Assembly: GCF_003858635.1 (NCBI RefSeq)
Contig: NZ_RQJO01000008.1
Coordinates: forward strand, 1,178,001-1,242,000
DNA from: Larkinella rosea
GTDB taxonomy: Bacteria > Bacteroidota > Bacteroidia > Cytophagales > Spirosomataceae
Length of the DNA stretch: 64,000 nt
Direction of reading: 5' to 3'
A program made the translations under genes and the position numbers. The notes under the pieces are model-generated. The model had not been told where the DNA came from. It saw only the letters and a program-made list of their open reading frames with translations, and ran no database searches. How positions within the stretch are numbered: the stretch's first letter is position 1; every line of letters starts with the position of its first letter. Positions 1-64,000 of this stretch are shown one piece after another.

Positions 1-1
1 G

Positions 2-121
2 GCCAATGCGACGCTGAAAAATACCGGTGCGGTGCCGGAACCGCACGAATGGGCTTTGCTTTTTCTGGCGGCCATCTGGATTTTTTATCTCTGGCAAAAA
101 GGCGGTTATGTGGGCCTTTGA
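2..121 (+). CDS. C-terminus of a PEP-motif, exosortase-sorted protein (5' partial)
   Basis: Reading from base 2, an open frame enters from outside the window and stops with TGA at 119-121. The tail contains Val-Pro-Glu-Pro, then a hydrophobic segment (WALLFLAAIWIFYLW), then Gln-Lys and a short end. This motif, membrane span and positive charge is the layout of PEP-CTERM-type sorting signals cut by exosortases. It overlaps the start of the exosortase N gene by 14 bases, so the two are probably translationally coupled. Established knowledge: exosortase N systems of Bacteroidota are encoded beside their own dedicated substrates (MSEP-CTERM or VIT-domain proteins). Which of these this is cannot be told from 39 residues. 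Confidence 0.6.
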   Translation, partial: ANATLKNTGAVPEPHEWALLFLAAIWIFYLWQKGGYVGL

Positions 122-1169
122 CCTGACCTTTGGGCTCGGACTGGCGTTGGCGGCTTATGTGCTGCTGACGCCCGCCCGTCGCCGGTGGACCGTCCTGCTC
201 GGCGGCCTGGCGCTGGCATCGCCCGGTTTGCGGTGGGTGACGGCGGTTTTTGGTTTCCCGATCCGGCTGCAACTGAGCGCGTGGGTTGTGGCCATTTTAC
301 AGGCTTTGGGTGCCGATGCCACTGCAAATGGCAACCTTATCCGGCTGAATGGCGTCGATTTTGCGGTCGATCCGGCCTGTATGGGTTTGCAAATGACCGG
401 TTTGTCGGCGCTAACGGGCTTGTTTCTGATCATTCATCTGGAAAACCGCACGCGAACGTATCTCTCGTTCGGCTGGCTGACAGGAGTTGCCGGTGGGGTC
501 GGAATGTTGCTGATACTGACCAATTTACTGCGGATTCTGGCATTAGTGATCTTCCGGATTGCACCCGAAAATCCGTTGCACGATGCCATAGGCATTGCGT
601 GTCTGGTAGTGTACCTGCTGATTCCGCTGACCTGGGGCTTGCCGCGGCTTTACGAGCGGGTCGGAAAGCCGCGGCCGCCGGTTTTGGGTCTGGGCTGGAC
701 GCGGCTGGCAATGCTCTATGGCTTGATGGGGCTGGCCGGGTTTGGGGTGGTTCAGCGGAGTCAGCCGAATTCGTCGGTCACGTTTCCGATTCCGGCGGGG
801 TATACGAAAAAACAATTGGAAAACGGCTTCAGCCAATACAGCAAAACCGGGTCGCTGGTTTACATAAAACCGGTTCGGACGGCCTACAGTGCCGAACACA
901 GCCCGGCGGTGTGTTGGCGGGGAAGTGGTTACGAATTTGGAAAGATTGAAGAGGAACTCATCGGAGGGCATCGGGTTTACAGCGGAACGCTTCAGCGCGG
1001 GCGCGAACGACTGTATACGGCCTGGTGGTTCACAAACGGCACCTGCCGCACCATCAGCCAGTTCGATTTCCGCTGGCGAATGCTCCGGGGTGAACCCGCT
1101 TTCGGGCTGGTCAACGTAACCGCTACCCGACCCGATGCGCTGACGGATGCCGTTCAACGGTGGTATTGA
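108..1169 (+). CDS. xrtN: Exosortase N (XrtN)
   Basis: Integral membrane transpeptidase-like enzyme expected to cut PEP-type C-terminal sorting signals at the inner membrane. From the ATG at 108 it is 353 aa. The catalytic triad of the exosortase family is visible: Cys91 in DPACMGLQ, Arg142 in TNLLRI and His158 in NPLHDA, embedded in about eight hydrophobic segments. After residue ~230 a soluble, probably periplasmic domain with two Cys (CWRGSGYEF, GTCRTISQF) follows, as in exosortases with a fused C-terminal domain. A GTG at 27 would add 27 residues, but these overlap the upstream gene and are not membrane-like, so 108 is chosen. The overlapping upstream frame ends in a PEP-motif tail, its likely substrate. 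Confidence 0.85.
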   Translation: MWAFDLTFGLGLALAAYVLLTPARRRWTVLLGGLALASPGLRWVTAVFGFPIRLQLSAWVVAILQALGADATANGNLIRLNGVDFAVDPACMGLQMTGLSALTGLFLIIHLENRTRTYLSFGWLTGVAGGVGMLLILTNLLRILALVIFRIAPENPLHDAIGIACLVVYLLIPLTWGLPRLYERVGKPRPPVLGLGWTRLAMLYGLMGLAGFGVVQRSQPNSSVTFPIPAGYTKKQLENGFSQYSKTGSLVYIKPVRTAYSAEHSPAVCWRGSGYEFGKIEEELIGGHRVYSGTLQRGRERLYTAWWFTNGTCRTISQFDFRWRMLRGEPAFGLVNVTATRPDALTDAVQRWY

Positions 1170-1696
1170 CTGTTTCTTTGTTGTATTTTACGGTAACTTA
1201 TTGACTATGAATAATTAATGTGATTGAGGTCTGGCCGGTTTTTTGCATTATAACGGAGAATAAAGTAGCGACAAGCGAACCATTTTGACTGGAAGATGTT
1301 ACAATGACAGTTAAAAATCGTTTATCGTTTTCAGACGTTCAGTATGTTATTTGCATGATTTACGAAACCGTAAACTATAAATGACACAAGCGACATGATT
1401 TTTGGCCGCATAGCGGACGAATGTTTCCGGGTCGCCGGTGCGATAGAAAATAAGTCGTTCTCACTTTCCACCGTGCCTGTAGATACGCAACCTTCTCCCG
1501 CTAATTGCGTACCTAAAGCCACGGGAACGAATTTCGGGGGCTTGTTCTTCTACAACCATGTCGTGCCTACGGCACTTAATCGGCTCGTTGTTAATGAATG
1601 GTATAGTTTGCTTTGTAAATTAATAAACTTGAAACCGGATCAACTACTGAGCTGAAAGGTTTGGATGGGGAATACAAAATTCCTGTCTGTTTAGGT
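1170..1696. other. Intergenic region, no convincing gene
   Basis: About 530 bases between xrtN and the metallopeptidase gene. An 86-codon frame at 1395-1655 has no recognisable protein features or good start. The only structure I see is a small perfect inverted repeat, GTGCC-TAC-GGCAC, at 1563-1575. No clear TAnnTTTG promoter box was found close to the next gene. Confidence 0.5.
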
Positions 1697-2758
1697 ATGA
1701 AACATTTTAAGTGTACGCACTGCGGAGAACCGAACTATTTCGAGAATAGCCGATGTACGCACTGTGAATACCCACTCGGTTTTGTGGCCCGTGAGCTGGA
1801 ATTGCTTCCGCTAATAGCGCAGGATGCTGAGACATTCCAGATTTACGGTCAGGATGAGACCTTGTATCGCTATTGTGCCAATCACCAATACGGCGTTTGT
1901 AACTGGTTGGTGGAAGACGGTCACTCGCGGTATTGCGAAGCCTGCAAGCTGAACCGGACCATTCCCAATTTGAGCAAACCAGCCTATTTGCAGCGCTGGA
2001 AAGTCATCGAAACCGCCAAACACCGGCTGATTTATTCGCTCCGGCGCATGAAACTGCCGATCATCGGCAAATCGCTCGATCCGGAGCGGGGGCTTTCGTT
2101 CGATTTTCTGGCCGATGGCACTCAGAAACGCGTCCGAACCGGCCACATGCGGGGCCTGATTACCATCAATATTGTGGAAGCGGATGACATCGAACGGGAA
2201 ATGACCCGCCAGAAAATGGACGAACCGTATCGAACCGTTCTGGGCCATTTCCGGCACGAAATCGGGCATTATTACTGGGATCGTCTCATCCGAAACACCG
2301 ACCGGATCGACAATTACCGCGAACTGTTCGGCGACGAGCGCCAGAGTTACAAAGATGCGTTGCGAAACCATTACCAGCAGGGGCCACCGGCGGGCTGGAA
2401 TCTGAACTACATCAGCGCCTACGCCAGCGCCCACCCGTGGGAAGACTGGGCCGAGACCTGGGCGCATTACCTGCACATTCTGGATACGCTGGAAACGGCT
2501 TATGCCTTCGGGTTAAGTCTTCAATTTCAGTCGGTTATCGATTCGGTGAACGGGGTTCAGGAAGAAAAAATCGATCCGTACGATCCCGAAAATTTCAAGA
2601 CGCTGATGGATTTGTGGGGGCCGCTGTCGTTTGCCATGAACAACCTGAACCGCAGCATGGGGCATCCGGATCTGTATCCGTTTGTCATTCCGCCGGGTGT
2701 TATGGAAAAACTGAGCTTTATTCACCGGATTTGTTACCAGGCCCGGAAAAGCTACTAA
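1697..2758 (+). CDS. Zinc-ribbon, putative zinc metallopeptidase
   Basis: A 353-aa cytoplasmic protein (no signal peptide). The N-terminus carries a zinc ribbon with CTHCGE and CTHCEY pairs, then a second Cys cluster (YCANHQYGVCNW ... YCEACKLN). The centre holds HEIGH at residues 187-191 (HExxH, gluzincin-type catalytic zinc site) followed by YYWDRL. This layout matches the family annotated as putative zinc-binding metallopeptidase with an N-terminal zinc ribbon, of about the usual length. The ATG at 1697 is chosen because family members begin directly with M-K-x-F-x-C-x-x-C; an upstream in-frame TTG at 1661 is less likely. The stop codon overlaps that of the convergent ABC transporter by 4 bases. 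Substrate unknown. Confidence 0.8.
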   Translation: MKHFKCTHCGEPNYFENSRCTHCEYPLGFVARELELLPLIAQDAETFQIYGQDETLYRYCANHQYGVCNWLVEDGHSRYCEACKLNRTIPNLSKPAYLQRWKVIETAKHRLIYSLRRMKLPIIGKSLDPERGLSFDFLADGTQKRVRTGHMRGLITINIVEADDIEREMTRQKMDEPYRTVLGHFRHEIGHYYWDRLIRNTDRIDNYRELFGDERQSYKDALRNHYQQGPPAGWNLNYISAYASAHPWEDWAETWAHYLHILDTLETAYAFGLSLQFQSVIDSVNGVQEEKIDPYDPENFKTLMDLWGPLSFAMNNLNRSMGHPDLYPFVIPPGVMEKLSFIHRICYQARKSY

Positions 2759-4581
2759 ACCGTCAGTCGCCGGTAAAACCCTTCTTCCAGTTCCAGCAAG
2801 TCCTGGTGCGTACCGCGCTCGACGATTTCGCCGTTTTGCACCACTAGAATTTCGTCTGCGTGCTGAATGGTGCTAAGTCGGTGGGCAATCACCAGCGTGG
2901 TCCGGTTTGCCATCAGCCGGGTCAATGCTTCCTGCACCAGCTTTTCCGATTCGGTATCCAGCGCCGAAGTGGCTTCGTCCAGAATCAGAATGGGCGGATT
3001 TTTCAAAACCGCCCGGGCAATGCTGATGCGCTGCCGCTGCCCGCCCGATAATCGACTTCCCCGGTCACCGATCATGGTTTGGTAACCCTGCGGCTGGGCC
3101 ATGATAAATTCGTGGGCGTTGGCAATTTCGGCTGCCCGCATTACTTCCTTTTCCGTGGCCGTGCTGCCGAACGCGATGTTGTTGAAAATGGTATCGTTGA
3201 ACAGAATGCTTTCCTGGGTCACGATGCCCATTAAATTACGGAGCGAATGCATCGTGCAATCCCGTAAATCTACGCCATCGATCAGAATCCGGCCTTCGGA
3301 GGGGTCGTAGAAACGCGGGATCAGGTCGGCAATGGTCGATTTTCCCCCTCCCGACGAGCCCACGAGGGCAATGGTTTTGCCTTTTTCGAGCGTAAAACCG
3401 ATGTTTTTCAAAACCGGTCGGTCGGGCTGGTATGCAAACGAAACGTTCTGAAGTTCGATGTTTTGTCGAAAACCGGGTAGTTCAATCGCGTTGGGTTTGT
3501 CCTGAATAACCGGCACGGTATCGATCAGTTCCAGCACGCGTTCGCCCGACGCAATTCCGCGCTGCGAACCGCTGAAGGCATTGGAAATTTCCTTGGCCGG
3601 GCGCGTTACCTGCGAGAAAATCAGGAGAAACGTGATGAAGTCCGACGCGGATAAATCCGACTGGTGCGTCAGGACCAGCGAACCGCCGTAAAGTAAAATG
3701 ATGGCGACCACCGAAATGCCCATGAATTCGGAAAAGGGCGACGCCAGCTCGCGCCGGTTGGCCAGCGACCGCACGGCTTTGCGATACCCATCGTTTTCGG
3801 TCTGAAATTTTTGAGTTACGAACGGTTCGGCGTTGAAGCCCTTCACGACGCGCATTCCGCCGAAGGTTTCGTCGAGCAAACTCAGAATGCCGCTCAGCCG
3901 CTGTTGCCCGGCCTGCGCATCCTGTTTCATGCGCCGGACGAGCATGGCAATAAAACCGCCCGAAACCGGGATGACCAGCAACGCAAAAAACGTCAGGTTG
4001 ACCGAAATGCTAAACAGCGTAATGACGTAGGCAACCAGCAAAAAAAGCTCTTTGGAAGCCGCCGAAAGGCTGTTGGCAATCGAATTTTCGACTTCCTGCA
4101 CATCGGTGATGGTGCGGGCGATGAGGTTTCCTTTGCGTTCGCTCGAGAAAAAACCGAGGTGTAGCTGAATGGCCTTGGTAAAAACCGTCTCCCGCAACCG
4201 CGCCACCATCCGGGCTTTGAATCCTTCCAGTTGCCTGACCGATAGATACTTAAATAGATTGTTCAGCAAAACCGTCGTCACCACGATCACGCAGACGAAC
4301 TGCAGGGCGCCGAGTTTGCCGTATTGTCGGAAAAAATGCGCGAAATAATATTGAAAGATTTCCGTGGGCGTCGTCTCAAACGACAACTTTGGGGGAGGTT
4401 GGTTGAGGAGTGCCTGCAACTTGACCGGGTCTATTTTATCGAAAAGAACGTCCAGTAACGGGATCAGCAGCGTAAAGTTCAATACCCCGAACACGCTGGC
4501 TAACAACGACGTAAGCAGAAACGGCGCCAGAAAGCGGCCCAGCGGTCGGGCGTAGGAAAGTAAGCGAAAATAGGTTTTCAT
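2755..4581 (-). CDS. MsbA-type ABC exporter (fused permease and ATPase)
   Basis: A 608-aa half-transporter: an N-terminal six-helix exporter domain (residues ~15-310) fused to an ATPase domain. Walker A is GSSGGGKS, the Q-loop lies in IVTQESILFND, the ABC signature is LSGGQRQRISIARA, Walker B is ILILDEATSALD, and the H-loop is IAHRLST. It resembles the MsbA/lipid-flippase group, so lipid or drug export is likely; the substrate cannot be fixed from sequence. ATG 4581 is preferred over a TTG nine bases upstream because a perfect -7 box (TATCTTTG on this strand, 4588-4595) sits only six bases before it, implying an almost leaderless message. It is divergent from the PadR gene. Confidence 0.85.
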   Translation of the reverse strand: MKTYFRLLSYARPLGRFLAPFLLTSLLASVFGVLNFTLLIPLLDVLFDKIDPVKLQALLNQPPPKLSFETTPTEIFQYYFAHFFRQYGKLGALQFVCVIVVTTVLLNNLFKYLSVRQLEGFKARMVARLRETVFTKAIQLHLGFFSSERKGNLIARTITDVQEVENSIANSLSAASKELFLLVAYVITLFSISVNLTFFALLVIPVSGGFIAMLVRRMKQDAQAGQQRLSGILSLLDETFGGMRVVKGFNAEPFVTQKFQTENDGYRKAVRSLANRRELASPFSEFMGISVVAIILLYGGSLVLTHQSDLSASDFITFLLIFSQVTRPAKEISNAFSGSQRGIASGERVLELIDTVPVIQDKPNAIELPGFRQNIELQNVSFAYQPDRPVLKNIGFTLEKGKTIALVGSSGGGKSTIADLIPRFYDPSEGRILIDGVDLRDCTMHSLRNLMGIVTQESILFNDTIFNNIAFGSTATEKEVMRAAEIANAHEFIMAQPQGYQTMIGDRGSRLSGGQRQRISIARAVLKNPPILILDEATSALDTESEKLVQEALTRLMANRTTLVIAHRLSTIQHADEILVVQNGEIVERGTHQDLLELEEGFYRRLTV

Positions 4582-4587
4582 GTGGTG

Positions 4588-4595
4588 CAAAGATA
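4588..4595 (-). promoter_or_regulatory. -7 box (TAnnTTTG) of the ABC exporter gene
   Basis: CAAAGATA on the plus strand, read as TATCTTTG on the minus strand, matches the Bacteroidota -7 consensus exactly. It ends six bases before the ATG at 4581. Confidence 0.6.
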
Positions 4596-4602
4596 CATAG
4601 AA

Positions 4603-4639
4603 GACTATGATTACGGTGATGGACTATGATAACAGTGAT
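4603..4639. repeat. Imperfect 19-bp direct repeat
   Basis: GACTATGATTACGGTGAT (4603-4620) is followed by GACTATGATAACAGTGAT (4622-4639), 16 of 18 bases alike, in the divergent spacer between the ABC exporter and padR. A role in regulation is possible but unproven. Confidence 0.5.
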
Positions 4640-4665
4640 TATTCTTCGCAATGCCTAGCTTAAAA

Positions 4666-4690
4666 GTATACCTAATATTTTTATGTATAC
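4666..4690. promoter_or_regulatory. Candidate PadR operator (two GTATAC half-sites)
   Basis: The palindrome GTATAC occurs at 4666-4671 and again at 4685-4690, two near-helical turns apart, just upstream of the padR -7 box. PadR proteins commonly bind such dyads and repress their own genes, so autoregulation is inferred. Confidence 0.35.
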
Positions 4691-4701
4691 GATCTTTTCC
4701 T

Positions 4702-4709
4702 TATATTTG
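4702..4709 (+). promoter_or_regulatory. -7 box of the padR operon
   Basis: TATATTTG is an exact TAnnTTTG match ending five bases before the ATG at 4715. The transcript would start at or next to the start codon. Confidence 0.6.
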
Positions 4710-4714
4710 TGAAT

Positions 4715-5068
4715 ATGAGCAACAATCAGCAGTTACTTAAAGGCAGTTTGTCCGTCATAATCCTGAAACTACTGGAGGAGCAGGAGCGCATGTACGGCTA
4801 CGAGATTACGCAGAAGGTAAAAGCCCTGACGGCGGGCGAGATGTCGATCACGGAGGGCGCGTTGTACCCGGCTTTGCACAAACTCGAAGCGGAAGGTTTG
4901 CTGACGACCGAAACCCAGGTGGTAGAAGGGCGAGCGCGGAAATATTACTCGCTGACGAAAGACGGCCATACCGAAGCCGTGAGCCGGATTTCGGAACTGG
5001 GCGCGATGCTGGAGAATTTGCAACGACTGTTGAACCGTGGGCTGGACCCACTAAAACCGGCTATTTGA
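4715..5068 (+). CDS. PadR-family transcriptional regulator
   Basis: A 117-aa winged-helix protein. The PadR N-terminal domain is clear: LLKGSLSVIILKLLEEQERMYGYEI, then SITEGALYPALHKLEAEGLL (recognition helix and wing), then the wing end RARKYYSLTKDG. The short C-terminal helix suits dimerisation (PadR-s2 type). ATG 4715 is used; a GTG two codons earlier falls inside the promoter. It leads an apparent operon: the next gene begins one base after its stop. Established knowledge: in Bacillota and Bacteroidota, PadR genes are often followed by membrane proteins with an N-terminal helical HAAS-like domain, as here. Likely target: its own promoter and perhaps the divergent ABC exporter. Confidence 0.88.
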   Translation: MSNNQQLLKGSLSVIILKLLEEQERMYGYEITQKVKALTAGEMSITEGALYPALHKLEAEGLLTTETQVVEGRARKYYSLTKDGHTEAVSRISELGAMLENLQRLLNRGLDPLKPAI

Positions 5069-5069
5069 C

Positions 5070-5714
5070 ATGACACTGACCACCGACCAACTCCGGGCGA
5101 TCGACCGCCACCTGCGGAAAGACAACTGGCTGCTCAACGAAGATTTGATTGCCGAACTGGCCGATCATTACGCGAACGCTATCGAAGAACGCATGGCGAA
5201 CGATATTCCATTTGATCTGGCCCTGCTCGACATTCACAAAGGATTCGGCGGACGAAAGGGGCTGCTGAAGATGGAAGAAGATTACTACACGAACCAAAGT
5301 CGGGGATATTTCCGGCATTTTAAATCGATTCTGGGCAGTTATTTTCGATTTCCACGACTTTCTCTGACGGTTTTTGTTGCGATTGCCTTTTATCTTTTAA
5401 ATACGACCTACCCGCTCTTTTTAAAATCAATCTACCTAGGAGGAGTGTTTCTGGTTATCCTTCTTATGTCCTACGTCCTGGCATTTCGGCAATTGGCTTA
5501 CTGGCATAAATCCGGTGTTGGTCGAATGGCATTGCAAGGCGTAAATTCTGCTTTATTTATTGGCTATTATTCGCAACTGTTTTTGCCCGAAAAATTGATT
5601 CAGGGATTTCATCCGGTTTTTACGACGCTGATTTGTATGGTGTTCTTTTTATACGATATGAGCACATTGGAGCTCTTTATGAAATACACCAAAAAACGGA
5701 TCAAAACCGCCTAA
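5070..5714 (+). CDS. Four-TM membrane protein with HAAS-like N-terminus (copy 1)
   Basis: A 214-aa protein. Residues 1-75 are charged helices (LRAIDRHLRKDNW, LIAELADHYANAIEERM) typical of the short cytoplasmic domain found beside PadR regulators. Then come about four hydrophobic segments (LSLTVFVAIAFYLLN, YLGGVFLVILLMSYVL, ALFIGYYSQLF, TLICMVFFLYDM). It starts one base after the padR stop and is followed nine bases later by a paralogue of the same layout, so all three are one operon. I recognise the arrangement but not a specific function; membrane-stress sensing or transporter accessory are guesses. Confidence 0.65.
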   Translation: MTLTTDQLRAIDRHLRKDNWLLNEDLIAELADHYANAIEERMANDIPFDLALLDIHKGFGGRKGLLKMEEDYYTNQSRGYFRHFKSILGSYFRFPRLSLTVFVAIAFYLLNTTYPLFLKSIYLGGVFLVILLMSYVLAFRQLAYWHKSGVGRMALQGVNSALFIGYYSQLFLPEKLIQGFHPVFTTLICMVFFLYDMSTLELFMKYTKKRIKTA

Positions 5715-5723
5715 TTTTCGCCC

Positions 5724-6383
5724 ATGCTGACGTCCTATCAACTCAGTAGGCTCCGGTACGATCTTCGTACACTCGCTCATATCGAGTACGAAGAAGTTGA
5801 AAATGAGCTTCTGGACCATTATGCCACACTGACCGAGCAAAAAATGGCAGAAGGTCATGATGTTGAACACGCCAGTTCGTATGCCTGGGCAGAGCTGGGC
5901 GCGGGACCCGGTTTGAATGCCATTCAGCGGGACTTTGAGAAGAATATTAAAAAGCAGGTTTCTGCCCGACATCTGGAAATTTTAAAGAGTTATTTCCGCT
6001 GGCCGACGATTGTAACGACGGTTTTAATTGGCGTTCTAATTTACATCGTAACTCCTTTCATTTCGGCTCGAACTACTTTGATCGGCACCTATTTTGTCGT
6101 ACTCATTCCATTAGGCATTTTAGGGTTTTCTTACTTAAAAAGCCGTGAATTAAGTAGTAGCAGCCGTAAAATTACCTGGGCTCATTTGAATGCGAGAGCA
6201 GTTTTTATTGTGAATATTTTTCAAATGTTACTTGGCTTGCCATTCCAAGGAGATAGTTCTGCAAGGGTTCATTTTTTTCAGACAAACCTTACTGTTGTTG
6301 GTATGTTGGAGTGTGTTATCGTGGTCTACTTGCTAAGTTTTATTCAACTATACCGCGAAAATTTCCGCTACAAAACCGCCTGA
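5724..6383 (+). CDS. Four-TM membrane protein with HAAS-like N-terminus (copy 2)
   Basis: A 219-aa paralogue of the preceding gene with the same order: N-terminal helices (LSRLRYDLRTLAHIEYEEVE, ENELLDHYATLTEQKMAEG), the shared phrase LKSYFRWP/LGSYFRFP just before the first membrane span, and about four spans. The copies are clearly diverged, so the duplication is old. They may form a heterodimer or alternative partners of the PadR regulator. No enzymatic motif is visible. Third gene of the padR operon. Confidence 0.65.
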   Translation: MLTSYQLSRLRYDLRTLAHIEYEEVENELLDHYATLTEQKMAEGHDVEHASSYAWAELGAGPGLNAIQRDFEKNIKKQVSARHLEILKSYFRWPTIVTTVLIGVLIYIVTPFISARTTLIGTYFVVLIPLGILGFSYLKSRELSSSSRKITWAHLNARAVFIVNIFQMLLGLPFQGDSSARVHFFQTNLTVVGMLECVIVVYLLSFIQLYRENFRYKTA

Positions 6384-6509
6384 ATGAACCCACTAACTGA
6401 AGCTTGGGTGGCTCGGTCCGTGAGCACGATAACTCAAAATAAATCGCCAAATACGACTAAGTGCGGCCATTTCACGTTATTTGTAGCGTACAACCTTGCA
6501 CCAAACCGA

Positions 6510-7388
6510 ATGCAGTATCGATATCTGGCCATCAGCCTGCTTCTTTTCCTCAGCTCCTGCGGGATCATTTCGCCCAGTTCGTCCAAATCCGACCGGTTTT
6601 CGACCAGTCCGGAGAAGTTTCCCGTTCAGGCGGGGCTGGTCGATGAAGCATCGGGAATCGTAGCCAGCCACACGATGGACGGTCGGTTGTGGGTGGAGCA
6701 GGACGGCGGTAATCCGGCTGAAATCAGCTTGTTAACCACGGATGGTAAACTGGAAAAGCGGTTTTCGGTGCCCGGCGTTGCCAACCGCGACTGGGAAGAT
6801 CTGGCGATCGGGCCGGGGCCCCAGAGTGGGGTTTCATACCTGTATCTGGCCGATATCGGCGATAATTTCAAGCAAAACGACGTCAGCTACATCTACCGGT
6901 TTCCCGAACCGAAAAACACGAACGAATCCATCAGTGGCATCGAACGGATCAGTTTTCGCTATCCCGACGGCCCGCGCGACGCCGAAGCGGTTTTGCTCGA
7001 CCCCCAAACCCGCGATCTCTGGATTGTGAGTAAAGCGGAAGAAAAGGTGCATGTGTACCGATTGCCGTATCCCCAAAGCACAACTGATGTCATTAAGGCG
7101 GATTATTACGGCGAATTGCCGCTGAGCCTGATTACGGGTGGGAGCGTTTCGGCCGACGGCGAAGAAATCGCGCTAATTTCGTACCTGGGGGCATATCACT
7201 GGCGCCGGAAAAGTGGCCAGTCACTGGCGGATGCGATGCAGAAAAATAGCAGCAGCACCCTGGCAACCGACCCTATTGGTACGCAGAGCGAAGCGATTTG
7301 CTTCGATAAAAATAGCAATGGTTACTACACCCTTCCCGAAAAAGGCAACCAGGCTTCCGTAACTTTAAACTACTACAAACGGTTATAG
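6510..7388 (+). CDS. Secreted beta-propeller-like lipoprotein, function unknown
   Basis: From ATG 6510 it encodes 292 aa with an SPII signal (YLAISLLLFLSSCG, Cys as lipid anchor). A longer frame from 6384 begins right at the end of the preceding gene, but its extra 42 residues have no signal character. The mature part has repeated beta-rich segments with WEDLAIGP, YLADIGDN, FRYPDG, DAEAVLLDP, DLWIVSKAE and EAICFD, the pattern of Bacteroidota proteins loosely annotated as PE-PGRS-like or esterase-like six-bladed propellers. No catalytic set can be named. Likely outer-membrane or periplasmic lipoprotein. Confidence 0.6.
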   Translation: MQYRYLAISLLLFLSSCGIISPSSSKSDRFSTSPEKFPVQAGLVDEASGIVASHTMDGRLWVEQDGGNPAEISLLTTDGKLEKRFSVPGVANRDWEDLAIGPGPQSGVSYLYLADIGDNFKQNDVSYIYRFPEPKNTNESISGIERISFRYPDGPRDAEAVLLDPQTRDLWIVSKAEEKVHVYRLPYPQSTTDVIKADYYGELPLSLITGGSVSADGEEIALISYLGAYHWRRKSGQSLADAMQKNSSSTLATDPIGTQSEAICFDKNSNGYYTLPEKGNQASVTLNYYKRL

Positions 7389-7436
7389 TGGAGCGGAGAC
7401 AAAAGCACATGTTTCCTACGATAATTACTACTCGTT

Positions 7437-8900
7437 TTGTCTAAAACCGCTGCCGTTGTTGGAGCCGGTATTGCCGGTATTGCGGCCGCTATCCGGCTGG
7501 CTGTCAAGGGATATCGGGTCGATGTGTTCGAAGCGAACTCGTATCCCGGTGGTAAATTGTCCGGTTTTACGCAGAACGGTTTTCGGTTCGATGCCGGGCC
7601 GTCGCTGTTCACGATGCCGCAGCTGGTGGACGAATTATTTCAACTCGCCGGTCGCAATCCCAATGATTATTTCGACTATATCCGGCTGGAGGAAACCTGC
7701 CGGTATTTCTGGGACGACGGTACGCAGCTGACGGCCTGGGCCGATCGCAATGCGTTTGCCCGCGAAGTGGAAAACCAGTTGGGCGAACCCGCCGATCATT
7801 TGCTGGCGCACCTGGCCGACAGTGCGGCTAAATACGACATCACCGAAAAGCTTTTTCTGCACCGTTCCCTGCATAAACTGTCGACATGGTTCAACCGTGA
7901 CGCGCTCTACGGGTATTTGAATCTGCCAAAACTGGAGGTCTTCAAAACCATGAACCGGGCCAACGAGCAGCGGTTTCAGAATCCGAAACTGGTTCAGCTT
8001 TTCAATCGGTACGCGACCTACAACGGCTCCGATCCCTACCAGACGCCCGCGACGATGAACATCATTCCGCACCTGGAATACAACATCGGCGCTTTTTTTC
8101 CGAAAGACGGCATGATCGGGATTACCAACAGCCTGGTGCGGCTGGCGGAAGAACTGGGTGTGCGGTTTCAGTATAACACGCGGGTGATGGAACTGATAAC
8201 GGAGGGAAACCGGGTAACGGCTGTCGTGGCTGACGGTCAACGTCCTTTGGCCTATTCTGTCGTCATTTCCAACATGGATATTGTCAGCACGTTTCACAAG
8301 TTATTGCCGAACGCCCGACAGCCGGAGCGGATTTTACGCCAGCCGAAGTCCAGTTCAGGATTGATTTTTTACTGGGGAATCCAGCGCGAATTTCCGGAAT
8401 TGGGCCTGCACAACATCTTTTTCAGTGCCGATTACCGCGCTGAGTTCGACGCAATCTTTAACCGGAAAACACTTTCCGACGATCCGACGGTTTATCTGAA
8501 TATTACGTCGAAACACAAACCGGATGATGCACCGCCGAATTGCGAAAACTGGTTTATTCTGATTAATGCATCGAATAATTCCGGCCAGGATTGGGATGAA
8601 TTGATCGCGAAAACGCGGGAGAATATCATTCGGAAACTGAGCCGGAACCTGGGTGTCGATGTCGCATCGCTGATCGTCTGCGAGTCGGTTTTAGATCCCC
8701 GATCGATCGAAATCCGCACGTCGAGTTCGCAGGGCGCGTTGTACGGCAATAGTTCCAACAACCGGTTTGCGGCTTTTCTGCGCCACGCCAATTTCTCGCG
8801 CCAGTTCCGGAACCTGTATTTTGTCGGTGGCAGCGTTCATCCGGGGGGCGGCATTCCGCTCTGTCTGTTGTCGGCGAAAATTGCGACGGACCTGATTTAA
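7437..8900 (+). CDS. crtD: Carotenoid desaturase, CrtD-like (phytoene desaturase family)
   Basis: A 487-aa FAD-dependent amine-oxidase-fold enzyme. The dinucleotide motif VVGAGIAGIAAAIRLAVKG with acidic VDVFEA opens the protein, followed by YPGGKL and RFDAGPSLFTMP typical of CrtI-family desaturases. The C-terminus has the family FAD-contact segment LYFVGGSVHPGGGIPLCLLSAKIA. The close match in phrasing to flavobacterial C-3',4' desaturases (LVQLFNRYATYNGS) suggests CrtD, acting late in monocyclic carotenoid (saproxanthin or myxol type) synthesis, rather than phytoene desaturase proper. The only sensible start is TTG at 7437; the nearby ATG at 7404 is out of frame. No other carotenoid genes are in the window. 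Confidence 0.75.
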   Translation: MSKTAAVVGAGIAGIAAAIRLAVKGYRVDVFEANSYPGGKLSGFTQNGFRFDAGPSLFTMPQLVDELFQLAGRNPNDYFDYIRLEETCRYFWDDGTQLTAWADRNAFAREVENQLGEPADHLLAHLADSAAKYDITEKLFLHRSLHKLSTWFNRDALYGYLNLPKLEVFKTMNRANEQRFQNPKLVQLFNRYATYNGSDPYQTPATMNIIPHLEYNIGAFFPKDGMIGITNSLVRLAEELGVRFQYNTRVMELITEGNRVTAVVADGQRPLAYSVVISNMDIVSTFHKLLPNARQPERILRQPKSSSGLIFYWGIQREFPELGLHNIFFSADYRAEFDAIFNRKTLSDDPTVYLNITSKHKPDDAPPNCENWFILINASNNSGQDWDELIAKTRENIIRKLSRNLGVDVASLIVCESVLDPRSIEIRTSSSQGALYGNSSNNRFAAFLRHANFSRQFRNLYFVGGSVHPGGGIPLCLLSAKIATDLI

Positions 8901-8978
8901 CGGTTTTGCAATTTCAGCGACTGCCGACCGAAAGAAGGAAAACAGTATATTGCGGTTTTTGTACCGAAACCCGATGGC

Positions 8979-10157
8979 ATGGATACCTCGTACCTGATTA
9001 TCATCTTCAGTTTATCGGTTCTCATTTCGTACGTTTTTGACTTGCTCAGCAGTCGCTACAAAACGCCGTCGGTGATTCTGCTGCTGGCGTCGGGGATGTT
9101 GCTACGCCAGGTGACCAATTATTTCGCGTTTCAACTGCCCTATGTCGATACCATTTTGCCCACACTCGGTACGCTGGGCCTGATTCTGATCGTACTGGAA
9201 GGCGCCTTGGAGCTCGAACTAACGGGCGACAAACTGGGGATGATTCGGCGGGCGTTCTGGGCGTCGCTTTCGTCCATTCTGGTCACCTCGCTGCTCATGG
9301 CCGCGCTGTTTTACGTGCTGATGGAAGCATCGTTTTTCAAATGCCTGGTGGCCGCCATGCCCTTTGCCATTATCAGTAGCGCCGTAGCCGTTCCGGGTGG
9401 GAAAAACCTGAATCTGTCCAGCCGGGAATTTGTCGTCTATGAATCGTCCTTGTCGGATATTCTGGGTGTAATGATTTTTAACTTTCTGGTTTACAACGCA
9501 TCCGGTGGTATTCTGTCGATTCTGTCGTTTGCCAAAGATACCCTGATCATGGTGGTTATTTCCCTGATCTGCTGCTTTTTTCTGCTGTATCTGATCAGTA
9601 AAATCAACCATCATATCAAGTTTTTGCCAATCATTTCGGTGCTGTTTCTGGTCTATGCCGTCAGCCGGATTTACCAGCTTTCTCCGCTGCTGTTGATTCT
9701 GGTTTTTGGCCTGTTTCTGAACAACACCGAGCTCTTCATCCGGGGCCGTCTCGACCGGATTTTTAAGAACGACCTGTTTGAAAAAGAGCTGGATCAGTTC
9801 AAAAACCTGACTGCCGAGGGTGCCTTCATCGTTCGTACGTTTTTCTTTCTGTTGTTTGGGTATGCGTCGGATGTGTACACGCTCATTGAGCCGGATGCAC
9901 TGATTGTCAGCTTTTTATTGCTACTGATTTTGTACAGCGTCCGGACGGGCGTTCTGCGGTTATCGTTGCCGGGCAGCATCAATCCGGTGGTTTTCATCGC
10001 CCCCCGCGGACTGATCACGGTTTTGTTGTACCTCAGTATTCCGGAAAATCTCAAACTGGTCGGTTTTCGCGATGGTATTCTGATGGCTGTTGTGCTGCTG
10101 ACAGCTCTGGTGATGATGGCGGGTGTGGTCAGTTACAAAGAGACGGAACCGCTCTAA
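8979..10157 (+). CDS. Cation:proton antiporter (CPA1/NhaP-like)
   Basis: A 392-aa polytopic membrane protein with about 11-12 hydrophobic segments and no soluble C-terminal TrkA domain. The central part shows the antiporter core ISSAVAVPGG and FVVYESSLSDILGVMIFNFLVYN, where Glu-Ser-x-x-Ser-Asp corresponds to the ion-binding acidic pair of CPA antiporters. Near the end FIAPRGLITVLLYLSIPENL matches the conserved Arg-Gly-Leu segment of Na+/H+ exchangers. Probable role: sodium or potassium extrusion against protons. The stop overlaps that of the convergent small gene by four bases. Confidence 0.8.
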   Translation: MDTSYLIIIFSLSVLISYVFDLLSSRYKTPSVILLLASGMLLRQVTNYFAFQLPYVDTILPTLGTLGLILIVLEGALELELTGDKLGMIRRAFWASLSSILVTSLLMAALFYVLMEASFFKCLVAAMPFAIISSAVAVPGGKNLNLSSREFVVYESSLSDILGVMIFNFLVYNASGGILSILSFAKDTLIMVVISLICCFFLLYLISKINHHIKFLPIISVLFLVYAVSRIYQLSPLLLILVFGLFLNNTELFIRGRLDRIFKNDLFEKELDQFKNLTAEGAFIVRTFFFLLFGYASDVYTLIEPDALIVSFLLLLILYSVRTGVLRLSLPGSINPVVFIAPRGLITVLLYLSIPENLKLVGFRDGILMAVVLLTALVMMAGVVSYKETEPL

Positions 10158-10468
10158 CGTACGTAGGCCAGGAAACCGTACCATTTCCGGGTTTTCCAAT
10201 ACGTCAGATCGTGCTCATTTTCAAACGCTTCGCGCTCAAAACTGATGTTTCGGTAGGCGTCATAATGGGCACCGAATTGCCAGCGCCGGACGAGGTATTC
10301 CAGCAGATACCAGACGTAAAACGGGATAATGCCCAATTCCAGTTGTTGCCGAAGGTGAATGCGTTCGTGGTGGAGCAAAACCGCATCTGGCTCTTTCGTC
10401 CGAACCAGCACAAAGGGAAATAAAGCCATACCACTCACCCACAAAAACGGCACCCGGACAACTATCAT
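10154..10468 (-). CDS. Tiny membrane-associated HExxH protein
   Basis: A 104-aa protein from ATG 10468. Residues 6-23 are hydrophobic (VPFLWVSGMALFPFVLV), then HHERIH gives a HExxH motif at 34-38, a second hydrophobic stretch (IIPFYVWYLLEYLV) follows, and FEREAFENE at 77-85 supplies candidate third zinc ligands. This is the minimal layout of a membrane gluzincin (M48/M56-like), though far shorter than those families. I know similar short Bacteroidota hypotheticals but no function. It is convergent with the antiporter gene, sharing four bases at the stops. Confidence 0.6.
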   Translation of the reverse strand: MIVVRVPFLWVSGMALFPFVLVRTKEPDAVLLHHERIHLRQQLELGIIPFYVWYLLEYLVRRWQFGAHYDAYRNISFEREAFENEHDLTYWKTRKWYGFLAYVR

Positions 10469-10636
10469 AAGCGGTTTTTAAAAACGAAGATACCAGAATA
10501 ATAACCGGCGATTTGCCAGAATAAAGTAAAAGTATTCTATCCCTTCTTGCTAAACCACTCACCCTTCATTTTCAGCCTTTTAACAAACTTTCACAGCCAA
10601 CAATTTCGGAACTATTTCCCGCTATAAAAAACATTG

Positions 10637-10644
10637 TATATTTG
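10637..10644 (+). promoter_or_regulatory. -7 box upstream of the M16 peptidase pair
   Basis: TATATTTG, exact TAnnTTTG match, 52 bases before the ATG at 10697 and in the spacer between divergent genes. Confidence 0.55.
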
Positions 10645-10696
10645 AAAATGACCGGCCAACCGGAGTTAACATATTCTACATTTTAGTAAACTCATT

Positions 10697-12142
10697 ATGA
10701 AAAGAACCGTGCTTTATGTTGCGTTAAGCCAGTGCCTGCTCTGGTCGGCGGTGGCGCAAACGCCCAGGAAAACCGCGCCAAACCGGCCCGCTCCCAAACC
10801 GGCCGCAACGGTTTCGACGGCTCAAAAAGCCCCTGCTACCACACCAACCGAACAAACGACCGCGCGCATCAAATTCACCGAATACGACCTGCCGAATGGA
10901 CTGCATGTGATTCTGCATCAGGACAATACAACGCCACTGGTGGCCGTCACGATGATGTACCACGTGGGTTCGAAAAACGAACAACCGGGCCGGTCGGGAT
11001 TTGCGCACTTTTTCGAACACCTGATGTTTGAAGGCTCCGACAACATCAAGCGGGGCGAGTACATGAAGATTGTCAAAAGCGCGGGCGGGCAATTGAACGC
11101 CAATACCTCCAACGACCGGACGTTCTATTACGAACTGTTGCCTTCCAACAAACTCGAACTGGGTTTATACATGGAATCGGAGCGGCTTTTGCACGCCCGG
11201 GTAGACGAGAAAGGCGTTGAAACCCAGCGCGAAGTGGTGAAGGAAGAGCGTCGGCAGCGGTACGAAAACCAGCCTTACGGTAGCTTTTTTCCGCAGGTAT
11301 TGAGCCACGCGTTCAAGGTTCACCCGTATAAGTGGGCGCCCATCGGCTCGATGGAAGACCTGAATGCGGCTAAAATCGACGAGTTTCGCGATTTCTACAA
11401 GGAATTCTATATCCCGGGAAATGCCATTCTGTCGATTGCCGGTGACATCAATCCGGAAGACACGAAGAAGCTGATCGACAAGTATTTCGCCGAAATTCCG
11501 AAAGGAGCGAAAACGCCGTATCGGCCAAACGTGAAAGAACCGGTGCAGAAAGCCGAAGTTCGCGACATCGTGTACGACAATGTTTCGCTGCCGGGTGTAT
11601 TTCAGGCCTATCACATGCCCGCGCAGGGCGATCCGGATTACTACGCACTGGACGTGTTGCAAACCCTGCTGGCTGCGGGAGAAAGCTCCCGGATGAACAA
11701 GGAACTGGTTGATAAACAGCAAAAAGCCGTGCAAACCGGCGTGTTCCCCCTCTCGACCGAAGACCCCGGTTTGTTCATCTCGATTGGTATCGCCAACATG
11801 GGCGTGAAGGCGGAAGACCTGGAAGCGGGCATGAACGCGGAAATCGAAAAAGTGAAGAAAAACCTGGTGTCCGACGCCGAATTCCAGAAGGTGAAAAACC
11901 AGATCGAGACCAATTTCGTGAACCAGAACGCGGGCGTCGCCGGGATTGCCGAGAGTCTGGCGAATTACAAAATGTACCTGGGTGATGCCAACCTGATCAA
12001 CACGGAACTGGCGCGCTACAACAAAGTGACGAAGGAAGACCTGCGCCGGGTGGCCAACAAATACCTCACGAAAGAAAACCGGGTGGTTTTGTATTACCTG
12101 CCGAAGGCGATGGAACCGAAGAAAGAAGATAAGGGAAAGTGA
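10697..12142 (+). CDS. M16 zinc peptidase, catalytic subunit
   Basis: A 481-aa secreted insulinase-family peptidase with signal peptide (MKRTVLYVALSQCLLWSAVAQ) and a Pro/Ala/Thr-rich linker to about residue 55. The inverted zinc motif HxxEH is present as HFFEH at 104-108, and the distal Glu region is VETQREVVKEERRQRYE. This is the zinc-bearing member of the pair; the next gene lacks HxxEH. Such pairs act like mitochondrial processing peptidase beta and alpha: one cuts, the other supplies Arg/Tyr contacts. Expected to degrade or process peptides in the periplasm. The two genes are 94 bases apart, with a heptamer-repeat element in the gap. Confidence 0.85.
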   Translation: MKRTVLYVALSQCLLWSAVAQTPRKTAPNRPAPKPAATVSTAQKAPATTPTEQTTARIKFTEYDLPNGLHVILHQDNTTPLVAVTMMYHVGSKNEQPGRSGFAHFFEHLMFEGSDNIKRGEYMKIVKSAGGQLNANTSNDRTFYYELLPSNKLELGLYMESERLLHARVDEKGVETQREVVKEERRQRYENQPYGSFFPQVLSHAFKVHPYKWAPIGSMEDLNAAKIDEFRDFYKEFYIPGNAILSIAGDINPEDTKKLIDKYFAEIPKGAKTPYRPNVKEPVQKAEVRDIVYDNVSLPGVFQAYHMPAQGDPDYYALDVLQTLLAAGESSRMNKELVDKQQKAVQTGVFPLSTEDPGLFISIGIANMGVKAEDLEAGMNAEIEKVKKNLVSDAEFQKVKNQIETNFVNQNAGVAGIAESLANYKMYLGDANLINTELARYNKVTKEDLRRVANKYLTKENRVVLYYLPKAMEPKKEDKGK

Positions 12143-12144
12143 AA

Positions 12145-12231
12145 AATAGACATAAGAGGATAGACAAGGGAGAATAGACTAATCCGCAGAACGGAAGTCT
12201 CATGTCTCTCATCTCACATCTTTACTCTACA
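12145..12231. repeat. Intergenic heptamer-repeat element, inverted halves
   Basis: Left half 12145-12180 reads as consecutive 7-mers (AATAGAC, ATAAGAG, GATAGAC and so on); right half 12197-12231 as GTCTCAT, GTCTCTC, ATCTCAC and so on, roughly complementary to the left. AGACT at 12176-12180 and AGTCT at 12196-12200 pair exactly across the short loop. Confidence 0.6.
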
Positions 12232-12236
12232 AAAAA

Positions 12237-14330
12237 ATGATGAAAACAAAATATATACTGGCTGCGGGCCTGCTGGCTCTCGGTCTGTCGACGCAGGCGC
12301 AGACGCTTGATCGAACCAAATTGCCCGCCGATGCCCCGGCTCCGGCCATTAAAATTGGTAAACCGGTTTCCTTTACGCTCGCGAACGGGCTGAAAGTGTT
12401 CGTGGTCCAGAACAACAAGCTGCCCCGCGTGGCTTTCAGTCTGTTGTTCGATTACCTGCCCATTCGTGAAGGCGACAAGGCCGGTTACGTCAGCATTGCC
12501 AGCCAGTTAATCAAAACCGGTACCAAAACCCGGACGAAAGACCAGATCGACGAGGCCGTTGACTTTATTGGCGGCAGCCTGAACACCTCACCGACCGGGG
12601 TGTATGCGATGTCGCTGAAAAAACACACGCCGAAAATGCTCGAGGTGATGTCGGATGTGGTTTTGAATCCGAAATTCACGCAGGAGGAACTCGACAAGCT
12701 GAAAAAGCAGACCAAATCGGGGCTGGCGTCGCAGAAAGATAACCCGTCGGCTATTGCTACGCGCGTAAGCAGTATTCTGGTGTATGGAAAGGATCACCCC
12801 TACGGCGAACCGGATTCGGAAGAAACCGTCGACCGGATTACGCTGGACGATTGCCGTAAATTCTACGAAACCTATTTTCGCCCTAACATCGGTTACCTGG
12901 CCGTCGTAGGCGATATTACGCCGGAAGAAGCGCGGCCGATGGTCGAGAAATACTTTGGCAAATGGCAGCCGGGCGAAGTGCCGAAGCCAACCTACGACAT
13001 GCCGAAACCGCCCGCCAAAACCACCGTTGTGGTGGTGGATCGGCCCAGTTCCGTGCAGTCGATGGTGTATATTACGCATCCGGTGCAGCTGAAACCGTAT
13101 ACGACCGAGTCGATTCAGGCCAGCCTGACGAACGATATTCTGGGCGGTGGCGGTGGCAATGCCCGTTTGTTTAATAACCTGCGCGAGAAACACGGGTATA
13201 CCTACGGTGCTTATTCGACTTTGACGAGCGACCGGCTGGTGGGCCGTTTCCGGGCCAATGCGAGCGTACGTAATGCCGTGACCGACAGTGCAGTGGGTGA
13301 ATTTATCAACGAGTTGAAAAACATTCGGAATTCGAAACCGTCGGCCGATGAGCTGAAAAGCACGAAAAACACGTTTGCCGGAAATTTCATTTTTACGCTG
13401 GAAGACCCGGAAACGATTGCTGACTTTGCGATCAATACCGCCCGCTACCACCTGCCGGAAGACTTTTTCTCCAATTACCTGAAAAGCGTCGATGCGGTTA
13501 CGGTCGATCAGGTGGAGGCATCGGCCAACAAATTGATCGATCCGGAGCACGCGTACATTGTGGTGGTGGGAAAAGGTTCGGAAGTGGCCGACAAACTGAA
13601 GCGGTTTGGTGACATTGTCTATTACGACCTGAACGGGAACAAAGTCGACGCCCCGACACCGGGTAAACTGACGACGTCAGCAGTGCCTGCCGGATTGACC
13701 GCCGATCAGGTATTTGATAAGTACCTGACGGCCATTGGGGGCAAAGATGCGATTGCCAAAATTACGGATGTCACGCAGAAACTGACCACGGAAGTGCAGG
13801 GCACCAAAGTCGATATTGAGAGCAGGCAGAAGGGGATGAACAAGTTCAAGTTATCGGTGAAGGCGATGGGTCAGGTGGTGCAGCAGGTGACTTCTGACGG
13901 AGTGAAGGTGAAACTGGAAGGCGGTGGTCAATCGAAAAGCGTCGCGGATGAAGAAGCCCGGATGGAAATTTTGAAAAATGCGATTTTCCCGGAACTGCTG
14001 TTTGCGACGATGGGTGCTAAAACCGTATTGGCCGGAACGGAAAAAATCAACGGCAAAGATGCCTATAAGATTGATGTGACGCTGGGCAAGAAAACCATTT
14101 CGGAGTTTTACGACGTTGAAACCGGTCTGAAAGTACAGTATACGGCCATCGAGCAGGGGCCGCAGGGCGAAATGGCCGTCAACACCGGCCTGAGTAATTA
14201 CAAGGAAGTAAACGGGGTTAAATTCGCAAATACGCTGACGCAAAACCTCGGACCGATGACCATGAAAATGGAAACGCAGTCGCTGGTGGTGAATACGGGG
14301 CTGGATGACAAGGAGTTTGCCGTGCAGTAA
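12237..14330 (+). CDS. M16-like peptidase, non-catalytic subunit with C-terminal extension
   Basis: A 697-aa secreted protein (signal peptide ending STQAQ). Residues ~40-450 have the two M16 lobes, but where the first lobe should carry HxxEH it reads DYLPIREGDKAGYVSIASQL, so no zinc site. The second lobe keeps the glycine-rich loop LGGGGGNARLFNNLREKHGYTYGAYS, whose Arg and Tyr complete the active site of the partner. After residue ~490 a separate domain of about 200 aa (starting TADQVFDKYLTAIGGKDAI, ending MKMETQSLVVNTGLDDKEFAVQ) resembles lipoprotein-carrier-like beta domains. It works presumably as a heterodimer with the product of the gene just upstream. Confidence 0.82.
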   Translation: MMKTKYILAAGLLALGLSTQAQTLDRTKLPADAPAPAIKIGKPVSFTLANGLKVFVVQNNKLPRVAFSLLFDYLPIREGDKAGYVSIASQLIKTGTKTRTKDQIDEAVDFIGGSLNTSPTGVYAMSLKKHTPKMLEVMSDVVLNPKFTQEELDKLKKQTKSGLASQKDNPSAIATRVSSILVYGKDHPYGEPDSEETVDRITLDDCRKFYETYFRPNIGYLAVVGDITPEEARPMVEKYFGKWQPGEVPKPTYDMPKPPAKTTVVVVDRPSSVQSMVYITHPVQLKPYTTESIQASLTNDILGGGGGNARLFNNLREKHGYTYGAYSTLTSDRLVGRFRANASVRNAVTDSAVGEFINELKNIRNSKPSADELKSTKNTFAGNFIFTLEDPETIADFAINTARYHLPEDFFSNYLKSVDAVTVDQVEASANKLIDPEHAYIVVVGKGSEVADKLKRFGDIVYYDLNGNKVDAPTPGKLTTSAVPAGLTADQVFDKYLTAIGGKDAIAKITDVTQKLTTEVQGTKVDIESRQKGMNKFKLSVKAMGQVVQQVTSDGVKVKLEGGGQSKSVADEEARMEILKNAIFPELLFATMGAKTVLAGTEKINGKDAYKIDVTLGKKTISEFYDVETGLKVQYTAIEQGPQGEMAVNTGLSNYKEVNGVKFANTLTQNLGPMTMKMETQSLVVNTGLDDKEFAVQ

Positions 14331-14334
14331 GGGC

Positions 14335-14410
14335 GGTTTTTGGTTTAAGGTATACGGTTTTCGGTTGGCTGGCGTGCTCAAAAAGACGTCAAGTATCCGA
14401 AAACCGTATA
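14335..14410. repeat. Heptamer-repeat element with 14-bp inverted repeat
   Basis: Five 7-mers beginning GG (GGTTTTT, GGTTTAA, then three more) fill 14335-14369. TATACGGTTTTCGG (14351-14364) is perfectly complementary to CCGAAAACCGTATA (14397-14410) across a 32-base loop. It lies just after the M16 operon and may stabilise or end its message. Confidence 0.6.
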
Positions 14411-14554
14411 TTGTTAGTATGAGGTTATTTTTCCTGATCTAGTATAAAATACCGATTCGTTTTAAGGAAACGGTTTATAGTACTAATGGCCTTTCCAACC
14501 AATCAACAGCGTGTAGAGTCCAGTTAGATATTCTTTTATTAAAGCAGAACGAAT

Positions 14555-15121
14555 ATGAAAAACGGTCTCTTGCTACTTCTGGCAACTAGCCTACTCTGTA
14601 TTCAATGTTCACTGGACAAACCAGTGATTGCGCCTAAAATTGATAAGGAAAAGGCTAGCATACAGCTCATGAAGGAGTTAGTCCCTCAATTGACTGGGAC
14701 ATGGACGATTAGACAACTTCAAATCAAGTATCAACACAGTCAGTTTCAGAATGAGCTTAAGATCAGAAAAGATACTATTTTGACCAATTTTGCCACCTTA
14801 ACTCTGGCACGCGCATCTCAGCAAATCGACGCTACTAGAGATCGATACCAAGGTTATATTCAGTACGGTCCCAAAACGTATCCGATCCGTTTCGATTTAT
14901 TAGCCGGTCCCTGGATTTTCAGTAAAAAGGGACCTAAAGCTTATTTCCTGCTTGAGTACAACTTTCCTGTGGGTACTTCACATTCCACCGAAAAAGAAGA
15001 ATATTTTCTGCAACAGATTGGTTTATTACTTGAGAACTTCTCCCTGGAGACAGCCAAAGATAGTATGATTTGGCATGGCTTAAATCGAGGGATTGCACAG
15101 ATTGATTTGATTAGAAAGTAA
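14555..15121 (+). CDS. Lipoprotein, function unknown
   Basis: A 188-aa protein with a clear SPII signal (LLLLLATSLLCIQCS). The mature part contains VPQLTGTWTIRQLQIKYQ, a phrase like the first strand of lipocalin-type lipoproteins in Bacteroidota, followed by alternating beta-rich segments. I do not recognise a specific family. This and the next two small lipoprotein genes are more AT-rich than the neighbouring genes and have no counterparts in adjacent operons, so they may be a recently gained or fast-evolving group. Confidence 0.6.
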   Translation: MKNGLLLLLATSLLCIQCSLDKPVIAPKIDKEKASIQLMKELVPQLTGTWTIRQLQIKYQHSQFQNELKIRKDTILTNFATLTLARASQQIDATRDRYQGYIQYGPKTYPIRFDLLAGPWIFSKKGPKAYFLLEYNFPVGTSHSTEKEEYFLQQIGLLLENFSLETAKDSMIWHGLNRGIAQIDLIRK

Positions 15122-15174
15122 GATTATTCAGATCTTAAAATTTATATTTTAGTGATTTTTTTACAATAGATTTT

Positions 15175-15472
15175 ATGCGCTACCTGGCAGTTTTCCTGCT
15201 AATTGTAGTAGTTGCTTGGCAATGCAGTCAGTTTGGTTATCATTCCATTGGCGGATAAAATAGAATATTCCTACCATGAAAACAGCAACCACAAACGCGA
15301 AGCGATGTGGTATTTTAAGGACAAAAAACAATTAGGATTAGAAGAAGATTTCGGCAGTGGCTATGGTATACTGTGGCTTGGCATTACCCGTTCGAAGTTA
15401 GAGCAACTCATCGCGCCATCTCAGCAAGAAATGCCCTTGGATAGTCTACTTGGGCAAGCATTTATTCATTGA
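15175..15472 (+). pseudogene. Small lipoprotein gene with a frameshift
   Basis: ATG 15175 begins a good SPII signal (MRYLAVFLLIVVVAWQCSQ) but the frame stops at TAA 15256-15258 after GYHSIGG. The rest of the coding sense (DKIEYSYHEN ... LGQAFIH) continues in the next frame to the TGA at 15470-15472. Removing one G from TGGCGG near 15250 would join both into one 98-aa lipoprotein. The mature part has no known motif. This is either a real disrupted gene or a sequencing or assembly error. The downstream gene lies 29 bases after. Confidence 0.55.
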
Positions 15473-15501
15473 TTTTGAGTAGGTTACACAAATATAATGT
15501 T

Positions 15502-15942
15502 ATGAAAATCGCCTTTGCCATTTTCTTTATTGAACTAATATGCATTAGCCTATTTAGCTGTTCAAAATTCGGAGAGCCTGATTCTTCTAGCCGGTTTTTG
15601 GGAACCTATATGATTAGACGGAATACTCAACTTATGGATCCTTCAACAGGTAATCGTTTTTATGTTGAGGACACTATTATCTTGACCATTGGTAAGTCAA
15701 ATACCGTTTCAGAGATCCATCTTTTCGGCCAGGATTCGTGTACCGCTATTTTTAATAAGGATAAATTTGTTATCAACTTACACGCTACTAAGCGAAAATA
15801 CGGTGACATTATAAAGCAGCCTTATGAAGTAACTGGCATTGGATCATTTAGTGGCGATAGCATTTTCTATACTGAAAATTTAGGATCGGGCTCTTATTTT
15901 GGATTACGAGGGACAAGTCAACTTATAGGGGTAAAGCAATAA
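15502..15942 (+). CDS. Lipoprotein, function unknown
   Basis: A 146-aa protein from ATG 15502 with an SPII signal (IAFAIFFIELICISLFSCSK). The mature domain looks like a small beta-barrel or sandwich (FLGTYMIRRNT, DTIILTIGKSNTVSEIHLFG, YEVTGIGSFSGDSIFYTEN) as in many Bacteroidota lipocalin-like lipoproteins. The frame is open upstream to 15469, but only the ATG gives a proper signal peptide. Third of a row of small, rather AT-rich lipoprotein genes. Confidence 0.6.
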   Translation: MKIAFAIFFIELICISLFSCSKFGEPDSSSRFLGTYMIRRNTQLMDPSTGNRFYVEDTIILTIGKSNTVSEIHLFGQDSCTAIFNKDKFVINLHATKRKYGDIIKQPYEVTGIGSFSGDSIFYTENLGSGSYFGLRGTSQLIGVKQ

Positions 15943-16033
15943 GCACTATTCTAAATGTAAGAAGATAAGCAGGTTGCTTATAGTTCTTCCCCGGTTATCA
16001 CTCGCAACATGCGAGCCGCCGTAGCGACAGCCC

Positions 16034-16075
16034 ACCGAAAATCGTATACCATAAACCGAAAACCGTTTACCGCCC
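16034..16075. repeat. Heptamer-repeat element
   Basis: Six consecutive 7-mers, mostly starting ACC (ACCGAAA, ATCGTAT, ACCATAA, then ACCGAAA, ACCGTTT, ACCGCCC). They run over the stop codon of the transglutaminase-like gene (TTA at 16067-16069 on the plus strand). Confidence 0.6.
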
Positions 16076-17266
16076 AATCGGCCGGATGCCGGATTTGCGG
16101 ACGTCGGCGACGACGATAAACCGGTAGCGGGGGTCTTTGTCAAACGAATCTTTTGAGTTGCGGTAATGCCGCTGGGCGCGTTGGCGGGCTTCCGTAAATA
16201 GTTTTTGCGAGGCTTTTTGACGACGAAACGATCTGATTTTTCGTAAATCCAGGTCGCCGATCATCGAGGTTTCCAGACAGGCCAGGTCCTTGTGTTCGGC
16301 ATCACGGTAATAGCCCAGCACGCAGTGGTCGGCCATCAGCACCAGAACCGGGTCGATGTGAATGGAGCGAAGCACCGACGCCATCAGCACCATGCCGTCT
16401 ACGCAATTGGCCTGCCGGTTGTTCCAGGTCTGGTCGATTGTCCGAATCCGCTGGCTGTAGAGATTCTGTGATACGCCGGTGCTCGAATTGGTCGAGATCG
16501 AACTGTAGCGAATGCCGCGTTTCTGGAGCGCAAACCAGATCGAAAAAACCTGATCGTCGACGCGTTTTTTATCGCCCATCTGATACCCATCGAAACCGTC
16601 CACAATATCGGTTTGCAGCGCCTGGGTCAACACCTCGTCCACCACCGGATCGTCTTCGTTGATGTAAGCCACGTACATGTAATTCAGGTCCAGATCACCG
16701 GTACCGGTTTCGTCGTCTTCCCAGTAATAGGGGCAGTCGTTGACCGAACGCATCGTGGCAACAACCGTCCGATGCCCCACTTTTTCGTTGTCGATGTAGG
16801 TAGTCACCGTAAAATTGACCGGTGTCGGTTGCAGCAGACCGCGCAGCTTTTCAAAATTCCACAGAATCCGGGGCGTAATTTCGTAGTCTCTGCCTTCCTC
16901 CCGCATCGTTCCTTCAAAAACCGTGGCCTCGCTGAAAGGTGTTGCGCCGACTTCCACCCGAACTGGTTTATTGAGGCCCGGATTATAAACCTGAACCGCC
17001 ACATTTCCGTCGCCATCGCCCAGTTTATACGTTTGTTTTTTGGGAGTTGTCGTGGCCCGAGCCAGCAAATAGGAGGGAAAAAGTTGCTGTTCCATACCGA
17101 CCACAACCGAAACTCGCTGCCGGGTTTCCGGTGCGGCATTGGTGGAAGAGGACGACGAATGAGCAAGTACCTCGGCAGTGATTTCGACAGGGGCCAACTG
17201 CGAAAAACCGACCGAAGAAAACAAATAAAATACACTAAATGCTAGTGCATTACGTAATAATGTCAT
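16067..17266 (-). CDS. Secreted transglutaminase-like protein
   Basis: A 399-aa protein with a signal peptide (ALAFSVFYLFSSVGFSQ). After a ~200-residue beta-rich N-terminal part, the segment TWNNRQANCVDGMVLMASVLRSIHIDPVLVLMADHCVLGYY has the Cys (about residue 289) and His (about 312) spacing of transglutaminase-like or papain-like domains, where the Cys-helix is followed by a His strand. The third catalytic residue could be the Asp/Glu of KDLACLET. Periplasmic or exported; substrate unknown. The C-terminal end is basic. No close promoter box found. It stands alone, convergent with the small lipoproteins. Confidence 0.65.
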   Translation of the reverse strand: MTLLRNALAFSVFYLFSSVGFSQLAPVEITAEVLAHSSSSSTNAAPETRQRVSVVVGMEQQLFPSYLLARATTTPKKQTYKLGDGDGNVAVQVYNPGLNKPVRVEVGATPFSEATVFEGTMREEGRDYEITPRILWNFEKLRGLLQPTPVNFTVTTYIDNEKVGHRTVVATMRSVNDCPYYWEDDETGTGDLDLNYMYVAYINEDDPVVDEVLTQALQTDIVDGFDGYQMGDKKRVDDQVFSIWFALQKRGIRYSSISTNSSTGVSQNLYSQRIRTIDQTWNNRQANCVDGMVLMASVLRSIHIDPVLVLMADHCVLGYYRDAEHKDLACLETSMIGDLDLRKIRSFRRQKASQKLFTEARQRAQRHYRNSKDSFDKDPRYRFIVVADVRKSGIRPIGR

Positions 17267-17398
17267 TTTAGGAAAGGCAGTTACGATATATTATACGGTC
17301 GGCTACGCGAATTAACAAATTATTACGATTGGAGTCAATAGGTAATATCTCCTCCGTCTCAACATTTTTTTGTACTATTGTGCGGTTTTTAAAATGGT

Positions 17399-17773
17399 AT
17401 GCGCACCGTCCTGGCTTACGTCCTGCTGATTGCCACCCTGCTGCCCAGTTTCAGCCAGTGGGGAACGATTGCGTATTACCATGTCAACAAAGACTACATT
17501 GCCAGTGTCCTCTGCGAAAATCGCGCCAAACCGGAGCTGCATTGCGACGGGCAATGTTACCTGGCCAAACGCCTGACCGCCCAACAGAAACAACAGGACA
17601 AGGCCACCACCGAACGCGTTCAGAAAACGCCGGATTTTCAGCTGTATTGCCACATTGAGGTGCCGTTTTCATTCCAGCCGGCTAGCCAAAACCGCTCGGC
17701 CGATTTGCCGGATTATCTGCTGAAAACGTACCCATCTCCACTTTTGTATTTACTGCAGCCCCCTCAGGTTTAA
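17399..17773 (+). CDS. Small secreted CX9CX3C protein (copy A), likely metal-related
   Basis: A 124-aa protein with an N-terminal hydrophobic segment ending SFSQWG. It carries Cys39, Cys49 and Cys53 (VLCENRAKPELHCDGQCYLAKRL), then a charged helix (AQQKQQDKATTERVQ). A paralogue with identical cysteine spacing lies at 22337-22714. Proteins with this signature are common in Bacteroidota beside TonB receptors of metal-uptake loci; three cysteines suit copper binding, but function is not established. First gene of the probable copper cluster, 108 bases ahead of the TonB receptor. Confidence 0.7.
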   Translation: MRTVLAYVLLIATLLPSFSQWGTIAYYHVNKDYIASVLCENRAKPELHCDGQCYLAKRLTAQQKQQDKATTERVQKTPDFQLYCHIEVPFSFQPASQNRSADLPDYLLKTYPSPLLYLLQPPQV

Positions 17774-17881
17774 GGGTTCGGGGACACCGCCGTGCGGTTT
17801 GTGTCGCCTTGCCCGATTCATTCGACCACTGGATGTCGTCCATTGGTTCGTCATTTAATTTGATCAAACCTGAACTTACTC

Positions 17882-20248
17882 ATGACTTTTTTATACCGGC
17901 TCATTGCTGCGGTTTTCGTGGTAATGACACCCTTTCGGGCGTTGTCCCAAATGACTATTCAAGGCACTATTTTTGATGCCAAAACCAAAGAGCCCCTGGC
18001 GGGGGTGACGGTTTCGTCGGATGATCATAAAACCGGTACCGTTACGGATGCCAACGGCCGGTTTTCGTTCCAGACAGCCACCGAAAAATTGCTGATTTCG
18101 GCGGTCGGTTTTCAGTCGCAGGAACTGGAACCGTCGGAAAAACCGCTGCACATCGCGCTGGAACCCGCCGTGGAAAACCTGCAAACGATTGTCATTACCG
18201 CCAACCGCGAAGCGCAGAAACGAACCGAAGCGCCCGTGGCCATTTCCCGGCTTTCGCCCACCTTAATTGATGAAACCAAGCCGACGTTGCTGAGTGATCT
18301 GATCAATAAAACACCGGGGGTGGTGATGCTCAATTACAACAACGAGCAGCACGGCATGGGCATCCGGCAGCCGTTCGGCACCAATGCTTACTTCCTGTAC
18401 CTCGAAGACGGTCTGCCGATCCGGCCGATGGGCGTTTTTAACCACAACGCGCTAATCGAAATGAACATTTTCACCATCAGTTCGGTAGAGGTCGTGAAAG
18501 GTCCGGCTTCGTCGCTTTACGGGCCGGAAGCTGTCGGGGGAGCGATCAATTTCATTACGCAGCGACCCACGGCGGTGCCGACATTTCGGGTGGGTATTCA
18601 GGGCGATCAGTGGCATTACGGCCGCATTCAATACGGTGGGGGCGGTATGCTGACCAAAAAGCTGGGCGTTTACGCGGGCGGTTTTTTTGCCCGGCAACGC
18701 AATGGCTGGCAAACCCGCTCCGACTACGACAAGGTGTCGTTCAACGGCCGGGCCGAGTACGCCTTTACGGGCCGGACGCGCCTGACGGGCACATTTTCGT
18801 ACAACGATTACTACTCGCAAACCGGCGGCAGTGTCGACAGCATTGCGTTTTACAACCGCCAATATACTTCGACCTCCGATTTTACGTACCGAAAAGTGAA
18901 AGCCATCCGCTCCCGGTTGACGCTCGATCACCAATGGAAAAACGGTTCCGAAAGTTTCGTTACGGCGTTCTACCGCGACAATTCAATTGGCCAGAATCCG
19001 AGTTACGGCATTCGCTGGACGAGTGGCGCCACGAAAGCGACGGGTCAGATCAACGTCAATGCTTTCACCAGTTACGGGCTGGTTGCCCAGCACAGCCAGC
19101 GGCTGCCGTTCTGGAGTAGCCGATTGCTGGCCGGGCTGGTCGTTGACGAGTCGCCGACAACGTACAACGCGTATCAGATCGACCTGGAAGCCCGGTTGCG
19201 GCCCGATAAAAAATCGGTGGAACAGTATAAACTGGTTCAGGAACGCCCTGATCTTCAGTTAGCTGATTATTCCGCCGATGTTCACAACTCGGCGGTTTAT
19301 GCGCAATTGGATTTGAATCCATTGCCTGCGCTGCGGATTTCGCTGGGCGGGCGGTTCGACCGGATGGCGTTTGATTACGACAATTACCTGGATAAAAGTA
19401 CCGGTCGAAAAGACTACAGCCGGTTTACGCCTAAAATCGGTTTGACGTATGATCTGGGCCACGATCGGGGCTTGTACGCGAATTACAGTCAGGGTTTTTC
19501 ACCACCGGTTCTGACCTCGGTTTTTACCAAACGCGTCAACGTTCAGCCGGGCGATCCACTGTTTTATTACAACCTGCAACCAGCGTATTTCAACAACTAC
19601 GAAGTGGGCGGCTGGGCCTCGTTCCTGAACCGGAAAGTGTACGTCGATGTGGCGTTTTACCAGATGGATGGTCGCAACGAATTGCTCAACATTCGCCTGC
19701 CTGATAACAGCACCGATTACCAGTCGGCGGGCCAGACGCTGCACCGGGGCGTTGAGTACAGTTTGACGTATCGTCCGTCGAGCCAGTGGTTTTTCCGGTT
19801 TGGCGGTACCAATTCCGTCCACCGGTTTGTCGATTTTGCGTTGAGCAACCGCGCGTCGGATGCTCTGAAAAACGTAAATGGATTCGATATGCCGCAGGCT
19901 CCGCGCTGGGTGGCCAACACCGAACTGACTTATAAGCCGCGCTGGGCGAAGGGCTTCCGGATTTCGGCGGAATGGCAGCGGATCAGTTCGTGGTATCAGA
20001 ACCAGGTCAATACGGTTTCGTACAACGACCGGGGCGCGTTCGGTGGGCGGGGCATCAGCGTCGTCAACCTGCGGGCCGGGTATGCGCTGAAGCGGTTTGA
20101 GGTGTTTGCCAACCTGATGAATGCCACCAACGAACTCTACGCGACCTCGGCGACGCGGGGCAACAACGCCACCGACCGCACGACCTACACGCCCGCGGCT
20201 CCGCGGACGCTGGTGGGCGGGATTCAGTACAATTTTTCAAAACAATAG
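17882..20248 (+). CDS. TonB-dependent receptor of the probable copper cluster
   Basis: A 788-aa outer-membrane receptor. Order: signal peptide (to ALSQ), carboxypeptidase-regulatory-like beta domain (IQGTIFDAKTKEPLAGVTVSSDD, residues ~25-105), plug (VITANREAQKRTEAPVAISRLS to GGAINFITQRP, with the typical SSVEVVKGPASSLYGPEAVGG), then a 22-strand barrel ending in aromatic-rich LVGGIQYNFSKQ. The length is typical of siderophore/metallophore receptors rather than ~1000-aa SusC proteins, and no SusD follows. Neighbours (MbnP-like and MbnH-like proteins) suggest copper or a copper chelate as substrate; this is inference from context. Confidence 0.85.
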   Translation: MTFLYRLIAAVFVVMTPFRALSQMTIQGTIFDAKTKEPLAGVTVSSDDHKTGTVTDANGRFSFQTATEKLLISAVGFQSQELEPSEKPLHIALEPAVENLQTIVITANREAQKRTEAPVAISRLSPTLIDETKPTLLSDLINKTPGVVMLNYNNEQHGMGIRQPFGTNAYFLYLEDGLPIRPMGVFNHNALIEMNIFTISSVEVVKGPASSLYGPEAVGGAINFITQRPTAVPTFRVGIQGDQWHYGRIQYGGGGMLTKKLGVYAGGFFARQRNGWQTRSDYDKVSFNGRAEYAFTGRTRLTGTFSYNDYYSQTGGSVDSIAFYNRQYTSTSDFTYRKVKAIRSRLTLDHQWKNGSESFVTAFYRDNSIGQNPSYGIRWTSGATKATGQINVNAFTSYGLVAQHSQRLPFWSSRLLAGLVVDESPTTYNAYQIDLEARLRPDKKSVEQYKLVQERPDLQLADYSADVHNSAVYAQLDLNPLPALRISLGGRFDRMAFDYDNYLDKSTGRKDYSRFTPKIGLTYDLGHDRGLYANYSQGFSPPVLTSVFTKRVNVQPGDPLFYYNLQPAYFNNYEVGGWASFLNRKVYVDVAFYQMDGRNELLNIRLPDNSTDYQSAGQTLHRGVEYSLTYRPSSQWFFRFGGTNSVHRFVDFALSNRASDALKNVNGFDMPQAPRWVANTELTYKPRWAKGFRISAEWQRISSWYQNQVNTVSYNDRGAFGGRGISVVNLRAGYALKRFEVFANLMNATNELYATSATRGNNATDRTTYTPAAPRTLVGGIQYNFSKQ

Positions 20249-20252
20249 CGGT

Positions 20253-20287
20253 TCCGAAAACCGTAAACAGCATACCGAAAACCTTAC
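20253..20287. repeat. Heptamer-repeat element
   Basis: Five consecutive 7-mers (TCCGAAA, ACCGTAA, ACAGCAT, then ACCGAAA, ACCTTAC) in the 44-base gap between the TonB receptor and the BNR protein. Nearly the same word set as at 16034-16075. Confidence 0.55.
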
Positions 20288-20292
20288 TTTTT

Positions 20293-21489
20293 ATGAAAAA
20301 CAGTATTCTCATTGCCGCCATTCTGTTGTTTGGATTTGCCGAGCGGCCCGCCAAAGAAATCCGGCTTTCGAACCCGCAGTTTGTGGGGGCAACCCCGCGC
20401 CTGACCACCGATCACCGGAACAATCCGGTGTTGAGCTGGACGGAAAAAGAAGGCGAAAAGGTGCATTTTTATTTTGCCGTATCGGAAGATGGTGGTCGGA
20501 CATTTGGCGAGAAAAACCGGGTGAATTCCCCGGCAGTTTTTTCGACCCACGCCGAAGGCATGCCGAAGGTGGCTTTCAAGAAAGACGGTACTATTCTGGC
20601 CACTTTTGAAGTGTCTCGCCCAACCGCCGAGGCCCCGCGCGCGGGAGATTTGCTGTTTGTTACTTCCACCGACGGTGGCCAAACCTGGACCGAACCCAAA
20701 GCCGTTCACCGCGATGTAACGGCGGGCAAAGGCCACTCGTTCAGCAACCTGAACCGCCTGCCCAATGGCGAAATCGGGATTGCGTGGCTGGACGAAAAAG
20801 CCGCCAGCAAAGAAGGCCGAACCGTGAAATTTACCCAGACCCTGGCGGGTGGCGGTTTTGGCAAGGAAGTGCTGGTGGACGACAACGCCTGCCAGTGCTG
20901 CCGGACCAACGTGTTTGTCGATACGAAAAACCAGGTTCACATTGCGTACCGCGATTTGCTGGACGACGGTGCGCGGGACATCAGCCACGCGGTTTCGGCC
21001 GACGGCGGAAGGACGTTCACCAGCCCAAAAGTGGTTTTTAACGATCAGTGGAAAGTGAATGCCTGTCCGCATACCGGCCCCGACGTGGCGCAGGTGGGCA
21101 ATGATCTGTTCGTGACCTGGTTTTCGGGGGGCGAAAAAACGCCCGGTATCAAACTGGCGAAGCTGGGTTCGACGCAACTGGTTTCGGGGATCATTTCCGA
21201 GCGCACTAAACACCCGCAGGTGGCTTCGGTCAACGGGCAACTGGTCTGGGTCTGGGACGAATCGATGGAACTGAAAAACGCGGCTGGTGAGAGCCGGTTT
21301 ATTTCGCGGATCGGCATGCGAAAGATTGTCAACGGCACGGCTTCACCGATTACTTATCTGACACCAACGGACGTAAATGCGGTTTTTCCGGTTTTGCTGG
21401 CGACCAAAAAAGGACTTTTAGTCGCCTATGAACAGCAGAAAAACCAGCAAAACAGCGTTATAGTGAGCAGATGGATTGATTCCTTTTAA
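20293..21489 (+). CDS. BNR-repeat (sialidase-fold) protein with CxCC motif
   Basis: A 398-aa secreted propeller. Asp-box repeats are evident: SEDGGRTFGEK, STDGGQTWTEP, SADGGRTFTSP. Between blades lies DDNACQCCRTNVFVD, a CxCC motif, and later WKVNACPHTGPDVA adds a further Cys near His. Databases often call such proteins exo-alpha-sialidase, but the Arg triad of true sialidases cannot be assigned, and the cysteine set recurs in a paralogue at 36399-37463. Cys-rich placement within a probable copper cluster suggests a metal-binding propeller. It starts 44 bases after the receptor and is followed 12 bases later by the MbnP-like gene: one operon. Confidence 0.72.
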   Translation: MKNSILIAAILLFGFAERPAKEIRLSNPQFVGATPRLTTDHRNNPVLSWTEKEGEKVHFYFAVSEDGGRTFGEKNRVNSPAVFSTHAEGMPKVAFKKDGTILATFEVSRPTAEAPRAGDLLFVTSTDGGQTWTEPKAVHRDVTAGKGHSFSNLNRLPNGEIGIAWLDEKAASKEGRTVKFTQTLAGGGFGKEVLVDDNACQCCRTNVFVDTKNQVHIAYRDLLDDGARDISHAVSADGGRTFTSPKVVFNDQWKVNACPHTGPDVAQVGNDLFVTWFSGGEKTPGIKLAKLGSTQLVSGIISERTKHPQVASVNGQLVWVWDESMELKNAAGESRFISRIGMRKIVNGTASPITYLTPTDVNAVFPVLLATKKGLLVAYEQQKNQQNSVIVSRWIDSF

Positions 21490-21501
21490 GCAACGTTGAC
21501 T

Positions 21502-22308
21502 ATGAAAAACTCCCATTTTCTTTCGGCTATGAGCACTATGCTGTTTGTCCTGCTGTTGATTGCCTGTCACAATGATCCGCTGGAGCCGGAATATGGTACG
21601 GTTCAACTGAAATTCGATAACGTAGTCGGAACCAGTGATTTGAAACTCGATTCGGCCACCTATACCAACGGCAGCGGAGAGCCTTTTTCGGTCTCGAAAC
21701 TGAACTATTTTGTCAGTAATATCAAGTTGAAAAAAGCAGATGGCTCATCGTATGTCGTGCCGCAGGACAGCAGTTATTTTCTGGTGATGGAAAACAATGC
21801 GGCATCCCAGTCGATCATGTTGCACAATGTCCCCGCCGGTACCTATACGGGAATCGACTTTGTGGTGGGAGTTGACAGTCTCCGGAATACGATGGACATC
21901 GGAAAACGGACCGGCGCATTGGACCCCGGTGGTGCGGCTGCTGGCATGTACTGGGACTGGAATTCCGGTTACATTTTCCTGAAACTGGAAGGCACGTCGG
22001 CCAAAGCGCCGGTGGATGCGACCGGAAGCCGGAACTTTATGTACCATATCGGGTTATTTGGCGGGTATAAAACCAAAACGATCAATAATCTGAGAACCAT
22101 TCAGTTATCGTTCAATACCAAACCGGCTCAGGTCGTGATGTACGGAAAAACCGGTATTCAGATCAAGGCGGATGTGTTGAAACTGTTCGACGGCGTCAAA
22201 CCGCTCAGTATTGCGAAGAATCCGGACATCATGGTGTCAGATTCATCTCGTAACGTCGCCAATAATTACGCGACGATGTTCAGTGTCGGTACGGTTCAGG
22301 TTGAATAA
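21502..22308 (+). CDS. MbnP-like copper-binding lipoprotein
   Basis: A 268-aa lipoprotein (SPII signal MLFVLLLIACHND). The MbnP-family core is recognisable: VQLKFDNVVG at the start, SKLNYFVSNIKLKKADGS, then MYWDWNSGYIFLKLEG with Trp151 and Trp153, and NFMYHIGLFGGY. Established knowledge: in methanotroph MbnP a Trp is oxidised to kynurenine by the di-heme enzyme MbnH, creating a Cu(I) site. An MbnH-like gene lies two genes downstream, so the same chemistry is plausible. ATG 21502 is chosen over a TTG two codons earlier. A GC-rich hairpin follows the stop. Confidence 0.8.
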   Translation: MKNSHFLSAMSTMLFVLLLIACHNDPLEPEYGTVQLKFDNVVGTSDLKLDSATYTNGSGEPFSVSKLNYFVSNIKLKKADGSSYVVPQDSSYFLVMENNAASQSIMLHNVPAGTYTGIDFVVGVDSLRNTMDIGKRTGALDPGGAAAGMYWDWNSGYIFLKLEGTSAKAPVDATGSRNFMYHIGLFGGYKTKTINNLRTIQLSFNTKPAQVVMYGKTGIQIKADVLKLFDGVKPLSIAKNPDIMVSDSSRNVANNYATMFSVGTVQVE

Positions 22309-22310
22309 AG

Positions 22311-22328
22311 CACGGACTAAAGTCCGTG
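22311..22328. repeat. Short perfect hairpin between mbnP-like gene and CxxxC gene
   Basis: CACGGACT (22311-22318) and AGTCCGTG (22321-22328) are perfect complements around two A bases. There is no T-run behind it, so it is more likely an mRNA-stability or repeat-type hairpin than a terminator. Confidence 0.5.
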
Positions 22329-22336
22329 GGTAAGTT

Positions 22337-22714
22337 ATGCGGAAATTGCTTCTATTTAGCTGGTTATGTGCCGTTTTGCTGCCGACGTTCAGTCAGTGGG
22401 GAACGATTGCGTATTTCCAGCTTAACAAGGAGTACATCGCCCGGGTTTTGTGCGAAAACCGCAATCGCCCGGAGCTTCACTGCAACGGGCAGTGTTACCT
22501 CGCCAAACGACTGAAAGCGCAGCAGGAAAAACAGGATCAACAAACCACCGAACGGGTGCAGAATACGCCCGTTTTTCAACTGTATACAGAACCGCTTTTG
22601 CGGTTTACTTTCCTGCCTAAGGCGCCGGTTCTGCGCACAAAAACCAGCTTCATTTATCAGCTTTTTTCCTATTCGGCGCCCTTAGCCGATGTCCTGCATC
22701 CGCCCTGTCAGTAA
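22337..22714 (+). CDS. Small secreted CX9CX3C protein (copy B)
   Basis: A 125-aa paralogue of the 17399 protein: same length, same signal region ending TFSQWGTIAYF, and Cys39, Cys49, Cys53 in VLCENRNRPELHCNGQCYLAKRL at the same positions. The N-terminal ~75 residues are strongly conserved between the copies while the C-terminal tails differ. It begins 28 bases after the MbnP-like gene. Two copies flanking the receptor, BNR and MbnP genes suggest two sub-operons that each start or end with this component. Likely an exported copper-handling protein; function not established. Confidence 0.7.
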   Translation: MRKLLLFSWLCAVLLPTFSQWGTIAYFQLNKEYIARVLCENRNRPELHCNGQCYLAKRLKAQQEKQDQQTTERVQNTPVFQLYTEPLLRFTFLPKAPVLRTKTSFIYQLFSYSAPLADVLHPPCQ

Positions 22715-22840
22715 AACAAAATCAACCATCAATCGAAGGGCTACTGACCGTGCCAATGCGGTCAGGCGGTACGCTTTTCGCCGGTTTTGCCGGTAAAAAG
22801 CACGGGGATTTTTGTTTTTCTGATCAATCACTGGGTATCA

Positions 22841-23308
22841 ATGAAGAATGATAAGAGTACGGTTTTAGCAATCGGTTTTCTGTTTTTATTCAACTGGGCT
22901 TGTGAATCCAACAAACAAGCCGAAACGCATCATCACCACCAACCGGATTCTTCCATTCAGACGGCGCTGCCGGGACCGGTTGCCGAGCTGGAAAAGGATG
23001 TACTGGCAATACACGATAGTCTGATGGACCGAATGAGCGAGATGATGCAACTTCAGGAAGATGTTTCGTTAAAACTGCAAAAAGCTGGTGGACAGACCCA
23101 AGAACGCGGTTTGCAGATTCTTCAACAATTGAAAGAAACCGACGAACGCATGACGGACTGGATGCACCACTACAAGGGGGATACGTTACCGCAACTCGAT
23201 GAGAAAAATGGCGTGGCCTATTTAAAAGGTCAGCAGGCAAAAGTGAACAAGTTGAGCCAGCGGATGCGGAAAAGCATGGCGGACGCGCAAACGTATCTGA
23301 AAGAATGA
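22841..23308 (+). CDS. His-rich helical lipoprotein
   Basis: A 155-aa lipoprotein from ATG 22841 (signal VLAIGFLFLFNWACES). Right after the lipid Cys comes AETHHHHQP, a four-His run near the membrane anchor, then a long amphipathic helical body (PVAELEKDVLAIHDSLMDRMSEMMQLQEDV ... WMHHYKGDTLP ... MRKSMADAQTYL), probably coiled coil, rich in Met and His. The family is usually annotated as hypothetical or viral A-type-inclusion-like in Bacteroidota. Its position between the CxxxC protein and the MbnH-like gene, and the His/Met content, suggest metal binding; this is inference. Confidence 0.6.
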   Translation: MKNDKSTVLAIGFLFLFNWACESNKQAETHHHHQPDSSIQTALPGPVAELEKDVLAIHDSLMDRMSEMMQLQEDVSLKLQKAGGQTQERGLQILQQLKETDERMTDWMHHYKGDTLPQLDEKNGVAYLKGQQAKVNKLSQRMRKSMADAQTYLKE

Positions 23309-23415
23309 GACCAATTGGGCAAATCGGGTAACAATTGGCATGCTTTTGGAAATGACCAGGAAGTCCGTCATACGTTAATGTTCGTCCGGACGTTTTAATG
23401 TAGTAAATTAGCGTT

Positions 23416-23425
23416 CCAAATTTGG
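23416..23425. promoter_or_regulatory. 10-bp palindrome upstream of the MbnH-like gene
   Basis: CCAAATTTGG is a perfect palindrome 18 bases before ATG 23444. It may be a regulator site, but no protein can be named. Confidence 0.3.
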
Positions 23426-23443
23426 GAGTAGAGGTAGATTGAT

Positions 23444-24538
23444 ATGACGCGTTGGCAACATGCGGGAATAGTAGCGGCCATTGTTTTTTACGGCTTCGCA
23501 ATCGGCTGTCAGAACGATTCCGGGAAGAGCGATCCAAAACCGGAACCCAAACCGGTTGAGTTTAAAGCGACGCCCTATAAGTGGACAAAACCGACCAATT
23601 TTGAAGAACCGCATTACGATTTTACTAAAAATCCACTGACAGTAGAAGGTGTTGCGCTGGGGAAAACGTTGTTTTACGACGGTATTCTGTCGCGCGATGG
23701 GAAGATTACCTGTGCTTTTTGCCATTCTCCCTTTGCCGGTTTTGCCCATACTGATCATCCGCTGAGCCACGGCATTAACGATAAAATTGGTACCCGCAAT
23801 GTCCCCGGAATCGAGAACGTAGCCTGGAAACAGGCGTTTTTCTGGGATGGCGGCATTGTCGACCTGGACTTATTGCCCATTTCGCCGATTCAGAATCCGG
23901 TCGAAATGGGCGATTCCCTGGCGAATGTATTGAAGAAAGTGCGGGCGAGCGGGCAGTATCCGGCGCTCTTCAAAGCGGCTTTCGGAACGGAAGAAGTAAC
24001 GACCGAGCGGTTTCTGAAAGCTTTGTCGCAGTTTATGCTGACGATGGTTTCGGCCACCTCCCGGTACGATAAATACGTTCGGAAAGAAGCCGGGGCAACG
24101 CTGACCGACCAGGAATTGCGCGGAATGACCTTATTCAAGCAGAATTGTTCGGGCTGTCACGCGGGCGAACAGTTTACCGACCAGAGCTACCGGAACAACG
24201 GATTACGGATGCAACTCGCTAACAGTAAGGACTTTGATTTGGGACGGTATCAGATTACACTCAACCAGGACGACTACAACAAATTCCGGGTGCCGAGTCT
24301 GCGGAATGTTGAACTGACTCCGCCCTACATGCACGACGGCCGCTTCACGACGCTGGAAAAAGTGCTGGATCACTACATGAATGACGTTCAGGATACGCCC
24401 CAACTGGATCCGTTGTTGAAGAAAAACGGAAAAACCGGGTTCACCTTTACCACCAACGAAAAGGCGGACATTGCGGCTTTCCTGCGCACCCTGACCGACA
24501 GCGATTTTATGAAAGATCGCCGTTTTCAGCCGGATTGA
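23444..24538 (+). CDS. Di-heme cytochrome c peroxidase / MbnH-MauG-like lipoprotein
   Basis: A 364-aa protein with an SPII-type signal (VFYGFAIGCQND). Two haem c sites: CAFCH at 90-94, followed by SPFAGFAHTDHPLSHG, and CSGCH at 235-239, followed by AGEQFTD. The spacing and VPSLRNVELTPPYMHDGRFTTLEKVL end are those of the bacterial CcpA/MauG superfamily. Members next to MbnP genes act as MbnH, oxidising a Trp of MbnP to kynurenine to make a copper site; the neighbouring MbnP-like gene here supports that assignment over a peroxide-detoxifying role. Last gene of the cluster, followed by the convergent merC-like gene. Confidence 0.8.
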   Translation: MTRWQHAGIVAAIVFYGFAIGCQNDSGKSDPKPEPKPVEFKATPYKWTKPTNFEEPHYDFTKNPLTVEGVALGKTLFYDGILSRDGKITCAFCHSPFAGFAHTDHPLSHGINDKIGTRNVPGIENVAWKQAFFWDGGIVDLDLLPISPIQNPVEMGDSLANVLKKVRASGQYPALFKAAFGTEEVTTERFLKALSQFMLTMVSATSRYDKYVRKEAGATLTDQELRGMTLFKQNCSGCHAGEQFTDQSYRNNGLRMQLANSKDFDLGRYQITLNQDDYNKFRVPSLRNVELTPPYMHDGRFTTLEKVLDHYMNDVQDTPQLDPLLKKNGKTGFTFTTNEKADIAAFLRTLTDSDFMKDRRFQPD

Positions 24539-24554
24539 TCAGGAAAGGGTGTTG

Positions 24555-24935
24555 TTAATGCGTGTGCCGCAGCCGGTGAAGCCGGATGTTGGTCAGGTGC
24601 GTCAGAACCAGTCCTAAAGAGGCTGCGTAACCGAGGTATTCAAACGTTTCGCTCACCTCTTCCAGAATAATGGCAACGGCAAAAACGCTCAGGAAAAACC
24701 ACAAACTGGCTTTGATGGCGGGTGTGGTAAAGTGCCGGGTGGCAAAATAAACCGCCACGATGTTGACGCCAATGAAAATGTAATCGAGGCTCAGGTAGCC
24801 AAACCGCACTGTATCGTTAGCCAGAAACGACGAAGAAACCAGTAAAACGGGCGTGATCAGGCAATGAATGATGCACAATACCGATCCACTGATGCCGATG
24901 TAATCCGCCTTTCTGTTTAACACTTCCAGTTTCAT
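24555..24935 (-). CDS. MerC-family membrane protein
   Basis: A 126-aa, four-helix membrane protein from ATG 24935. The MerC hallmark is present in the first helix: YIGISGSVLCIIHCLITPVLL (Cys and HC pair). The C-terminus ends HRLRHTH, a His-rich tail. Established knowledge: MerC domain proteins transport mercury in mer operons, but the many stand-alone Bacteroidota homologues lie beside Fur-family boxes and zinc genes. It is divergent from a lipoprotein gene over a shared operator-like region, supporting metal regulation. The open frame continues upstream to 25355, but that part crosses the other gene and is spurious. Confidence 0.75.
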   Translation of the reverse strand: MKLEVLNRKADYIGISGSVLCIIHCLITPVLLVSSSFLANDTVRFGYLSLDYIFIGVNIVAVYFATRHFTTPAIKASLWFFLSVFAVAIILEEVSETFEYLGYAASLGLVLTHLTNIRLHRLRHTH

Positions 24936-25001
24936 AATTTCTTTGTTGCCTCGATGAACACTGCAAAATAAACGGATGATTTTGTACCGATCAAGATTAT
25001 T

Positions 25002-25016
25002 TGCAATTATGTTGCA
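25002..25016. promoter_or_regulatory. Candidate metalloregulator operator 1
   Basis: TGCAA-TTATG-TTGCA is a perfect dyad in the divergent merC-like/lipoprotein spacer, and resembles Fur/Zur-family boxes built on TTGCAA arms. The assignment to Zur is inference. Confidence 0.45.
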
Positions 25017-25023
25017 TTTATTT

Positions 25024-25040
25024 TTGCAACGTTGTTGCGA
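25024..25040. promoter_or_regulatory. Candidate metalloregulator operator 2, over the -33 element
   Basis: GCAAC-GTT-GTTGC (25026-25038) is a perfect dyad, extended by T-rich arms. It covers the TTG at 25024-25026 that lies 19 bases ahead of the -7 box, so a bound repressor would block the promoter. Confidence 0.5.
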
Positions 25041-25053
25041 ATCTCTACTTTTG
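25024..25053 (+). promoter_or_regulatory. Promoter of the divergent lipoprotein gene
   Basis: TTG (25024-25026), a 19-base spacer and TACTTTTG (25046-25053) match the Bacteroidota -33/-7 consensus completely. The start codon is at 25105. Confidence 0.6.
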
Positions 25054-25104
25054 CCACCGGGTCGATGAAAACCATCGGTCAAAAATGGTAAAACAGGAAC
25101 AGAA

Positions 25105-25668
25105 ATGAAGCAAATACAAACACGTCGCTGGTTGTGGATGGTAACGCTGGGCGCATCGATGACGCTCCTGGCAGGTTGTAACGACAAAGCCGATGAACCC
25201 GAACCGGCCGACGAAAATGAATTGATCACCACGGTGAACCTGAAGTTTACGGAATCGGGAACCACGACAACACAAACGTTTTCGTACCGCGATACCGACG
25301 GCGATGGGGGACAGGCACCGACGAAATTTGACAAGATTACCCTGAAAGCCAACAAGACTTACGATCTGGCCGTGGAATTACTGGACGAAAGCAAAACCCC
25401 GGTGGACGACGTTTCCAAAGAAGTTGCGGAAAAAGGAATCGAGCATTTGTTTGTTTATACGCTCACTCCAAACACGTTAGCAACGTATACCTACGGCGAT
25501 AAAGATGCCAAAAACCTGCCCATTGGGTTGAAAGGCACGCTCAAAACAAACGCGGCCGGAACGGGCAAATTAAAAGTGCAGTTGCGTCACCAGCCGAATG
25601 CGAAAGACGGCACACCCACGCCGGGCAGTGATGATGTCAATGTGGACTTTGACCTGACGGTGCAGTGA
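25105..25668 (+). CDS. Lipoprotein, probably zinc/metal-starvation responsive
   Basis: A 187-aa lipoprotein with SPII signal (TLGASMTLLAGCND). The mature part is rich in Thr, Asp and Glu; it has ITTVNLKFTESGTTTTQTFSYRDTDGDGG and a C-terminal VQLRHQPNAKDG ... DVNVDFDLTV strand pair. Bacteroidota homologues carry the loose label type 1 periplasmic-binding-fold superfamily and often sit near TonB receptors and MerC genes in zinc regulons (my recollection of genome context, not checked). DTDGDGG resembles a Ca2+-binding loop. Its promoter region holds two dyads resembling Fur/Zur boxes. Confidence 0.6.
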   Translation: MKQIQTRRWLWMVTLGASMTLLAGCNDKADEPEPADENELITTVNLKFTESGTTTTQTFSYRDTDGDGGQAPTKFDKITLKANKTYDLAVELLDESKTPVDDVSKEVAEKGIEHLFVYTLTPNTLATYTYGDKDAKNLPIGLKGTLKTNAAGTGKLKVQLRHQPNAKDGTPTPGSDDVNVDFDLTVQ

Positions 25669-25669
25669 G

Positions 25670-25771
25670 AATGACGATTGACCATTGACGATGGACCATT
25701 GACCATAGATAGAGTTACTGTCCAGCGCCGACAGGCAATGGTCAATGGTCCATCGTCAATGGTCAATTTAT
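25670..25771. repeat. Perfect 30-bp inverted repeat made of heptamers
   Basis: Arms 25677-25706 and 25738-25767 are perfectly complementary over 30 bases, separated by 31 bases. Each arm is a chain of 7-mers (ATTGACC, ATTGACG, ATGGACC on the left; AATGGTC, CATCGTC, AATGGTC on the right). It lies between two convergent genes and could block read-through in both directions as a large hairpin, though there is no T-run. Confidence 0.75.
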
Positions 25772-26469
25772 TACTCACTCAGTTTACTCAAAACCGTATA
25801 ACCTCTCAGTTTCTCGTTCTTAGAATACGTTTCGGTTTTGATGTCGAACAGGACGTCGCTGGCGCGGTAGCTGATCGAACGGAACGTGGCCCGAATCGGG
25901 ATGCCCATCGCCCGGTTGGTCAGGTTGATTTCGGAACTGATCTTGAAAACACTGAATGTACCGGCGGGCGTGGTCAGACTTTCCTTGCTTTCCACCTGAC
26001 GGTTGACAACTTTAAAGTCCATGTCCATCATTTTGGTGTCTTTGTTGTACGTCTCGGCAACCAGCTCACCGTCAGGCAATTTGCTTCCTTCGCTCAGGCT
26101 TTTCGGATAAATCAGTTTATTCGCCTTTACACGCACTTCCATATCTTTCACAGCTTCATTCGTCGCCAGTACCATGCCCGACAAGTCGGCAATCAGTTCG
26201 TTTCCCGTGCAGGTATAATTGATGGCCATTTCCGGGGAGGCTTTTCCTTTGTCGTCAAACGACTGCATTGCTACGTTGATCAGCGTCGAACCGCCTTCGG
26301 TTTTGACACTTTTGATGGTATACACCAGTCGGCCGACGAGTTTGTCTTTCGCACTGAAGGATTGCATTTCGTAGCTGGCACCGGTTTTGAATTTCATACC
26401 CAGGCAATCCTGCGCATTGGCAGTTACGGTAACGAAACAGAAGATAAACAGATAGAAGAGCGGTTTCAT
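25771..26469 (-). CDS. Secreted protein, TapB/DUF3108-like
   Basis: A 232-aa protein from ATG 26469 with signal peptide (YLFIFCFVTVTANAQ). The mature part resembles Bacteroidota proteins related to DUF3108: GMKFKTGASYEMQSF, VGRLVYTIKSVKTEGGSTLINV, and ESLTTPAGTFSVFKISSEI, the last being the typical V/T-P-A-G-T-F-x-V-x-K turn. It has a single mature pair of Cys (DCLGMK, YTCTGNEL). Role unknown; lipid-binding beta structure is a guess. A -7 box 27 bases upstream supports the chosen start. Confidence 0.6.
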   Translation of the reverse strand: MKPLFYLFIFCFVTVTANAQDCLGMKFKTGASYEMQSFSAKDKLVGRLVYTIKSVKTEGGSTLINVAMQSFDDKGKASPEMAINYTCTGNELIADLSGMVLATNEAVKDMEVRVKANKLIYPKSLSEGSKLPDGELVAETYNKDTKMMDMDFKVVNRQVESKESLTTPAGTFSVFKISSEINLTNRAMGIPIRATFRSISYRASDVLFDIKTETYSKNEKLRGYTVLSKLSE

Positions 26470-26496
26470 GAATGTTGCCGGAGTTAGTAACAGCCT

Positions 26497-26504
26497 CAAA
26501 ACTA
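26497..26504 (-). promoter_or_regulatory. -7 box of the TapB-like gene
   Basis: CAAAACTA on the plus strand reads TAGTTTTG on the minus strand, an exact TAnnTTTG match 27 bases before ATG 26469. Confidence 0.5.
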
Positions 26505-26548
26505 CGCGGTTTTGGTCTTGATAGCGATAAAGATTGAGTAAACGGGCG

Positions 26549-27448
26549 TTATACCCAGGCCATACTCACCACACCGATCAGCATGATCAGTTTACAAAGC
26601 GAGCTGAGGTAGGAGAAATCCCGGCGGGTGTCGGCCCGGACCAGCCGGTAAACGAGCCAGGCAATCGGCACCAGCAGGATGACGAACATCCAGAATAATT
26701 GCTCGTTGCGGAGCGAATGCGCAATCGAAAACAGGGAAATAATGAAGGTTGTGATGATGATATAGAGCAATTGTTTGGTTCGGCGCAGGCCCCAGACGAT
26801 GGGCAGCGTCCGGCAGCCGTAGCGGGCGTCGCCTTTCACATCTTCCATGTCTTTGATGATTTCGCGAACGAGCGTGATCACGAACGAAAACAAGGCGTAA
26901 ATGAGCAGTAAATCAACTTGTTGCCGGTAAAAAACCGCCAGCACAATGAGGGATAAAGCCGTCAGCAGGGCCACGATGAAGTTGCCGATGAAGGGTTGCC
27001 GCTTGAATTTGGCCGAGTAAAACCAGAGTAACGTGACCGAGAGCACGTTGACGACAAACACCCACTTGCTGAGGTAAAAACCGATTACCACGCCCAGAAA
27101 ATTCAGGGCCTGGTGCAACCCCATCGCAATCTGCCGCTTCAGGTACCGCCCGATGATGACCCGCTCCGGTTTGTTGACGATGTCGATCTTGATGTCAAAA
27201 TAATCGTTGATGATGTAACCGGCTGCGGCAATGCAAACCGTTGAAAGTGAGAGCAAAAACAGTTTAGGATCCAGCAATAAACCGGTCCAGTTGTCGCGCG
27301 GGCCAATGAGCGTGACGCGCGCAAAATACTGCGTTCCGACAATGATCAGCAGGTTCTGCACCCGGATCAGCCGCAGGAAGCCCAGCACGTAGACGTAAAA
27401 TGGCGGATTACCCGCACGGGCCGAATGGCTCCGAACTTTTGGGGTCAT
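26549..27448 (-). CDS. UbiA-family prenyltransferase
   Basis: A 299-aa, nine-helix membrane enzyme from ATG 27448. The first Asp-rich motif is NDYFDIKIDIVNKPERVI (NDxxDxxxD, with Mg-diphosphate contacts). The second is MEDVKGDARYGCRTLPI (DxxxD with following Gly-Asp-x-x-x-Gly-x-x-T-L-P). These fix the family. The substrate is uncertain: Bacteroidota homologues are often called geranylgeranylglycerol-phosphate geranylgeranyltransferase, but quinone or other aromatic prenylation is possible. An earlier in-frame start at 27544 is unlikely because a perfect -7 box lies at 27472-27479, between the two. Confidence 0.82.
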   Translation of the reverse strand: MTPKVRSHSARAGNPPFYVYVLGFLRLIRVQNLLIIVGTQYFARVTLIGPRDNWTGLLLDPKLFLLSLSTVCIAAAGYIINDYFDIKIDIVNKPERVIIGRYLKRQIAMGLHQALNFLGVVIGFYLSKWVFVVNVLSVTLLWFYSAKFKRQPFIGNFIVALLTALSLIVLAVFYRQQVDLLLIYALFSFVITLVREIIKDMEDVKGDARYGCRTLPIVWGLRRTKQLLYIIITTFIISLFSIAHSLRNEQLFWMFVILLVPIAWLVYRLVRADTRRDFSYLSSLCKLIMLIGVVSMAWV

Positions 27449-27471
27449 AGCCGTAAGTGGATTCAGTTCAT

Positions 27472-27479
27472 CAAAGATA
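27472..27479 (-). promoter_or_regulatory. -7 box of the UbiA-family gene
   Basis: CAAAGATA on the plus strand (TATCTTTG on the minus) is an exact match, 23 bases upstream of ATG 27448. It decides the start. Confidence 0.55.
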
Positions 27480-27661
27480 CGGTTTCCGGGCTGAAACCCC
27501 GACCTTGCTAAAATCTTTCTCCGTCCGATCGAATCCGTGAACACAATTGACCGGAATTGATGTTATGGACATTGTTTGAAGGATAGAAAGAAAAGAAAAA
27601 GAATTCTAAAACCGCTCTTTGCTGGTCCGATCCTTCACTTTCTCAAGCACTTATCTGATTT

Positions 27662-28801
27662 ATGAAAATTGGCATAGTCTGTTACCCGACCTTCGGGGGA
27701 AGTGGTGTTGTTGCGACGGAGCTAGGCAAAGCCCTGGCGAAAGCGGGTCACAAAGTTCACTTCATCACCTACCAGCAACCACCCCGGTTGGATTTTTTTA
27801 ACGAGAACGTTTTTTACCATGAAGTAAATATACCGACCTACCCGCTGTTTCAGTTTCCGCCCTACGAGACGGCGCTCGCCAGTTCGATTGTGAACGTGGT
27901 GCAGTACGAAAAACTGGATCTGTTACACGTTCACTACGCCATTCCGCACGCATCGGCGGCTTACATGGCGCAGATGATTTTGCGGTCGCAGGGGCGGCAT
28001 ATCCCGTTTGTGACCACGCTCCACGGAACCGATATTACGCTGGTGGGCAAGGATGCGTCCTATGAACCGGTGGTAACGTTCAGCATCAACGAGTCGAACG
28101 GGGTGACGGCGGTTTCGGAACACCTCCGGCAGGAAACCCTCGACCAGTTTTCGATTCGCCGGGACATCGAAGTGATCCCGAACTTCATCGATCTCGACCG
28201 GTTCAAGCGCCAGAATAAAGACCATTTCAAGATGGCCATCTGCCCGAACGGCGAGAAACTGATTGTTCATACGTCGAATTTCCGGCGGGTGAAACGCATC
28301 GACGATGTCGTTCACATCTTTAATAAAATCAATCAGGAGATTCCCAGCAAGTTGCTGTTGTCCGGCGATGGGCCGGAGCGGGCGCGGATCGAGAAGCTGT
28401 GCCGCGACATGGGCATTTACCAGGACGTGCGGTTTTTGGGGAAACTCGATGCCGTCGAAGAAGTTCTGTCGGTGGCGGATTTATTTCTGATGCCTTCCGA
28501 AAACGAGAGTTTCGGCTTAGCCGCTCTGGAAGCCCTGGCCTGTGAAGTACCGCTGATTACGTCGAATGCGGGCGGTCTGCCCGAACTGAACGTTCACGGC
28601 GTAACCGGTTTTCTGAGCAACGTGGGCGATGTGGATGATATGGTGCACAATGCGCTCTACATTCTGAATGATGCCAATTTACCAACCTTCAAACACAACG
28701 CGCTGGAGCGGGCGAAGGAATTTGAAATTTCCCGGATTCTGCCGCGTTACGAAGCGTATTATGAAAAAGTGATCCTGGAGAGCCAGGCGTTGGTTTTGTA
28801 A
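27662..28801 (+). CDS. bshA: N-acetyl-alpha-D-glucosaminyl L-malate synthase (bacillithiol step 1)
   Basis: A 379-aa GT4 glycosyltransferase. It opens MKIGIVCYPTFGGSGVVATELGKALAKAGH, the BshA signature (the Gly-rich loop binds UDP-GlcNAc), then HYAIPHASAAYMA, LHGTDITLVG and SNFRRVKRI. The C-terminal Rossmann lobe has LMPSENESFGLAALEALACEVPLI with the E(x7)E nucleotide-sugar motif, and NAGGLPELN. It joins L-malate to GlcNAc, the first step of bacillithiol synthesis, in the cytoplasm. Length is as usual. Downstream is a heptamer-repeat element and then purQ. Confidence 0.92.
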   Translation: MKIGIVCYPTFGGSGVVATELGKALAKAGHKVHFITYQQPPRLDFFNENVFYHEVNIPTYPLFQFPPYETALASSIVNVVQYEKLDLLHVHYAIPHASAAYMAQMILRSQGRHIPFVTTLHGTDITLVGKDASYEPVVTFSINESNGVTAVSEHLRQETLDQFSIRRDIEVIPNFIDLDRFKRQNKDHFKMAICPNGEKLIVHTSNFRRVKRIDDVVHIFNKINQEIPSKLLLSGDGPERARIEKLCRDMGIYQDVRFLGKLDAVEEVLSVADLFLMPSENESFGLAALEALACEVPLITSNAGGLPELNVHGVTGFLSNVGDVDDMVHNALYILNDANLPTFKHNALERAKEFEISRILPRYEAYYEKVILESQALVL

Positions 28802-28805
28802 AGGC

Positions 28806-28893
28806 GGTTTATAGTTTAACGTTTAGGGTTTATAGTTTAGAAAAACAACAATCCGGTATTCCAATGAACGATAAACCGTAAACGATAAACTGA
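28806..28893. repeat. Heptamer-repeat element, inverted halves
   Basis: Left half 28806-28840 is five 7-mers on GTTTA (GGTTTAT, AGTTTAA, then CGTTTAG, GGTTTAT, AGTTTAG). Right half 28866-28893 is four 7-mers on AAAC (AAACCGT, AAACGAT among them), complementary in word type. It lies between bshA and the purQ promoter. Confidence 0.65.
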
Positions 28894-28911
28894 CTTTTGC
28901 CCGACAAGTAT

Positions 28912-28919
28912 TACCTTTG
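28912..28919 (+). promoter_or_regulatory. -7 box of purQ
   Basis: TACCTTTG, exact TAnnTTTG, 17 bases before the ATG at 28937. Confidence 0.55.
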
Positions 28920-28936
28920 CAACAAATCAAGAACGT

Positions 28937-29626
28937 ATGAAATTCGGTGTAGTAGTATTTCCCGGCTCCAATTGTGACGACGACGCGGTTGACGCCCTGC
29001 GCGACCAACTGAAACAGAATGTCGTTAAACTCTGGCACAAAGACCACGACCTGCAAGGCTGCGATTTCATCATTCTGCCCGGCGGTTTTTCCTACGGCGA
29101 TTACCTGCGGACGGGTGCCGTGGCCCGGTTTTCTCCCATCATGAATGAGGTGATCAAACACGCCGAGCGGGGTGGTTATTTGATGGGAATCTGCAACGGT
29201 TTCCAGATTCTGGCCGAAGCGCGGCTGGTGCCGGGCGTTCTGCTGCGGAACACCAACCAGAAATACGTTTGCAAGAATATTTACCTCCGCCCGCAGTCGA
29301 AAAGCGTGTTGCTGACGGCCGGGCTGGACGAGAAAGCCTATAAAATTCCCATCGCCCACGGCGAGGGCCGGTATTTTGTCGATGCCGATACGCTGAATGA
29401 ACTGAACGACAACGATCAGATCATTTTCCGGTACTGCGACGAAGCCGGTAACATCACCGACGAAGCCAACCCGAACGGCAGTCTGGACAACATTGCGGGC
29501 GTGTCGAACGAACGCAAAAACGTGTTTGGCCTGATGCCCCACCCCGAACGGGCCGCCGATCCGCTGTTGGGCAACACCGACGGTCGGCTGATTCTGGAAC
29601 AGTTGCTGAATACGGTTTTGGTGTAA
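28937..29626 (+). CDS. purQ: Phosphoribosylformylglycinamidine synthase, glutaminase subunit
   Basis: A 229-aa class I glutamine amidotransferase supplying ammonia to PurL in purine biosynthesis. Signatures: FPGSNCDDDAVDAL at the N-terminus, ILPGGFSYGDYLRTGAVA, nucleophile elbow GICNGFQIL (Cys about residue 90), AHGEGRYF, and the His-Glu pair in MPHPERAADP. The small-subunit length shows the two-gene (PurQ plus PurL) form used outside proteobacteria. No purL is in the window. A perfect -7 box precedes it and an intrinsic terminator follows. Confidence 0.95.
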   Translation: MKFGVVVFPGSNCDDDAVDALRDQLKQNVVKLWHKDHDLQGCDFIILPGGFSYGDYLRTGAVARFSPIMNEVIKHAERGGYLMGICNGFQILAEARLVPGVLLRNTNQKYVCKNIYLRPQSKSVLLTAGLDEKAYKIPIAHGEGRYFVDADTLNELNDNDQIIFRYCDEAGNITDEANPNGSLDNIAGVSNERKNVFGLMPHPERAADPLLGNTDGRLILEQLLNTVLV

Positions 29627-29656
29627 GGTTAACTTCTGATAATTGAATACGGGAAG

Positions 29657-29680
29657 CCGGTCATTGTGACCGGTTTTTTT
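29657..29680 (+). terminator. Intrinsic terminator of purQ
   Basis: Stem CCGGTCA (29657-29663), loop TTG, TGACCGG (29667-29673), then seven T bases to 29680. It begins 31 bases after the purQ stop. Confidence 0.85.
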
Positions 29681-29838
29681 GTTTGGTGGCGTTTAAGGGA
29701 TCCGGTTTTTTGATTTAGGTTGCTTAACTATTTTTTGCTGAGGAATCCACTGATAATAGAAGTTTTGATGTGACTTTTTGATCCAGTCAACGTCTGACAA
29801 CTAGTACCAGCGTTGCAAATCCCGCAAACCGAACTCCG

Positions 29839-30354
29839 ATGGAACTGGTCATTAGTAACCTCAGCAAATCGTATCACCAGAAAACCGTGCTCGATGCCAT
29901 CAATCTGGCCTTTCAGGGTGGGGATGTGATTGGGTTGCTGGGCAAAAACGGATCGGGAAAAACCACGCTACTGAATTGACTGATCGACCTGATTGCTCCC
30001 GATAGCGGGCAATTCTTTTTCAACGGCGAAGAGTTAACGGGTGATCGGTTGGCATTTAAAATCGTTACGTTTCTACTGATTTTAAACGGCTTAATCCTTT
30101 CACTTCATAAAGTTTTTTACGTTCACAATAGCTTAAACTTTGGTCAGGTTAAGAATAATGTAAATGGCTGGAGTATTCTTTCAGCTTTTTGCTTAATTAT
30201 TCTGACGGCCCTGGCAGTAAAAACCGATATTTATACCTTGATACTGTGTTTTGTTTTAGCGGTTTTAGCCTGGTACTTATTTTATCGTTTTCTACCCGGA
30301 GATATAAGGGTTGTTCATCTAATTTATAAAAAATTGTTTATAGGTAATGAATAA
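29839..30354 (+). pseudogene. Broken ABC ATPase fragment running into a membrane-protein remnant
   Basis: From ATG 29839 the frame reads an ABC ATPase start (MELVISNLSKSYHQKTVLDA) through a complete Walker A (GKNGSGKTTLLN), then meets TGA at 29977-29979. In the same frame it continues (LIDLIAPDSGQFFFNGEELTG) to about 30050, then changes character: a three-TM sequence (ILNGLILSLHKVFY, WSILSAFCLIILTAL, TLILCFVLAVLAWYLFYRF) to TAA at 30354. No Q-loop, signature or Walker B follows. The base composition also drops at about 30050. I read this as a decayed ABC-2-type ATPase gene truncated at the edge of an AT-rich insertion and joined to an unrelated membrane-protein remnant. Confidence 0.65.
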
Positions 30355-30420
30355 ATAGAAAAAATAAAATGGTTAATGGGATGTATAAATGACTTAATTT
30401 TTACTTCTAAATCAATTTTT

Positions 30421-30546
30421 ATGAAAAACGAACCCACAGATGAAGAAATGAAAGAGTATGTATTCCTTTGTATTGTGCTGCTTACTATGCTTTCAGTGGA
30501 AATTCTGAAGTTATTCTTCGAAATGGGTAAAGGCTTTGCAAGGTGA
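30421..30546 (+). CDS. 41-aa single-TM small protein (first of three)
   Basis: ATG 30421 to TGA 30546. A charged N-terminus (MKNEPTDEEMKEY) leads into one hydrophobic span (VFLCIVLLTMLSVEILKLFF) and a short basic tail. It is the first of three consecutive mini-genes of 39-41 codons, each with one span, in the AT-rich island. No family known to me. It could be a toxic or immunity peptide, or a membrane modulator. Confidence 0.4.
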   Translation: MKNEPTDEEMKEYVFLCIVLLTMLSVEILKLFFEMGKGFAR

Positions 30547-30593
30547 TTTTATTGTTAAATTAAACTGTTAATACTAGACTTATTAATCGAATT

Positions 30594-30713
30594 ATGGATA
30601 AATACAGAAAAGGTAGTTTAATGGTGATGTTGGTGATACTATTGTTTTTATTCTTGCTTGAACTTTTCAGCTGGGGATTTAACTATGCTGAAGAGCGCTT
30701 GAATATGTTTTGA
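30594..30713 (+). CDS. 39-aa single-TM small protein (second of three)
   Basis: ATG 30594 to TGA 30713. Basic N-terminus (MDKYRKGS), then one long span (LMVMLVILLFLFLLELFSWGF) and NYAEERLNMF. 47 bases after the first mini-gene. The basic-hydrophobic-acidic order predicts N-in orientation. Function unknown; coding status rests on start, stop and the shared design with its neighbours. Confidence 0.4.
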   Translation: MDKYRKGSLMVMLVILLFLFLLELFSWGFNYAEERLNMF

Positions 30714-30743
30714 CTCAATGGTTTTCTTTCAAAAAAATAAATA

Positions 30744-30869
30744 ATGACGACGATGATTAGAATATACGAATCAATAAGGATGGATTTAAGTAATATTAAT
30801 TGGACTATTAACCAAATAGCCATACTAGTAATGGCTATCTGTTTTTTATTCTGTTATTGGGCGAATTAG
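30744..30869 (+). CDS. 41-aa single-TM small protein (third of three)
   Basis: ATG 30744 to TAG 30869. N-terminal polar half (MTTMIRIYESIRMDLSNINW), C-terminal span (IAILVMAICFLFCYW) ending in AN. It follows 30 bases after the second mini-gene. A possible inner start is Met13. Hairpins follow at 30930-30995. Confidence 0.4.
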   Translation: MTTMIRIYESIRMDLSNINWTINQIAILVMAICFLFCYWAN

Positions 30870-30929
30870 CTTACTACATTGATAGATATGTTGGGAAATG
30901 TTAATACTATCGTATAAAAATTTTGAAAA

Positions 30930-30995
30930 CCTTGTTTATGCTATCTAGATAACAAGGATTCACTAGCCAAATGATAAATTGGCTAATGAATCCTT
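30930..30995. terminator. Nested hairpins between the mini-genes and the XRE gene
   Basis: CCTTGTT (30930-30936) pairs with AACAAGG (30951-30957), and overlapping it a 17-base arm at 30954-30970 pairs with 30979-30995 (one mismatch, 8-base loop). The two stems share bases 30954-30957, so they are mutually exclusive, as in attenuator-like structures. No T-run follows. It lies between convergent genes. Confidence 0.5.
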
Positions 30996-31057
30996 GAAAC
31001 AATATAACGAATCAAAGAACATTTTTGGATAATAACTTCATTCCGTTTTCAACATAG

Positions 31058-31324
31058 TCATGTTACACCAAATCTCCTTTTAAATTGCTGACTGGTAACG
31101 GCCAGTTCTGTTAGTTGAGCAGTTTGTTTTGTCAGAAAGTCACCTTTTTCGATTCCATAGATATCGGCCAGCTTCTGCATCTTCTTAAGTGAGAGTTCAA
31201 TCTTTCCGCATTCCATTTGTGAATATGCCGATTGGGTGATGTCCAACTGAACGGCCAGGTAGTCCTGTGAATAGCCAAACAGATGACGCAAACGAAGCAT
31301 TTTGTCGGTTAAATCGGTTTTCAT
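31058..31324 (-). CDS. XRE-family helix-turn-helix regulator
   Basis: An 88-aa protein almost wholly made of one Cro/CI-type HTH: MLRLRHLFGYSQDYLAVQLDITQSAYSQMECGKIELSLKKMQKLADIYGI, then a short tail. Gln-x-x-x-Ala in helix 2 and Ser-Tyr-Ser-Gln-Met-Glu in helix 3 fit DNA binding. It is divergent from the peptide genes that start at 31603, so it is the likely regulator of that operon. More AT-rich than host genes but less than the CPBP region. Confidence 0.8.
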   Translation of the reverse strand: MKTDLTDKMLRLRHLFGYSQDYLAVQLDITQSAYSQMECGKIELSLKKMQKLADIYGIEKGDFLTKQTAQLTELAVTSQQFKRRFGVT

Positions 31325-31602
31325 GGTGTAGAGATAGAGATAGCTAAAGCGTTACTTTCTGTTATTTGACGAGTCTAAGTAAGAAAAGACACATAACTGT
31401 CTGATTATTTTTCCTGAGTTACAAAAAAAGTGCCTTTTAGCAATTTGCTCATAAAATGATAAGTTATATTTATTCTTTTATAAGTACTACTAATAGGGAC
31501 GTATTTGATTCCTGCTCATCTTTGTATCAACCAATTACCGCTGCTCGCCAGCCCGGGAGGAAGAGATGGCGTGGAGGTTGGGATAACTAAATATTCTTAC
31601 AA
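31325..31602. other. Divergent regulatory spacer of the peptide locus
   Basis: 278 bases, AT-rich, between the XRE gene and the first peptide gene. CATCTTTG at 31517-31524 is one base off the -7 consensus and is the best promoter candidate for the peptide operon. It is followed by a GC-richer leader (about 31541-31590) with a purine-rich stretch. No open frame of note. Confidence 0.4.
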
Positions 31603-31797
31603 ATGAAAAAGGAACTGAGCTTAAATCCTGAAATGCAGGAGATCACAGATAACGACCTGCGAGAAATTAATGGTGGCTATGGATATTGGGAAGGCCACAG
31701 TCAAGGTTCTGCGGCTGCGGGGAGTTTGTTTTGGAGTGCTACTGCAGAATTTTTAGCCACTGCATTGACTTCAATGGCTTCGTATCCTAGATTATAA
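31603..31797 (+). CDS. Double-glycine-leader peptide 1 (bacteriocin-like)
   Basis: A 64-aa precursor. Leader of 25 residues with the hydrophobic/acidic pattern (LSLNPEMQEITDNDLREINGG) ending in Gly24-Gly25, the cut site of C39 peptidases. The predicted 39-aa product starts YGYWEGHSQGSAAAGS and is Ala/Ser/Gly-rich with a hydrophobic face, as in class II bacteriocins. No cysteine, so it is not a lanthipeptide of the usual kind. Its start region is nearly identical to peptide 2. A C39-type exporter lies downstream in the same direction. Confidence 0.75.
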   Translation: MKKELSLNPEMQEITDNDLREINGGYGYWEGHSQGSAAAGSLFWSATAEFLATALTSMASYPRL

Positions 31798-31820
31798 TAA
31801 TTCTCAAAATATAAACAATA

Positions 31821-32045
31821 ATGAAAACAACTCAAGAAAACTTATTAGGCTTTGAATTGCAAGAAATCCAAAAGGTTGATCTGCGAGAAATCAATGGGGG
31901 CTATGGTTATTGGGAAGGGCATAACCAAGGATCTGCAGCTTTCTCGTCATTAGTTGCAAGTGCTTCGGTAGCGGTTGCAGGTGCTTGGAATGAGTTCTGC
32001 TCAGGTTTCAGCGATGGTTATTCTAATGCACGGCAAGGAAGGTAA
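31821..32045 (+). CDS. Double-glycine-leader peptide 2 (bacteriocin-like)
   Basis: A 74-aa precursor with leader ending Gly26-Gly27 (LGFELQEIQKVDLREINGG). The predicted 47-aa product begins YGYWEGHNQGSAA, matching peptide 1 with one change over 13 residues, then diverges (FSSLVASASVAVAGAWNEFCSGFSDGYSNARQGR), with one Cys. Peptides 1 and 2 clearly arose by duplication; the conserved N-terminal part of the products is unusual and suggests a shared receptor or partner contact. 23 bases after peptide 1. Confidence 0.75.
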   Translation: MKTTQENLLGFELQEIQKVDLREINGGYGYWEGHNQGSAAFSSLVASASVAVAGAWNEFCSGFSDGYSNARQGR

Positions 32046-32095
32046 AACAGCAATCATTCATAATCATTTTTACTAATTTTAATCCTATTTAAAAA

Positions 32096-32302
32096 ATGGA
32101 AAATCAACAATTATCCCAGTGGGGAATCAGTGAATTAGATTGCAAATCAATTTCAGAAATTGATGGTGGTAAATGGACTGAAGAACTTGGGTATATATGT
32201 GGAGAACTAGTCGGTCATGCTACAAATGCTGTAGAAATATTGAATCAAACATTGAAAGGGTTCGTTGAAGGTTTATTGTTTAGTAAAGCTACTGGCCGTT
32301 GA
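32096..32302 (+). CDS. Double-glycine-leader peptide 3 (bacteriocin-like)
   Basis: A 68-aa precursor. The leader (LSQWGISELDCKSISEIDGG) ends at Gly24-Gly25 and has the same Glu-Ile-(Asn/Asp)-Gly-Gly end as peptides 1 and 2. The predicted 43-aa product, KWTEELGYICGELVGHATNA..., is different from the others: amphipathic helical, one Cys. It could be the complementary partner of a two-peptide bacteriocin. 50 bases after peptide 2 and 52 before the CPBP gene. Confidence 0.7.
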   Translation: MENQQLSQWGISELDCKSISEIDGGKWTEELGYICGELVGHATNAVEILNQTLKGFVEGLLFSKATGR

Positions 32303-32354
32303 TAATTTTAACTGGTAGCTATTACATAATGGTTACCAGTTAACACAATGTATC

Positions 32355-33051
32355 ATGAAAAAAATTATATATATTACAACTCTATACTATGGTGATAGGT
32401 GTGTAGATAAATTTAAAAGTGTCACGATTGGTTTTTTTTTACATTATTTTTTTACTTTAATAAGTATAATATTAATCTTAATTATAGATAAGTCTTTTTT
32501 GCCATTAATTAATGTTGATTCTATCATAGAAAATCACCATAAAAGCTCGAGTGTGATAGAAGAACATGGTGTAAAAGTTGGTGCGATTATTGTAACAATA
32601 GCTGGGCCATTAATAGAAGAAATTTCATTTCGCCTTATTTTAAATCCTACAAAAAAAAAACATATCAATTTCATCTGTTACATTTTTTTTTCTTATTTCA
32701 GGGCCAATTTGGTATTTGAATGATTTTCCTTTTATTCGACTTATAATATGTGTATTTCTATATATTTTTTTGTATAAATTTTCTGATTTTATCTACAACA
32801 AATTGATTAGATTACAAAATAAATTATTGTTAATATTCACTTCTATAGGATTTGCCCTGCTGCATATTTTCAATTTTTCTCATTTTCAATTTTTTCTATT
32901 TCCAATATATTTAATATATATTTTACCTCAATTTTTTTTAGGCCTAATTCTAGGTATAGTAAGATTGAAAAATGGTTTTTTTTGGTCAGTACTACTTCAT
33001 ATTTTGATCAACGGTTCGGTAACCTGGCCCAAACTTTTTACACATGGTTAA
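32355..33051 (+). pseudogene. CPBP-family membrane protease, split by a frameshift in a T9 tract
   Basis: The first frame (32355-32723) has two spans and the CPBP/Abi motif 1 Glu-Glu-x-x-x-Arg in GPLIEEISFRLIL. The second frame (from about 32683 to 33051) carries motif 2 FALLHIFNFSHF and motif 3 LLHILING (HxxxN). The frames meet at nine T bases, 32683-32691; eight T would give a continuous reading (CYIFFLISGPIWYLNDF). A ten-A tract at 32651-32660 is a second slip site. CPBP proteins in bacteriocin loci serve as immunity or leader-processing membrane proteases. The end overlaps the HlyD start by eight bases. Very AT-rich. Confidence 0.7.
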
Positions 33052-34213
33052 CACATCACTAATTGGCCATGAACTGCTCGTTTATTTACCTCGCGTCACC
33101 GTCCGCAGCCAACTTCTATACACTGCTGTTTTATTTGCAATCACCGCAGCCATTGCCGCCCTGCCATTCATTTACGTCGATGTCTCCGTTCAGGCATCCG
33201 GTTTGATTCGCCCGGTGGCGGAGCGAAGTGAAGTGAAAACGACAACTGGCGGGACGGTAGCGGTTTTGTGGATACGCGAAAATCAGGTAGTACGGGCCGG
33301 TCAGCCGTTGATGCGGTTGCAAACCGAAATTCTGGATACGAAACTCCGTCTGGTGACGGCTCAACAGGCCGAAAAGCGAATGTACATCCGTGATCTGCAA
33401 CAATTAACCCGGTTGACAGATACCCAATTGGTATCGGCTACCGGATTAATTTCTCCCCTCTATCGCCAACAATACGAACAGTTTCGCTACCTGGCGCAGG
33501 AAAACCTGCAAACCCAGCAGAAACGCCAACGCGAACTGGACGTAAACCGGCAACTTTATGTCGATAAAGTCATTCCCCGGCTGGAGCTTGAAGACAAAGA
33601 ATTTGTGTACAAAACCGTCGTGGCTCAATACCGGACGCTGGTCGAACGCCAGCGAAGTGAATGGCAAACCGCTTTGTCCGAACATCGTTTGGCATTGACC
33701 GATTTAATGGGTCAGGAACGGCAACTCAAACAGGAACAGGCTTTCTCCACGATCAAAGCGCCCGTGGGCGGCACCATTAGTCAGCTTTCCGGTCGATACG
33801 TTGGCAGTTTCGTGCAGGCCGGAGAAATTGTCGGTACGATTTCGCCTGATTCTACCCTGATTATCGAATGTTATGCCACGCCAAAAGACATTGGATTGCT
33901 GCAGATTGGTCAAAAAGCGCACTTTCAAATTGCGGCATTCAATTACAATCAATGGGGTTTGCTGGAAGGCCTGATACTGGATGTTGCCAATGATTTTATT
34001 CTGGTCGAAAACCAGCCGGTGTTTAAAGTCCGCTGTCGGCTTAATCGAAATTTTCTGACCCTGAAAAACGGCTATCGAGGATACCTGAAAAAGGGAATGA
34101 CGGTTCAGGCCCGGTTTATCGTTACGCGCCGGTCGTTGTTCGAATTACTTTACGATAAAGCCGACGACTGGCTAAATCCAGTGAACCAACCTGTCGCCAG
34201 TCGCTTACGGTAG
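33044..34213 (+). CDS. HlyD-family membrane fusion protein (peptide export)
   Basis: A 389-aa adaptor. One N-terminal span (TAVLFAITAAIAALPFIYV), then the first half of the lipoyl/barrel-sandwich domain (VQASGLIRPVAERSEVKTTTGGTVAVLWIRENQVVRAGQPLMRL), a long alpha-hairpin (about 90-230), the second lipoyl half (FSTIKAPVGGTISQLSGRYVGSFVQAGEIVGTI) and a beta-barrel. It links the inner-membrane C39 exporter with an outer-membrane channel; no TolC gene is seen here. It overlaps the CPBP gene by eight bases and the exporter follows 25 bases later. Base composition returns abruptly to host-like here. Confidence 0.87.
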   Translation: MVNTSLIGHELLVYLPRVTVRSQLLYTAVLFAITAAIAALPFIYVDVSVQASGLIRPVAERSEVKTTTGGTVAVLWIRENQVVRAGQPLMRLQTEILDTKLRLVTAQQAEKRMYIRDLQQLTRLTDTQLVSATGLISPLYRQQYEQFRYLAQENLQTQQKRQRELDVNRQLYVDKVIPRLELEDKEFVYKTVVAQYRTLVERQRSEWQTALSEHRLALTDLMGQERQLKQEQAFSTIKAPVGGTISQLSGRYVGSFVQAGEIVGTISPDSTLIIECYATPKDIGLLQIGQKAHFQIAAFNYNQWGLLEGLILDVANDFILVENQPVFKVRCRLNRNFLTLKNGYRGYLKKGMTVQARFIVTRRSLFELLYDKADDWLNPVNQPVASRLR

Positions 34214-34238
34214 GCACTTGCCGCCAACAGAATACACC

Positions 34239-36395
34239 ATGAAAAGCCGAGTTAAAGTTAAACAGCGTGACATTACCGACTGTGGAGCGGCATGTCTGGC
34301 ATCCGTAGCCGCCCACCACCGGTTGTTGCTACCTGTAGCGCGCATCCGGCAGATGGCGTCTACGGATCAGAAAGGAACCAATGTTCTGGGGTTGATTGAA
34401 GCGGCTCAGAAACTGGGGTTTCAGGCCAAAGGGGTGAAAGGACCCTTTGAAAGTCTCTATAAAATCCCCAAACCGGCCATTGCCCATGTGGTAGTAAAAG
34501 GTGTTTTACAGCACTATGTGGTGATTTATGACGTGACTCCAAAGCACCTCGTCATCATGGACCCTGGTGATGGGTTGATTCACAAAAAGACGCACGACGA
34601 ATTTAAACAGGAGTGGACGGGTGTTCTGGTTTTGCTGCTACCGGATGAGACGTTCCAAACGGGTAATTCCAAAGCTTCGGTTTTGCAGCGTTTCGGGCAA
34701 CTGCTTCGTCCGCACCGGGCGGTTTTGGCACAGGCGTTATTTGGGGCTGTTATCTATACCTTGCTGGGGTTGACTACGTCAATTTATGTGCAGAAAATTG
34801 TTGACAATGTGTTGCCGGAAGCCAACCAGAACTTGCTGAATCTGCTTAGTGTAGTGATGATTGTACTGTTGCTGTTGCAATTGTTTATCGGCACCGTCAA
34901 GAGTTTCTTCAATTTCAAAACCGGCCAGCGTATGGATGCGGCTTTGATTCTAGGCTATTATAAGCACCTGCTCAAATTACCACAATCTTTTTTTGACAGC
35001 ATGCGGGTTGGCGAAATTGTCTCGCGCATTAACGATGCCGTTAAAATCCGGGCGTTTATCAACGATACGGCTCTCAATCTGATTGTCAACGTATTGATTA
35101 TGTTTTTCTCGTTCGCGTTGATGTTTACTTACTATTGGAAACTGGCGTTAATCCTGTTGCTGGTTATTCCAATGTATACGTTGCTGTATTGGATTACGAA
35201 CCGCGTCAACCGGAAAAACCAGCGTCGGCTGATGGAAGATTCTGCCGAACTGGAATCACAACTGGTCGAATCGCTGAACGCCATGTCGACAATCAAACGG
35301 TTTGGCCTGGAAGAATATGCAGGTTACAAAACGGAGACGCGGTTTGTCAAATTGCTGCAAACGATCTTCCGGTCGGGCAGCAGCGCCATTTACGTTGGAA
35401 GCATTTCGGAACTGATTTCCCGGTTATTCACCATTATTTTGTTGTGGGTAGGCGGTTGGTTTGTACTGCACAATGAAATTACACCCGGTGAGTTATTGTC
35501 GTTTTATGCCTTGATTGGCTATTTTACAAGTCCGGCAGCTAGTTTGGTGGGCGCGAACCGCACCGTTCAGGACGCGTTGATTGCTGCCGATCGGTTGTTC
35601 GAAATCATGGATCTTGAACACGAAACGTCCGATAATACAGTTGTTCTTAAGCCCGAAATGATTGGTGCCGTTTCTTTCCGAAATGTTTCTTTTCGCTACG
35701 GTTCCCGCGTGACGGTTTTTGATGATTTGACATTAACTATTCAGGCCGGAAAAATTACTGCCATTGTAGGCGAAAGCGGTTCCGGTAAGTCGACATTGCT
35801 TTCCCTTTTGCAGGGGCTTTATCCGTTGCAAAAAGGTAGCATTCATATTGGCAATTTCGATATAAAACACATCCAGACCGCCAGTTTGCGCCAGGTGGTC
35901 AGTGTCGTGCCTCAGAAAATTGATCTTTTTGCCGGAAATGTCATCGATAATATTGCATTAGGTGAACCGGAGCCGAACATGCAACACATTTTGAGCATTT
36001 GCCAGCAATTGGGAATCTCTGACTTCATTGAAAAACTGCCGAACGGTTTCCACACGTATTTAGGCGAAAACGGAGCAATGTTGTCAGGGGGGCAAAAGCA
36101 ACGAATTGCCATCGCCCGTGCTCTGTATCGAAATCCTGAAATATTAATTTTTGATGAGGCTACCTCGGCTCTCGATTCGGTTTCGGAGCAATACGTTCAA
36201 CAAACGATTCACAACCTGCGTGATGCCGGAAAAACCATTATCATCATTGCTCACCGGCTCAGCACCGTTCGTCAGGCCGATAGAATTCTGGTGTTGGAAA
36301 ACGGGAAATTAATTGAAGAAGGCACGCATTTCGAATTACTGAGAGACGGAAAAACATACCATCACTTCTGGCAGCAGCAAACGGAATATAATTGA
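34239..36395 (+). CDS. Peptidase-containing ABC exporter (C39 PCAT)
   Basis: A 718-aa three-part exporter. Residues 1-135 are a C39 peptidase: Gln9 and Cys15 (KQRDITDCGAAC), His92 (LQHYVVI) and Asp108 (MDPGDG), all catalytic positions present. Residues ~155-450 are the six-span exporter domain. The ATPase has Walker A GESGSGKST, signature LSGGQKQRIAIARA, Walker B ILIFDEATSALD. It should cut the three Gly-Gly leaders encoded upstream and export the products with the HlyD protein. ATG 34239 is used; a TTG seven codons earlier is weaker. Convergent with the BNR gene, three bases apart. Confidence 0.92.
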   Translation: MKSRVKVKQRDITDCGAACLASVAAHHRLLLPVARIRQMASTDQKGTNVLGLIEAAQKLGFQAKGVKGPFESLYKIPKPAIAHVVVKGVLQHYVVIYDVTPKHLVIMDPGDGLIHKKTHDEFKQEWTGVLVLLLPDETFQTGNSKASVLQRFGQLLRPHRAVLAQALFGAVIYTLLGLTTSIYVQKIVDNVLPEANQNLLNLLSVVMIVLLLLQLFIGTVKSFFNFKTGQRMDAALILGYYKHLLKLPQSFFDSMRVGEIVSRINDAVKIRAFINDTALNLIVNVLIMFFSFALMFTYYWKLALILLLVIPMYTLLYWITNRVNRKNQRRLMEDSAELESQLVESLNAMSTIKRFGLEEYAGYKTETRFVKLLQTIFRSGSSAIYVGSISELISRLFTIILLWVGGWFVLHNEITPGELLSFYALIGYFTSPAASLVGANRTVQDALIAADRLFEIMDLEHETSDNTVVLKPEMIGAVSFRNVSFRYGSRVTVFDDLTLTIQAGKITAIVGESGSGKSTLLSLLQGLYPLQKGSIHIGNFDIKHIQTASLRQVVSVVPQKIDLFAGNVIDNIALGEPEPNMQHILSICQQLGISDFIEKLPNGFHTYLGENGAMLSGGQKQRIAIARALYRNPEILIFDEATSALDSVSEQYVQQTIHNLRDAGKTIIIIAHRLSTVRQADRILVLENGKLIEEGTHFELLRDGKTYHHFWQQQTEYN

Positions 36396-36398
36396 CTT

Positions 36399-37463
36399 TT
36401 ACAACCCAACCCGCCCCACCATCACCTGCCCGTCCAATTCCCAAACACACCAGGCGGTTTTTCCGGCTACGGCAAGGCTCGGCATCTGGCCTTTACCGAC
36501 CGACACGGGTGACTGACTCCCCGATTTAATCCAAACCGTGCCACCTTCGTCCCAGGCCAGCAGCGGTTTGTCCGAATTGGCGGCTGCGGTCACATTCCGG
36601 CCCGTCGAAACCGGCTGCTCCGTTTCGCCCGGCACGCAGGTGTAGAGCGTATTTTCGCGTCGCCAGGCGGTGAGGGGCTGACCGGTTTTTGAGAGGACGA
36701 CCGCTCCACCGTCCATGGGGCAGGCGTTTAATTTCCAGGTTCCGGTTCCCAGCTTTTGGGCCGGTTGGTAGGTCTTTCCGCCGTCGGCGGAATGGGCCAG
36801 GTACAAATTTCGGGAGCCGTCGAGCCAGTTGCGAAACTGGACATACACATCGTTTTTGGTTGCAGCGATGGAAACTTTACAGCATTCGCAGACTGTGCCG
36901 TCGGGCGAGCGGTAGATTACCTGATTGGTCGACCAGCTTCGCCCGCCATCCCGGGAGGTTGCACCAACAATTTTATTCTTTTTATCTCCGCGAAGATCCA
37001 GCCAGGCGGCATGGAATAGGCCCTTCGACGCGCCCGCTACGGCTTGAAAACCTTCTTTGGCAATTTGTGGCACGTCGTTGATGCGAATGCCGGACGACCA
37101 TCGCCCACTTTTTCGGTCGAGTGAATACGCAAAAATATCTCCCGCTTTATTGACCGCACTGACGACAACAAACTGATCGGTAACCGCGATTTGCGGCCCC
37201 CGTTTGGCACTGGCTACCAGATTCGGCAAAACCGCTACCATAACGGGCGGACTAAACGTGGCTTTCCTGCCGGATGAGGTTGCATAATAAAGGGTAGAAT
37301 CCTGTCCGAAAGTCATGTGCAGTGTTCCGTTTGTTTCGGACACCACAACCGGCAAATGGCCGGATGCCATTTTCTGACCGGAATCCACGGATTGGCCATT
37401 TGCCCAAACGATACCGAATTGAAAAAGAAGGTAAAGGGCGTAACGTCTGACAAAACTGTCCAT
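36399..37463 (-). CDS. BNR-repeat (sialidase-fold) protein with CxCC motif, second copy
   Basis: A 354-aa secreted propeller (signal YALYLLFQFGIVWANGQ), paralogous to the 20293 protein. Asp boxes: SRDGGRSWSTN, SADGGKTYQPA. The CxCC motif is GTVCECCKVSIAATKN, and WKLNACPMDGGAVV matches WKVNACPHTGP of the other copy. One His of the first copy is replaced here (ACPM versus ACPH). No sialidase Arg triad can be assigned. It stands alone with its own promoter, so it may answer to a different signal from the copper-cluster copy. Confidence 0.68.
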   Translation of the reverse strand: MDSFVRRYALYLLFQFGIVWANGQSVDSGQKMASGHLPVVVSETNGTLHMTFGQDSTLYYATSSGRKATFSPPVMVAVLPNLVASAKRGPQIAVTDQFVVVSAVNKAGDIFAYSLDRKSGRWSSGIRINDVPQIAKEGFQAVAGASKGLFHAAWLDLRGDKKNKIVGATSRDGGRSWSTNQVIYRSPDGTVCECCKVSIAATKNDVYVQFRNWLDGSRNLYLAHSADGGKTYQPAQKLGTGTWKLNACPMDGGAVVLSKTGQPLTAWRRENTLYTCVPGETEQPVSTGRNVTAAANSDKPLLAWDEGGTVWIKSGSQSPVSVGKGQMPSLAVAGKTAWCVWELDGQVMVGRVGL

Positions 37464-37854
37464 AAAAAAGCGGTAGTTGTGTGATGAACAAAGTTAGCAT
37501 AAATGGGGGTGAAGTGTTCAGTGACTCGATTGAAAGTCCACCCGCTCTATTCTTGCTTAAGTTGGCTGGCATGATTTATGTACCATTAGATTTGTCACCG
37601 AATCTGGGAGAAAAGTATTTAGAATGAAAAATTGCACGATTTATAATTGTTTTTGCAAGCAAATAACATGAGTCAAAACTCCACCGAATAGGAGTATAGG
37701 GCATTTTATGGCAAATTTTACCTGAGGGATTCGAGTGATTGCATTGGAACGACTACCGGCTGCAGCTAATGGCAGTAGGTAACCTGACTTATTTCCACAG
37801 AATTAACGACTGAACCCGGTCTTGTGGGGCCTCCACCCCGAACACCATGTTATT
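37464..37854. other. Intergenic region with possible long leader of the OmpA gene
   Basis: About 390 bases between divergent genes. On the plus strand TAGATTTG at 37587-37594 is an exact -7 match, but 260 bases ahead of the OmpA start, so a long untranslated leader or an unrelated chance match is possible. I see no open frame, known riboswitch or terminator in it. Confidence 0.4.
37489..37496 (-). promoter_or_regulatory. -7 box of the second BNR gene
   Basis: CAAAGTTA on the plus strand reads TAACTTTG on the minus strand, an exact match, 25 bases before ATG 37463. Confidence 0.5.
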
Positions 37855-40323
37855 ATGGGCACTTGTATTTTGAAACGTTGGCATAGACAGTTGGTCACCT
37901 GCGGACTTGTTTTTTGGGTCGCAGGTATCTGCTGGGCACAATCCGATACACTTTTGCAGGAAGCAAACCGCCAGTATACCCTGAAAGCCTACGGCAGGGC
38001 CATTGAGATTTATACCCAATTACTGACCGAATCGGCCGGGAAGCTGACCCCCGACCAGCGAACTACAGCACAGGAAAACCTGGCGCACTCGTATCAACTG
38101 GCGGGTGATCTCAAAAAGGCCGAACAAACTTTCCGCGACTTGACATCAACCACGGAACTGACTGGTCCGCACATTGAAAGTTACCTTCATTTTGCCCAAA
38201 CACTGGTTGGAAACGGGAAATACAGCGAATCGCAGCTGATGTATGAGAAATACAACAAACTGAAGGAAAAAACCGCTGAAGCTGAATCGGCTTCGTTTCC
38301 GGACCCGGCAACAGGCATAATCGGCAAAAAAGCCGCTACCCGGTATCGCCTGGAAGTACTTGCGCTGAATACGTCGAATGCCGAGTTTAGTCCGATGTAT
38401 TACCGCGATGGACTGGTTTTTGTGTCGGGCAAGAAAAGTACAACGCTCGAAACCAGCGGCAAAGGAGGAGGTGGCAGCTACCTCGATCTGTTCTACGTGC
38501 AGGATCGGCAACAGCTGAAAACCACACAACTGATCAAGGCAGATGGTACGGTTTCGAAACCAGTTCAGAGCCGGAGTCGGAAAGACCGTCGGGCGGCTAT
38601 GGTGCAGCGGAGTCGGGCGTCGGCCAATGATTCCCGGACCATTGGTGGCTACGATGGCGGGATCAATATTTCGGAGGGATTACGGTTTTCGAAAGGCGTT
38701 CAGCCGTTTAGTCGTGCACTCAATAGTCGCTACCACGAAGGACCGGTTACATTTTTCAGCGATGGCTACACGGTGGTATTTACCCGAAACAATTACGACG
38801 GTCGGCGGGTCCGGCAAAGCACGGAAGGCGTTACAAACCTGAAACTCTACAAGGCCGTGCAGCAAAATGGTACCTGGGTCAATATTGAAGAGTTGCCGTT
38901 CAATAGCAACGATTATTCGGTGGGTCATCCGGCGCTCAGCAAAGACGACAGGTTGCTGTTTTTTGCGTCCGACATGCCCGGCGGAGTTGGCGGGACGGAT
39001 TTATACGTATCCCGGAACGAAAATGGCAAATGGGGCAAACCGGTCAATCTGGGGAAAGAGATCAATACGAAAGGCAACGATTTGTTTCCGTATATCGACG
39101 AGCGGGGCAATCTGTATTTTGCGTCGGATGGCCGGAAAGGCCTGGGCGGGCTGGATATTTACTACGCCCCGCTGTTCAACGGGCAGTCGGCCGGACCGGT
39201 CGAACACCTCGATGCGCCGATCAATTCCGATCAGGATGATTTTGGGTTGATTACCGATGGAAACCGGAAAGGTGGTTATTTCAGCACGAACCGGCAAAAA
39301 GGCAATGACGATATTTTCCGGTTTGTCCGGGAAAGTTCGCTGTATGGCTGCCGGAATCTGACATTGCGGTTTTACGACGAAGTGACCAAACAACCGGTCG
39401 ATAGCGTATCGATTGACATCAAAGCCCGGGGCGAAGAGAAGAAAAACCGTACGGTTGTAACCCGGAAAGATGGTTTGGTGCAGTTATGCCTGGAATCCAA
39501 TAACGACTTTATTTTTCGGGCGTCGAAAGACAGTTACGTAACCAATACGGTCGGTTTTTCGACTAATGCGTTGACCGATGATTCGCCTTCGCGCCTGGAG
39601 ATTGGGCTCAATAAACCGCCTAAAATTGTCGATACGGTTCAATACATACCCGTTCTGGCCAATGATGGCTGGGATATTGTGGATTCGCAGAAAGCCCGGG
39701 TCCGTGGAATTATCATGAGTGAGAAAGACCGAAAACCGATCGAAGGAGTAACAATAAATTTAAAAAACGACTGCGATGGTGCCATCCGGCAGCTCATCAC
39801 CGGGGCCGACGGTCGGTATGAATTCGAACTCACCGAAGGCTGTGACTATACGCTCAGCGCTTCGAAAGAACGCTACGGTACAAATACGAGCCGGATTAAA
39901 AAGATCGGAACCAAATCCACATCAAAGGTACTTTCGGCGGATTTGAACATGCTGCGGGTTGGCGATATTGTGCAACTCGACAACATCTATTACGACCTGG
40001 ATAAGTGGACAATTCGGTCGGATGCGTCCCGTGAATTGGATAAATTGGTAGCCACCATGCAGAAATACCCGTCGCTGACCGTCGAACTTCGGTCGCATAC
40101 CGACAGCCGGGGCGATGCGGTTTATAACCGTTACCTGTCGGCGCAGCGGGCCAATTCGGTGGTGAGTTACCTGGCTTCCAAAGGCATTAGCCGTAAACGG
40201 ATGGTGGCGGCTGGTTACGGCGAATCGCTGTTACTGAATAATTGCACCAACGACGTGGATTGCACCGAAGCCGAACACCAGCGTAATCGCCGGACGGAAT
40301 TCAAAGTGTTGTCGATCAAGTAA
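37855..40323 (+). CDS. PorE-like OmpA-family protein (TPR, propeller, CRD, OmpA)
   Basis: An 822-aa outer-membrane-associated protein from ATG 37855 (signal LVTCGLVFWVAGICWAQ). Order: TPR helices (EANRQYTLKAYGRAIEIYTQLL), a beta-propeller of PD40-type repeats (LLFFASDMPGGVGGTDLYVS, LYFASDGRKGLGGLDIYYA, GGYFSTNRQKGNDDIFRF), two carboxypeptidase-regulatory-like domains (about 500-690), and a C-terminal OmpA peptidoglycan-binding domain (IYYDLDKWTIRSDASRELD ... ELRSHTDSRGDAVYNRYLSAQRA ... NRRTEFKV). This exact order is that of PorE, the T9SS part that anchors the machinery to peptidoglycan. Many Bacteroidota carry several such paralogues, so a role in T9SS is likely but not certain. Confidence 0.78.
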   Translation: MGTCILKRWHRQLVTCGLVFWVAGICWAQSDTLLQEANRQYTLKAYGRAIEIYTQLLTESAGKLTPDQRTTAQENLAHSYQLAGDLKKAEQTFRDLTSTTELTGPHIESYLHFAQTLVGNGKYSESQLMYEKYNKLKEKTAEAESASFPDPATGIIGKKAATRYRLEVLALNTSNAEFSPMYYRDGLVFVSGKKSTTLETSGKGGGGSYLDLFYVQDRQQLKTTQLIKADGTVSKPVQSRSRKDRRAAMVQRSRASANDSRTIGGYDGGINISEGLRFSKGVQPFSRALNSRYHEGPVTFFSDGYTVVFTRNNYDGRRVRQSTEGVTNLKLYKAVQQNGTWVNIEELPFNSNDYSVGHPALSKDDRLLFFASDMPGGVGGTDLYVSRNENGKWGKPVNLGKEINTKGNDLFPYIDERGNLYFASDGRKGLGGLDIYYAPLFNGQSAGPVEHLDAPINSDQDDFGLITDGNRKGGYFSTNRQKGNDDIFRFVRESSLYGCRNLTLRFYDEVTKQPVDSVSIDIKARGEEKKNRTVVTRKDGLVQLCLESNNDFIFRASKDSYVTNTVGFSTNALTDDSPSRLEIGLNKPPKIVDTVQYIPVLANDGWDIVDSQKARVRGIIMSEKDRKPIEGVTINLKNDCDGAIRQLITGADGRYEFELTEGCDYTLSASKERYGTNTSRIKKIGTKSTSKVLSADLNMLRVGDIVQLDNIYYDLDKWTIRSDASRELDKLVATMQKYPSLTVELRSHTDSRGDAVYNRYLSAQRANSVVSYLASKGISRKRMVAAGYGESLLLNNCTNDVDCTEAEHQRNRRTEFKVLSIK

Positions 40324-40351
40324 GCGGTAGCTACTTCGAGGGAAAAGAGCC

Positions 40352-40384
40352 AAAAAAACCGCAGACGTTGTGTCTGCGGTTTTT
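40352..40384. terminator. Bidirectional terminator
   Basis: ACCGCAGAC (40358-40366), loop GTTGT, GTCTGCGGT (40372-40380), flanked by seven A bases on the left and four T bases on the right. It serves the convergent OmpA gene and the first giant gene. Confidence 0.85.
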
Positions 40385-40407
40385 ATTTTGATGCCTGTTC
40401 GGGTCGG

Positions 40408-43400
40408 TTACTTGTTGATGATCAGGCGTTGAGTCAACTGTTTGTCGGCGGTTTTCAACTGCACGAAATGAAGACCGGCCGCATGCTGGCTTAGGTCGAC
40501 CGTTTCGTGCTGCACCTGGCCGGTACCGACCACGTTTTGCTGCCACGTAACCCGGCCCAGCACATCCACCACCTGCAAGGTCGCGGTTTTCTGAGCTTCT
40601 AACCGGAAGCTGGCAATGGTCCGTCCACTGCTGGGGTTTGGACTTACCGTCAGTTCCGAACTCAGTTCAGGATCGGCAACACCTTCGCGACCACCACTGG
40701 GGCAGGTCAGCGTTTTGGGACCCCATTTCAGCGTATAATTGCCTCCCGGTACGCGGGCATTCAGACTGTGCGCCTTGCCATCTTTGAGTGCGGTAGGAAC
40801 CGTAAAGCTGTAGCCGTGAATACCGTTGCCTTTTCCGGCATTTTTCAAATCCTGCCGGAAAATATTCGCATCCGTAGTTGCAACGACGGTAGTCCCTTCG
40901 ACAAGCTCAAGCGAGATGACGGTATTGGGGCGGTTTTGATCCCAGACCCAGCCGGTAATCGCGTTACAGGCAACTACGTCCAGGAAGCCTTCGTAATTGC
41001 CCGGGCCGTTGCCTGTGCTTCCTCCGCTGGCGTTAACCGTCAGTGCAAAGGTCATGGAAACCGGCGAGTGCTGATTGTCCGTAGCCGAGTAGGTTAGCGT
41101 GAACGTACCACTGACCGTCGGCGTTCCGGAAATCACCCGGGTGCCGGCATTGAAATTCAAGCCATTGGGTAAACCCGATAAGGTATACGTCAACGGATCG
41201 TTTTCGGCGTCGGTGAAGACCGGCAATGCACTGGCCGTAAAGGCTACATTGATCGTGGCCGACAGGGGCGAAACCGCCGGAGCAACCGGAGCTGCGTTGG
41301 TCGGTGTTCCACCCGCAGCTACCGTGAGCGTGACGGACGTATTGGTTTTGTTCTGCGAATCAGCCGCCGAGTAGGTCAGCGTAAAGGTGCCCTGCTGCGT
41401 GGGCGTTCCCGAAATCACCCGGGTGCTGGCGTTGAAACTCAAGCCACTGGGCAAACCGGTCAGCGAGTACGACAGCGGTTCGGTATCGGTGAACGCTGGC
41501 AGAGCTGCGGAAGTATACGCCACATTAATCGTTGCCGACAGAGCCGAAACCGAGGGCGCCACCGGTGCCGGATTGGATGGAACCCCACTACCCGGACAGT
41601 TGATGAACGTAGGCTGACCTGCCGAAAACTTCAGTACGAACAACGATCCCTGAACCCGTCCCCAGATGGTGTGATTCTGTCCATCTTTCAGGCTTTCCGG
41701 AACGGGGAAGTCAAACCAGTGAATACCATTTCCTTTGCCCGCATCCACTAAATGCTGCTTGAAGACATTCGCAGCAATGGTTCCCAATGGGGTACCTGCA
41801 TCAATGGAAGGTCCTTCAAACAGTTCGACGTTGACGACCGCATTTCCTCGGTCGCGTTCCCAGGCCCAACCCGACAGCGTATTACAATTGATGACCAGAT
41901 AACCGTCGTAATTGGCCGCCGGAGCAGGTGGAGTAGACGTTCCGCCCGCTGCCACCGTGAGGGTGACGGATGCGTTGACTTTGGTCTGCGAATCAGCCGC
42001 CGAGTAAGTCAGCGTAAAGGTACCCTGCTGCGTGGGTGTTCCCGAAATGACGCGGGTGCTGGCGTTGAAATTCAAGCCGCTGGGCAAACCGGTCAGCGAG
42101 TACGACAACGGTTCCGTATCCGTGAAGGCCGGGAGCGCCACTGACTGATAAGCCACATTGACTGTTGCCGACAAGGGCGAAACCGTCGGAGCGACCGGGG
42201 GTGGATTCGGCGTTGCACCCGCATTCACCGTGAGCGTGATGGATGCGTTGACTTTGCTTTGCGAATCGGCGGCCGAGTAGGTCAGCGTAAAGGTCCCCTG
42301 TTGTGTCGGCGTTCCCGAAATGACGCGGGTGTTGGCGTCGAAAGTCAATCCACTGGGTAAACCGGTGAGCGAGTACGACAACGGTTCCGTATCCGTGAAG
42401 GCCGGAAGTGCCGCTGACTGATAAGCCACATTGACCGTTGCCGACAAAGGCGAAACCGTTGGCGCTACCGGAGGATCGTTAACCGGAGGTGCCGTATTGG
42501 AAATAACAAAGGTCACCAGGGCCGAAGCGGTTTTTCCTTTTGGATCGGTCACGATCAGACTCATGGTATACGTTCCCAGCGTGGTGGGCGTACCGCTGAT
42601 GGTCCGGCTGGTTGGCGAATAGTCCAGCCCCGGCACCGAGCCGTTAAGCGCGTAGGTTAAGTCACCGTTTTCGGTATCCGTAAACTCGGGAATCACATAG
42701 GAGGTTGCAACGTTGACCTCCCGGTTCAGGATGGGAATAGCCGGACCGGTGGGTGGCTGATTGCTCGGATCTACCGGCAGCGGGCTTCCATCTCCCGGGC
42801 AGTTCAGCGTTTTCGGCGAACCGATCAGTTCGTACGAAGTACCCTGAATGCGCATTCCGATGCTGTGATTCTGGCCGTCTTTCAGCGTTGCCGGAATAAT
42901 CCAGGAATAACCGTGTTGTCCGTTTCCAATCTGAGCACTGACCAGGTCGGGGCGGGCCAGAGAAGCGGTTATTGTGGCAATCAGATTGTCATTATCCCGA
43001 ATTTCAATATTCAGGGGCGTATTGGGTTGATTGGCATCCCATACCCATCCGAAAATATCACCTTTGCAATTAATGACATCCAGGAATCCTTCATAAGCCC
43101 CGACGGGTGGTGTTACCACACTGGTAACCGTTAATGTAAGGGTCACAGAAACCGGCGAACTCCGGTTGTCGGTAGCCGAATAGGTTAATGTAAATGGACC
43201 TTGCTGCGTCGGTGTGCCGGAAATCACCCGGGAGTTGACGTCGAAAGTTAACCCATTGGGTAACCCGCTGAGCGAGTACGTCAACGGATCGTTGTCGGCA
43301 TCGGTGAAGACGGGCAACGCACTGGCCGTGAAAGCCACATTGACCGTTGCCGACAGGGGCGAAACCGCCGGAGCGACCGGTGCGGCATTCGTCGGTGTGG

Positions 43401-46400
43401 GAGCCGCATTGACCGTCAGCGTAATGGATGAATTGACTTTGGTCTGTGAATCAGCCGCTGAGTAGGTCAGCGTAAAGGTGCCCTGTTGCGTGGGTGTTCC
43501 CGAAATCACCCGCGTATTGGCGTTGAAATTCAAGCCACTGGGTAAACCGGTCAGCGAGTACGACAGTGGTTCAGTATCGGTAAAGGCTGGGAGGGCCGCC
43601 GAGGTGTAAGCCGCATTGACCGTTGCCGACAGGGGTGAAACCGTTGGGGCAACCGGCGCCGGGTTGGTCGGAACCCCACTGCCCGGGCAGTTGATGAAGG
43701 TAGGTTGACCGGCGATAAATTTCAGCACGAATTCCGATCCTACCACGCGTCCCCAGATGATGTGGTTCTGGCCATCCTTGATGGATTCCGGAACCGGGAA
43801 ATCATACCCGTGCACACCATTACCTTTGCCCGCATTCAATAAATCCTGCCGGAAAATGTTAGCCGCCACCGTACCAATGAGCGTACCCGCATCAATGGAA
43901 GGTCCATCGAAGAACTCGACGCTAACGACCGCATTTCCATTGGCGCGTTCCCAGGCCCAACCCGTGAAACTGCCGCAACTGAGGGTGATGTAACCGTCAT
44001 AATTAGCGGCCGGAGCCCGTGGGGTTGTACTGCTGGCAACCACCGCAAGGATAACGGACAGATTGGTTTTATTCTGCGAATCAGCCGCTGAGTAGGTCAG
44101 CGTAAAGGTGCCCTGTTGCGTGGGTGTTCCCGAAATCACCCGCGTATTGGCGTTAAAGTTCAAGCCGCTGGGTAAACCGGTCAGCGAGTACGACAACGGT
44201 TCGCTATCGGTGAAAGCCGGGAGGGCCGCAGATGTATACGCTACGTTAATCGTTGCCGACAAAGGCGAAACCGTGGGAGCGACCGGCGCCGGATTGGATG
44301 GGGTACTGCCTGCATTCACCGTAAGCGTAACCGACAGGTCGGTTTTGTTCTGCGAATCAGCGGCCGAATACGTTAGTGTGAAAGTGCCCTGCTGGGTTGG
44401 TGTTCCCGAAATCACCCGGGTGCTGGCGTTGAAAGTCAAGCCGCTGGGTAAACCGGTCAGCGAGTACGACAACGGTTCGGTATCGGTGAAGACCGGGAGG
44501 GCCGCAGACGTATACGCTACGTTGACCGTTGCCGACAGGGGCGAAACCGCCGGAGGGACCGGTGGTGGATTGCTACCCGCGCCGACGGTCAGCGTGACAG
44601 ACAGATTGGTTTTATTCTGCGAATCAGCCGCCGAGTAGGTCAGCGTAAAGGTGCCTTGCTGGGTCGGTGTTCCCGAAATCACCCGCGTGCTGGCGTTGAA
44701 AGTCAAGCCGCTGGGCAAACCGGTCAGGGAGTACGACAGCGGTTCGGTATCGGTGAATGCCGGGAGGGCCGCAGACGTATAGGCCGCGTTGACCGTTGCC
44801 GACAGGGGTGATACCGTTGGCGCGACCGGGCCGGGGTTGCCGGTGCCCGCGCAGGTGAGCGTCTTGGGCGACCACATCAGTACGTAAGTCGATCCCTGGA
44901 CCTTGCCCCAGATGGTTTGCTGCTGGTTGGTTTTGACGCTGTTGGGAACCGTGAAGCTGTAGCCGTGAGCGCCGTTGCCTTTGCCCGCATTCACCAGATC
45001 CTGCCGGAAAATATTGGCTACCGTCGTACCAACCGAAACCGCCGACTCGATGCCCGGATTGCTACCCGTTGCGGCCAGAAACTCGACCGTGTAAGGATCG
45101 TTCGGTTTATCGTAATTGAAGACCCAACCCGAAATGGTGTTACAATTGACCTGATCCAGATACCCTTCGAAATTGCCCGTTACGACCGGTCCCGTTCCGC
45201 CCGCAGCCACGGTGAGCGTGACGGACAGGTCGGTTTTTTTCTGTGAATCGGCGGCCGAATACGTTAGTGTGAAAGTGCCCTGCTGGGTCGGTGTTCCCGA
45301 AATCACCCGCGTGCTGGCGTTGAAAGTCAAGCCGCTGGGTAAACCGGTCAGCGAGTACGACAACGGTTCGGTATCGGTGAAGGCCGGAAGGGCCGCCGAA
45401 GCGTAAGCTACATTGACCGTTGCCGTTAAAGGCGAAACCGTTGGCGCGACTGGCCCCGGATTGGATGGCGTGCCACCGGCTGCTACCGTGAGGGTGACAG
45501 ACAGATTGGTTTTATTCTGCGAATCAGCCGCCGAGTAGGTCAGCGTAAAGGTGCCTTGCTGCGTGGGTGTTCCCGAAATCACCCGCGTGCTGGCGTTGAA
45601 AGTCAAGCCGCTGGGCAGACCGGTCAGTGAGTACGACAACGGTTCGGTATCGGTGAAGACCGGGAGGGCCGCAGACGTATACGCTACATTGACCGTTGCC
45701 GACAGGGGCGAAACCGCTGGCGCGACCGGGCCGGGGTTGCCGGTGCCCGCGCAGGTGAGCGTCTTGGGCGACCACATCAGTACGTAAGTCGATCCCTGGA
45801 CCTTGCCCCAGATGGTTTGTTGCTGGTTGGTTTTGACGCTGTTGGGAACCGTGAAGCTGTAGCCGTGAGCGCCGTTGCCTTTGCCCGCATTCATCAGATC
45901 CTGCCGGAAAATATTGGCTACCGTCGTACCAACCGAAACCGCCGACTCGATGCCCGGATTGTTACCCGTTGCGGCCAGAAACTCGACCGTGTAAGGATCG
46001 TTCGGTTTATCGTAATTGAAGACCCAACCCGAAATGGTGTTACAATTGACCTGATCCAGATACCCTTCGAAATTGCCCGTTACAACTGCAACACTGGTAA
46101 CGGTCAGTGTAAAGGTCATACTGACCGCCGGATTTCGGTTGTCAGTGGCGGTATAGGTTAGGGTGTACGTAGCGGTCTGGGTTGGCGTTCCGCTAATCAC
46201 CCGCGTGCTCGCATTGAAGCTCAGGGTTGCGGGCAAACCGCTCAGCGAATACGTCAGCGCATCGCCATCCGGATCGGTAAAGGGCACCAGAGGATTCGAC
46301 GTGAAGCTGGTATTGACTGTCGTTGTCAAACCTGCTATGGAAGGTGCCGTAGGTGCTACATTGACCGGTGGCGTACTGGTTCCCGTAGTTGTTCCGGTGG

Positions 46401-48945
46401 CGGTATTACTGTTGGACGATACGTTTCCGGTTTGATCAACCGCCCGCACGAAAAAGTAATACTCCGTACCTGAGTTCAAACCGGTTGCGGTATAAGTGGT
46501 TCCGGAGGTTACATCCGCAATTTTTGTATTGTTTCGGTAGACTTCGTAACCGGATACACTGACGTTGTCGGTCGATGCATTCCAGGTCAATCTCATCGAA
46601 TTCTGAGTGATGTTGCTGAGCGCCAGCGACGTTGGAACCGTTGGAGGCTGTTGGTCAGAAGCATTGGAAACGACATTGAACGATTTTTCGACTGGGCGGG
46701 CGGGCATAAAACCATCACCGCCGTGTTGGGCCGCCCGAATGGTTACCCTACCGAGCCGACCGGTTAAAAAAACCTGATTTTCGGCCACTACCGCCGGACC
46801 TGCAATCACGTAAATGACTACGGGTTTGCCGGATGATGCCGTTGCCTGCGGAGTGAACGGAGGTGCATTGGGCGCGCGGTCGGCAATGTCATTCAGTGTA
46901 ATGGTTTGGGCCGTTCCGGCGCAATTCGGGTAGATATACCGGATGGTTTCGGTTTTCAATCCACCAGCATCGGTTACTTCCAGTTTGACACCGTACCAGA
47001 ACGTCAGGTTTCCGTCGCAGCCGATGGGCGGCAGCGAGGCCGTTGCGGTCTGGGTGGTCGTAATCAGGTCGTCGTGCTGGTGGTCATTGTGAAAGAGCGA
47101 AACCGTCCATTTATAGCTCAACTGATTTGAGGGCGTTTCGTCGTTGACAACCGCCGACAGGTTAATATTCCGGATCGAGCTGAGGTCCATTTGCGTCAGC
47201 CCATCGACACTGGTGCTGACAATAACCGGAGCATTGTTATTGGCGCTACTGACCGTGATGGCTTTGGTGGTCGAATTGGTTTTGCCATCCGGATCGGTTA
47301 CGGTTAGTTTAACCGTGTAAACCGTCGAGACGGCGTTGGTGGAGAACGTATGTTCCGGGTTAGCCGCCGTGCTGGTTGTGTTGTCACCAAAATCCCAGGC
47401 GTAGGTGATGGCTTTGCCTTCCGGGTCGTAAGACGTGTTACCGGTGAATTTAACGGTCAGCGGGCTCGCCCCATTGTTTTTATCCGACACAATAACCGCA
47501 ACCGGCGGACTTCCACCCGCGCCACTGTTATAAATGACTCGACGGACTTTTTCGCTTCCGTCTTCCGGGTAGCGCACATAATACAGGTTTTTATCAACCG
47601 GATTAAAAGCAATACAGGTAATGTACTGGAAGGAAGAACCACCATTCAGCAGCTTGGTTAGCGTTGAAGGCTGGGGCTGATTATCACCGTCAAACGCCAT
47701 TTTAGAAATCCAGCCACCGGCAAAATCGGCGAAAAAGTACGCATTCTGGTATTCCGCCGGGTAGTTTCCTCCGCCGGGGTGGAAAGCACCACCGATGACG
47801 CAATAACCGGGTAAAGATCCCGTCGGAGTGTCACTGAGGTTAGTAAGGGTTCCGTTCCGGTTTACCTGTCCGGGACCCGTACGCCAGCTAATGGCTGGCT
47901 GGGTGAAGGTGACGCCATCCGGTTTGTATTGTGGTTTTGTATAGGCGGTATTGGGGTACATGCCTTCGTAGTAAGGCCAGCCGTAGTTAGCGCCTTTCTT
48001 GATGACGTTGATTTCTTCCCAGGTCGACAGACCGACATCGCCGATGTATAAAGCGCCCGGGTCTCCGGCATTTACATCCGTGCTTCCGGTATTGGGACGG
48101 AGGGAACTCCGGAACGGTTGCCGGAGACCGGAAGCATAAATCCGGCTTTTGATGGAGCGCGGGTTGCCGGAATCGTAATTCGGGTTACCCGGTACGCCAT
48201 CTCCCGTTTCCGTACTGATCCGGAGCACCTTACCGGATAACGAATAGTCAACCTGCGAACGATAACCACCGATGTTTTCGGCGCTGGTCATGAAACCGTT
48301 GTTGATCGACTGCAGGGGATACGATTCGGAATAGCTCCCCTGATCGACGTTGGGGGCGGCTCCGTCACCGGTTGGGATAAGCAGCGTACCGTCGGCACCC
48401 ATCGACATCCCACCACCGGCGTGCGAACTTGATGTAATCGGAATACAGTCGCCGGGAACCCCTTTGCTGGGGTTGCTGGGGTTGGGCGCACCAATCAGGA
48501 TTTTGCGGCTATTAGGAACAATTGAGCGAAAATTATCCGCTTTATTCGCTTCGTAGCGGGTGATCCGGGCGTAGGTCCCCTGCCATTTGTCCGGAGCATA
48601 TTTAATGACGTAGTATAAGTAAAACCGGCCGTTGTTCAGGAAGTCGTTGTCGAGCACCATATTTAACAACCCAAAGTCATCATAGCGGCCGACCTCACCC
48701 GAAATGTCTAAGAGCGTGGAGCGTTGCTTCGTCTGGGGATCAATCCGGATGACCCGGCCATCGATGCCGTACACGTACATGGCTCCGTTTTTGTCGAAGG
48801 TAAGCCCAACCGCACCTGCCAGTTCACTCGCATATATTTCTTCCGAAAAATTGGAGGGATATTGGCTGTAGGCATTCGGTACAAAAAAGGCAATCAATGT
48901 AACTACAAGAAGGAAGGGCTTGATTTTAGTACAAAAGTTTGTCAT
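40408..48945 (-). CDS. Giant T9SS-secreted multidomain protein 1 (sugar-dehydrogenase-like head, Ig-like repeats)
   Basis: 2845 aa from ATG 48945 (an ATG nine codons earlier is possible). Order: signal peptide (LVVTLIAFFVPNAYSQ); glucose/sorbosone-dehydrogenase-type propeller, ~30-475 (SSSHAGGGMSMGADGTLLIPTGD, IYASGLRQPF, ANYGWPYYEG, IGGAFHPGGGNYP); PKD domain, ~480-565 (YAWDFGDNTTSTA); two beta domains; FN3, ~765-850; then 13 He_PIG/cadherin-like repeats (TYSLTGLPSGL..RVISGTPTQQGTFTLTYSA) interrupted by six copies of a ~110-aa Cys/GW module; last, a ~85-aa type A T9SS sorting domain (LTVSPNPSSGR ... GLHFVQLKTADK). Likely surface-bound or released; sugar binding or oxidation is inferred. Confidence 0.85.
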   Translation of the reverse strand: MTNFCTKIKPFLLVVTLIAFFVPNAYSQYPSNFSEEIYASELAGAVGLTFDKNGAMYVYGIDGRVIRIDPQTKQRSTLLDISGEVGRYDDFGLLNMVLDNDFLNNGRFYLYYVIKYAPDKWQGTYARITRYEANKADNFRSIVPNSRKILIGAPNPSNPSKGVPGDCIPITSSSHAGGGMSMGADGTLLIPTGDGAAPNVDQGSYSESYPLQSINNGFMTSAENIGGYRSQVDYSLSGKVLRISTETGDGVPGNPNYDSGNPRSIKSRIYASGLRQPFRSSLRPNTGSTDVNAGDPGALYIGDVGLSTWEEINVIKKGANYGWPYYEGMYPNTAYTKPQYKPDGVTFTQPAISWRTGPGQVNRNGTLTNLSDTPTGSLPGYCVIGGAFHPGGGNYPAEYQNAYFFADFAGGWISKMAFDGDNQPQPSTLTKLLNGGSSFQYITCIAFNPVDKNLYYVRYPEDGSEKVRRVIYNSGAGGSPPVAVIVSDKNNGASPLTVKFTGNTSYDPEGKAITYAWDFGDNTTSTAANPEHTFSTNAVSTVYTVKLTVTDPDGKTNSTTKAITVSSANNNAPVIVSTSVDGLTQMDLSSIRNINLSAVVNDETPSNQLSYKWTVSLFHNDHQHDDLITTTQTATASLPPIGCDGNLTFWYGVKLEVTDAGGLKTETIRYIYPNCAGTAQTITLNDIADRAPNAPPFTPQATASSGKPVVIYVIAGPAVVAENQVFLTGRLGRVTIRAAQHGGDGFMPARPVEKSFNVVSNASDQQPPTVPTSLALSNITQNSMRLTWNASTDNVSVSGYEVYRNNTKIADVTSGTTYTATGLNSGTEYYFFVRAVDQTGNVSSNSNTATGTTTGTSTPPVNVAPTAPSIAGLTTTVNTSFTSNPLVPFTDPDGDALTYSLSGLPATLSFNASTRVISGTPTQTATYTLTYTATDNRNPAVSMTFTLTVTSVAVVTGNFEGYLDQVNCNTISGWVFNYDKPNDPYTVEFLAATGNNPGIESAVSVGTTVANIFRQDLMNAGKGNGAHGYSFTVPNSVKTNQQQTIWGKVQGSTYVLMWSPKTLTCAGTGNPGPVAPAVSPLSATVNVAYTSAALPVFTDTEPLSYSLTGLPSGLTFNASTRVISGTPTQQGTFTLTYSAADSQNKTNLSVTLTVAAGGTPSNPGPVAPTVSPLTATVNVAYASAALPAFTDTEPLSYSLTGLPSGLTFNASTRVISGTPTQQGTFTLTYSAADSQKKTDLSVTLTVAAGGTGPVVTGNFEGYLDQVNCNTISGWVFNYDKPNDPYTVEFLAATGSNPGIESAVSVGTTVANIFRQDLVNAGKGNGAHGYSFTVPNSVKTNQQQTIWGKVQGSTYVLMWSPKTLTCAGTGNPGPVAPTVSPLSATVNAAYTSAALPAFTDTEPLSYSLTGLPSGLTFNASTRVISGTPTQQGTFTLTYSAADSQNKTNLSVTLTVGAGSNPPPVPPAVSPLSATVNVAYTSAALPVFTDTEPLSYSLTGLPSGLTFNASTRVISGTPTQQGTFTLTYSAADSQNKTDLSVTLTVNAGSTPSNPAPVAPTVSPLSATINVAYTSAALPAFTDSEPLSYSLTGLPSGLNFNANTRVISGTPTQQGTFTLTYSAADSQNKTNLSVILAVVASSTTPRAPAANYDGYITLSCGSFTGWAWERANGNAVVSVEFFDGPSIDAGTLIGTVAANIFRQDLLNAGKGNGVHGYDFPVPESIKDGQNHIIWGRVVGSEFVLKFIAGQPTFINCPGSGVPTNPAPVAPTVSPLSATVNAAYTSAALPAFTDTEPLSYSLTGLPSGLNFNANTRVISGTPTQQGTFTLTYSAADSQTKVNSSITLTVNAAPTPTNAAPVAPAVSPLSATVNVAFTASALPVFTDADNDPLTYSLSGLPNGLTFDVNSRVISGTPTQQGPFTLTYSATDNRSSPVSVTLTLTVTSVVTPPVGAYEGFLDVINCKGDIFGWVWDANQPNTPLNIEIRDNDNLIATITASLARPDLVSAQIGNGQHGYSWIIPATLKDGQNHSIGMRIQGTSYELIGSPKTLNCPGDGSPLPVDPSNQPPTGPAIPILNREVNVATSYVIPEFTDTENGDLTYALNGSVPGLDYSPTSRTISGTPTTLGTYTMSLIVTDPKGKTASALVTFVISNTAPPVNDPPVAPTVSPLSATVNVAYQSAALPAFTDTEPLSYSLTGLPSGLTFDANTRVISGTPTQQGTFTLTYSAADSQSKVNASITLTVNAGATPNPPPVAPTVSPLSATVNVAYQSVALPAFTDTEPLSYSLTGLPSGLNFNASTRVISGTPTQQGTFTLTYSAADSQTKVNASVTLTVAAGGTSTPPAPAANYDGYLVINCNTLSGWAWERDRGNAVVNVELFEGPSIDAGTPLGTIAANVFKQHLVDAGKGNGIHWFDFPVPESLKDGQNHTIWGRVQGSLFVLKFSAGQPTFINCPGSGVPSNPAPVAPSVSALSATINVAYTSAALPAFTDTEPLSYSLTGLPSGLSFNASTRVISGTPTQQGTFTLTYSAADSQNKTNTSVTLTVAAGGTPTNAAPVAPAVSPLSATINVAFTASALPVFTDAENDPLTYTLSGLPNGLNFNAGTRVISGTPTVSGTFTLTYSATDNQHSPVSMTFALTVNASGGSTGNGPGNYEGFLDVVACNAITGWVWDQNRPNTVISLELVEGTTVVATTDANIFRQDLKNAGKGNGIHGYSFTVPTALKDGKAHSLNARVPGGNYTLKWGPKTLTCPSGGREGVADPELSSELTVSPNPSSGRTIASFRLEAQKTATLQVVDVLGRVTWQQNVVGTGQVQHETVDLSQHAAGLHFVQLKTADKQLTQRLIINK
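41020..46360 (-). repeat. Tandem Ig-like/GW-module repeat region of giant 1
   Basis: DNA coding for 13 He_PIG-type repeats (~85-95 codons each) and interleaved ~110-codon modules. Many neighbouring units are near-identical in DNA, a substrate for recombination and copy-number change. Confidence 0.85.
44594..46080 (-). repeat. 900-bp-period recent duplication inside giant 1
   Basis: 44594-45180 and 45494-46080 align without gaps at an offset of exactly 900 bases. I hand-counted about 17 differences in 587 positions, only three of them in the last 360. The unit is one GW-type module plus two Ig-like repeats. Confidence 0.85.
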
Positions 48946-49261
48946 AAGATCGATTTTACTTAAACATGTCATTCAGCGCAGACCGTACTTCACGGCAACA
49001 AAACAGGATAGGATGGGAACAACCTATTTCAGGCGATAAAAAGGAATTACTAGCCGAAGTACCGTATATTTATCCCTGAAATTTCGAATTATACAGGGGA
49101 ATCTTGTCGGAAATATAGGAAAAATCCAAATGTTTTCAATGATTTAGTAGTCAGAATTTACTAAACGGAAGACTTAAAGGTGTGAGAATCAAAGAAATTG
49201 GTAACATGTGTTCTCTTCATACGTTGCAAAAAAATTATTTAAAGGGCTCAATTGGTTCTGA
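48946..49261. other. Divergent spacer between giant 1 and ispE
   Basis: About 316 AT-rich bases. It must hold promoters for both genes, but no exact TAnnTTTG box was found in a sensible position. No open frame. Confidence 0.4.
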
Positions 49262-50068
49262 ATGATACTCTTTCCGAATGCAAAAATAAACATCGGTTTA
49301 TATATTACCGAAAAACGACCCGACGGTTTTCATAATCTGGAATCTTGTTTTTACCCCGTTCCTCTGACCGATTTACTGGAAACTATTCCGGCTCCGCAAA
49401 CCTCGCTGGAGATCGGCGGAACGCATGTTCCGGGCGACATAACGACCAACCTCTGCGTGCGGGCGTATGAATATCTCAAACTTGATTTCGAACTTCCGCC
49501 CGTCCAGATGTATCTGCACAAAATGATTCCGGTTGGAGCCGGTCTGGGCGGAGGTTCAGCCGATGCCGCCTTTACGCTGCGTCTGTTGAACGAACAGTTC
49601 AGTTTGGGGCTATCCACCGAAAAATTAGAAACATATGCACGGCGATTGGGCAGTGATTGCGCTTTCTTCATCCAGAACCGCCCCATGTATTGCATCGAAA
49701 AAGGCGACCGGTTTGAAGAAATTGATGTGTCACTGGGTGGATATACCATCGTACTGGTCTACCCCAATCTGGCCATATCTACCGCAGAAGCGTACGCCAA
49801 TGTTCGACCTCGGAAACGCCCTCAACCGCTCCGCACGCTCTTGACCGCCCCCATTGAAACCTGGCGGGAAACGATTCAGAATGACTTTGAAGACAGCCTT
49901 TTCGGAACCTATCCCGTTCTGGCTACGATAAAACAAGAACTATACCAAGCGGGGGCAGTGTATGCCAGTATGAGCGGTTCGGGCTCAACTATTTACGGAA
50001 TTTTTGAGCAAGCGGTACCGTTGCCGGATCATTTTGATACCTATCAGGTCTGGCAGAAAAAGGTATAA
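49262..50068 (+). CDS. ispE: 4-(cytidine 5'-diphospho)-2-C-methyl-D-erythritol kinase
   Basis: A 268-aa GHMP-family kinase, fourth enzyme of the MEP isoprenoid pathway, phosphorylating CDP-methylerythritol with ATP. Marks: FPNAKINIGLYITEKRPDGFHNLES at the start (substrate Lys and the RPDGFH motif), the ATP loop IPVGAGLGGGSADAAF, LGSDCAFFI, and the third GHMP motif YASMSGSGSTIYGIF near the end. Length is a little short of the E. coli enzyme but normal for Bacteroidota. An essential housekeeping gene lying alone between the two giant surface-protein genes on the other strand. Confidence 0.93.
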   Translation: MILFPNAKINIGLYITEKRPDGFHNLESCFYPVPLTDLLETIPAPQTSLEIGGTHVPGDITTNLCVRAYEYLKLDFELPPVQMYLHKMIPVGAGLGGGSADAAFTLRLLNEQFSLGLSTEKLETYARRLGSDCAFFIQNRPMYCIEKGDRFEEIDVSLGGYTIVLVYPNLAISTAEAYANVRPRKRPQPLRTLLTAPIETWRETIQNDFEDSLFGTYPVLATIKQELYQAGAVYASMSGSGSTIYGIFEQAVPLPDHFDTYQVWQKKV

Positions 50069-50100
50069 CCGCTTACTCAATACCGGCTCACGACTTCAAC

Positions 50101-50134
50101 AAAAAAACCGCCGTAGAAATACGGCGGTTTTTTT
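50101..50134. terminator. Bidirectional terminator
   Basis: A perfect 15-bp stem: seven A bases plus ACCGCCGTA-type arm (50101-50115), GAAA tetraloop (50116-50119), and the complement ending in seven T bases (50120-50134). It serves the convergent ispE and giant 2. Confidence 0.92.
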
Positions 50135-50151
50135 GTTGAGAGAACACTTGA

Positions 50152-53100
50152 TTACCGGTTAATCAGCAGGCGACGGGTCACAATCTGTTTGGCCGTCTGC
50201 AACTGAATCAGGTAGACGTTAGTGCCTCCCGAACTTAAATCAATGGTTTCGTGCTCCATTTTGCCGGTTCCGATGGTGGGTTTCTGCCAGATCGGACGGC
50301 CCATCATATCGACCACCTGCAAGTCGGCCCAACGATCGGCTTCCACCTGATAACTGATTTCGACCCGGCCACGGCTGGGGTTTGGGCTTACCTTCAGTTC
50401 CATGCTGATTTCGACTTGCTCTTCCGCACTCTGACGGCTGCCGACCGGACAGTTCAACGTCTTGGGTGACCATTTCAGGGTATAATTTCCACCGGGTACC
50501 CGACCGCTGATCGAGTGAGGCTGACCGTTTTTGAGCGAAGTGGGTACCGGGAAACTGTAGCCGTGGATCCCGTTGCCCTTGTTGGCGTTTTTCAAATCCT
50601 GACGGAAAATATTGGCATCTATCGTACCGATTACCGTATTCCCTTCCACAAACTCGATCGTGATGGCTGTGTTGGGGCGGTTCTGATCCCAGATCCAGCC
50701 GGAAATCGTACTGCAGTTGACCACATCCAGATAGCCTTCGTAATTACCCGGTCCGCTGCCACCACTCGTTGGCGGGTTGGTCGTGCCTCCGCTGGTATTA
50801 ACGGTTAAGGTAAAGGTGGTCGAAACCGGCGCGTGCTTGTTGTCGGTGGCCGAGTAGGTCAGCGTAAACGTGCCGCTTACCGTTGGCGTTCCAGAAATCA
50901 CCCGGTTCGAAGCGTTGAATGACGCACCGTTGGGCAAACCGGACAAGGTGTAGGTCAACGCATCGTTTTCCGCATCGGTAAAGACCGGTAATGCACTGGC
51001 CGTGATAGCGACATTAATGGTCGCCGACAAAGGCGAAACCGCCGGAGCAACCGGAGCCGCATTGGTCGGCGGAGTACCGCTACCCGTACAGTTGATCGAG
51101 GTAGGCTGACCGACGATGAATTTCAGCACGAATTCCGATCCTACCACGCGTCCCCAGATCGTGTGACTCTGACCATCTTTCAGGTATTCCGGAACCGGGA
51201 ATTCGTAGCCGTGAACCCCGTTTCCTTTGCCCGCATTCAACAAATCCTGCCGGAAAATATTAGCGGGAATGGTTCCGATGAGTGTTCCCGCGTCAATGGA
51301 TGGTCCCTCGAAGAACTCGACGTTGACCACCGCATTTCCATTGGCGCGCTCCCAGGCCCAGCCGGTGAAACTGGCGCAGTTGATGGTGATGTAACCATCA
51401 TAATTAGCCGCCGGAGCCCGTGGGGTTGTACTACCGGATACAACGGTAAGGGTGACGGATGCATTGGTTTTATTCTGCGAATCAGCCGCCGAATAAGTCA
51501 ACGTGAAAGTTCCCTGCTGCGTGGGTGTTCCCGAAATCACCCGGCTGTTGGCGTCGAAATTCAAGCCATTGGGTAAACCGGTCAGTGAGTACGACAACGG
51601 TTCACTATCCGTGAAAACCGGAAGAGCCGCTGAGGTATACGCTACGTTGATTGTTGCCGACAGGGGTGAAACCGTCGGAGCGACCGGAGCCGGATTGGAC
51701 GGAGTGCTGCCTGCGTTCACCGTAAGCGTTACGGACGTATTGGTTTTGTTCTGCGAATCGGCCGCCGAATAGGTCAGTGTAAAGGTGCCCTGTTGCGTCG
51801 GTGTTCCGGAGATCACCCGGCTATTGGCGTCGAAGTTCAAGCCGCTGGGCAAACCGGTCAGTGAGTACGACAACGGTTCGCTATCGGTGAAGACCGGAAG
51901 GGCCGCCGACTGATAAGCAATATTGACCGTTGCTGACAAAGGCGAAACCGCCGGAGCGACCGGGGGATCGTTCACCGGTGTTCCTCCACCCGCATTGACC
52001 GTCAGTGTGAGTGAAGTCGAAACCGGCGCGTGCTTGTTGTCCGTTGCCGAATAGGTCAGGGTGAACGTGCCCTGCTGCGTGGGTGTTCCGGAGATCACCC
52101 GGCTATTGACGTCGAAATTCAGGCCATTGGGTAAACCGGTCAGTGTATATGTCAACGCATCGTTTTCCGCATCGGTAAAGACCGGCAGCGCGCTGGCCGT
52201 GAAGCCTACACTCACCGTGGCCGAGAGGGGCGAAACCGCCGGAGCGACCGGAGCCGCATTGGGCGTTCCGCTGCCCGGACAGTTGATAAACGTGGGCTGT
52301 CCTGCTGAAAATTTCAGGATGAATAACGATCCCTGCACCCGACCCAGGATGGAGTGATTCTGGCCATCCTTGAGGTATTCCGGAACGGGGAAGTCGAACC
52401 AGTGGACACCATTGCCTTTTCCAGCCGTTAACAAATGCTGCTGAAACACGTTAGCGGGAATGGTTCCGATTGGCGTTGCGGTTTCAATCGAAGTGCCTTC
52501 AAACAGTTCGACATTGACGACCGCGTTGCCTCGGTCGCGCTCCCAGGCCCAACCCGAAATCGTGCTACAATTAAGAACGAGATAACCGTCATAATTCGCG
52601 GCTGGCGCGGGTGGCGTGGTTGTTCCGCCCGCATTCACCATGAGTGTGACGGATGCATTGGTTTTATTCTGCGAATCGGCTGCCGAGTAGGTCAGCGTAA
52701 AGGTGCCCTGCTGCGTGGGGGTTCCCGAAATCACGCGGGTGTTGGCATCAAAACTCAACCCGCTGGGCAAACCGGTCAGCGAGTATGACAAGGGTTCGCT
52801 ATCGGTGAAAACCGGCAGTGCGGCAGACGTATAAGCCACATTGACCGTTGCCGACAAGGGCGAAACCGTAGGTGCTACCGGTGCCGGATTGCTCGGGGTA
52901 TTGCCCGCATTCACCACGAGCGTAATCGACAGATTGGTCTTGTTCTGTGAATCGGCGGCCGAATACGTTAGTGTGAAAGTGCCCTGCTGGGTTGGTGTTC
53001 CCGAAATCACGCGGGTGTTGGCATCAAAACTCAACCCGCTGGGCAAACCGGTCAGCGAGTACGACAGCGGTTCACTATCGGTAAAGGCCGGGAGAGCCGC

Positions 53101-56100
53101 AGCCTGATAGGCCACGTTGATCGTTGCTGACAGGGGCGAAACCGCCGGAGGTACCGGGGGCGGATTGGTCACTCCGCCAGCTGCCACCGTGAGCGTGACG
53201 GATAGATTGGTTTTATTCTGCGAATCGGCCGCCGAGTAAGTCAGCGTAAAGGTGCCCTGTTGCGTGGGTGTTCCCGAAATCACCCGCGTATTGGCGTTAA
53301 AGGTCAAGCCGCTGGGTAAACCGGTCAGCGAGTACGACAACGGTTCGCTATCGGTGAAGGCCGGGAGAGCTGCCGAGGTATAGGCTGCGTTGATCGTTGC
53401 TGACAAAGGCGAAACCGTTGGCGCCACCGGAGCAGCATTGCCGGTTCCTTCGCAGGTCACGGTTTTTGGTGACCACAAAAGAATATAAGCCGATCCCTGC
53501 ACCTTGCCCCAGATGGTTTGCTGCTGGTTGGTTTTGATGGTGTTAGGAACCGTGAAGCTGTAGCCATGAACCCCGTTTCCTTTGCCCGCATTGACCAAAT
53601 CCTGCCGGAAAATGTTGGCCGGAGTGGTACCGAATGAAGTGGCGGAGGCTATGGGCGGATTGGTTCCGGTTGCGGCCAGAAATTCAACCGTATACGAGGT
53701 ATTGGGGCTATCGGCATTATAAACCCAACCCGAAATGGTATTACAGTTCACTACATCCAGATATCCCTGGAAATTCCCGGTGATCACCGGGCCGCTGGTT
53801 CCAACCACAAGGGTAATGGAGAGATCGGTTTTGCTCTGCGCATCAGCCGCCGAATACGTCAGCGTGAACGTACCCTGCTGCGTGGGCAGACCGGAAACTA
53901 CCCGAGTTGTTGGGTTAAAAGTCAGTCCCGAGGGCAAACCGGTCATCGAATAAGTCAGCGGATCACTGTCGGTGAAGGTAGGCAGCGGAGCCGATGTATA
54001 CGTAGCGTTGAGCGTTGCCGACAGGGGCGAAACCGCCGGAGCAACCGGCGGAGGATTCGAACTTACGTCCAGGGTCGTAACATTGACGGTGTTGCTGTTA
54101 CCGGAAGTATTCAAAGCCGCATCGCGGGCCACCACCACGAATGAGTAAGCCGTGTTGGGCGTCAAACCCGTAACGGCATACGTGGTTGCATTGACGATAT
54201 TGACGTTAATCTTCGAGCCACCCCGGTAGATATCGTAGCCAGCTACCCCAACATTGTCGGAAGAGGCCGTCCAGTTCAGTTGCAACGATGTCTGCGTGAT
54301 GTTGGAAGCTGCCAGATTGGTGGGAGCTGATGGGTTCTGCGTATCCGGGGTCGATGGGGCACTATTCGTCACCATAAACGACCTTTCAACCGGCTGCGCA
54401 TAGCGATACGTACCGTTTCCGTGCTGTGTGGCCCGAATCGTTACCAGACCAATACCGCCACTCAGCTTAATTTGTCCATTTTCGATAACCGCCGGGCCAT
54501 CGACCGAGAACAACGTGACCGGCAATCCGGAAGAAGCCGAAACCGGTGGCCGGAAGGCGGAGGCATTGGGGGCCTTATCGGCAATCGGATCGAACGTGAT
54601 GGTTTGTTGCTGACCGGGACAATTCAGGTAAATGTATTTGGTGTAGGTCGTCGTCAAACCGCCCGCGTCGGTAACCGTGAGCTCCATTCCGTACCAGTAA
54701 CTGGCTTCTCCGTCGCAATTCCCTTCCGAGAGATTGACCGTACCGGTTTTGCTGTTGATAATGGAAACGGCGTGCCGGTGGTCGTTGTGGTAGAGATAAA
54801 CCGTCCACTGGTATTTCAGCTGCGCATCTTGTGTTTGGGCATCCGTTGCCGTAGCACTCAGGTTAATGGTTTGCGGCAACGAAATCTGCGTGTATCCATC
54901 CACCGATGTCGATTGAATGGTCGGGGGCGTGTTGTTGACTGAGATGACCGTCTGTTCGGTGCTACTTTTTCCCTGACCGTCTGTCACTTTTAACGAGACG
55001 GTAAACGTTCGTTGACCTGTACTGGTAAAGGTTTTCGCGGGTGGGTTTTTGGTCAGGTTCTTACTGCTTCCATCGCCGAAATCCCATTCGTAGGTGAGTG
55101 CGGTTCCTTCCGGGTCATACGAATTATTGGCGGAGAAATTAACCGTCAGCGGGCTGTTACCAAACTCTTTATCCTTGGTAATGACCGCCGTCGGTGGTTG
55201 ATTGGTGGTGAAGGCAAACTGACGTACGAGTGATTTTTCGCCCAGCGTGAGGTAGTATATGTTCCGGTCATACGGATTGAAAGCCATACCCACAATCCGG
55301 TCGGAAAAGGGTGTAACCGTCATTTTGGTCGCCATCTTGAAAAGGCTCCCTGCTTCGGGATTCTCATCATGACCAAATTTTGCACCAGCAATCCAGCCGG
55401 TTCCGTAGTCCGCAAAATAATAGGTATCCTGAAACTCTTTCGGATAATTTCCACCGCCTTCGTGCCAGACTCCGCCAACAATACAGTTTCCTTCCAGCGG
55501 GCGGGTATCGGAGCTAACCACGGCGTCGCCCTGAACGATCTGCGTGTTTCTGTTTTCGCGGTATTGAATCCGGGGCTTGATGGGGTTGGCGGGTTTGAAA
55601 ACTTCGGTTTTCCAATACTCATTCCGGCCTTTATCTACGCCTTCGTAATAAGGCCAGCCAAAGTTTTGCCCCGGCGCGGTTACAACATTAAGCTCTTCCC
55701 AATACGAAAAACCAACGTCACCAACGTACAGAACGCCCGGATTGCCATTGGCGGGGTTCGGATCACCAGTGTTATTCCGAACCGAAAGCCGGAACGCCTG
55801 ACGGAATCCTAACGCATAAATCCGGTTTTGGGGTTCGCGAATCCCCATGCTGGCATTGTAGAATGGATTGGACGGGTAACCATCTCCATTTTCCGGATTG
55901 ACCCGCAGGATTTTGCCATTGTGGGAGAAGAGAACCTGGGCTTTGTAGGCTCCGATATTTTCCGTGATTTTATTTTTATCGTAGGCATTACATCCCCCGT
56001 ACGGATCGGAAGGCGTCGACTTTAAAATCTTCCGGTCAATGGCTTGTCTAAACCAGGTCATTGTTCCATTACAACCTATGTCGGGCTCGATAAAGCTGGC

Positions 56101-56721
56101 GGCATCCCCCGTACCCAATAGAATACTGCCATCAACCCCGGTTGCCAGACCACCCCCACCGTGGGAGGGCGTTACAATCGGAATACCCGTTTCAAGGGTT
56201 TCGCCGATCAGAATTTTCCGGCTGGACAAATCGGCCTTGTAATTATCGGCCGGATTGACGGTATAGCGGGTAAGCCGTCCGATGGTGGCAACGTCATCCG
56301 TCGATTTTTTCGAGTCATACCCGGGTTTGCCGAAATTGTCATAATAGTACATATCTACAATGTAGTAGATATAAAATCGGCCATTGGACAAATGATCGCG
56401 GTCAAGCGTCAGTCCCAATATACCATGATCGCCATAACCGGCTACCTCTTCCTCAATATTCAGGATCAGGGTTGCAGTGGTTTCCCCTCTTTTGATTCGG
56501 TAAACCTGCCCATACCGGCAAGCTACGTATAAGTTACCGGCTTTGTCAAACATCATGCTGGTTGCAGCTTTGAAATTGACGGCAGGATTTGGAGCTGGAG
56601 TAACAGAATTGATGTAATCCTTGTCTTCCATATTAATTCCCACTTGTCCATATCCTACCAGCGATAGGAAAACGGACAATACCAGTGCAGCACACAAACG
56701 TGAAGTAAAGGAATTGAGCAT
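50152..56721 (-). CDS. Giant T9SS-secreted multidomain protein 2 (paralogue of giant 1)
   Basis: 2189 aa from ATG 56721 (signal LCAALVLSVFLSLVGYGQ). Same plan as giant 1: glucose/sorbosone-dehydrogenase-like propeller (~45-500: TPSHGGGGLATGVDGSILLGTGD, IYALGFRQAF, NFGWPYYEG, VGGVWHEGGGNYP), PKD domain (~507-590, YEWDFGDGSSKN), FN3 (~800-885), eight He_PIG repeats with four copies of the ~110-aa Cys/GW module, and a type A T9SS sorting domain (LKVSPNPSRGRVEISY ... NVYLIQLQTAKQ). The two differ mainly in repeat number. A TTG fourteen codons upstream lies in frame but would precede the signal peptide. Confidence 0.85.
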   Translation of the reverse strand: MLNSFTSRLCAALVLSVFLSLVGYGQVGINMEDKDYINSVTPAPNPAVNFKAATSMMFDKAGNLYVACRYGQVYRIKRGETTATLILNIEEEVAGYGDHGILGLTLDRDHLSNGRFYIYYIVDMYYYDNFGKPGYDSKKSTDDVATIGRLTRYTVNPADNYKADLSSRKILIGETLETGIPIVTPSHGGGGLATGVDGSILLGTGDAASFIEPDIGCNGTMTWFRQAIDRKILKSTPSDPYGGCNAYDKNKITENIGAYKAQVLFSHNGKILRVNPENGDGYPSNPFYNASMGIREPQNRIYALGFRQAFRLSVRNNTGDPNPANGNPGVLYVGDVGFSYWEELNVVTAPGQNFGWPYYEGVDKGRNEYWKTEVFKPANPIKPRIQYRENRNTQIVQGDAVVSSDTRPLEGNCIVGGVWHEGGGNYPKEFQDTYYFADYGTGWIAGAKFGHDENPEAGSLFKMATKMTVTPFSDRIVGMAFNPYDRNIYYLTLGEKSLVRQFAFTTNQPPTAVITKDKEFGNSPLTVNFSANNSYDPEGTALTYEWDFGDGSSKNLTKNPPAKTFTSTGQRTFTVSLKVTDGQGKSSTEQTVISVNNTPPTIQSTSVDGYTQISLPQTINLSATATDAQTQDAQLKYQWTVYLYHNDHRHAVSIINSKTGTVNLSEGNCDGEASYWYGMELTVTDAGGLTTTYTKYIYLNCPGQQQTITFDPIADKAPNASAFRPPVSASSGLPVTLFSVDGPAVIENGQIKLSGGIGLVTIRATQHGNGTYRYAQPVERSFMVTNSAPSTPDTQNPSAPTNLAASNITQTSLQLNWTASSDNVGVAGYDIYRGGSKINVNIVNATTYAVTGLTPNTAYSFVVVARDAALNTSGNSNTVNVTTLDVSSNPPPVAPAVSPLSATLNATYTSAPLPTFTDSDPLTYSMTGLPSGLTFNPTTRVVSGLPTQQGTFTLTYSAADAQSKTDLSITLVVGTSGPVITGNFQGYLDVVNCNTISGWVYNADSPNTSYTVEFLAATGTNPPIASATSFGTTPANIFRQDLVNAGKGNGVHGYSFTVPNTIKTNQQQTIWGKVQGSAYILLWSPKTVTCEGTGNAAPVAPTVSPLSATINAAYTSAALPAFTDSEPLSYSLTGLPSGLTFNANTRVISGTPTQQGTFTLTYSAADSQNKTNLSVTLTVAAGGVTNPPPVPPAVSPLSATINVAYQAAALPAFTDSEPLSYSLTGLPSGLSFDANTRVISGTPTQQGTFTLTYSAADSQNKTNLSITLVVNAGNTPSNPAPVAPTVSPLSATVNVAYTSAALPVFTDSEPLSYSLTGLPSGLSFDANTRVISGTPTQQGTFTLTYSAADSQNKTNASVTLMVNAGGTTTPPAPAANYDGYLVLNCSTISGWAWERDRGNAVVNVELFEGTSIETATPIGTIPANVFQQHLLTAGKGNGVHWFDFPVPEYLKDGQNHSILGRVQGSLFILKFSAGQPTFINCPGSGTPNAAPVAPAVSPLSATVSVGFTASALPVFTDAENDALTYTLTGLPNGLNFDVNSRVISGTPTQQGTFTLTYSATDNKHAPVSTSLTLTVNAGGGTPVNDPPVAPAVSPLSATVNIAYQSAALPVFTDSEPLSYSLTGLPSGLNFDANSRVISGTPTQQGTFTLTYSAADSQNKTNTSVTLTVNAGSTPSNPAPVAPTVSPLSATINVAYTSAALPVFTDSEPLSYSLTGLPNGLNFDANSRVISGTPTQQGTFTLTYSAADSQNKTNASVTLTVVSGSTTPRAPAANYDGYITINCASFTGWAWERANGNAVVNVEFFEGPSIDAGTLIGTIPANIFRQDLLNAGKGNGVHGYEFPVPEYLKDGQSHTIWGRVVGSEFVLKFIVGQPTSINCTGSGTPPTNAAPVAPAVSPLSATINVAITASALPVFTDAENDALTYTLSGLPNGASFNASNRVISGTPTVSGTFTLTYSATDNKHAPVSTTFTLTVNTSGGTTNPPTSGGSGPGNYEGYLDVVNCSTISGWIWDQNRPNTAITIEFVEGNTVIGTIDANIFRQDLKNANKGNGIHGYSFPVPTSLKNGQPHSISGRVPGGNYTLKWSPKTLNCPVGSRQSAEEQVEISMELKVSPNPSRGRVEISYQVEADRWADLQVVDMMGRPIWQKPTIGTGKMEHETIDLSSGGTNVYLIQLQTAKQIVTRRLLINR
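50790..54060 (-). repeat. Tandem Ig-like/GW-module repeat region of giant 2
   Basis: Eight He_PIG-type repeats and four GW-type modules, matching units of giant 1 closely at the DNA level. The shared units could exchange by gene conversion between the two loci. Confidence 0.8.
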
Positions 56722-57116
56722 AGAAAGTTTATTTGATAAAATAATGATAAGCACCTCGACCAAAACGACGGATAAATAGAAGAATCTTAATATTTTGGAA
56801 AGATAGCTAACAAAAATTGAGCCGCAAAACCTGGTGTAACTTTAACTTAGTTTCCGGTAATCCATATTGACCCTGTAATAGTTATGTTTTAGGGAGAAAA
56901 AAGCTGTTTTTTGGTATATTAGAAAGATAAATTACACTATTATCATGATTTATTGAAAGGTTAAACCATAGAAAAGTAACATGCGTTTTTAATCCAGATT
57001 TAAGGATTTTATGTTGTTCGTATTGTGTTACTTTACGAACTGCCGATTTCGCAAAACCATTTCCGATGGGTTCGCGTTCGGTATGCAAACGCCTAAAACC
57101 GCTGGTTCTACCACCG
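56722..57116. other. Divergent spacer before the oxidase subunit gene
   Basis: About 395 bases, AT-rich on the left. GTTACTTTAC near 57027 is one base off the -7 consensus (TAnnTTTG) and could serve the oxidase gene. Otherwise nothing recognisable. Confidence 0.35.
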
Positions 57117-57722
57117 ATGGAAACCCGTCATAAAGATAATTTTATTACGCGTCGCCGGGAGCCCAAGCGCTTCATCCTCTGGTTGTGCATGGCCAGCAGC
57201 AGCTTTGTTTTTACGGTTCTACTGATCACGTACCTGGTCCGGAAAGTGGGTTCCGACTGGCGCAACGTGACCCTGCCAACGGTTTTTCTGGCCAGCACGG
57301 GCGTCATTGTTGCGAGTAGCCTGACCCTGCACATTGCCAATAGCGCCTTCCGGCACGAGCGGTTTACCCAATACCGGCTTTATCTGGGCACCACCCTTTT
57401 TTTAGGAACTCTTTTTGTCGTTCTGCAAATGCTGGGCTGGCGGCAACTGATGCTGAAAGGCATTTATCTGCATACGAATCCGTCCGGCAGTTTTCTATTT
57501 ATTTTATCCGGCCTGCACCTGTTGCACATTGTGATCGGTCTGATTTTTCTGTCCATCGCATTTGCCGAGGCCATGCGCCGAATACCGTACGTCGAAGCCT
57601 TCGTCTATAGTGTAAATCCGCCCAATCTGCTGAAAATCAAACTATTTACGCTATACTGGCATTTTGTGGATGTGCTGTGGCTGTCCATTTTTTTGTTTTT
57701 GCTCGTTCAGCACGGGATGTAA
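57117..57722 (+). CDS. Cytochrome c oxidase subunit III family protein
   Basis: A 201-aa membrane protein with five spans, the short (CtaE/CyoC-type) form of heme-copper oxidase subunit III. Family marks: FVFTVLLITYLV in span 1, LTLHIANSAF, GSFLFILSGLHLLHIVIGLIFL (HxxHxxxG) and TLYWHFVDVLWLSIFLFLL (W-H-F-V-D-x-x-W). Subunit III supports the stability of the proton-pumping oxidase in the inner membrane. No other oxidase subunit lies nearby, so it is an orphan or accessory copy, or part of a split set. ATG 57117 gives the family-like start; ATG 57066 is also in frame. Confidence 0.82.
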   Translation: METRHKDNFITRRREPKRFILWLCMASSSFVFTVLLITYLVRKVGSDWRNVTLPTVFLASTGVIVASSLTLHIANSAFRHERFTQYRLYLGTTLFLGTLFVVLQMLGWRQLMLKGIYLHTNPSGSFLFILSGLHLLHIVIGLIFLSIAFAEAMRRIPYVEAFVYSVNPPNLLKIKLFTLYWHFVDVLWLSIFLFLLVQHGM

Positions 57723-57747
57723 AAATAGCCGTAACCCATACCTCGCA

Positions 57748-58565
57748 ATGACCTACGAACAACTGCAACCACCGGCTTATCTGAAAGCGTATGTCCGTTA
57801 CTTCTGGGTATTGACGAGCAGTGATCGCGACCATTCGCCCAAAATCTTCCGTCCGCTGGCCGACGGTTGCCCCGGGCTCCTGTTCAACAACCGGAACAGG
57901 GGACGTTTTACGATCAGACCAGCAAACAACTTCCCGGTATTTTTGTGTACGGACAAACCACCAGCCAGGCGAAATTGTGCCTGAGCGGCCGGTTGGATAC
58001 AATCGGTATTTGCTTCTACCCCAATGCCTTGAAGTCGATTTTCGGGCTAAACGCCAGCGAACTGACCAACACCTGCACCGACTTGAATGCGCTGGCCGAA
58101 AAACGGGGGTTTTATCTGCTGGAACAGCTTTCACTGGCTTCGTCGGTCGGTCGTAAAATGGAGCTTTTGTCCACGTATTTAGCGGCTGAAATCCGGAAAA
58201 ACGAAACCGGTCCCGATGGCCTGGTTGAGTATGCGGTCGACCGGATTGTCCAGTCAAATGGCACTGTTTCGTTAAAAGAACTTCAGAAAACCGCTAATCT
58301 CTCCGAACGCAGCTTCGAGCGTAAGTTCAATCATTGGGTTGGGGTTTCACCGAAACTATTTTCAAAAATCTGCCGGTTTCAGGCTTCACTGACCCAGTTC
58401 AGAGCGAATGATTTCGACCGCTTGTCGGATATCGCCTTTGATAATCTGTACGCCGATCAGTCCCACTTTATTCGTTCCTTCAAAGAATTTGCCGGTTTTT
58501 CGCCCCATCAATTCCAGAAACGATCGGTCGAAATCGTCCAGAATTTTCCGCAGTTAATCGGTTAA
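57748..58565 (+). pseudogene. AraC-family regulator gene with a frameshift
   Basis: ATG 57748 starts MTYEQLQPPAYLKAYVRYFWVL, the N-terminus of Bacteroidota AraC regulators with a DUF6597-like sensor domain, but the frame leaves at about 57884. The rest continues in another frame (PEQGTFYDQTSKQLPGIFVYGQTT) to TAA-ending 58565, with a complete AraC HTH domain (LKELQKTANLSERSFERKFNHWVGVSPKLF ... SHFIRSFKEFAGFSPHQF). Adding one T in GTTCAA near 57884 gives an unbroken LLFQQPEQGTFYD reading of about 272 aa. Either a real one-base loss or a sequence error. It precedes the NmrA-like gene, a possible target. Confidence 0.7.
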
Positions 58566-58606
58566 CCGCTGTCGGTTTTGTTCTATTTTGCCCGCTTTAA
58601 CTCCGC

Positions 58607-58614
58607 TAGTTTTG
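58607..58614 (+). promoter_or_regulatory. -7 box of the NmrA-like gene
   Basis: TAGTTTTG, exact TAnnTTTG, 21 bases before ATG 58636, with TTG at 58588-58590 sixteen bases upstream. It fixes the start at 58636. Confidence 0.55.
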
Positions 58615-58635
58615 CCAAAAACAAACGAAGTGAAC

Positions 58636-59475
58636 ATGGACAAAATGATTGAAAAAACCGCAGGGAAAACATTGGTTTTGGGTGGAACCGGAAAAACCGG
58701 CAGCCGGATTGTGCAACGACTGACCGAGCGCGGCTGGCCGCTTCGGATCGGGTCGCGCTCGGCCAAACCCGGATTTGATTGGGAAAATCGGGCTACCTGG
58801 AAAACCGCTTTGGAAGGAATGGATTCGGTTTACATTGCCTTTCAGCCGGATCTGGCGGTTCCCGGCGCCGTTGAGACAATCCGCTCGTTTGTCGAAATCG
58901 CCGTAAAAACCGGTGTCCGGAAACTGGTGCTGTTATCGGGTCGGGGCGAACCGGAAGCGGAGGAATGCGAACGAGTCGTGATGGGTTCCGGAACGGACTG
59001 GACAATTCTGCGGGCAAGCTGGTTTAACCAGAATTTTAACGAAGGCTATTTGCTCGAACCGCTCCAAAGTGGTTATGTTGCGCTGCCGGTGGGAGCAATC
59101 GGCGAACCGTTCATCGACGTGGAAGACATTGCCGACGTGGCCGTGGCTGCCTTGACGGAAGAAGGACACACCGGGCAATTGTACGAATTAACCGGTCCCC
59201 GCTTACTCACTTTTGAAGAAGCTGTAACCGAAATCGCTGCCGCAACCGGCCGACCGATTCACTATGAATCCATTCCGATGGCGGATTATGCGTCGATGCT
59301 GGTGGAATACGATGTGCCCGAAGAGTTTGTGGGCTTGCTGCGGTATTTATTTACCGAAGTGCTGGACGGCCGAAATGCCAGCGTGGCCGATGGGGTCGAA
59401 CGGGCATTGGGGCGAAAACCGACCGATTTTTCGGAGTACATCCGCCGAACGGCGGCTACGGGTGTCTGGGACTAG
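58636..59475 (+). CDS. NAD(P)-binding NmrA-family protein
   Basis: A 279-aa Rossmann-fold atypical SDR. The nucleotide loop is LVLGGTGKTGSRIVQRLTERG; the following RIGSRSAKPGFDWENRATW shows the Arg/Ser NADP-preference end of strand 2. LVLLSGRG and ILRASWFNQNFNEG replace the YxxxK of classical SDRs, as in NmrA/HSCARG and quinone-reductase-like (QorB) members. Probably an NADP-dependent reductase or redox sensor. Preceded by its own promoter and by the broken AraC gene, a pairing often seen in Bacteroidota. Confidence 0.75.
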   Translation: MDKMIEKTAGKTLVLGGTGKTGSRIVQRLTERGWPLRIGSRSAKPGFDWENRATWKTALEGMDSVYIAFQPDLAVPGAVETIRSFVEIAVKTGVRKLVLLSGRGEPEAEECERVVMGSGTDWTILRASWFNQNFNEGYLLEPLQSGYVALPVGAIGEPFIDVEDIADVAVAALTEEGHTGQLYELTGPRLLTFEEAVTEIAAATGRPIHYESIPMADYASMLVEYDVPEEFVGLLRYLFTEVLDGRNASVADGVERALGRKPTDFSEYIRRTAATGVWD

Positions 59476-59494
59476 CAATTTCATCCCGGTAACC

Positions 59495-59529
59495 CCCCAA
59501 AGCGAAGTCATCTAGGCTTCGCTTTGGGG
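59495..59529. terminator. Hairpin between convergent NmrA-like and YceI genes
   Basis: CCCCAAAGCGAAG (59495-59507) pairs perfectly with CTTCGCTTTGGGG (59517-59529) around a nine-base loop. Only three T bases follow, so termination may need other factors. Confidence 0.65.
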
Positions 59530-59538
59530 TTTCGTGGT

Positions 59539-60126
59539 TTATGAATCGGTGTTCTTAAAAACCATCACCAGCTTTAATTTTACTTTTTCATCCACCGGAA
59601 CCATCATCAGCGACGGTTTTTCGACTTTGTAATCCGATAAATTAATGTCGAAATCCCCTTTAATCGTTACCTGCGCGTTATCATCCTGCCGGGTACCCTG
59701 AATCACAACCGGTTTGGTGACGCCGTGAAATGTAAGGTTGCCTTTTACCGTCAGATTGGTACCTTCCTGTTGAACATCGTTGCTGGTAAAGGTTACTTTG
59801 GGGTATTTCAACGCTTCCATTTTTTCCAGCGCGTGCGAATCGCGGTTGGAATTATCGCTGTCGAAACTCGATACTTTCGTCGCTGCGGCTACACTTTCGA
59901 TCTTGTTGGCATCATCGATGACGATCACACAGGCGACATCGCGGCTGACACCCTCGAAACTGTGCATCGGATGCGTCATGGCGTAGGTTATCGTCGATTT
60001 GGCCCGGTCGGCCATGAGCTTCCGTTTGGCGAATGCGGGCGCATGAGTGGGTTGGTGAAAGGCCACGAGTCCCGCGCTGACGAGCAATAGGCTAGCCATC
60101 AGCCGTTGATATGAAAAGGCTGTCAT
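59539..60126 (-). CDS. YceI-family periplasmic protein
   Basis: A 195-aa protein with a signal region (LMASLLLVSAGLVAFHQP) and the YceI lipocalin-like barrel: STITYAMTHPMHSFEGVSRDV, the conserved centre NSNRDSHALEKMEALKYPKVTFTS, GNLTFHGVTKPV and the end KLKLVMVFKN. The family binds isoprenoid quinones or similar lipids in its barrel. It is the last gene of a three-gene operon with a b561-like membrane protein and a Rieske protein, consistent with a quinone-linked electron path at the periplasmic face; that link is inference. Confidence 0.85.
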   Translation of the reverse strand: MTAFSYQRLMASLLLVSAGLVAFHQPTHAPAFAKRKLMADRAKSTITYAMTHPMHSFEGVSRDVACVIVIDDANKIESVAAATKVSSFDSDNSNRDSHALEKMEALKYPKVTFTSNDVQQEGTNLTVKGNLTFHGVTKPVVIQGTRQDDNAQVTIKGDFDINLSDYKVEKPSLMMVPVDEKVKLKLVMVFKNTDS

Positions 60127-60154
60127 GATAAAAGGGTGTGAAGTGATTGAAAAC

Positions 60155-60841
60155 TTACTTGATTTTTATGGCGATGATAGCGGCCGCGTACGCTCCAAAT
60201 GTGGTGTAGGCGGCTGCCCGGTGGTAAGGCTTCAAATCGGGGTGTTTACCCACCTGATGAGCCAGAATATTGGTGGTTACCATGCCGGTCAGGTGGAGAA
60301 TGGCCAGCGCCCGGTGCAGCTTGATCGAACTGAAACCGCCTTTCCGTCGGGCCGTTGGCAAACCGGGCGGAGCCGTGAGCGACATTAGCGCTGTGGTGCC
60401 GTAGGTGAAATTGATGATCATTGCGGAGGTTTCGTGCTGCTCTTTGATGCGGGCATAATCCAGTCCTTTGGCGTTGTATAACTTCCCGCCCAGAATCCCC
60501 TGAACCACAAATCCCGCCAGGGTTGCAAATCCCAGCACCTGGTGCGTCACCAGAAACGTCCGGCGAATCTTCAATTCTTTTTCACGGCCCTGGGGCGAAA
60601 GCGGAGCAATGTTGGTGAGCCGAAGTAATCCCTTCGGCCCCCAAAATGCCCGTTGCGTAAAAACCATCTTCTTCGGTAACAACTCCTGAGCATCCGCCGT
60701 ACTGTCGCCCAACTCGGCCAGCAGATCATTGGCGTCGGATGAGGCTTTGATGCTTGTGTCGGCTTTTACGCGGGTCGAATCCTGCGCCCGAACTGGCAAA
60801 TAGAGAATGGTAAACAGGCAAACAATCAACAGATGCTTCAT
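60155..60841 (-). CDS. Cytochrome b561-like membrane protein
   Basis: A 228-aa protein with signal peptide (LLIVCLFTILYLPVRAQ), an acidic soluble stretch (about 20-85), then about four hydrophobic segments holding regularly placed His: FLVTHQVLGFATLAGF, IKEQHETSAMIINFTYG, KLHRALAILHLTGMVTTNILAHQVG, PYHRAAAYTTFGAYAA. This His pattern resembles diheme b561/ferric-reductase-like domains, but the family is usually left as hypothetical. In Bacteroidota it occurs between Rieske and YceI genes as here: 3 bases after the Rieske gene and 28 before YceI. Confidence 0.6.
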   Translation of the reverse strand: MKHLLIVCLFTILYLPVRAQDSTRVKADTSIKASSDANDLLAELGDSTADAQELLPKKMVFTQRAFWGPKGLLRLTNIAPLSPQGREKELKIRRTFLVTHQVLGFATLAGFVVQGILGGKLYNAKGLDYARIKEQHETSAMIINFTYGTTALMSLTAPPGLPTARRKGGFSSIKLHRALAILHLTGMVTTNILAHQVGKHPDLKPYHRAAAYTTFGAYAAAIIAIKIK

Positions 60842-60844
60842 AAG

Positions 60845-61318
60845 TTAGGCTTCAGATACGCGAAGATTGGTACCGGATAAGGACGTACTGTATTTTTTCA
60901 GGTTGGCCTGACCATTGATGGCCGGAGCGGTTACTTTTCCCGTCAGGTCATATTCCGATCCGTGCGTGGGACAATAGAGGTTATTGGTCGACAGACGATA
61001 CGTCACCAGGTTACCCTCGTGCGTACAGATTTTCGAGAAGGCAACATACGACCCATCTTTCGCCATGGCAATCAATACATCGTCTTTATAGGCATATTTC
61101 TTCGTGGCATCCTTCAGGCCGGCAAATTCACTGGCGTTCAGATCAATCGTGAAATCGACTTTGCCCGTCGGTGTCGGATCCGGGTTCGGATCGTCAGAAC
61201 CTTTTGAACAGGAAGTAAGCGTTCCCATGCAGTAAAAAGCCATCAATGCCGCGCTGCTCAATCCCAGGCTCCGCAGGAATTCACCTCTCTTGATCGGTTC
61301 TTGTTGGTTGGTCTCCAT
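60845..61318 (-). CDS. Rieske [2Fe-2S] lipoprotein
   Basis: A 157-aa protein. The N-terminus has a twin-arginine-like or anchor signal (KRGEFLRSLGLSSAALMAFYCMGTLTSCSKG; a lipobox-like Cys at 37). The Rieske cluster ligands are complete: Cys98 and His100 (CTHEG), Cys116 and His119 (CPTHGS). The C-terminal Leu-Lys-Lys-Tyr-x-x-x-Leu segment matches small Rieske proteins. First gene of the Rieske / b561-like / YceI operon; probably passes electrons at the outer face of the inner membrane. Confidence 0.85.
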   Translation of the reverse strand: METNQQEPIKRGEFLRSLGLSSAALMAFYCMGTLTSCSKGSDDPNPDPTPTGKVDFTIDLNASEFAGLKDATKKYAYKDDVLIAMAKDGSYVAFSKICTHEGNLVTYRLSTNNLYCPTHGSEYDLTGKVTAPAINGQANLKKYSTSLSGTNLRVSEA

Positions 61319-61396
61319 AAGCTAATGAATAGGTTGAAAATTAATGTAGATACACTATTTTACGACTAACGATTCTTGGACCGCGAAAAGTGTTGA

Positions 61397-63070
61397 TCAA
61401 AGTCGATAGCGTAATGAGAAAAAGACCCCGGCGCTCGTCAACCGGATTTTACCGTAGCCCAGCGTAGCTCCCTGGGCTTGTTTCAGAAAGGGCTCTACCT
61501 GCCAGGAAAACCGGCGAAGTGGGCCATCAGAACTAAAGTTGCGTTCATATCCAAACGAAAAATTCAAATGACTCCATTTGTGAAGGCCGGTTTTCCCCGA
61601 CCAGCTAAAGTATTGTGGCATGGTTGGATTGGGTGATACGCCCGGTGGGTAATTGTATTCATACCGTTCTTTCTGCATGATGTAGGATGACAAACCGGCA
61701 CTGACAAACCACCGGCGCCGTTCGTTCAGCATGACGTCGAACCGCAGATTGACCGGAATATCCAGCACCGTACAAACCGCATCGACACTTTGGTACATCG
61801 GGCCGTACCAATGGGGCGGTTTGGTATAAGATTTCCCCGGCGCATTGTATCTTTTTGTTGACCGCAAAACGCCACTTTGAATCGTGAACCGCCTGGCAAA
61901 CCGGTATTCACCGACAAGTCCAATTTCCAGATCCGTGGCCGCTTTAGGGCTGTCTCCCACAAAATTCAGATCCGGTGCCATGATAAAGCGAATCGACAGC
62001 GCCGGATACCCAATCACGGGAATCGCTGGCGGAATGATTCTGGGCCCGACCGGCGGCCGCATCGGTTCCAGGTCCAGTTCCGGCAGGCTCGGCAGCGGTT
62101 GTTTTTTGGGCGAACGGGCTTCGATATAAGTCAGATCGCTCAGCCAGGCCAACATCTCCGTTTCCGAAGGCAAAACCGGTGTTTCACGGGTTAGATCCAC
62201 TGTCGGTCTGTCAGTGACAGCCTTGGAAACCGCTGGCGTTTCGGAACCGGGAGCCGGATTGGCCGGACGGTTTTTCGCCAGACTGCCCGAATTGGCATCT
62301 CCGATGGTGCCGGCTGACGCAGATTCAGCCGATTGATTGGTTCCTTTTCGGGAAAACCGGAATGCGGTTTTCCCGGTTTTCGGAATTTCGGATGCCGTTT
62401 CGGCAGCTTCTTTATTTTCCCCACTGACCGGTTTATCCAACCGGCCTTTAACTGCTGAACGGGCACTTATTCTCGTTGGTATGGTGGTTTTCGTACGACG
62501 GTTAACTGTATGGTCTGTCGAACCGGTGTTCGTTATTGGACTCGTTGGCTTCAATCGGTTGCTGGTCGAGCGTGCTTCGGCTTCCGGCTTGGCAACAACG
62601 GCGGTGCGTTCGCCAAGCGGTTTTTCAACGGACCGGTTTTCGTCACTGGTTGTTGTTCCGGCTTCCGAAGGAGCCGATGGCGTAGCGGTTTTTTTCGATG
62701 ATGCACCGGAGCGGCTGGATTCCGACGAAACCGTACCTGCTGCAACCTTATCTCCCGGACCGGCGGTGTCTGACGCGCCGGTTTTAGGGACTTTGCCCGT
62801 CGAGGTGGCTTCCTGCTGCCGGGCCGGTTTTGTGGCCGATGAACGCACTGCCACTGGTTCCATCACCAGCGAAACCGTCGTTAGCAAGAGCAGCAACAGC
62901 GGCAGGCCCCAGTAGACAAAGCGATAGAGAAACCGTGACCGGTCATCGTCGTCGAGACGCTGGCGCAGGCTGTTCCAGTCTTCAGAATGGTAAGGCGGTT
63001 CAAACTCCTCGGCTGACGACCGGAAGAGCTTGTCCAGTTCGTCATCGGGAAGTTCTTGCAAACTCGCCAT
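61397..63070 (-). CDS. Membrane-anchored anti-sigma-like protein with C-terminal beta-barrel
   Basis: A 557-aa protein. Residues 1-45 are acidic (LPDDELDKLFRSSAEEFEPPYHSEDWNSLRQRL), as in cytoplasmic ends of Bacteroidota anti-sigma partners; a span follows (FVYWGLPLLLLLLTTVSLVM), then about 250 residues of low-complexity Ser/Thr/Lys/Ala sequence, and from ~350 an outer-membrane beta-barrel-like domain (LNFVGDSPKAATDLEIGLVGEYRFARRFTIQSGVL ... GVFFSLRYRL). Translation overlaps the ECF sigma gene by 29 bases. The long linker could cross the periplasm, letting one protein report from the outer membrane to the sigma factor; that is inference. Confidence 0.7.
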   Translation of the reverse strand: MASLQELPDDELDKLFRSSAEEFEPPYHSEDWNSLRQRLDDDDRSRFLYRFVYWGLPLLLLLLTTVSLVMEPVAVRSSATKPARQQEATSTGKVPKTGASDTAGPGDKVAAGTVSSESSRSGASSKKTATPSAPSEAGTTTSDENRSVEKPLGERTAVVAKPEAEARSTSNRLKPTSPITNTGSTDHTVNRRTKTTIPTRISARSAVKGRLDKPVSGENKEAAETASEIPKTGKTAFRFSRKGTNQSAESASAGTIGDANSGSLAKNRPANPAPGSETPAVSKAVTDRPTVDLTRETPVLPSETEMLAWLSDLTYIEARSPKKQPLPSLPELDLEPMRPPVGPRIIPPAIPVIGYPALSIRFIMAPDLNFVGDSPKAATDLEIGLVGEYRFARRFTIQSGVLRSTKRYNAPGKSYTKPPHWYGPMYQSVDAVCTVLDIPVNLRFDVMLNERRRWFVSAGLSSYIMQKERYEYNYPPGVSPNPTMPQYFSWSGKTGLHKWSHLNFSFGYERNFSSDGPLRRFSWQVEPFLKQAQGATLGYGKIRLTSAGVFFSLRYRL

Positions 63071-63611
63071 GGCATCTACGTTTTAATAATTGTTTCAATT
63101 GTTCACGGGCACGCGCCAGATTGGACTTCGAAGTGCCGACCGAAATAGCCAACTGGCTGGCGATCTCTTCGTGGGTGTATCCATCGATTGCGTACAAATT
63201 AAAAACCATTCGGTAGGCGGGGGTCAGCAATTGCACGACTTCCATCAATTCCTCATGGCTGAGTTGGTCGAGGGCACTGGCTTCGACGTCCGGTATCTGA
63301 ACGGCCTGGTCAATGTCCTCGTGGTAACGGTGCTTCAGGTTCTGGCGGTAATAATCAAGGGCGGTATTGATCATAATGCGACGCAACCACATCTTGAAAG
63401 GCACTTCGGGTCGGTATAAATTCGACCGTGTAAAAACTTTCATAAAGCCATCGTTCACGATCTCCACGGCTTCGTCCCGGTTGTACGAATAGCGTAGACC
63501 AATCCCCATCGCATAGCCGTAGAACTGCCGGTAAAGCTGCTCCTGGCTTCTGCGATTGCCATTTTGGCATTCCTGTAATAGTCCGGCGATATCTGGGGAG
63601 GGCACTGTCAT
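63042..63611 (-). CDS. ECF RNA polymerase sigma factor
   Basis: A 189-aa sigma-70-family factor from ATG 63611 (an in-frame GTG at 63647 is weaker). Region 2: LYRQFYGYAMGIGLRYSYNRDEAVEIVNDGFMKVFTRS (core binding and -10 reading), region 2.4 end VPFKMWLRRIMINTALDYYR. Region 4: LTPAYRMVFNLYAIDGYTHEEIASQLAISVGTSKSNLARARE (HTH for -35). It is of the Bacteroidota ECF group usually encoded with a membrane partner, as here by overlap with the next gene. No clear promoter box found upstream. Confidence 0.88.
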   Translation of the reverse strand: MTVPSPDIAGLLQECQNGNRRSQEQLYRQFYGYAMGIGLRYSYNRDEAVEIVNDGFMKVFTRSNLYRPEVPFKMWLRRIMINTALDYYRQNLKHRYHEDIDQAVQIPDVEASALDQLSHEELMEVVQLLTPAYRMVFNLYAIDGYTHEEIASQLAISVGTSKSNLARAREQLKQLLKRRCHGEFARTSR

Positions 63612-63787
63612 ACGTCGGGTTTCAATCGTCAATACGGCATTCGGCACAAATGGGTTGCGTCAACCGGGCAAAAGTTTGTTCACTGTCTTCAGTGAGCCGT
63701 TCTGTTTTCAGGCATCATAGGTTGGCAGGACAGAACAAGATACAAAGAAACGTATTAGAACTGACTCACTGAAGCCAATTAACTCGG

Positions 63788-64000
63788 TCAGGGCGCAGGG
63801 GCAACCGGCGTGTCTTTGTTGACAATCGGCCACACACCGGGTTGCGGGAAACTGATGCCTTTGTTCAGGCCGCGCTTGCCGTTGTCCTGCTGAAAATAAT
63901 ACAAAGGCCAGCCTTTAAACGTCAACTGTTGATGTCCGGCTACTGTAATAGTACCAAACAGCGTTTTGTCGATCGTCGACGGTACCTCCTTCAGCGTTTC
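63788..64000 (-). CDS. C-terminus of a YxxxxD-repeat lipoprotein (COG4315-like), 5' partial
   Basis: An open frame enters from beyond the window and stops with TGA (TCA at 63788-63790 on the plus strand). The 70 visible residues include KGWPLYYFQQDNGKRGLNKGI and VWPIVNKDTPVAPAP. The Trp-Pro-Leu-Tyr-Tyr-Phe-x-x-Asp phrase is the secreted repeat with Y-x4-D motif found in COG4315 lipoproteins of unknown function. Only the last repeat is visible. Confidence 0.65.
   Translation of the reverse strand, partial: ETLKEVPSTIDKTLFGTITVAGHQQLTFKGWPLYYFQQDNGKRGLNKGISFPQPGVWPIVNKDTPVAPAP

Follow-up and report, generated by a model that had tools for sequence, protein, structure and literature searches.

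Organisation of the locus

The DNA analysed here, hereafter the window, is a stretch of 64,000 nucleotides from Larkinella rosea, and all positions refer to its first letter. It contains a putative operon for small secreted peptides, which comprises three predicted precursors, a CPBP gene, an adaptor and an exporter. The operon is preceded by a conserved 5' leader element, a divergent regulator gene and three small membrane protein genes:

30421..30546, plus strand: small single-helix membrane protein of family A, 41 aa, left of the cassette; candidate immunity gene
30594..30713, plus strand: small membrane protein of family B, 39 aa; candidate immunity gene
30744..30869, plus strand: small membrane protein of family C, shortened compared to the copies in the relatives G007, G005 and G008
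31058..31324, minus strand: XRE (HTH_3) regulator, divergent from the operon (PF01381, E=4.3e-10)
31528..31583, plus strand: conserved 5' leader element, from alignment with the relative G002; exchanged stretches border it to the left and to the right
31603..31797, plus strand: GG-leader precursor 1, 64 aa, predicted core 39 aa
31821..32045, plus strand: GG-leader precursor 2, 74 aa, predicted core 47 aa
32096..32302, plus strand: GG-leader precursor 3, 68 aa, predicted core 43 aa with GxxxGxxxG
32355..32723, plus strand: first CPBP piece with EEISFR motif (PF02517, E=0.019, below the cut-off)
32716..33051, plus strand: second CPBP piece, in another frame, with FALLH and HILIN motifs (PF02517, E=1.1e-5)
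33044..34213, plus strand: HlyD-type membrane fusion adaptor (PF13437, E=1.1e-14)
34239..36395, plus strand: C39 peptidase-containing ABC exporter (TIGR01193, 549.5 bits, cut-off 523.85)

A previous sequence-only reading had described a complete locus with three Gly-Gly-leader precursors giving products of 39, 47 and 43 residues, a CPBP membrane protease, an HlyD adaptor, a C39 exporter with all catalytic residues and an XRE gene. Most of this description was borne out: the precursors are open reading frames at the above coordinates, the predicted product lengths agree, and the XRE gene, adaptor and exporter are supported by their domain matches. The CPBP gene, however, sits in two frames, and the locus as assembled is thus not complete.

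The exporter matches the structure of PCAT1 (4RY2, E=3.4e-168). Its C39 domain carries C15, H92, D108 and Q9, corresponding to the catalytic Cys, His and Asp and the oxyanion Gln, and is fused to the membrane and ATPase domains of an ABC transporter, in which the Walker A, LSGGQ, Walker B and H-loop motifs are all in place. As expected for a PCAT, putative GG-leader substrates adjoin the exporter above chance level, and as in class II microcin loci, HlyD and C39 genes lie next to the precursors while an OMF is available, with 55 matches to the OEP (TolC-type) domain in the genome. Both transport proteins are well conserved and under constraint in the comparison with G004, a sister species, with 660 of 718 exporter residues (dN/dS 0.044) and 335 of 389 adaptor residues (dN/dS 0.095) being identical.

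Precursor peptides and related exporter loci

The leaders of precursors 1, 2 and 3 comprise 25, 27 and 25 aa, respectively, and the cores contain 0, 1 and 1 Cys residues. Precursors 1 and 2 have NGGYGYWEGHxQGSAA in common, and GxxxG, a trait of class IIb bacteriocins, is present in all three cores. A chance origin of the three leaders is unlikely, since none of 2000 Markov shuffles of 31326-33043 gave three such ORFs (two were obtained in 3 shuffles and one in 49). Compared to G004, dN/dS amounts to 0.31, 0.25 and 0.05 for precursors 1, 2 and 3, the last being identical at 65 of 68 positions.

Profile searches with the three precursors, class II models included, yielded no family above its cut-off; the best scores below the cut-offs were 15.1 bits for PF10439 (cut-off 27.1), 14.7 for TIGR01847 (15.7) and 11.4 for TIGR03949 (21.5), and precursor 3 lacked even a match of this kind among the class II models. 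None of the precursors matched PHROGs, and a search of solved structures returned nothing below E=0.2. This precursor type was found in 2 of the 222 family genomes searched, and a profile of precursors 1 and 2 retrieved from 390 genomes of the order only the window's genome and one weak match (G074, E=4.9e-4), which lies inside a 363-aa open frame.

We then considered 42 exporter loci, consisting of the window, L008 and 40 regions taken mostly from the top of a longer match list, with several genomes contributing two loci. Across these, 97 GG ORFs lie on the exporter strand and 4 on the opposite strand; the number expected from shuffles is 4.65. At least one GG ORF is present in 29 of the loci; since the scan found none in the other 13, certain related exporters may transport different substrates, or peptides that the GG pattern misses. 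GxxxG occurs in 50 of 92 related cores, a set including a few spurious ORFs and sequences related to each other, compared to a shuffled mean of 22.9 (0 of 1000 shuffles reach 50). From 95 distinct GG ORFs we assembled 81 precursors by dropping 16 that were near copies (L069, L070, L071, L072) or likely spurious, moving one start and adding 2. At E<=0.05, 26 of the 81 match PF10439 and 37 match the class IIb model TIGR03949 (best 5.6e-7). The earlier remark that the products match no known bacteriocin hence holds for these three sequences, but not for their kind. A second set comprised 56 ORFs taken from regions beside exporters and from relatives with the same site (59 ORFs of at least 95 aa, of which 7 were dropped as flanking, overlapping or unrelated, with 4 added); 14 of these 56 gave a CPBP match.

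Regulator, leader element and small membrane proteins

The XRE protein shares merely 28% identity over 53 aa with its counterpart at the matching position in G004. Between the window and G002, the leader element is 89% identical over 56 bases, while its flanks differ. It has no match in Rfam, which gave a single weak match over 29600-36600 (E=0.73), and folding z-scores of 0.54, 0.07 and -0.57 provide no evidence for a structured RNA; by eye, the element was also considered as a coding region. A sigma-70 scan found 12 sites compared to 10.5 in shuffles and a terminator scan 4 compared to 5.7.

The three mini-proteins that had been pointed out upstream all turned out to be gene families in relatives, although the third is shortened compared to G007 and G005. 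Homologues of family A occur in 5 of 222 family genomes, every one in Larkinella, and in G002 the homologue lies between the precursors and CPBP. Its predicted model is one helix (residues 7-40, mean pLDDT 90). In distant pairs dN is below dS, whereas close pairs, with dN near dS, give no sign of constraint (G005-G004: dN 0.11, dS 0.09; G007-G005: dN 0.13, dS 0.19). Family B, with a hydrophobic segment of KD 2.67 and no match in Pfam, was assigned from its position and from a weak resemblance, on visual comparison, to the copies in G007 (L185:1657-1839) and G005. The family C gene, for which the G008 copy matches the window at 79% over 67 bases, is probably not intact in the window.

Probable exchange of cargo at the same site in Larkinella

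Within the genus, nine Larkinella genomes were compared. L. humicola and L. punicea share the exporter and its site with the window, but their precursors are unrelated to those of the window. In L. humicola, the swapped stretch starts at the end of the conserved leader element and stops inside the old CPBP gene, the tail of which is left as a scar. G002 and the window are alike over the 56-base leader element, unlike until window position 33002 and alike again through the exporter, and peptides, CPBP and small membrane genes differ together. G007 has three small membrane genes and CPBP at the matching site, without precursors or exporter there. A search for HlyD at E<=1e-40 found none in this genome, and the sole match of the GG-leader scan is its family C gene, with an AG pattern inside the membrane helix that we took as spurious; G007, the sole basis of an immunity-only reading, is a single genome assembled into 310 contigs. 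The HlyD gene of G005 is split over two frames. At one chromosomal place, the nine genomes thus show the window's producer type in two cases, producers with swapped cargo, one strain that may be immunity-only and cassette-free sites, which suggests a fixed exporter with exchangeable cargo.

The split CPBP gene

In G004 and G007, the motifs EExxxR, FxxxH and HxxxN lie in a single CPBP frame, in G004 within an unbroken 231-aa homologue (L008:9887-10582), while in the window they are spread over two frames. The break is near an A run at 32651-32660, where a true mutation, slippage and a sequencing error cannot be told apart; since all five runs of at least 8 identical bases in the window fall inside the CPBP gene, slippage or a sequencing error is a plausible cause. 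In the present assembly, one of the candidate immunity genes may thus be non-functional.

Such a break might mean that the locus is decaying, with an intact exporter but a broken immunity or maturation gene, and that the system is out of use in this strain. The shortened family C gene and two fragments lying close by, one of an ABC ATPase (29839-29979) and a second at 30049-30354, fit this idea as well. Nevertheless, we regard it as rather unlikely: the three precursors, HlyD and the exporter are all open with dN/dS of 0.04-0.31 compared to G004, even the two CPBP pieces have values of 0.29 and 0.19, and the frame break has the plausible technical cause just described.

Proposed function

We favour, at a probability of roughly 0.65, the reading of the locus as one for several unmodified, class IIb-like bacteriocin peptides, with a fixed exporter and exchangeable cargo, in which killing, cleavage and immunity are deduced from gene content and relatives. 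The C39 domain would cut each precursor after Gly-Gly during export, and HlyD together with one of the genome's TolC-type channels would take the peptides out of the cell. Precursor 3 and precursor 1 and/or 2 might then act as a two-part peptide on the membranes of closely related bacteria, with immunity provided by CPBP and/or the small single-helix proteins and the XRE protein presumably controlling the divergent promoter. An arms race between producers and resistant non-producers could drive cargo exchange and explain the one relative with candidate immunity genes alone at the site. Of the route 'make, cut, export, protect' suggested before, the first three steps agree with the anatomy of the locus and its relatives, while protection is supported indirectly, CPBP and the small membrane proteins adjoining the precursors and standing alone at the site in G007.

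The previous suggestion of a new antimicrobial or signalling system can be narrowed in favour of the former. C39 exporters and GG leaders serve pheromones too (ComC/BlpC), and relatives might sense the exported peptides in a regulatory loop ending at the XRE protein. The BlpC and ComC models match 5 and 6 of the 81 related precursors at E<=0.05, perhaps via the leaders, and precursor 3 is nearly invariant between two species. We nevertheless consider signalling improbable, because 31058-36395 holds no gene for a sensor kinase or receptor and because cargo and candidate immunity genes (CPBP and small membrane genes) vary together among relatives; moreover, each locus has several dissimilar peptides, and one relative holds just CPBP and small membrane genes at the site. 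Modified peptides (RiPPs), tailored by an enzyme encoded elsewhere, are more improbable still: rSAM-target TIGR04149 matches 6 and the class I lanthipeptide leader 3 of the 81 related precursors (E<=0.05), a LanB/LanC/C39 locus exists elsewhere in the genome (L207) and Bacteroidales are reported to have RiPP clusters that include C39 transporters (PMC10352776), but neither the ORFs of the locus nor those at the same site in G004 and G002 showed a modification enzyme, and the window cores carry 0, 1 and 1 Cys.

The putative bacteriocin locus of Larkinella is best read as functioning in the manner of class II microcins and of the pneumococcal blp region. According to PMC4860687, the blp region likewise combines an ABC exporter, peptides predicted to pair and cargo differing among strains with CAAX proteases and short membrane proteins as putative immunity genes, and full-length exporter genes occur in only 23.5% of genomes. 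It differs in being Gram-positive and in including a quorum-sensing receptor and response regulator in the operon, where Larkinella has a divergent XRE gene, and the window peptides match no blp model above its cut-off. A role of CPBP as second maturation protease was ranked low, as no finding supports it and C39 should suffice; the putative immunity function of CAAX (CPBP) proteins in blp (PMC4860687) also disfavours it.

Microcin V and other class II microcins (PMC10233263) share the GG-leader precursor, a small membrane immunity protein, a Gram-negative producer and a membrane fusion protein with a PCAT, TolC coming from elsewhere. Their leaders of 15-18 aa and cores of 60-90 aa differ from the 25-27 and 39-47 aa found here, as do the three precursors and the CPBP gene of the Larkinella locus. 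Bacteroidetocins (PMC6671954) resemble it in stemming from Bacteroidota and in having GG-leader peptides of ~42 aa and an ABC transporter with a double-glycine peptidase domain. However, they have leaders of 15-16 aa and at least 2 Cys (four in the first two studied) compared to 25-27 aa and 0/1/1 Cys here, and their loci encode a protein with five TM segments and, in most cases, a thiol oxidoreductase; the locus in the window has HlyD and CPBP, and no thiol oxidoreductase was found among the scanned locus proteins. For the bacteroidetocins studied experimentally, that paper describes no obvious immunity gene. The lactobin A/cerein 7B type of class IIb (TIGR03949) is also similar, given the matches of related precursors and the GxxxG cores, although the window's own precursors stay below its cut-off. 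Class II bacteriocins have been predicted throughout the bacterial tree, including Bacteroidota (PMC12648078). No paper on the locus itself appeared by title among the matches listed, subscription literature being mostly outside the scope of the search.

Tentatively, the site could be a standing exchange site in Larkinella, in which a fixed exporter is served by interchangeable killing cassettes recombining at the 5' leader element, while non-producers keep a growing archive of immunity genes. If so, Larkinella would have a Gram-negative equivalent of the pneumococcal blp region, carrying a new three-peptide cargo. The locus offers small linear peptides amenable to synthesis, and the nine genomes provide candidate bacteriocin-immunity pairs in environmental Bacteroidota that are open to direct testing.

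We discarded an origin from a defence system or phage, as PADLOC matched the XRE gene and exporter alone, which we took as generic, and PHROGs gave no precursor match. Near the small membrane genes, next to the ABC ATPase fragment at 29839-29979, the 101-aa ORF at 30049-30354 resembles part of larger open frames (339 to 472 aa) found elsewhere in five relatives.

Precursors and exporter

We found that the parts of the locus claimed by the sequence-only reading, namely three open reading frames (ORFs) with double-glycine (GG) leaders, an HlyD adaptor, a C39 exporter and an XRE gene, are all present in the window:

31058-31324, divergent from the precursors: XRE gene
31603-31797, + strand: precursor 1, ORF with GG leader
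31821-32045, + strand: precursor 2, ORF with GG leader
32096-32302, + strand: precursor 3, ORF with GG leader
32355-32723 and 32716-33051, + strand: CPBP-type gene in two frames, 3' of the precursors
33044-34213, + strand: HlyD adaptor, 3' of the CPBP gene
34239-36395, + strand: C39-ABC exporter, 3' of HlyD

The exporter exceeds the TIGR01193 cut-off (549.5 versus 523.85 bits) and its alignment with the C39 peptidase-containing ABC transporter (PCAT) PCAT1 (4RY2) covers nearly the full length. C15, H92, D108 and Q9, which we take to have catalytic roles, are in place against the catalytic residues of PCAT1, as had been claimed. Shuffling the XRE-to-HlyD region (n = 2000) gave three GG ORFs in none of the shuffles, two in 3 and one in 49. 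Compared with Larkinella knui, precursor 3 (65/68 identical, dN/dS 0.05), the exporter (660/718, 0.044) and HlyD (335/389, 0.095) change more slowly than precursors 1 and 2 (dN/dS 0.31 and 0.25). The latter two have in common the block NGGYGYWEGHxQGSAA, which spans the leader into the predicted product (core), and precursors 2 and 3 hold one Cys each, both kept in L. knui. The earlier remark that the products match no familiar bacteriocin held up: all three precursors stay below the cut-off of every protein family model and PHROGs yielded no match. This precursor type occurs in 2 of 222 genomes of the family; a precursor profile searched against 390 genomes of the order returned two matches at E <= 0.001, one of them weak, with no row for L. 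knui, evidently outside that sample.

An intact CPBP protease, also proposed, is not encoded in the window as assembled: the gene is read in two frames with its conserved motifs split between the pieces, while the L. knui homologue is unbroken (231 aa). Each piece, when compared separately with L. knui, shows signs of constraint (dN/dS 0.29 over codons 1-98, 0.19 in the second piece), so the frame break is either recent or an artefact. Within this gene, at 32432-32983, lie all five of the 64-kb window's homopolymer runs of at least 8 bases; one is near the frame change and is possibly a slippage site. The CPBP end and HlyD start share 8 bases, as in L. knui.

One site with differing cargo

The same chromosomal site was compared in nine Larkinella genomes. 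To its right lie a BNR-repeat (sialidase-like) gene and then an OmpA-family gene; to its left, in most relatives, lies a gene for a 234-aa putative lipoprotein without Pfam match, which has no match in the window's genome. The window and L. knui share the three precursors, and their DNA is alike from 31528, the start of a conserved 56-base leader element (31528-31583), through the exporter; their upstream XRE genes differ (28% over 53 aa). L. humicola has XRE gene, promoter and leader element as in L. knui (83% over 580 bases), followed by two other GG precursors (the second escaped the leader pattern and was identified by eye), a membrane protein of 41 aa and a distinct CPBP gene. Likeness to the window returns at 33002, so the final codons of a CPBP gene like the window's are left as a scar before HlyD. 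In L. punicea, the contig begins with a CPBP piece; after it come another GG precursor and other genes, then HlyD, here also split between two frames, and an exporter gene aligning full-length. Genes for small membrane proteins of families B, C and A, candidate immunity genes, end another contig, their adjacency being assumed. The cargo region of L. punicea also encodes a protein of 438 aa (L048:1419-2735) that contains an HEEGH motif and matches no Pfam family.

In relative G007, genes B, C and A and a CPBP gene share one contig, flanked by the lipoprotein and BNR genes; the G007 genome has no HlyD match at E <= 1e-40, and the leader scan flagged the family C gene only, through an AG in its membrane helix. 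Between the same flanks, G008 has a gene of family C together with a single 34-aa ORF. Next to its lipoprotein gene, G006 has an XRE gene, a single GG precursor and two ORFs of CPBP type. No exporter lies at this place, and the best HlyD match in the G006 genome (57%) is on another contig. G001 and G003 have no BNR match at E <= 1e-40, and alignments place their lipoprotein and OmpA regions about 160 and 224 bases apart.

Left of the cargo genes in L. knui, L. humicola and L. punicea we found 90-170 base direct copies of the BNR gene 3' end (L008 about 11825-11917; L047 8668-8759; L048 725-893), which suggests a past insertion or duplication that repeated the target end. Near the window cassette lie a 46-aa ABC ATPase piece (29839-29979, PF00005) and a 101-aa piece (30049-30354) whose larger counterpart is encoded elsewhere in relatives, possibly ABC transporter debris.

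The leader element alone is kept both where the cargo on its right differs (L. humicola versus L. knui) and where the regulator on its left differs (window versus L. knui). Its 18-base core, scanned in nine genomes, recurs with at most one mismatch at these three sites only; Rfam gave no match and its folding was no better than that of shuffles. On the three sequences available, the element could be either a 5' untranslated leader lying between modules by chance or a joint aiding cargo exchange.

Proposed function

Gene order, exporter active site, leaders, constraint and cargo differences at one site are read directly from the sequence. By analogy with PCAT systems (PMC10233263), the C39 domain would bind the leader and cut after GG, and the core would leave through HlyD and a TolC-type channel. 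Candidate channels are numerous in this genome (55 domain matches). In class IIb bacteriocins, GxxxG-rich peptides pair in the target membrane, and the cores may do likewise; with one conserved Cys in each, a bond between precursors 2 and 3 is possible. The CPBP and small single-helix proteins (family A is modelled as a single helix, 7-40, mean pLDDT 90) would confer immunity, best supported by a single genome, G007, where they occupy the site and both precursors and exporter are absent from it. In pneumococcal blp, CAAX and short membrane proteins both count as immunity genes, cargo differs among strains, and full-length exporter genes are present in only 23.5% of genomes (PMC4860687).

The locus would work like blp and class II microcins, but we assign it to neither. 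Since the precursors depart from microcin leader and core lengths (PMC10233263) and fall below class II bacteriocin cut-offs, and the locus lacks the bacteroidetocin features (PMC6671954), we call it a modular site encoding new peptides, predicted to be class IIb-like bacteriocins of Bacteroidota. The kind itself is therefore not new, as class II bacteriocins were already predicted in this phylum (PMC12648078). Peptide signalling in place of killing is the main functional rival to this bacteriocin reading.

Related loci

HlyD relatives (E <= 1e-40) occur in 76 of 222 family genomes and 16 of 36 genera. Across 42 exporter loci, 97 GG ORFs lie on the exporter strand and 4 on the opposite one, against a shuffle expectation of 4.65. 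At least one GG ORF was present in 29 loci; the other 13 lacked any. GxxxG occurs in 50 of 92 distinct cores (22.9 expected), and at E <= 0.05 the class IIb model TIGR03949 matched 37 and PF10439 26 of 81 related precursors. Of 56 ORFs from cargo regions and same-site relatives, 14 carried a CPBP domain. Family A proteins occur in 5 of 222 genomes, every one in Larkinella. A putative Dyadobacter diqingensis locus (L069:126-947) has five tandem, nearly identical GG precursors.

Further along the window, an open frame of 2854 aa (40408-48972, - strand) with many similar repeated segments, judged by eye, is perhaps a large surface protein. The genome also holds a separate class I lanthipeptide-type locus (L207, G000:C17:282500-293500) with a 1060-aa lantibiotic dehydratase (PF04738/PF14028), a LanC-like protein (PF05147) and a second C39 exporter with an HlyD-like protein.
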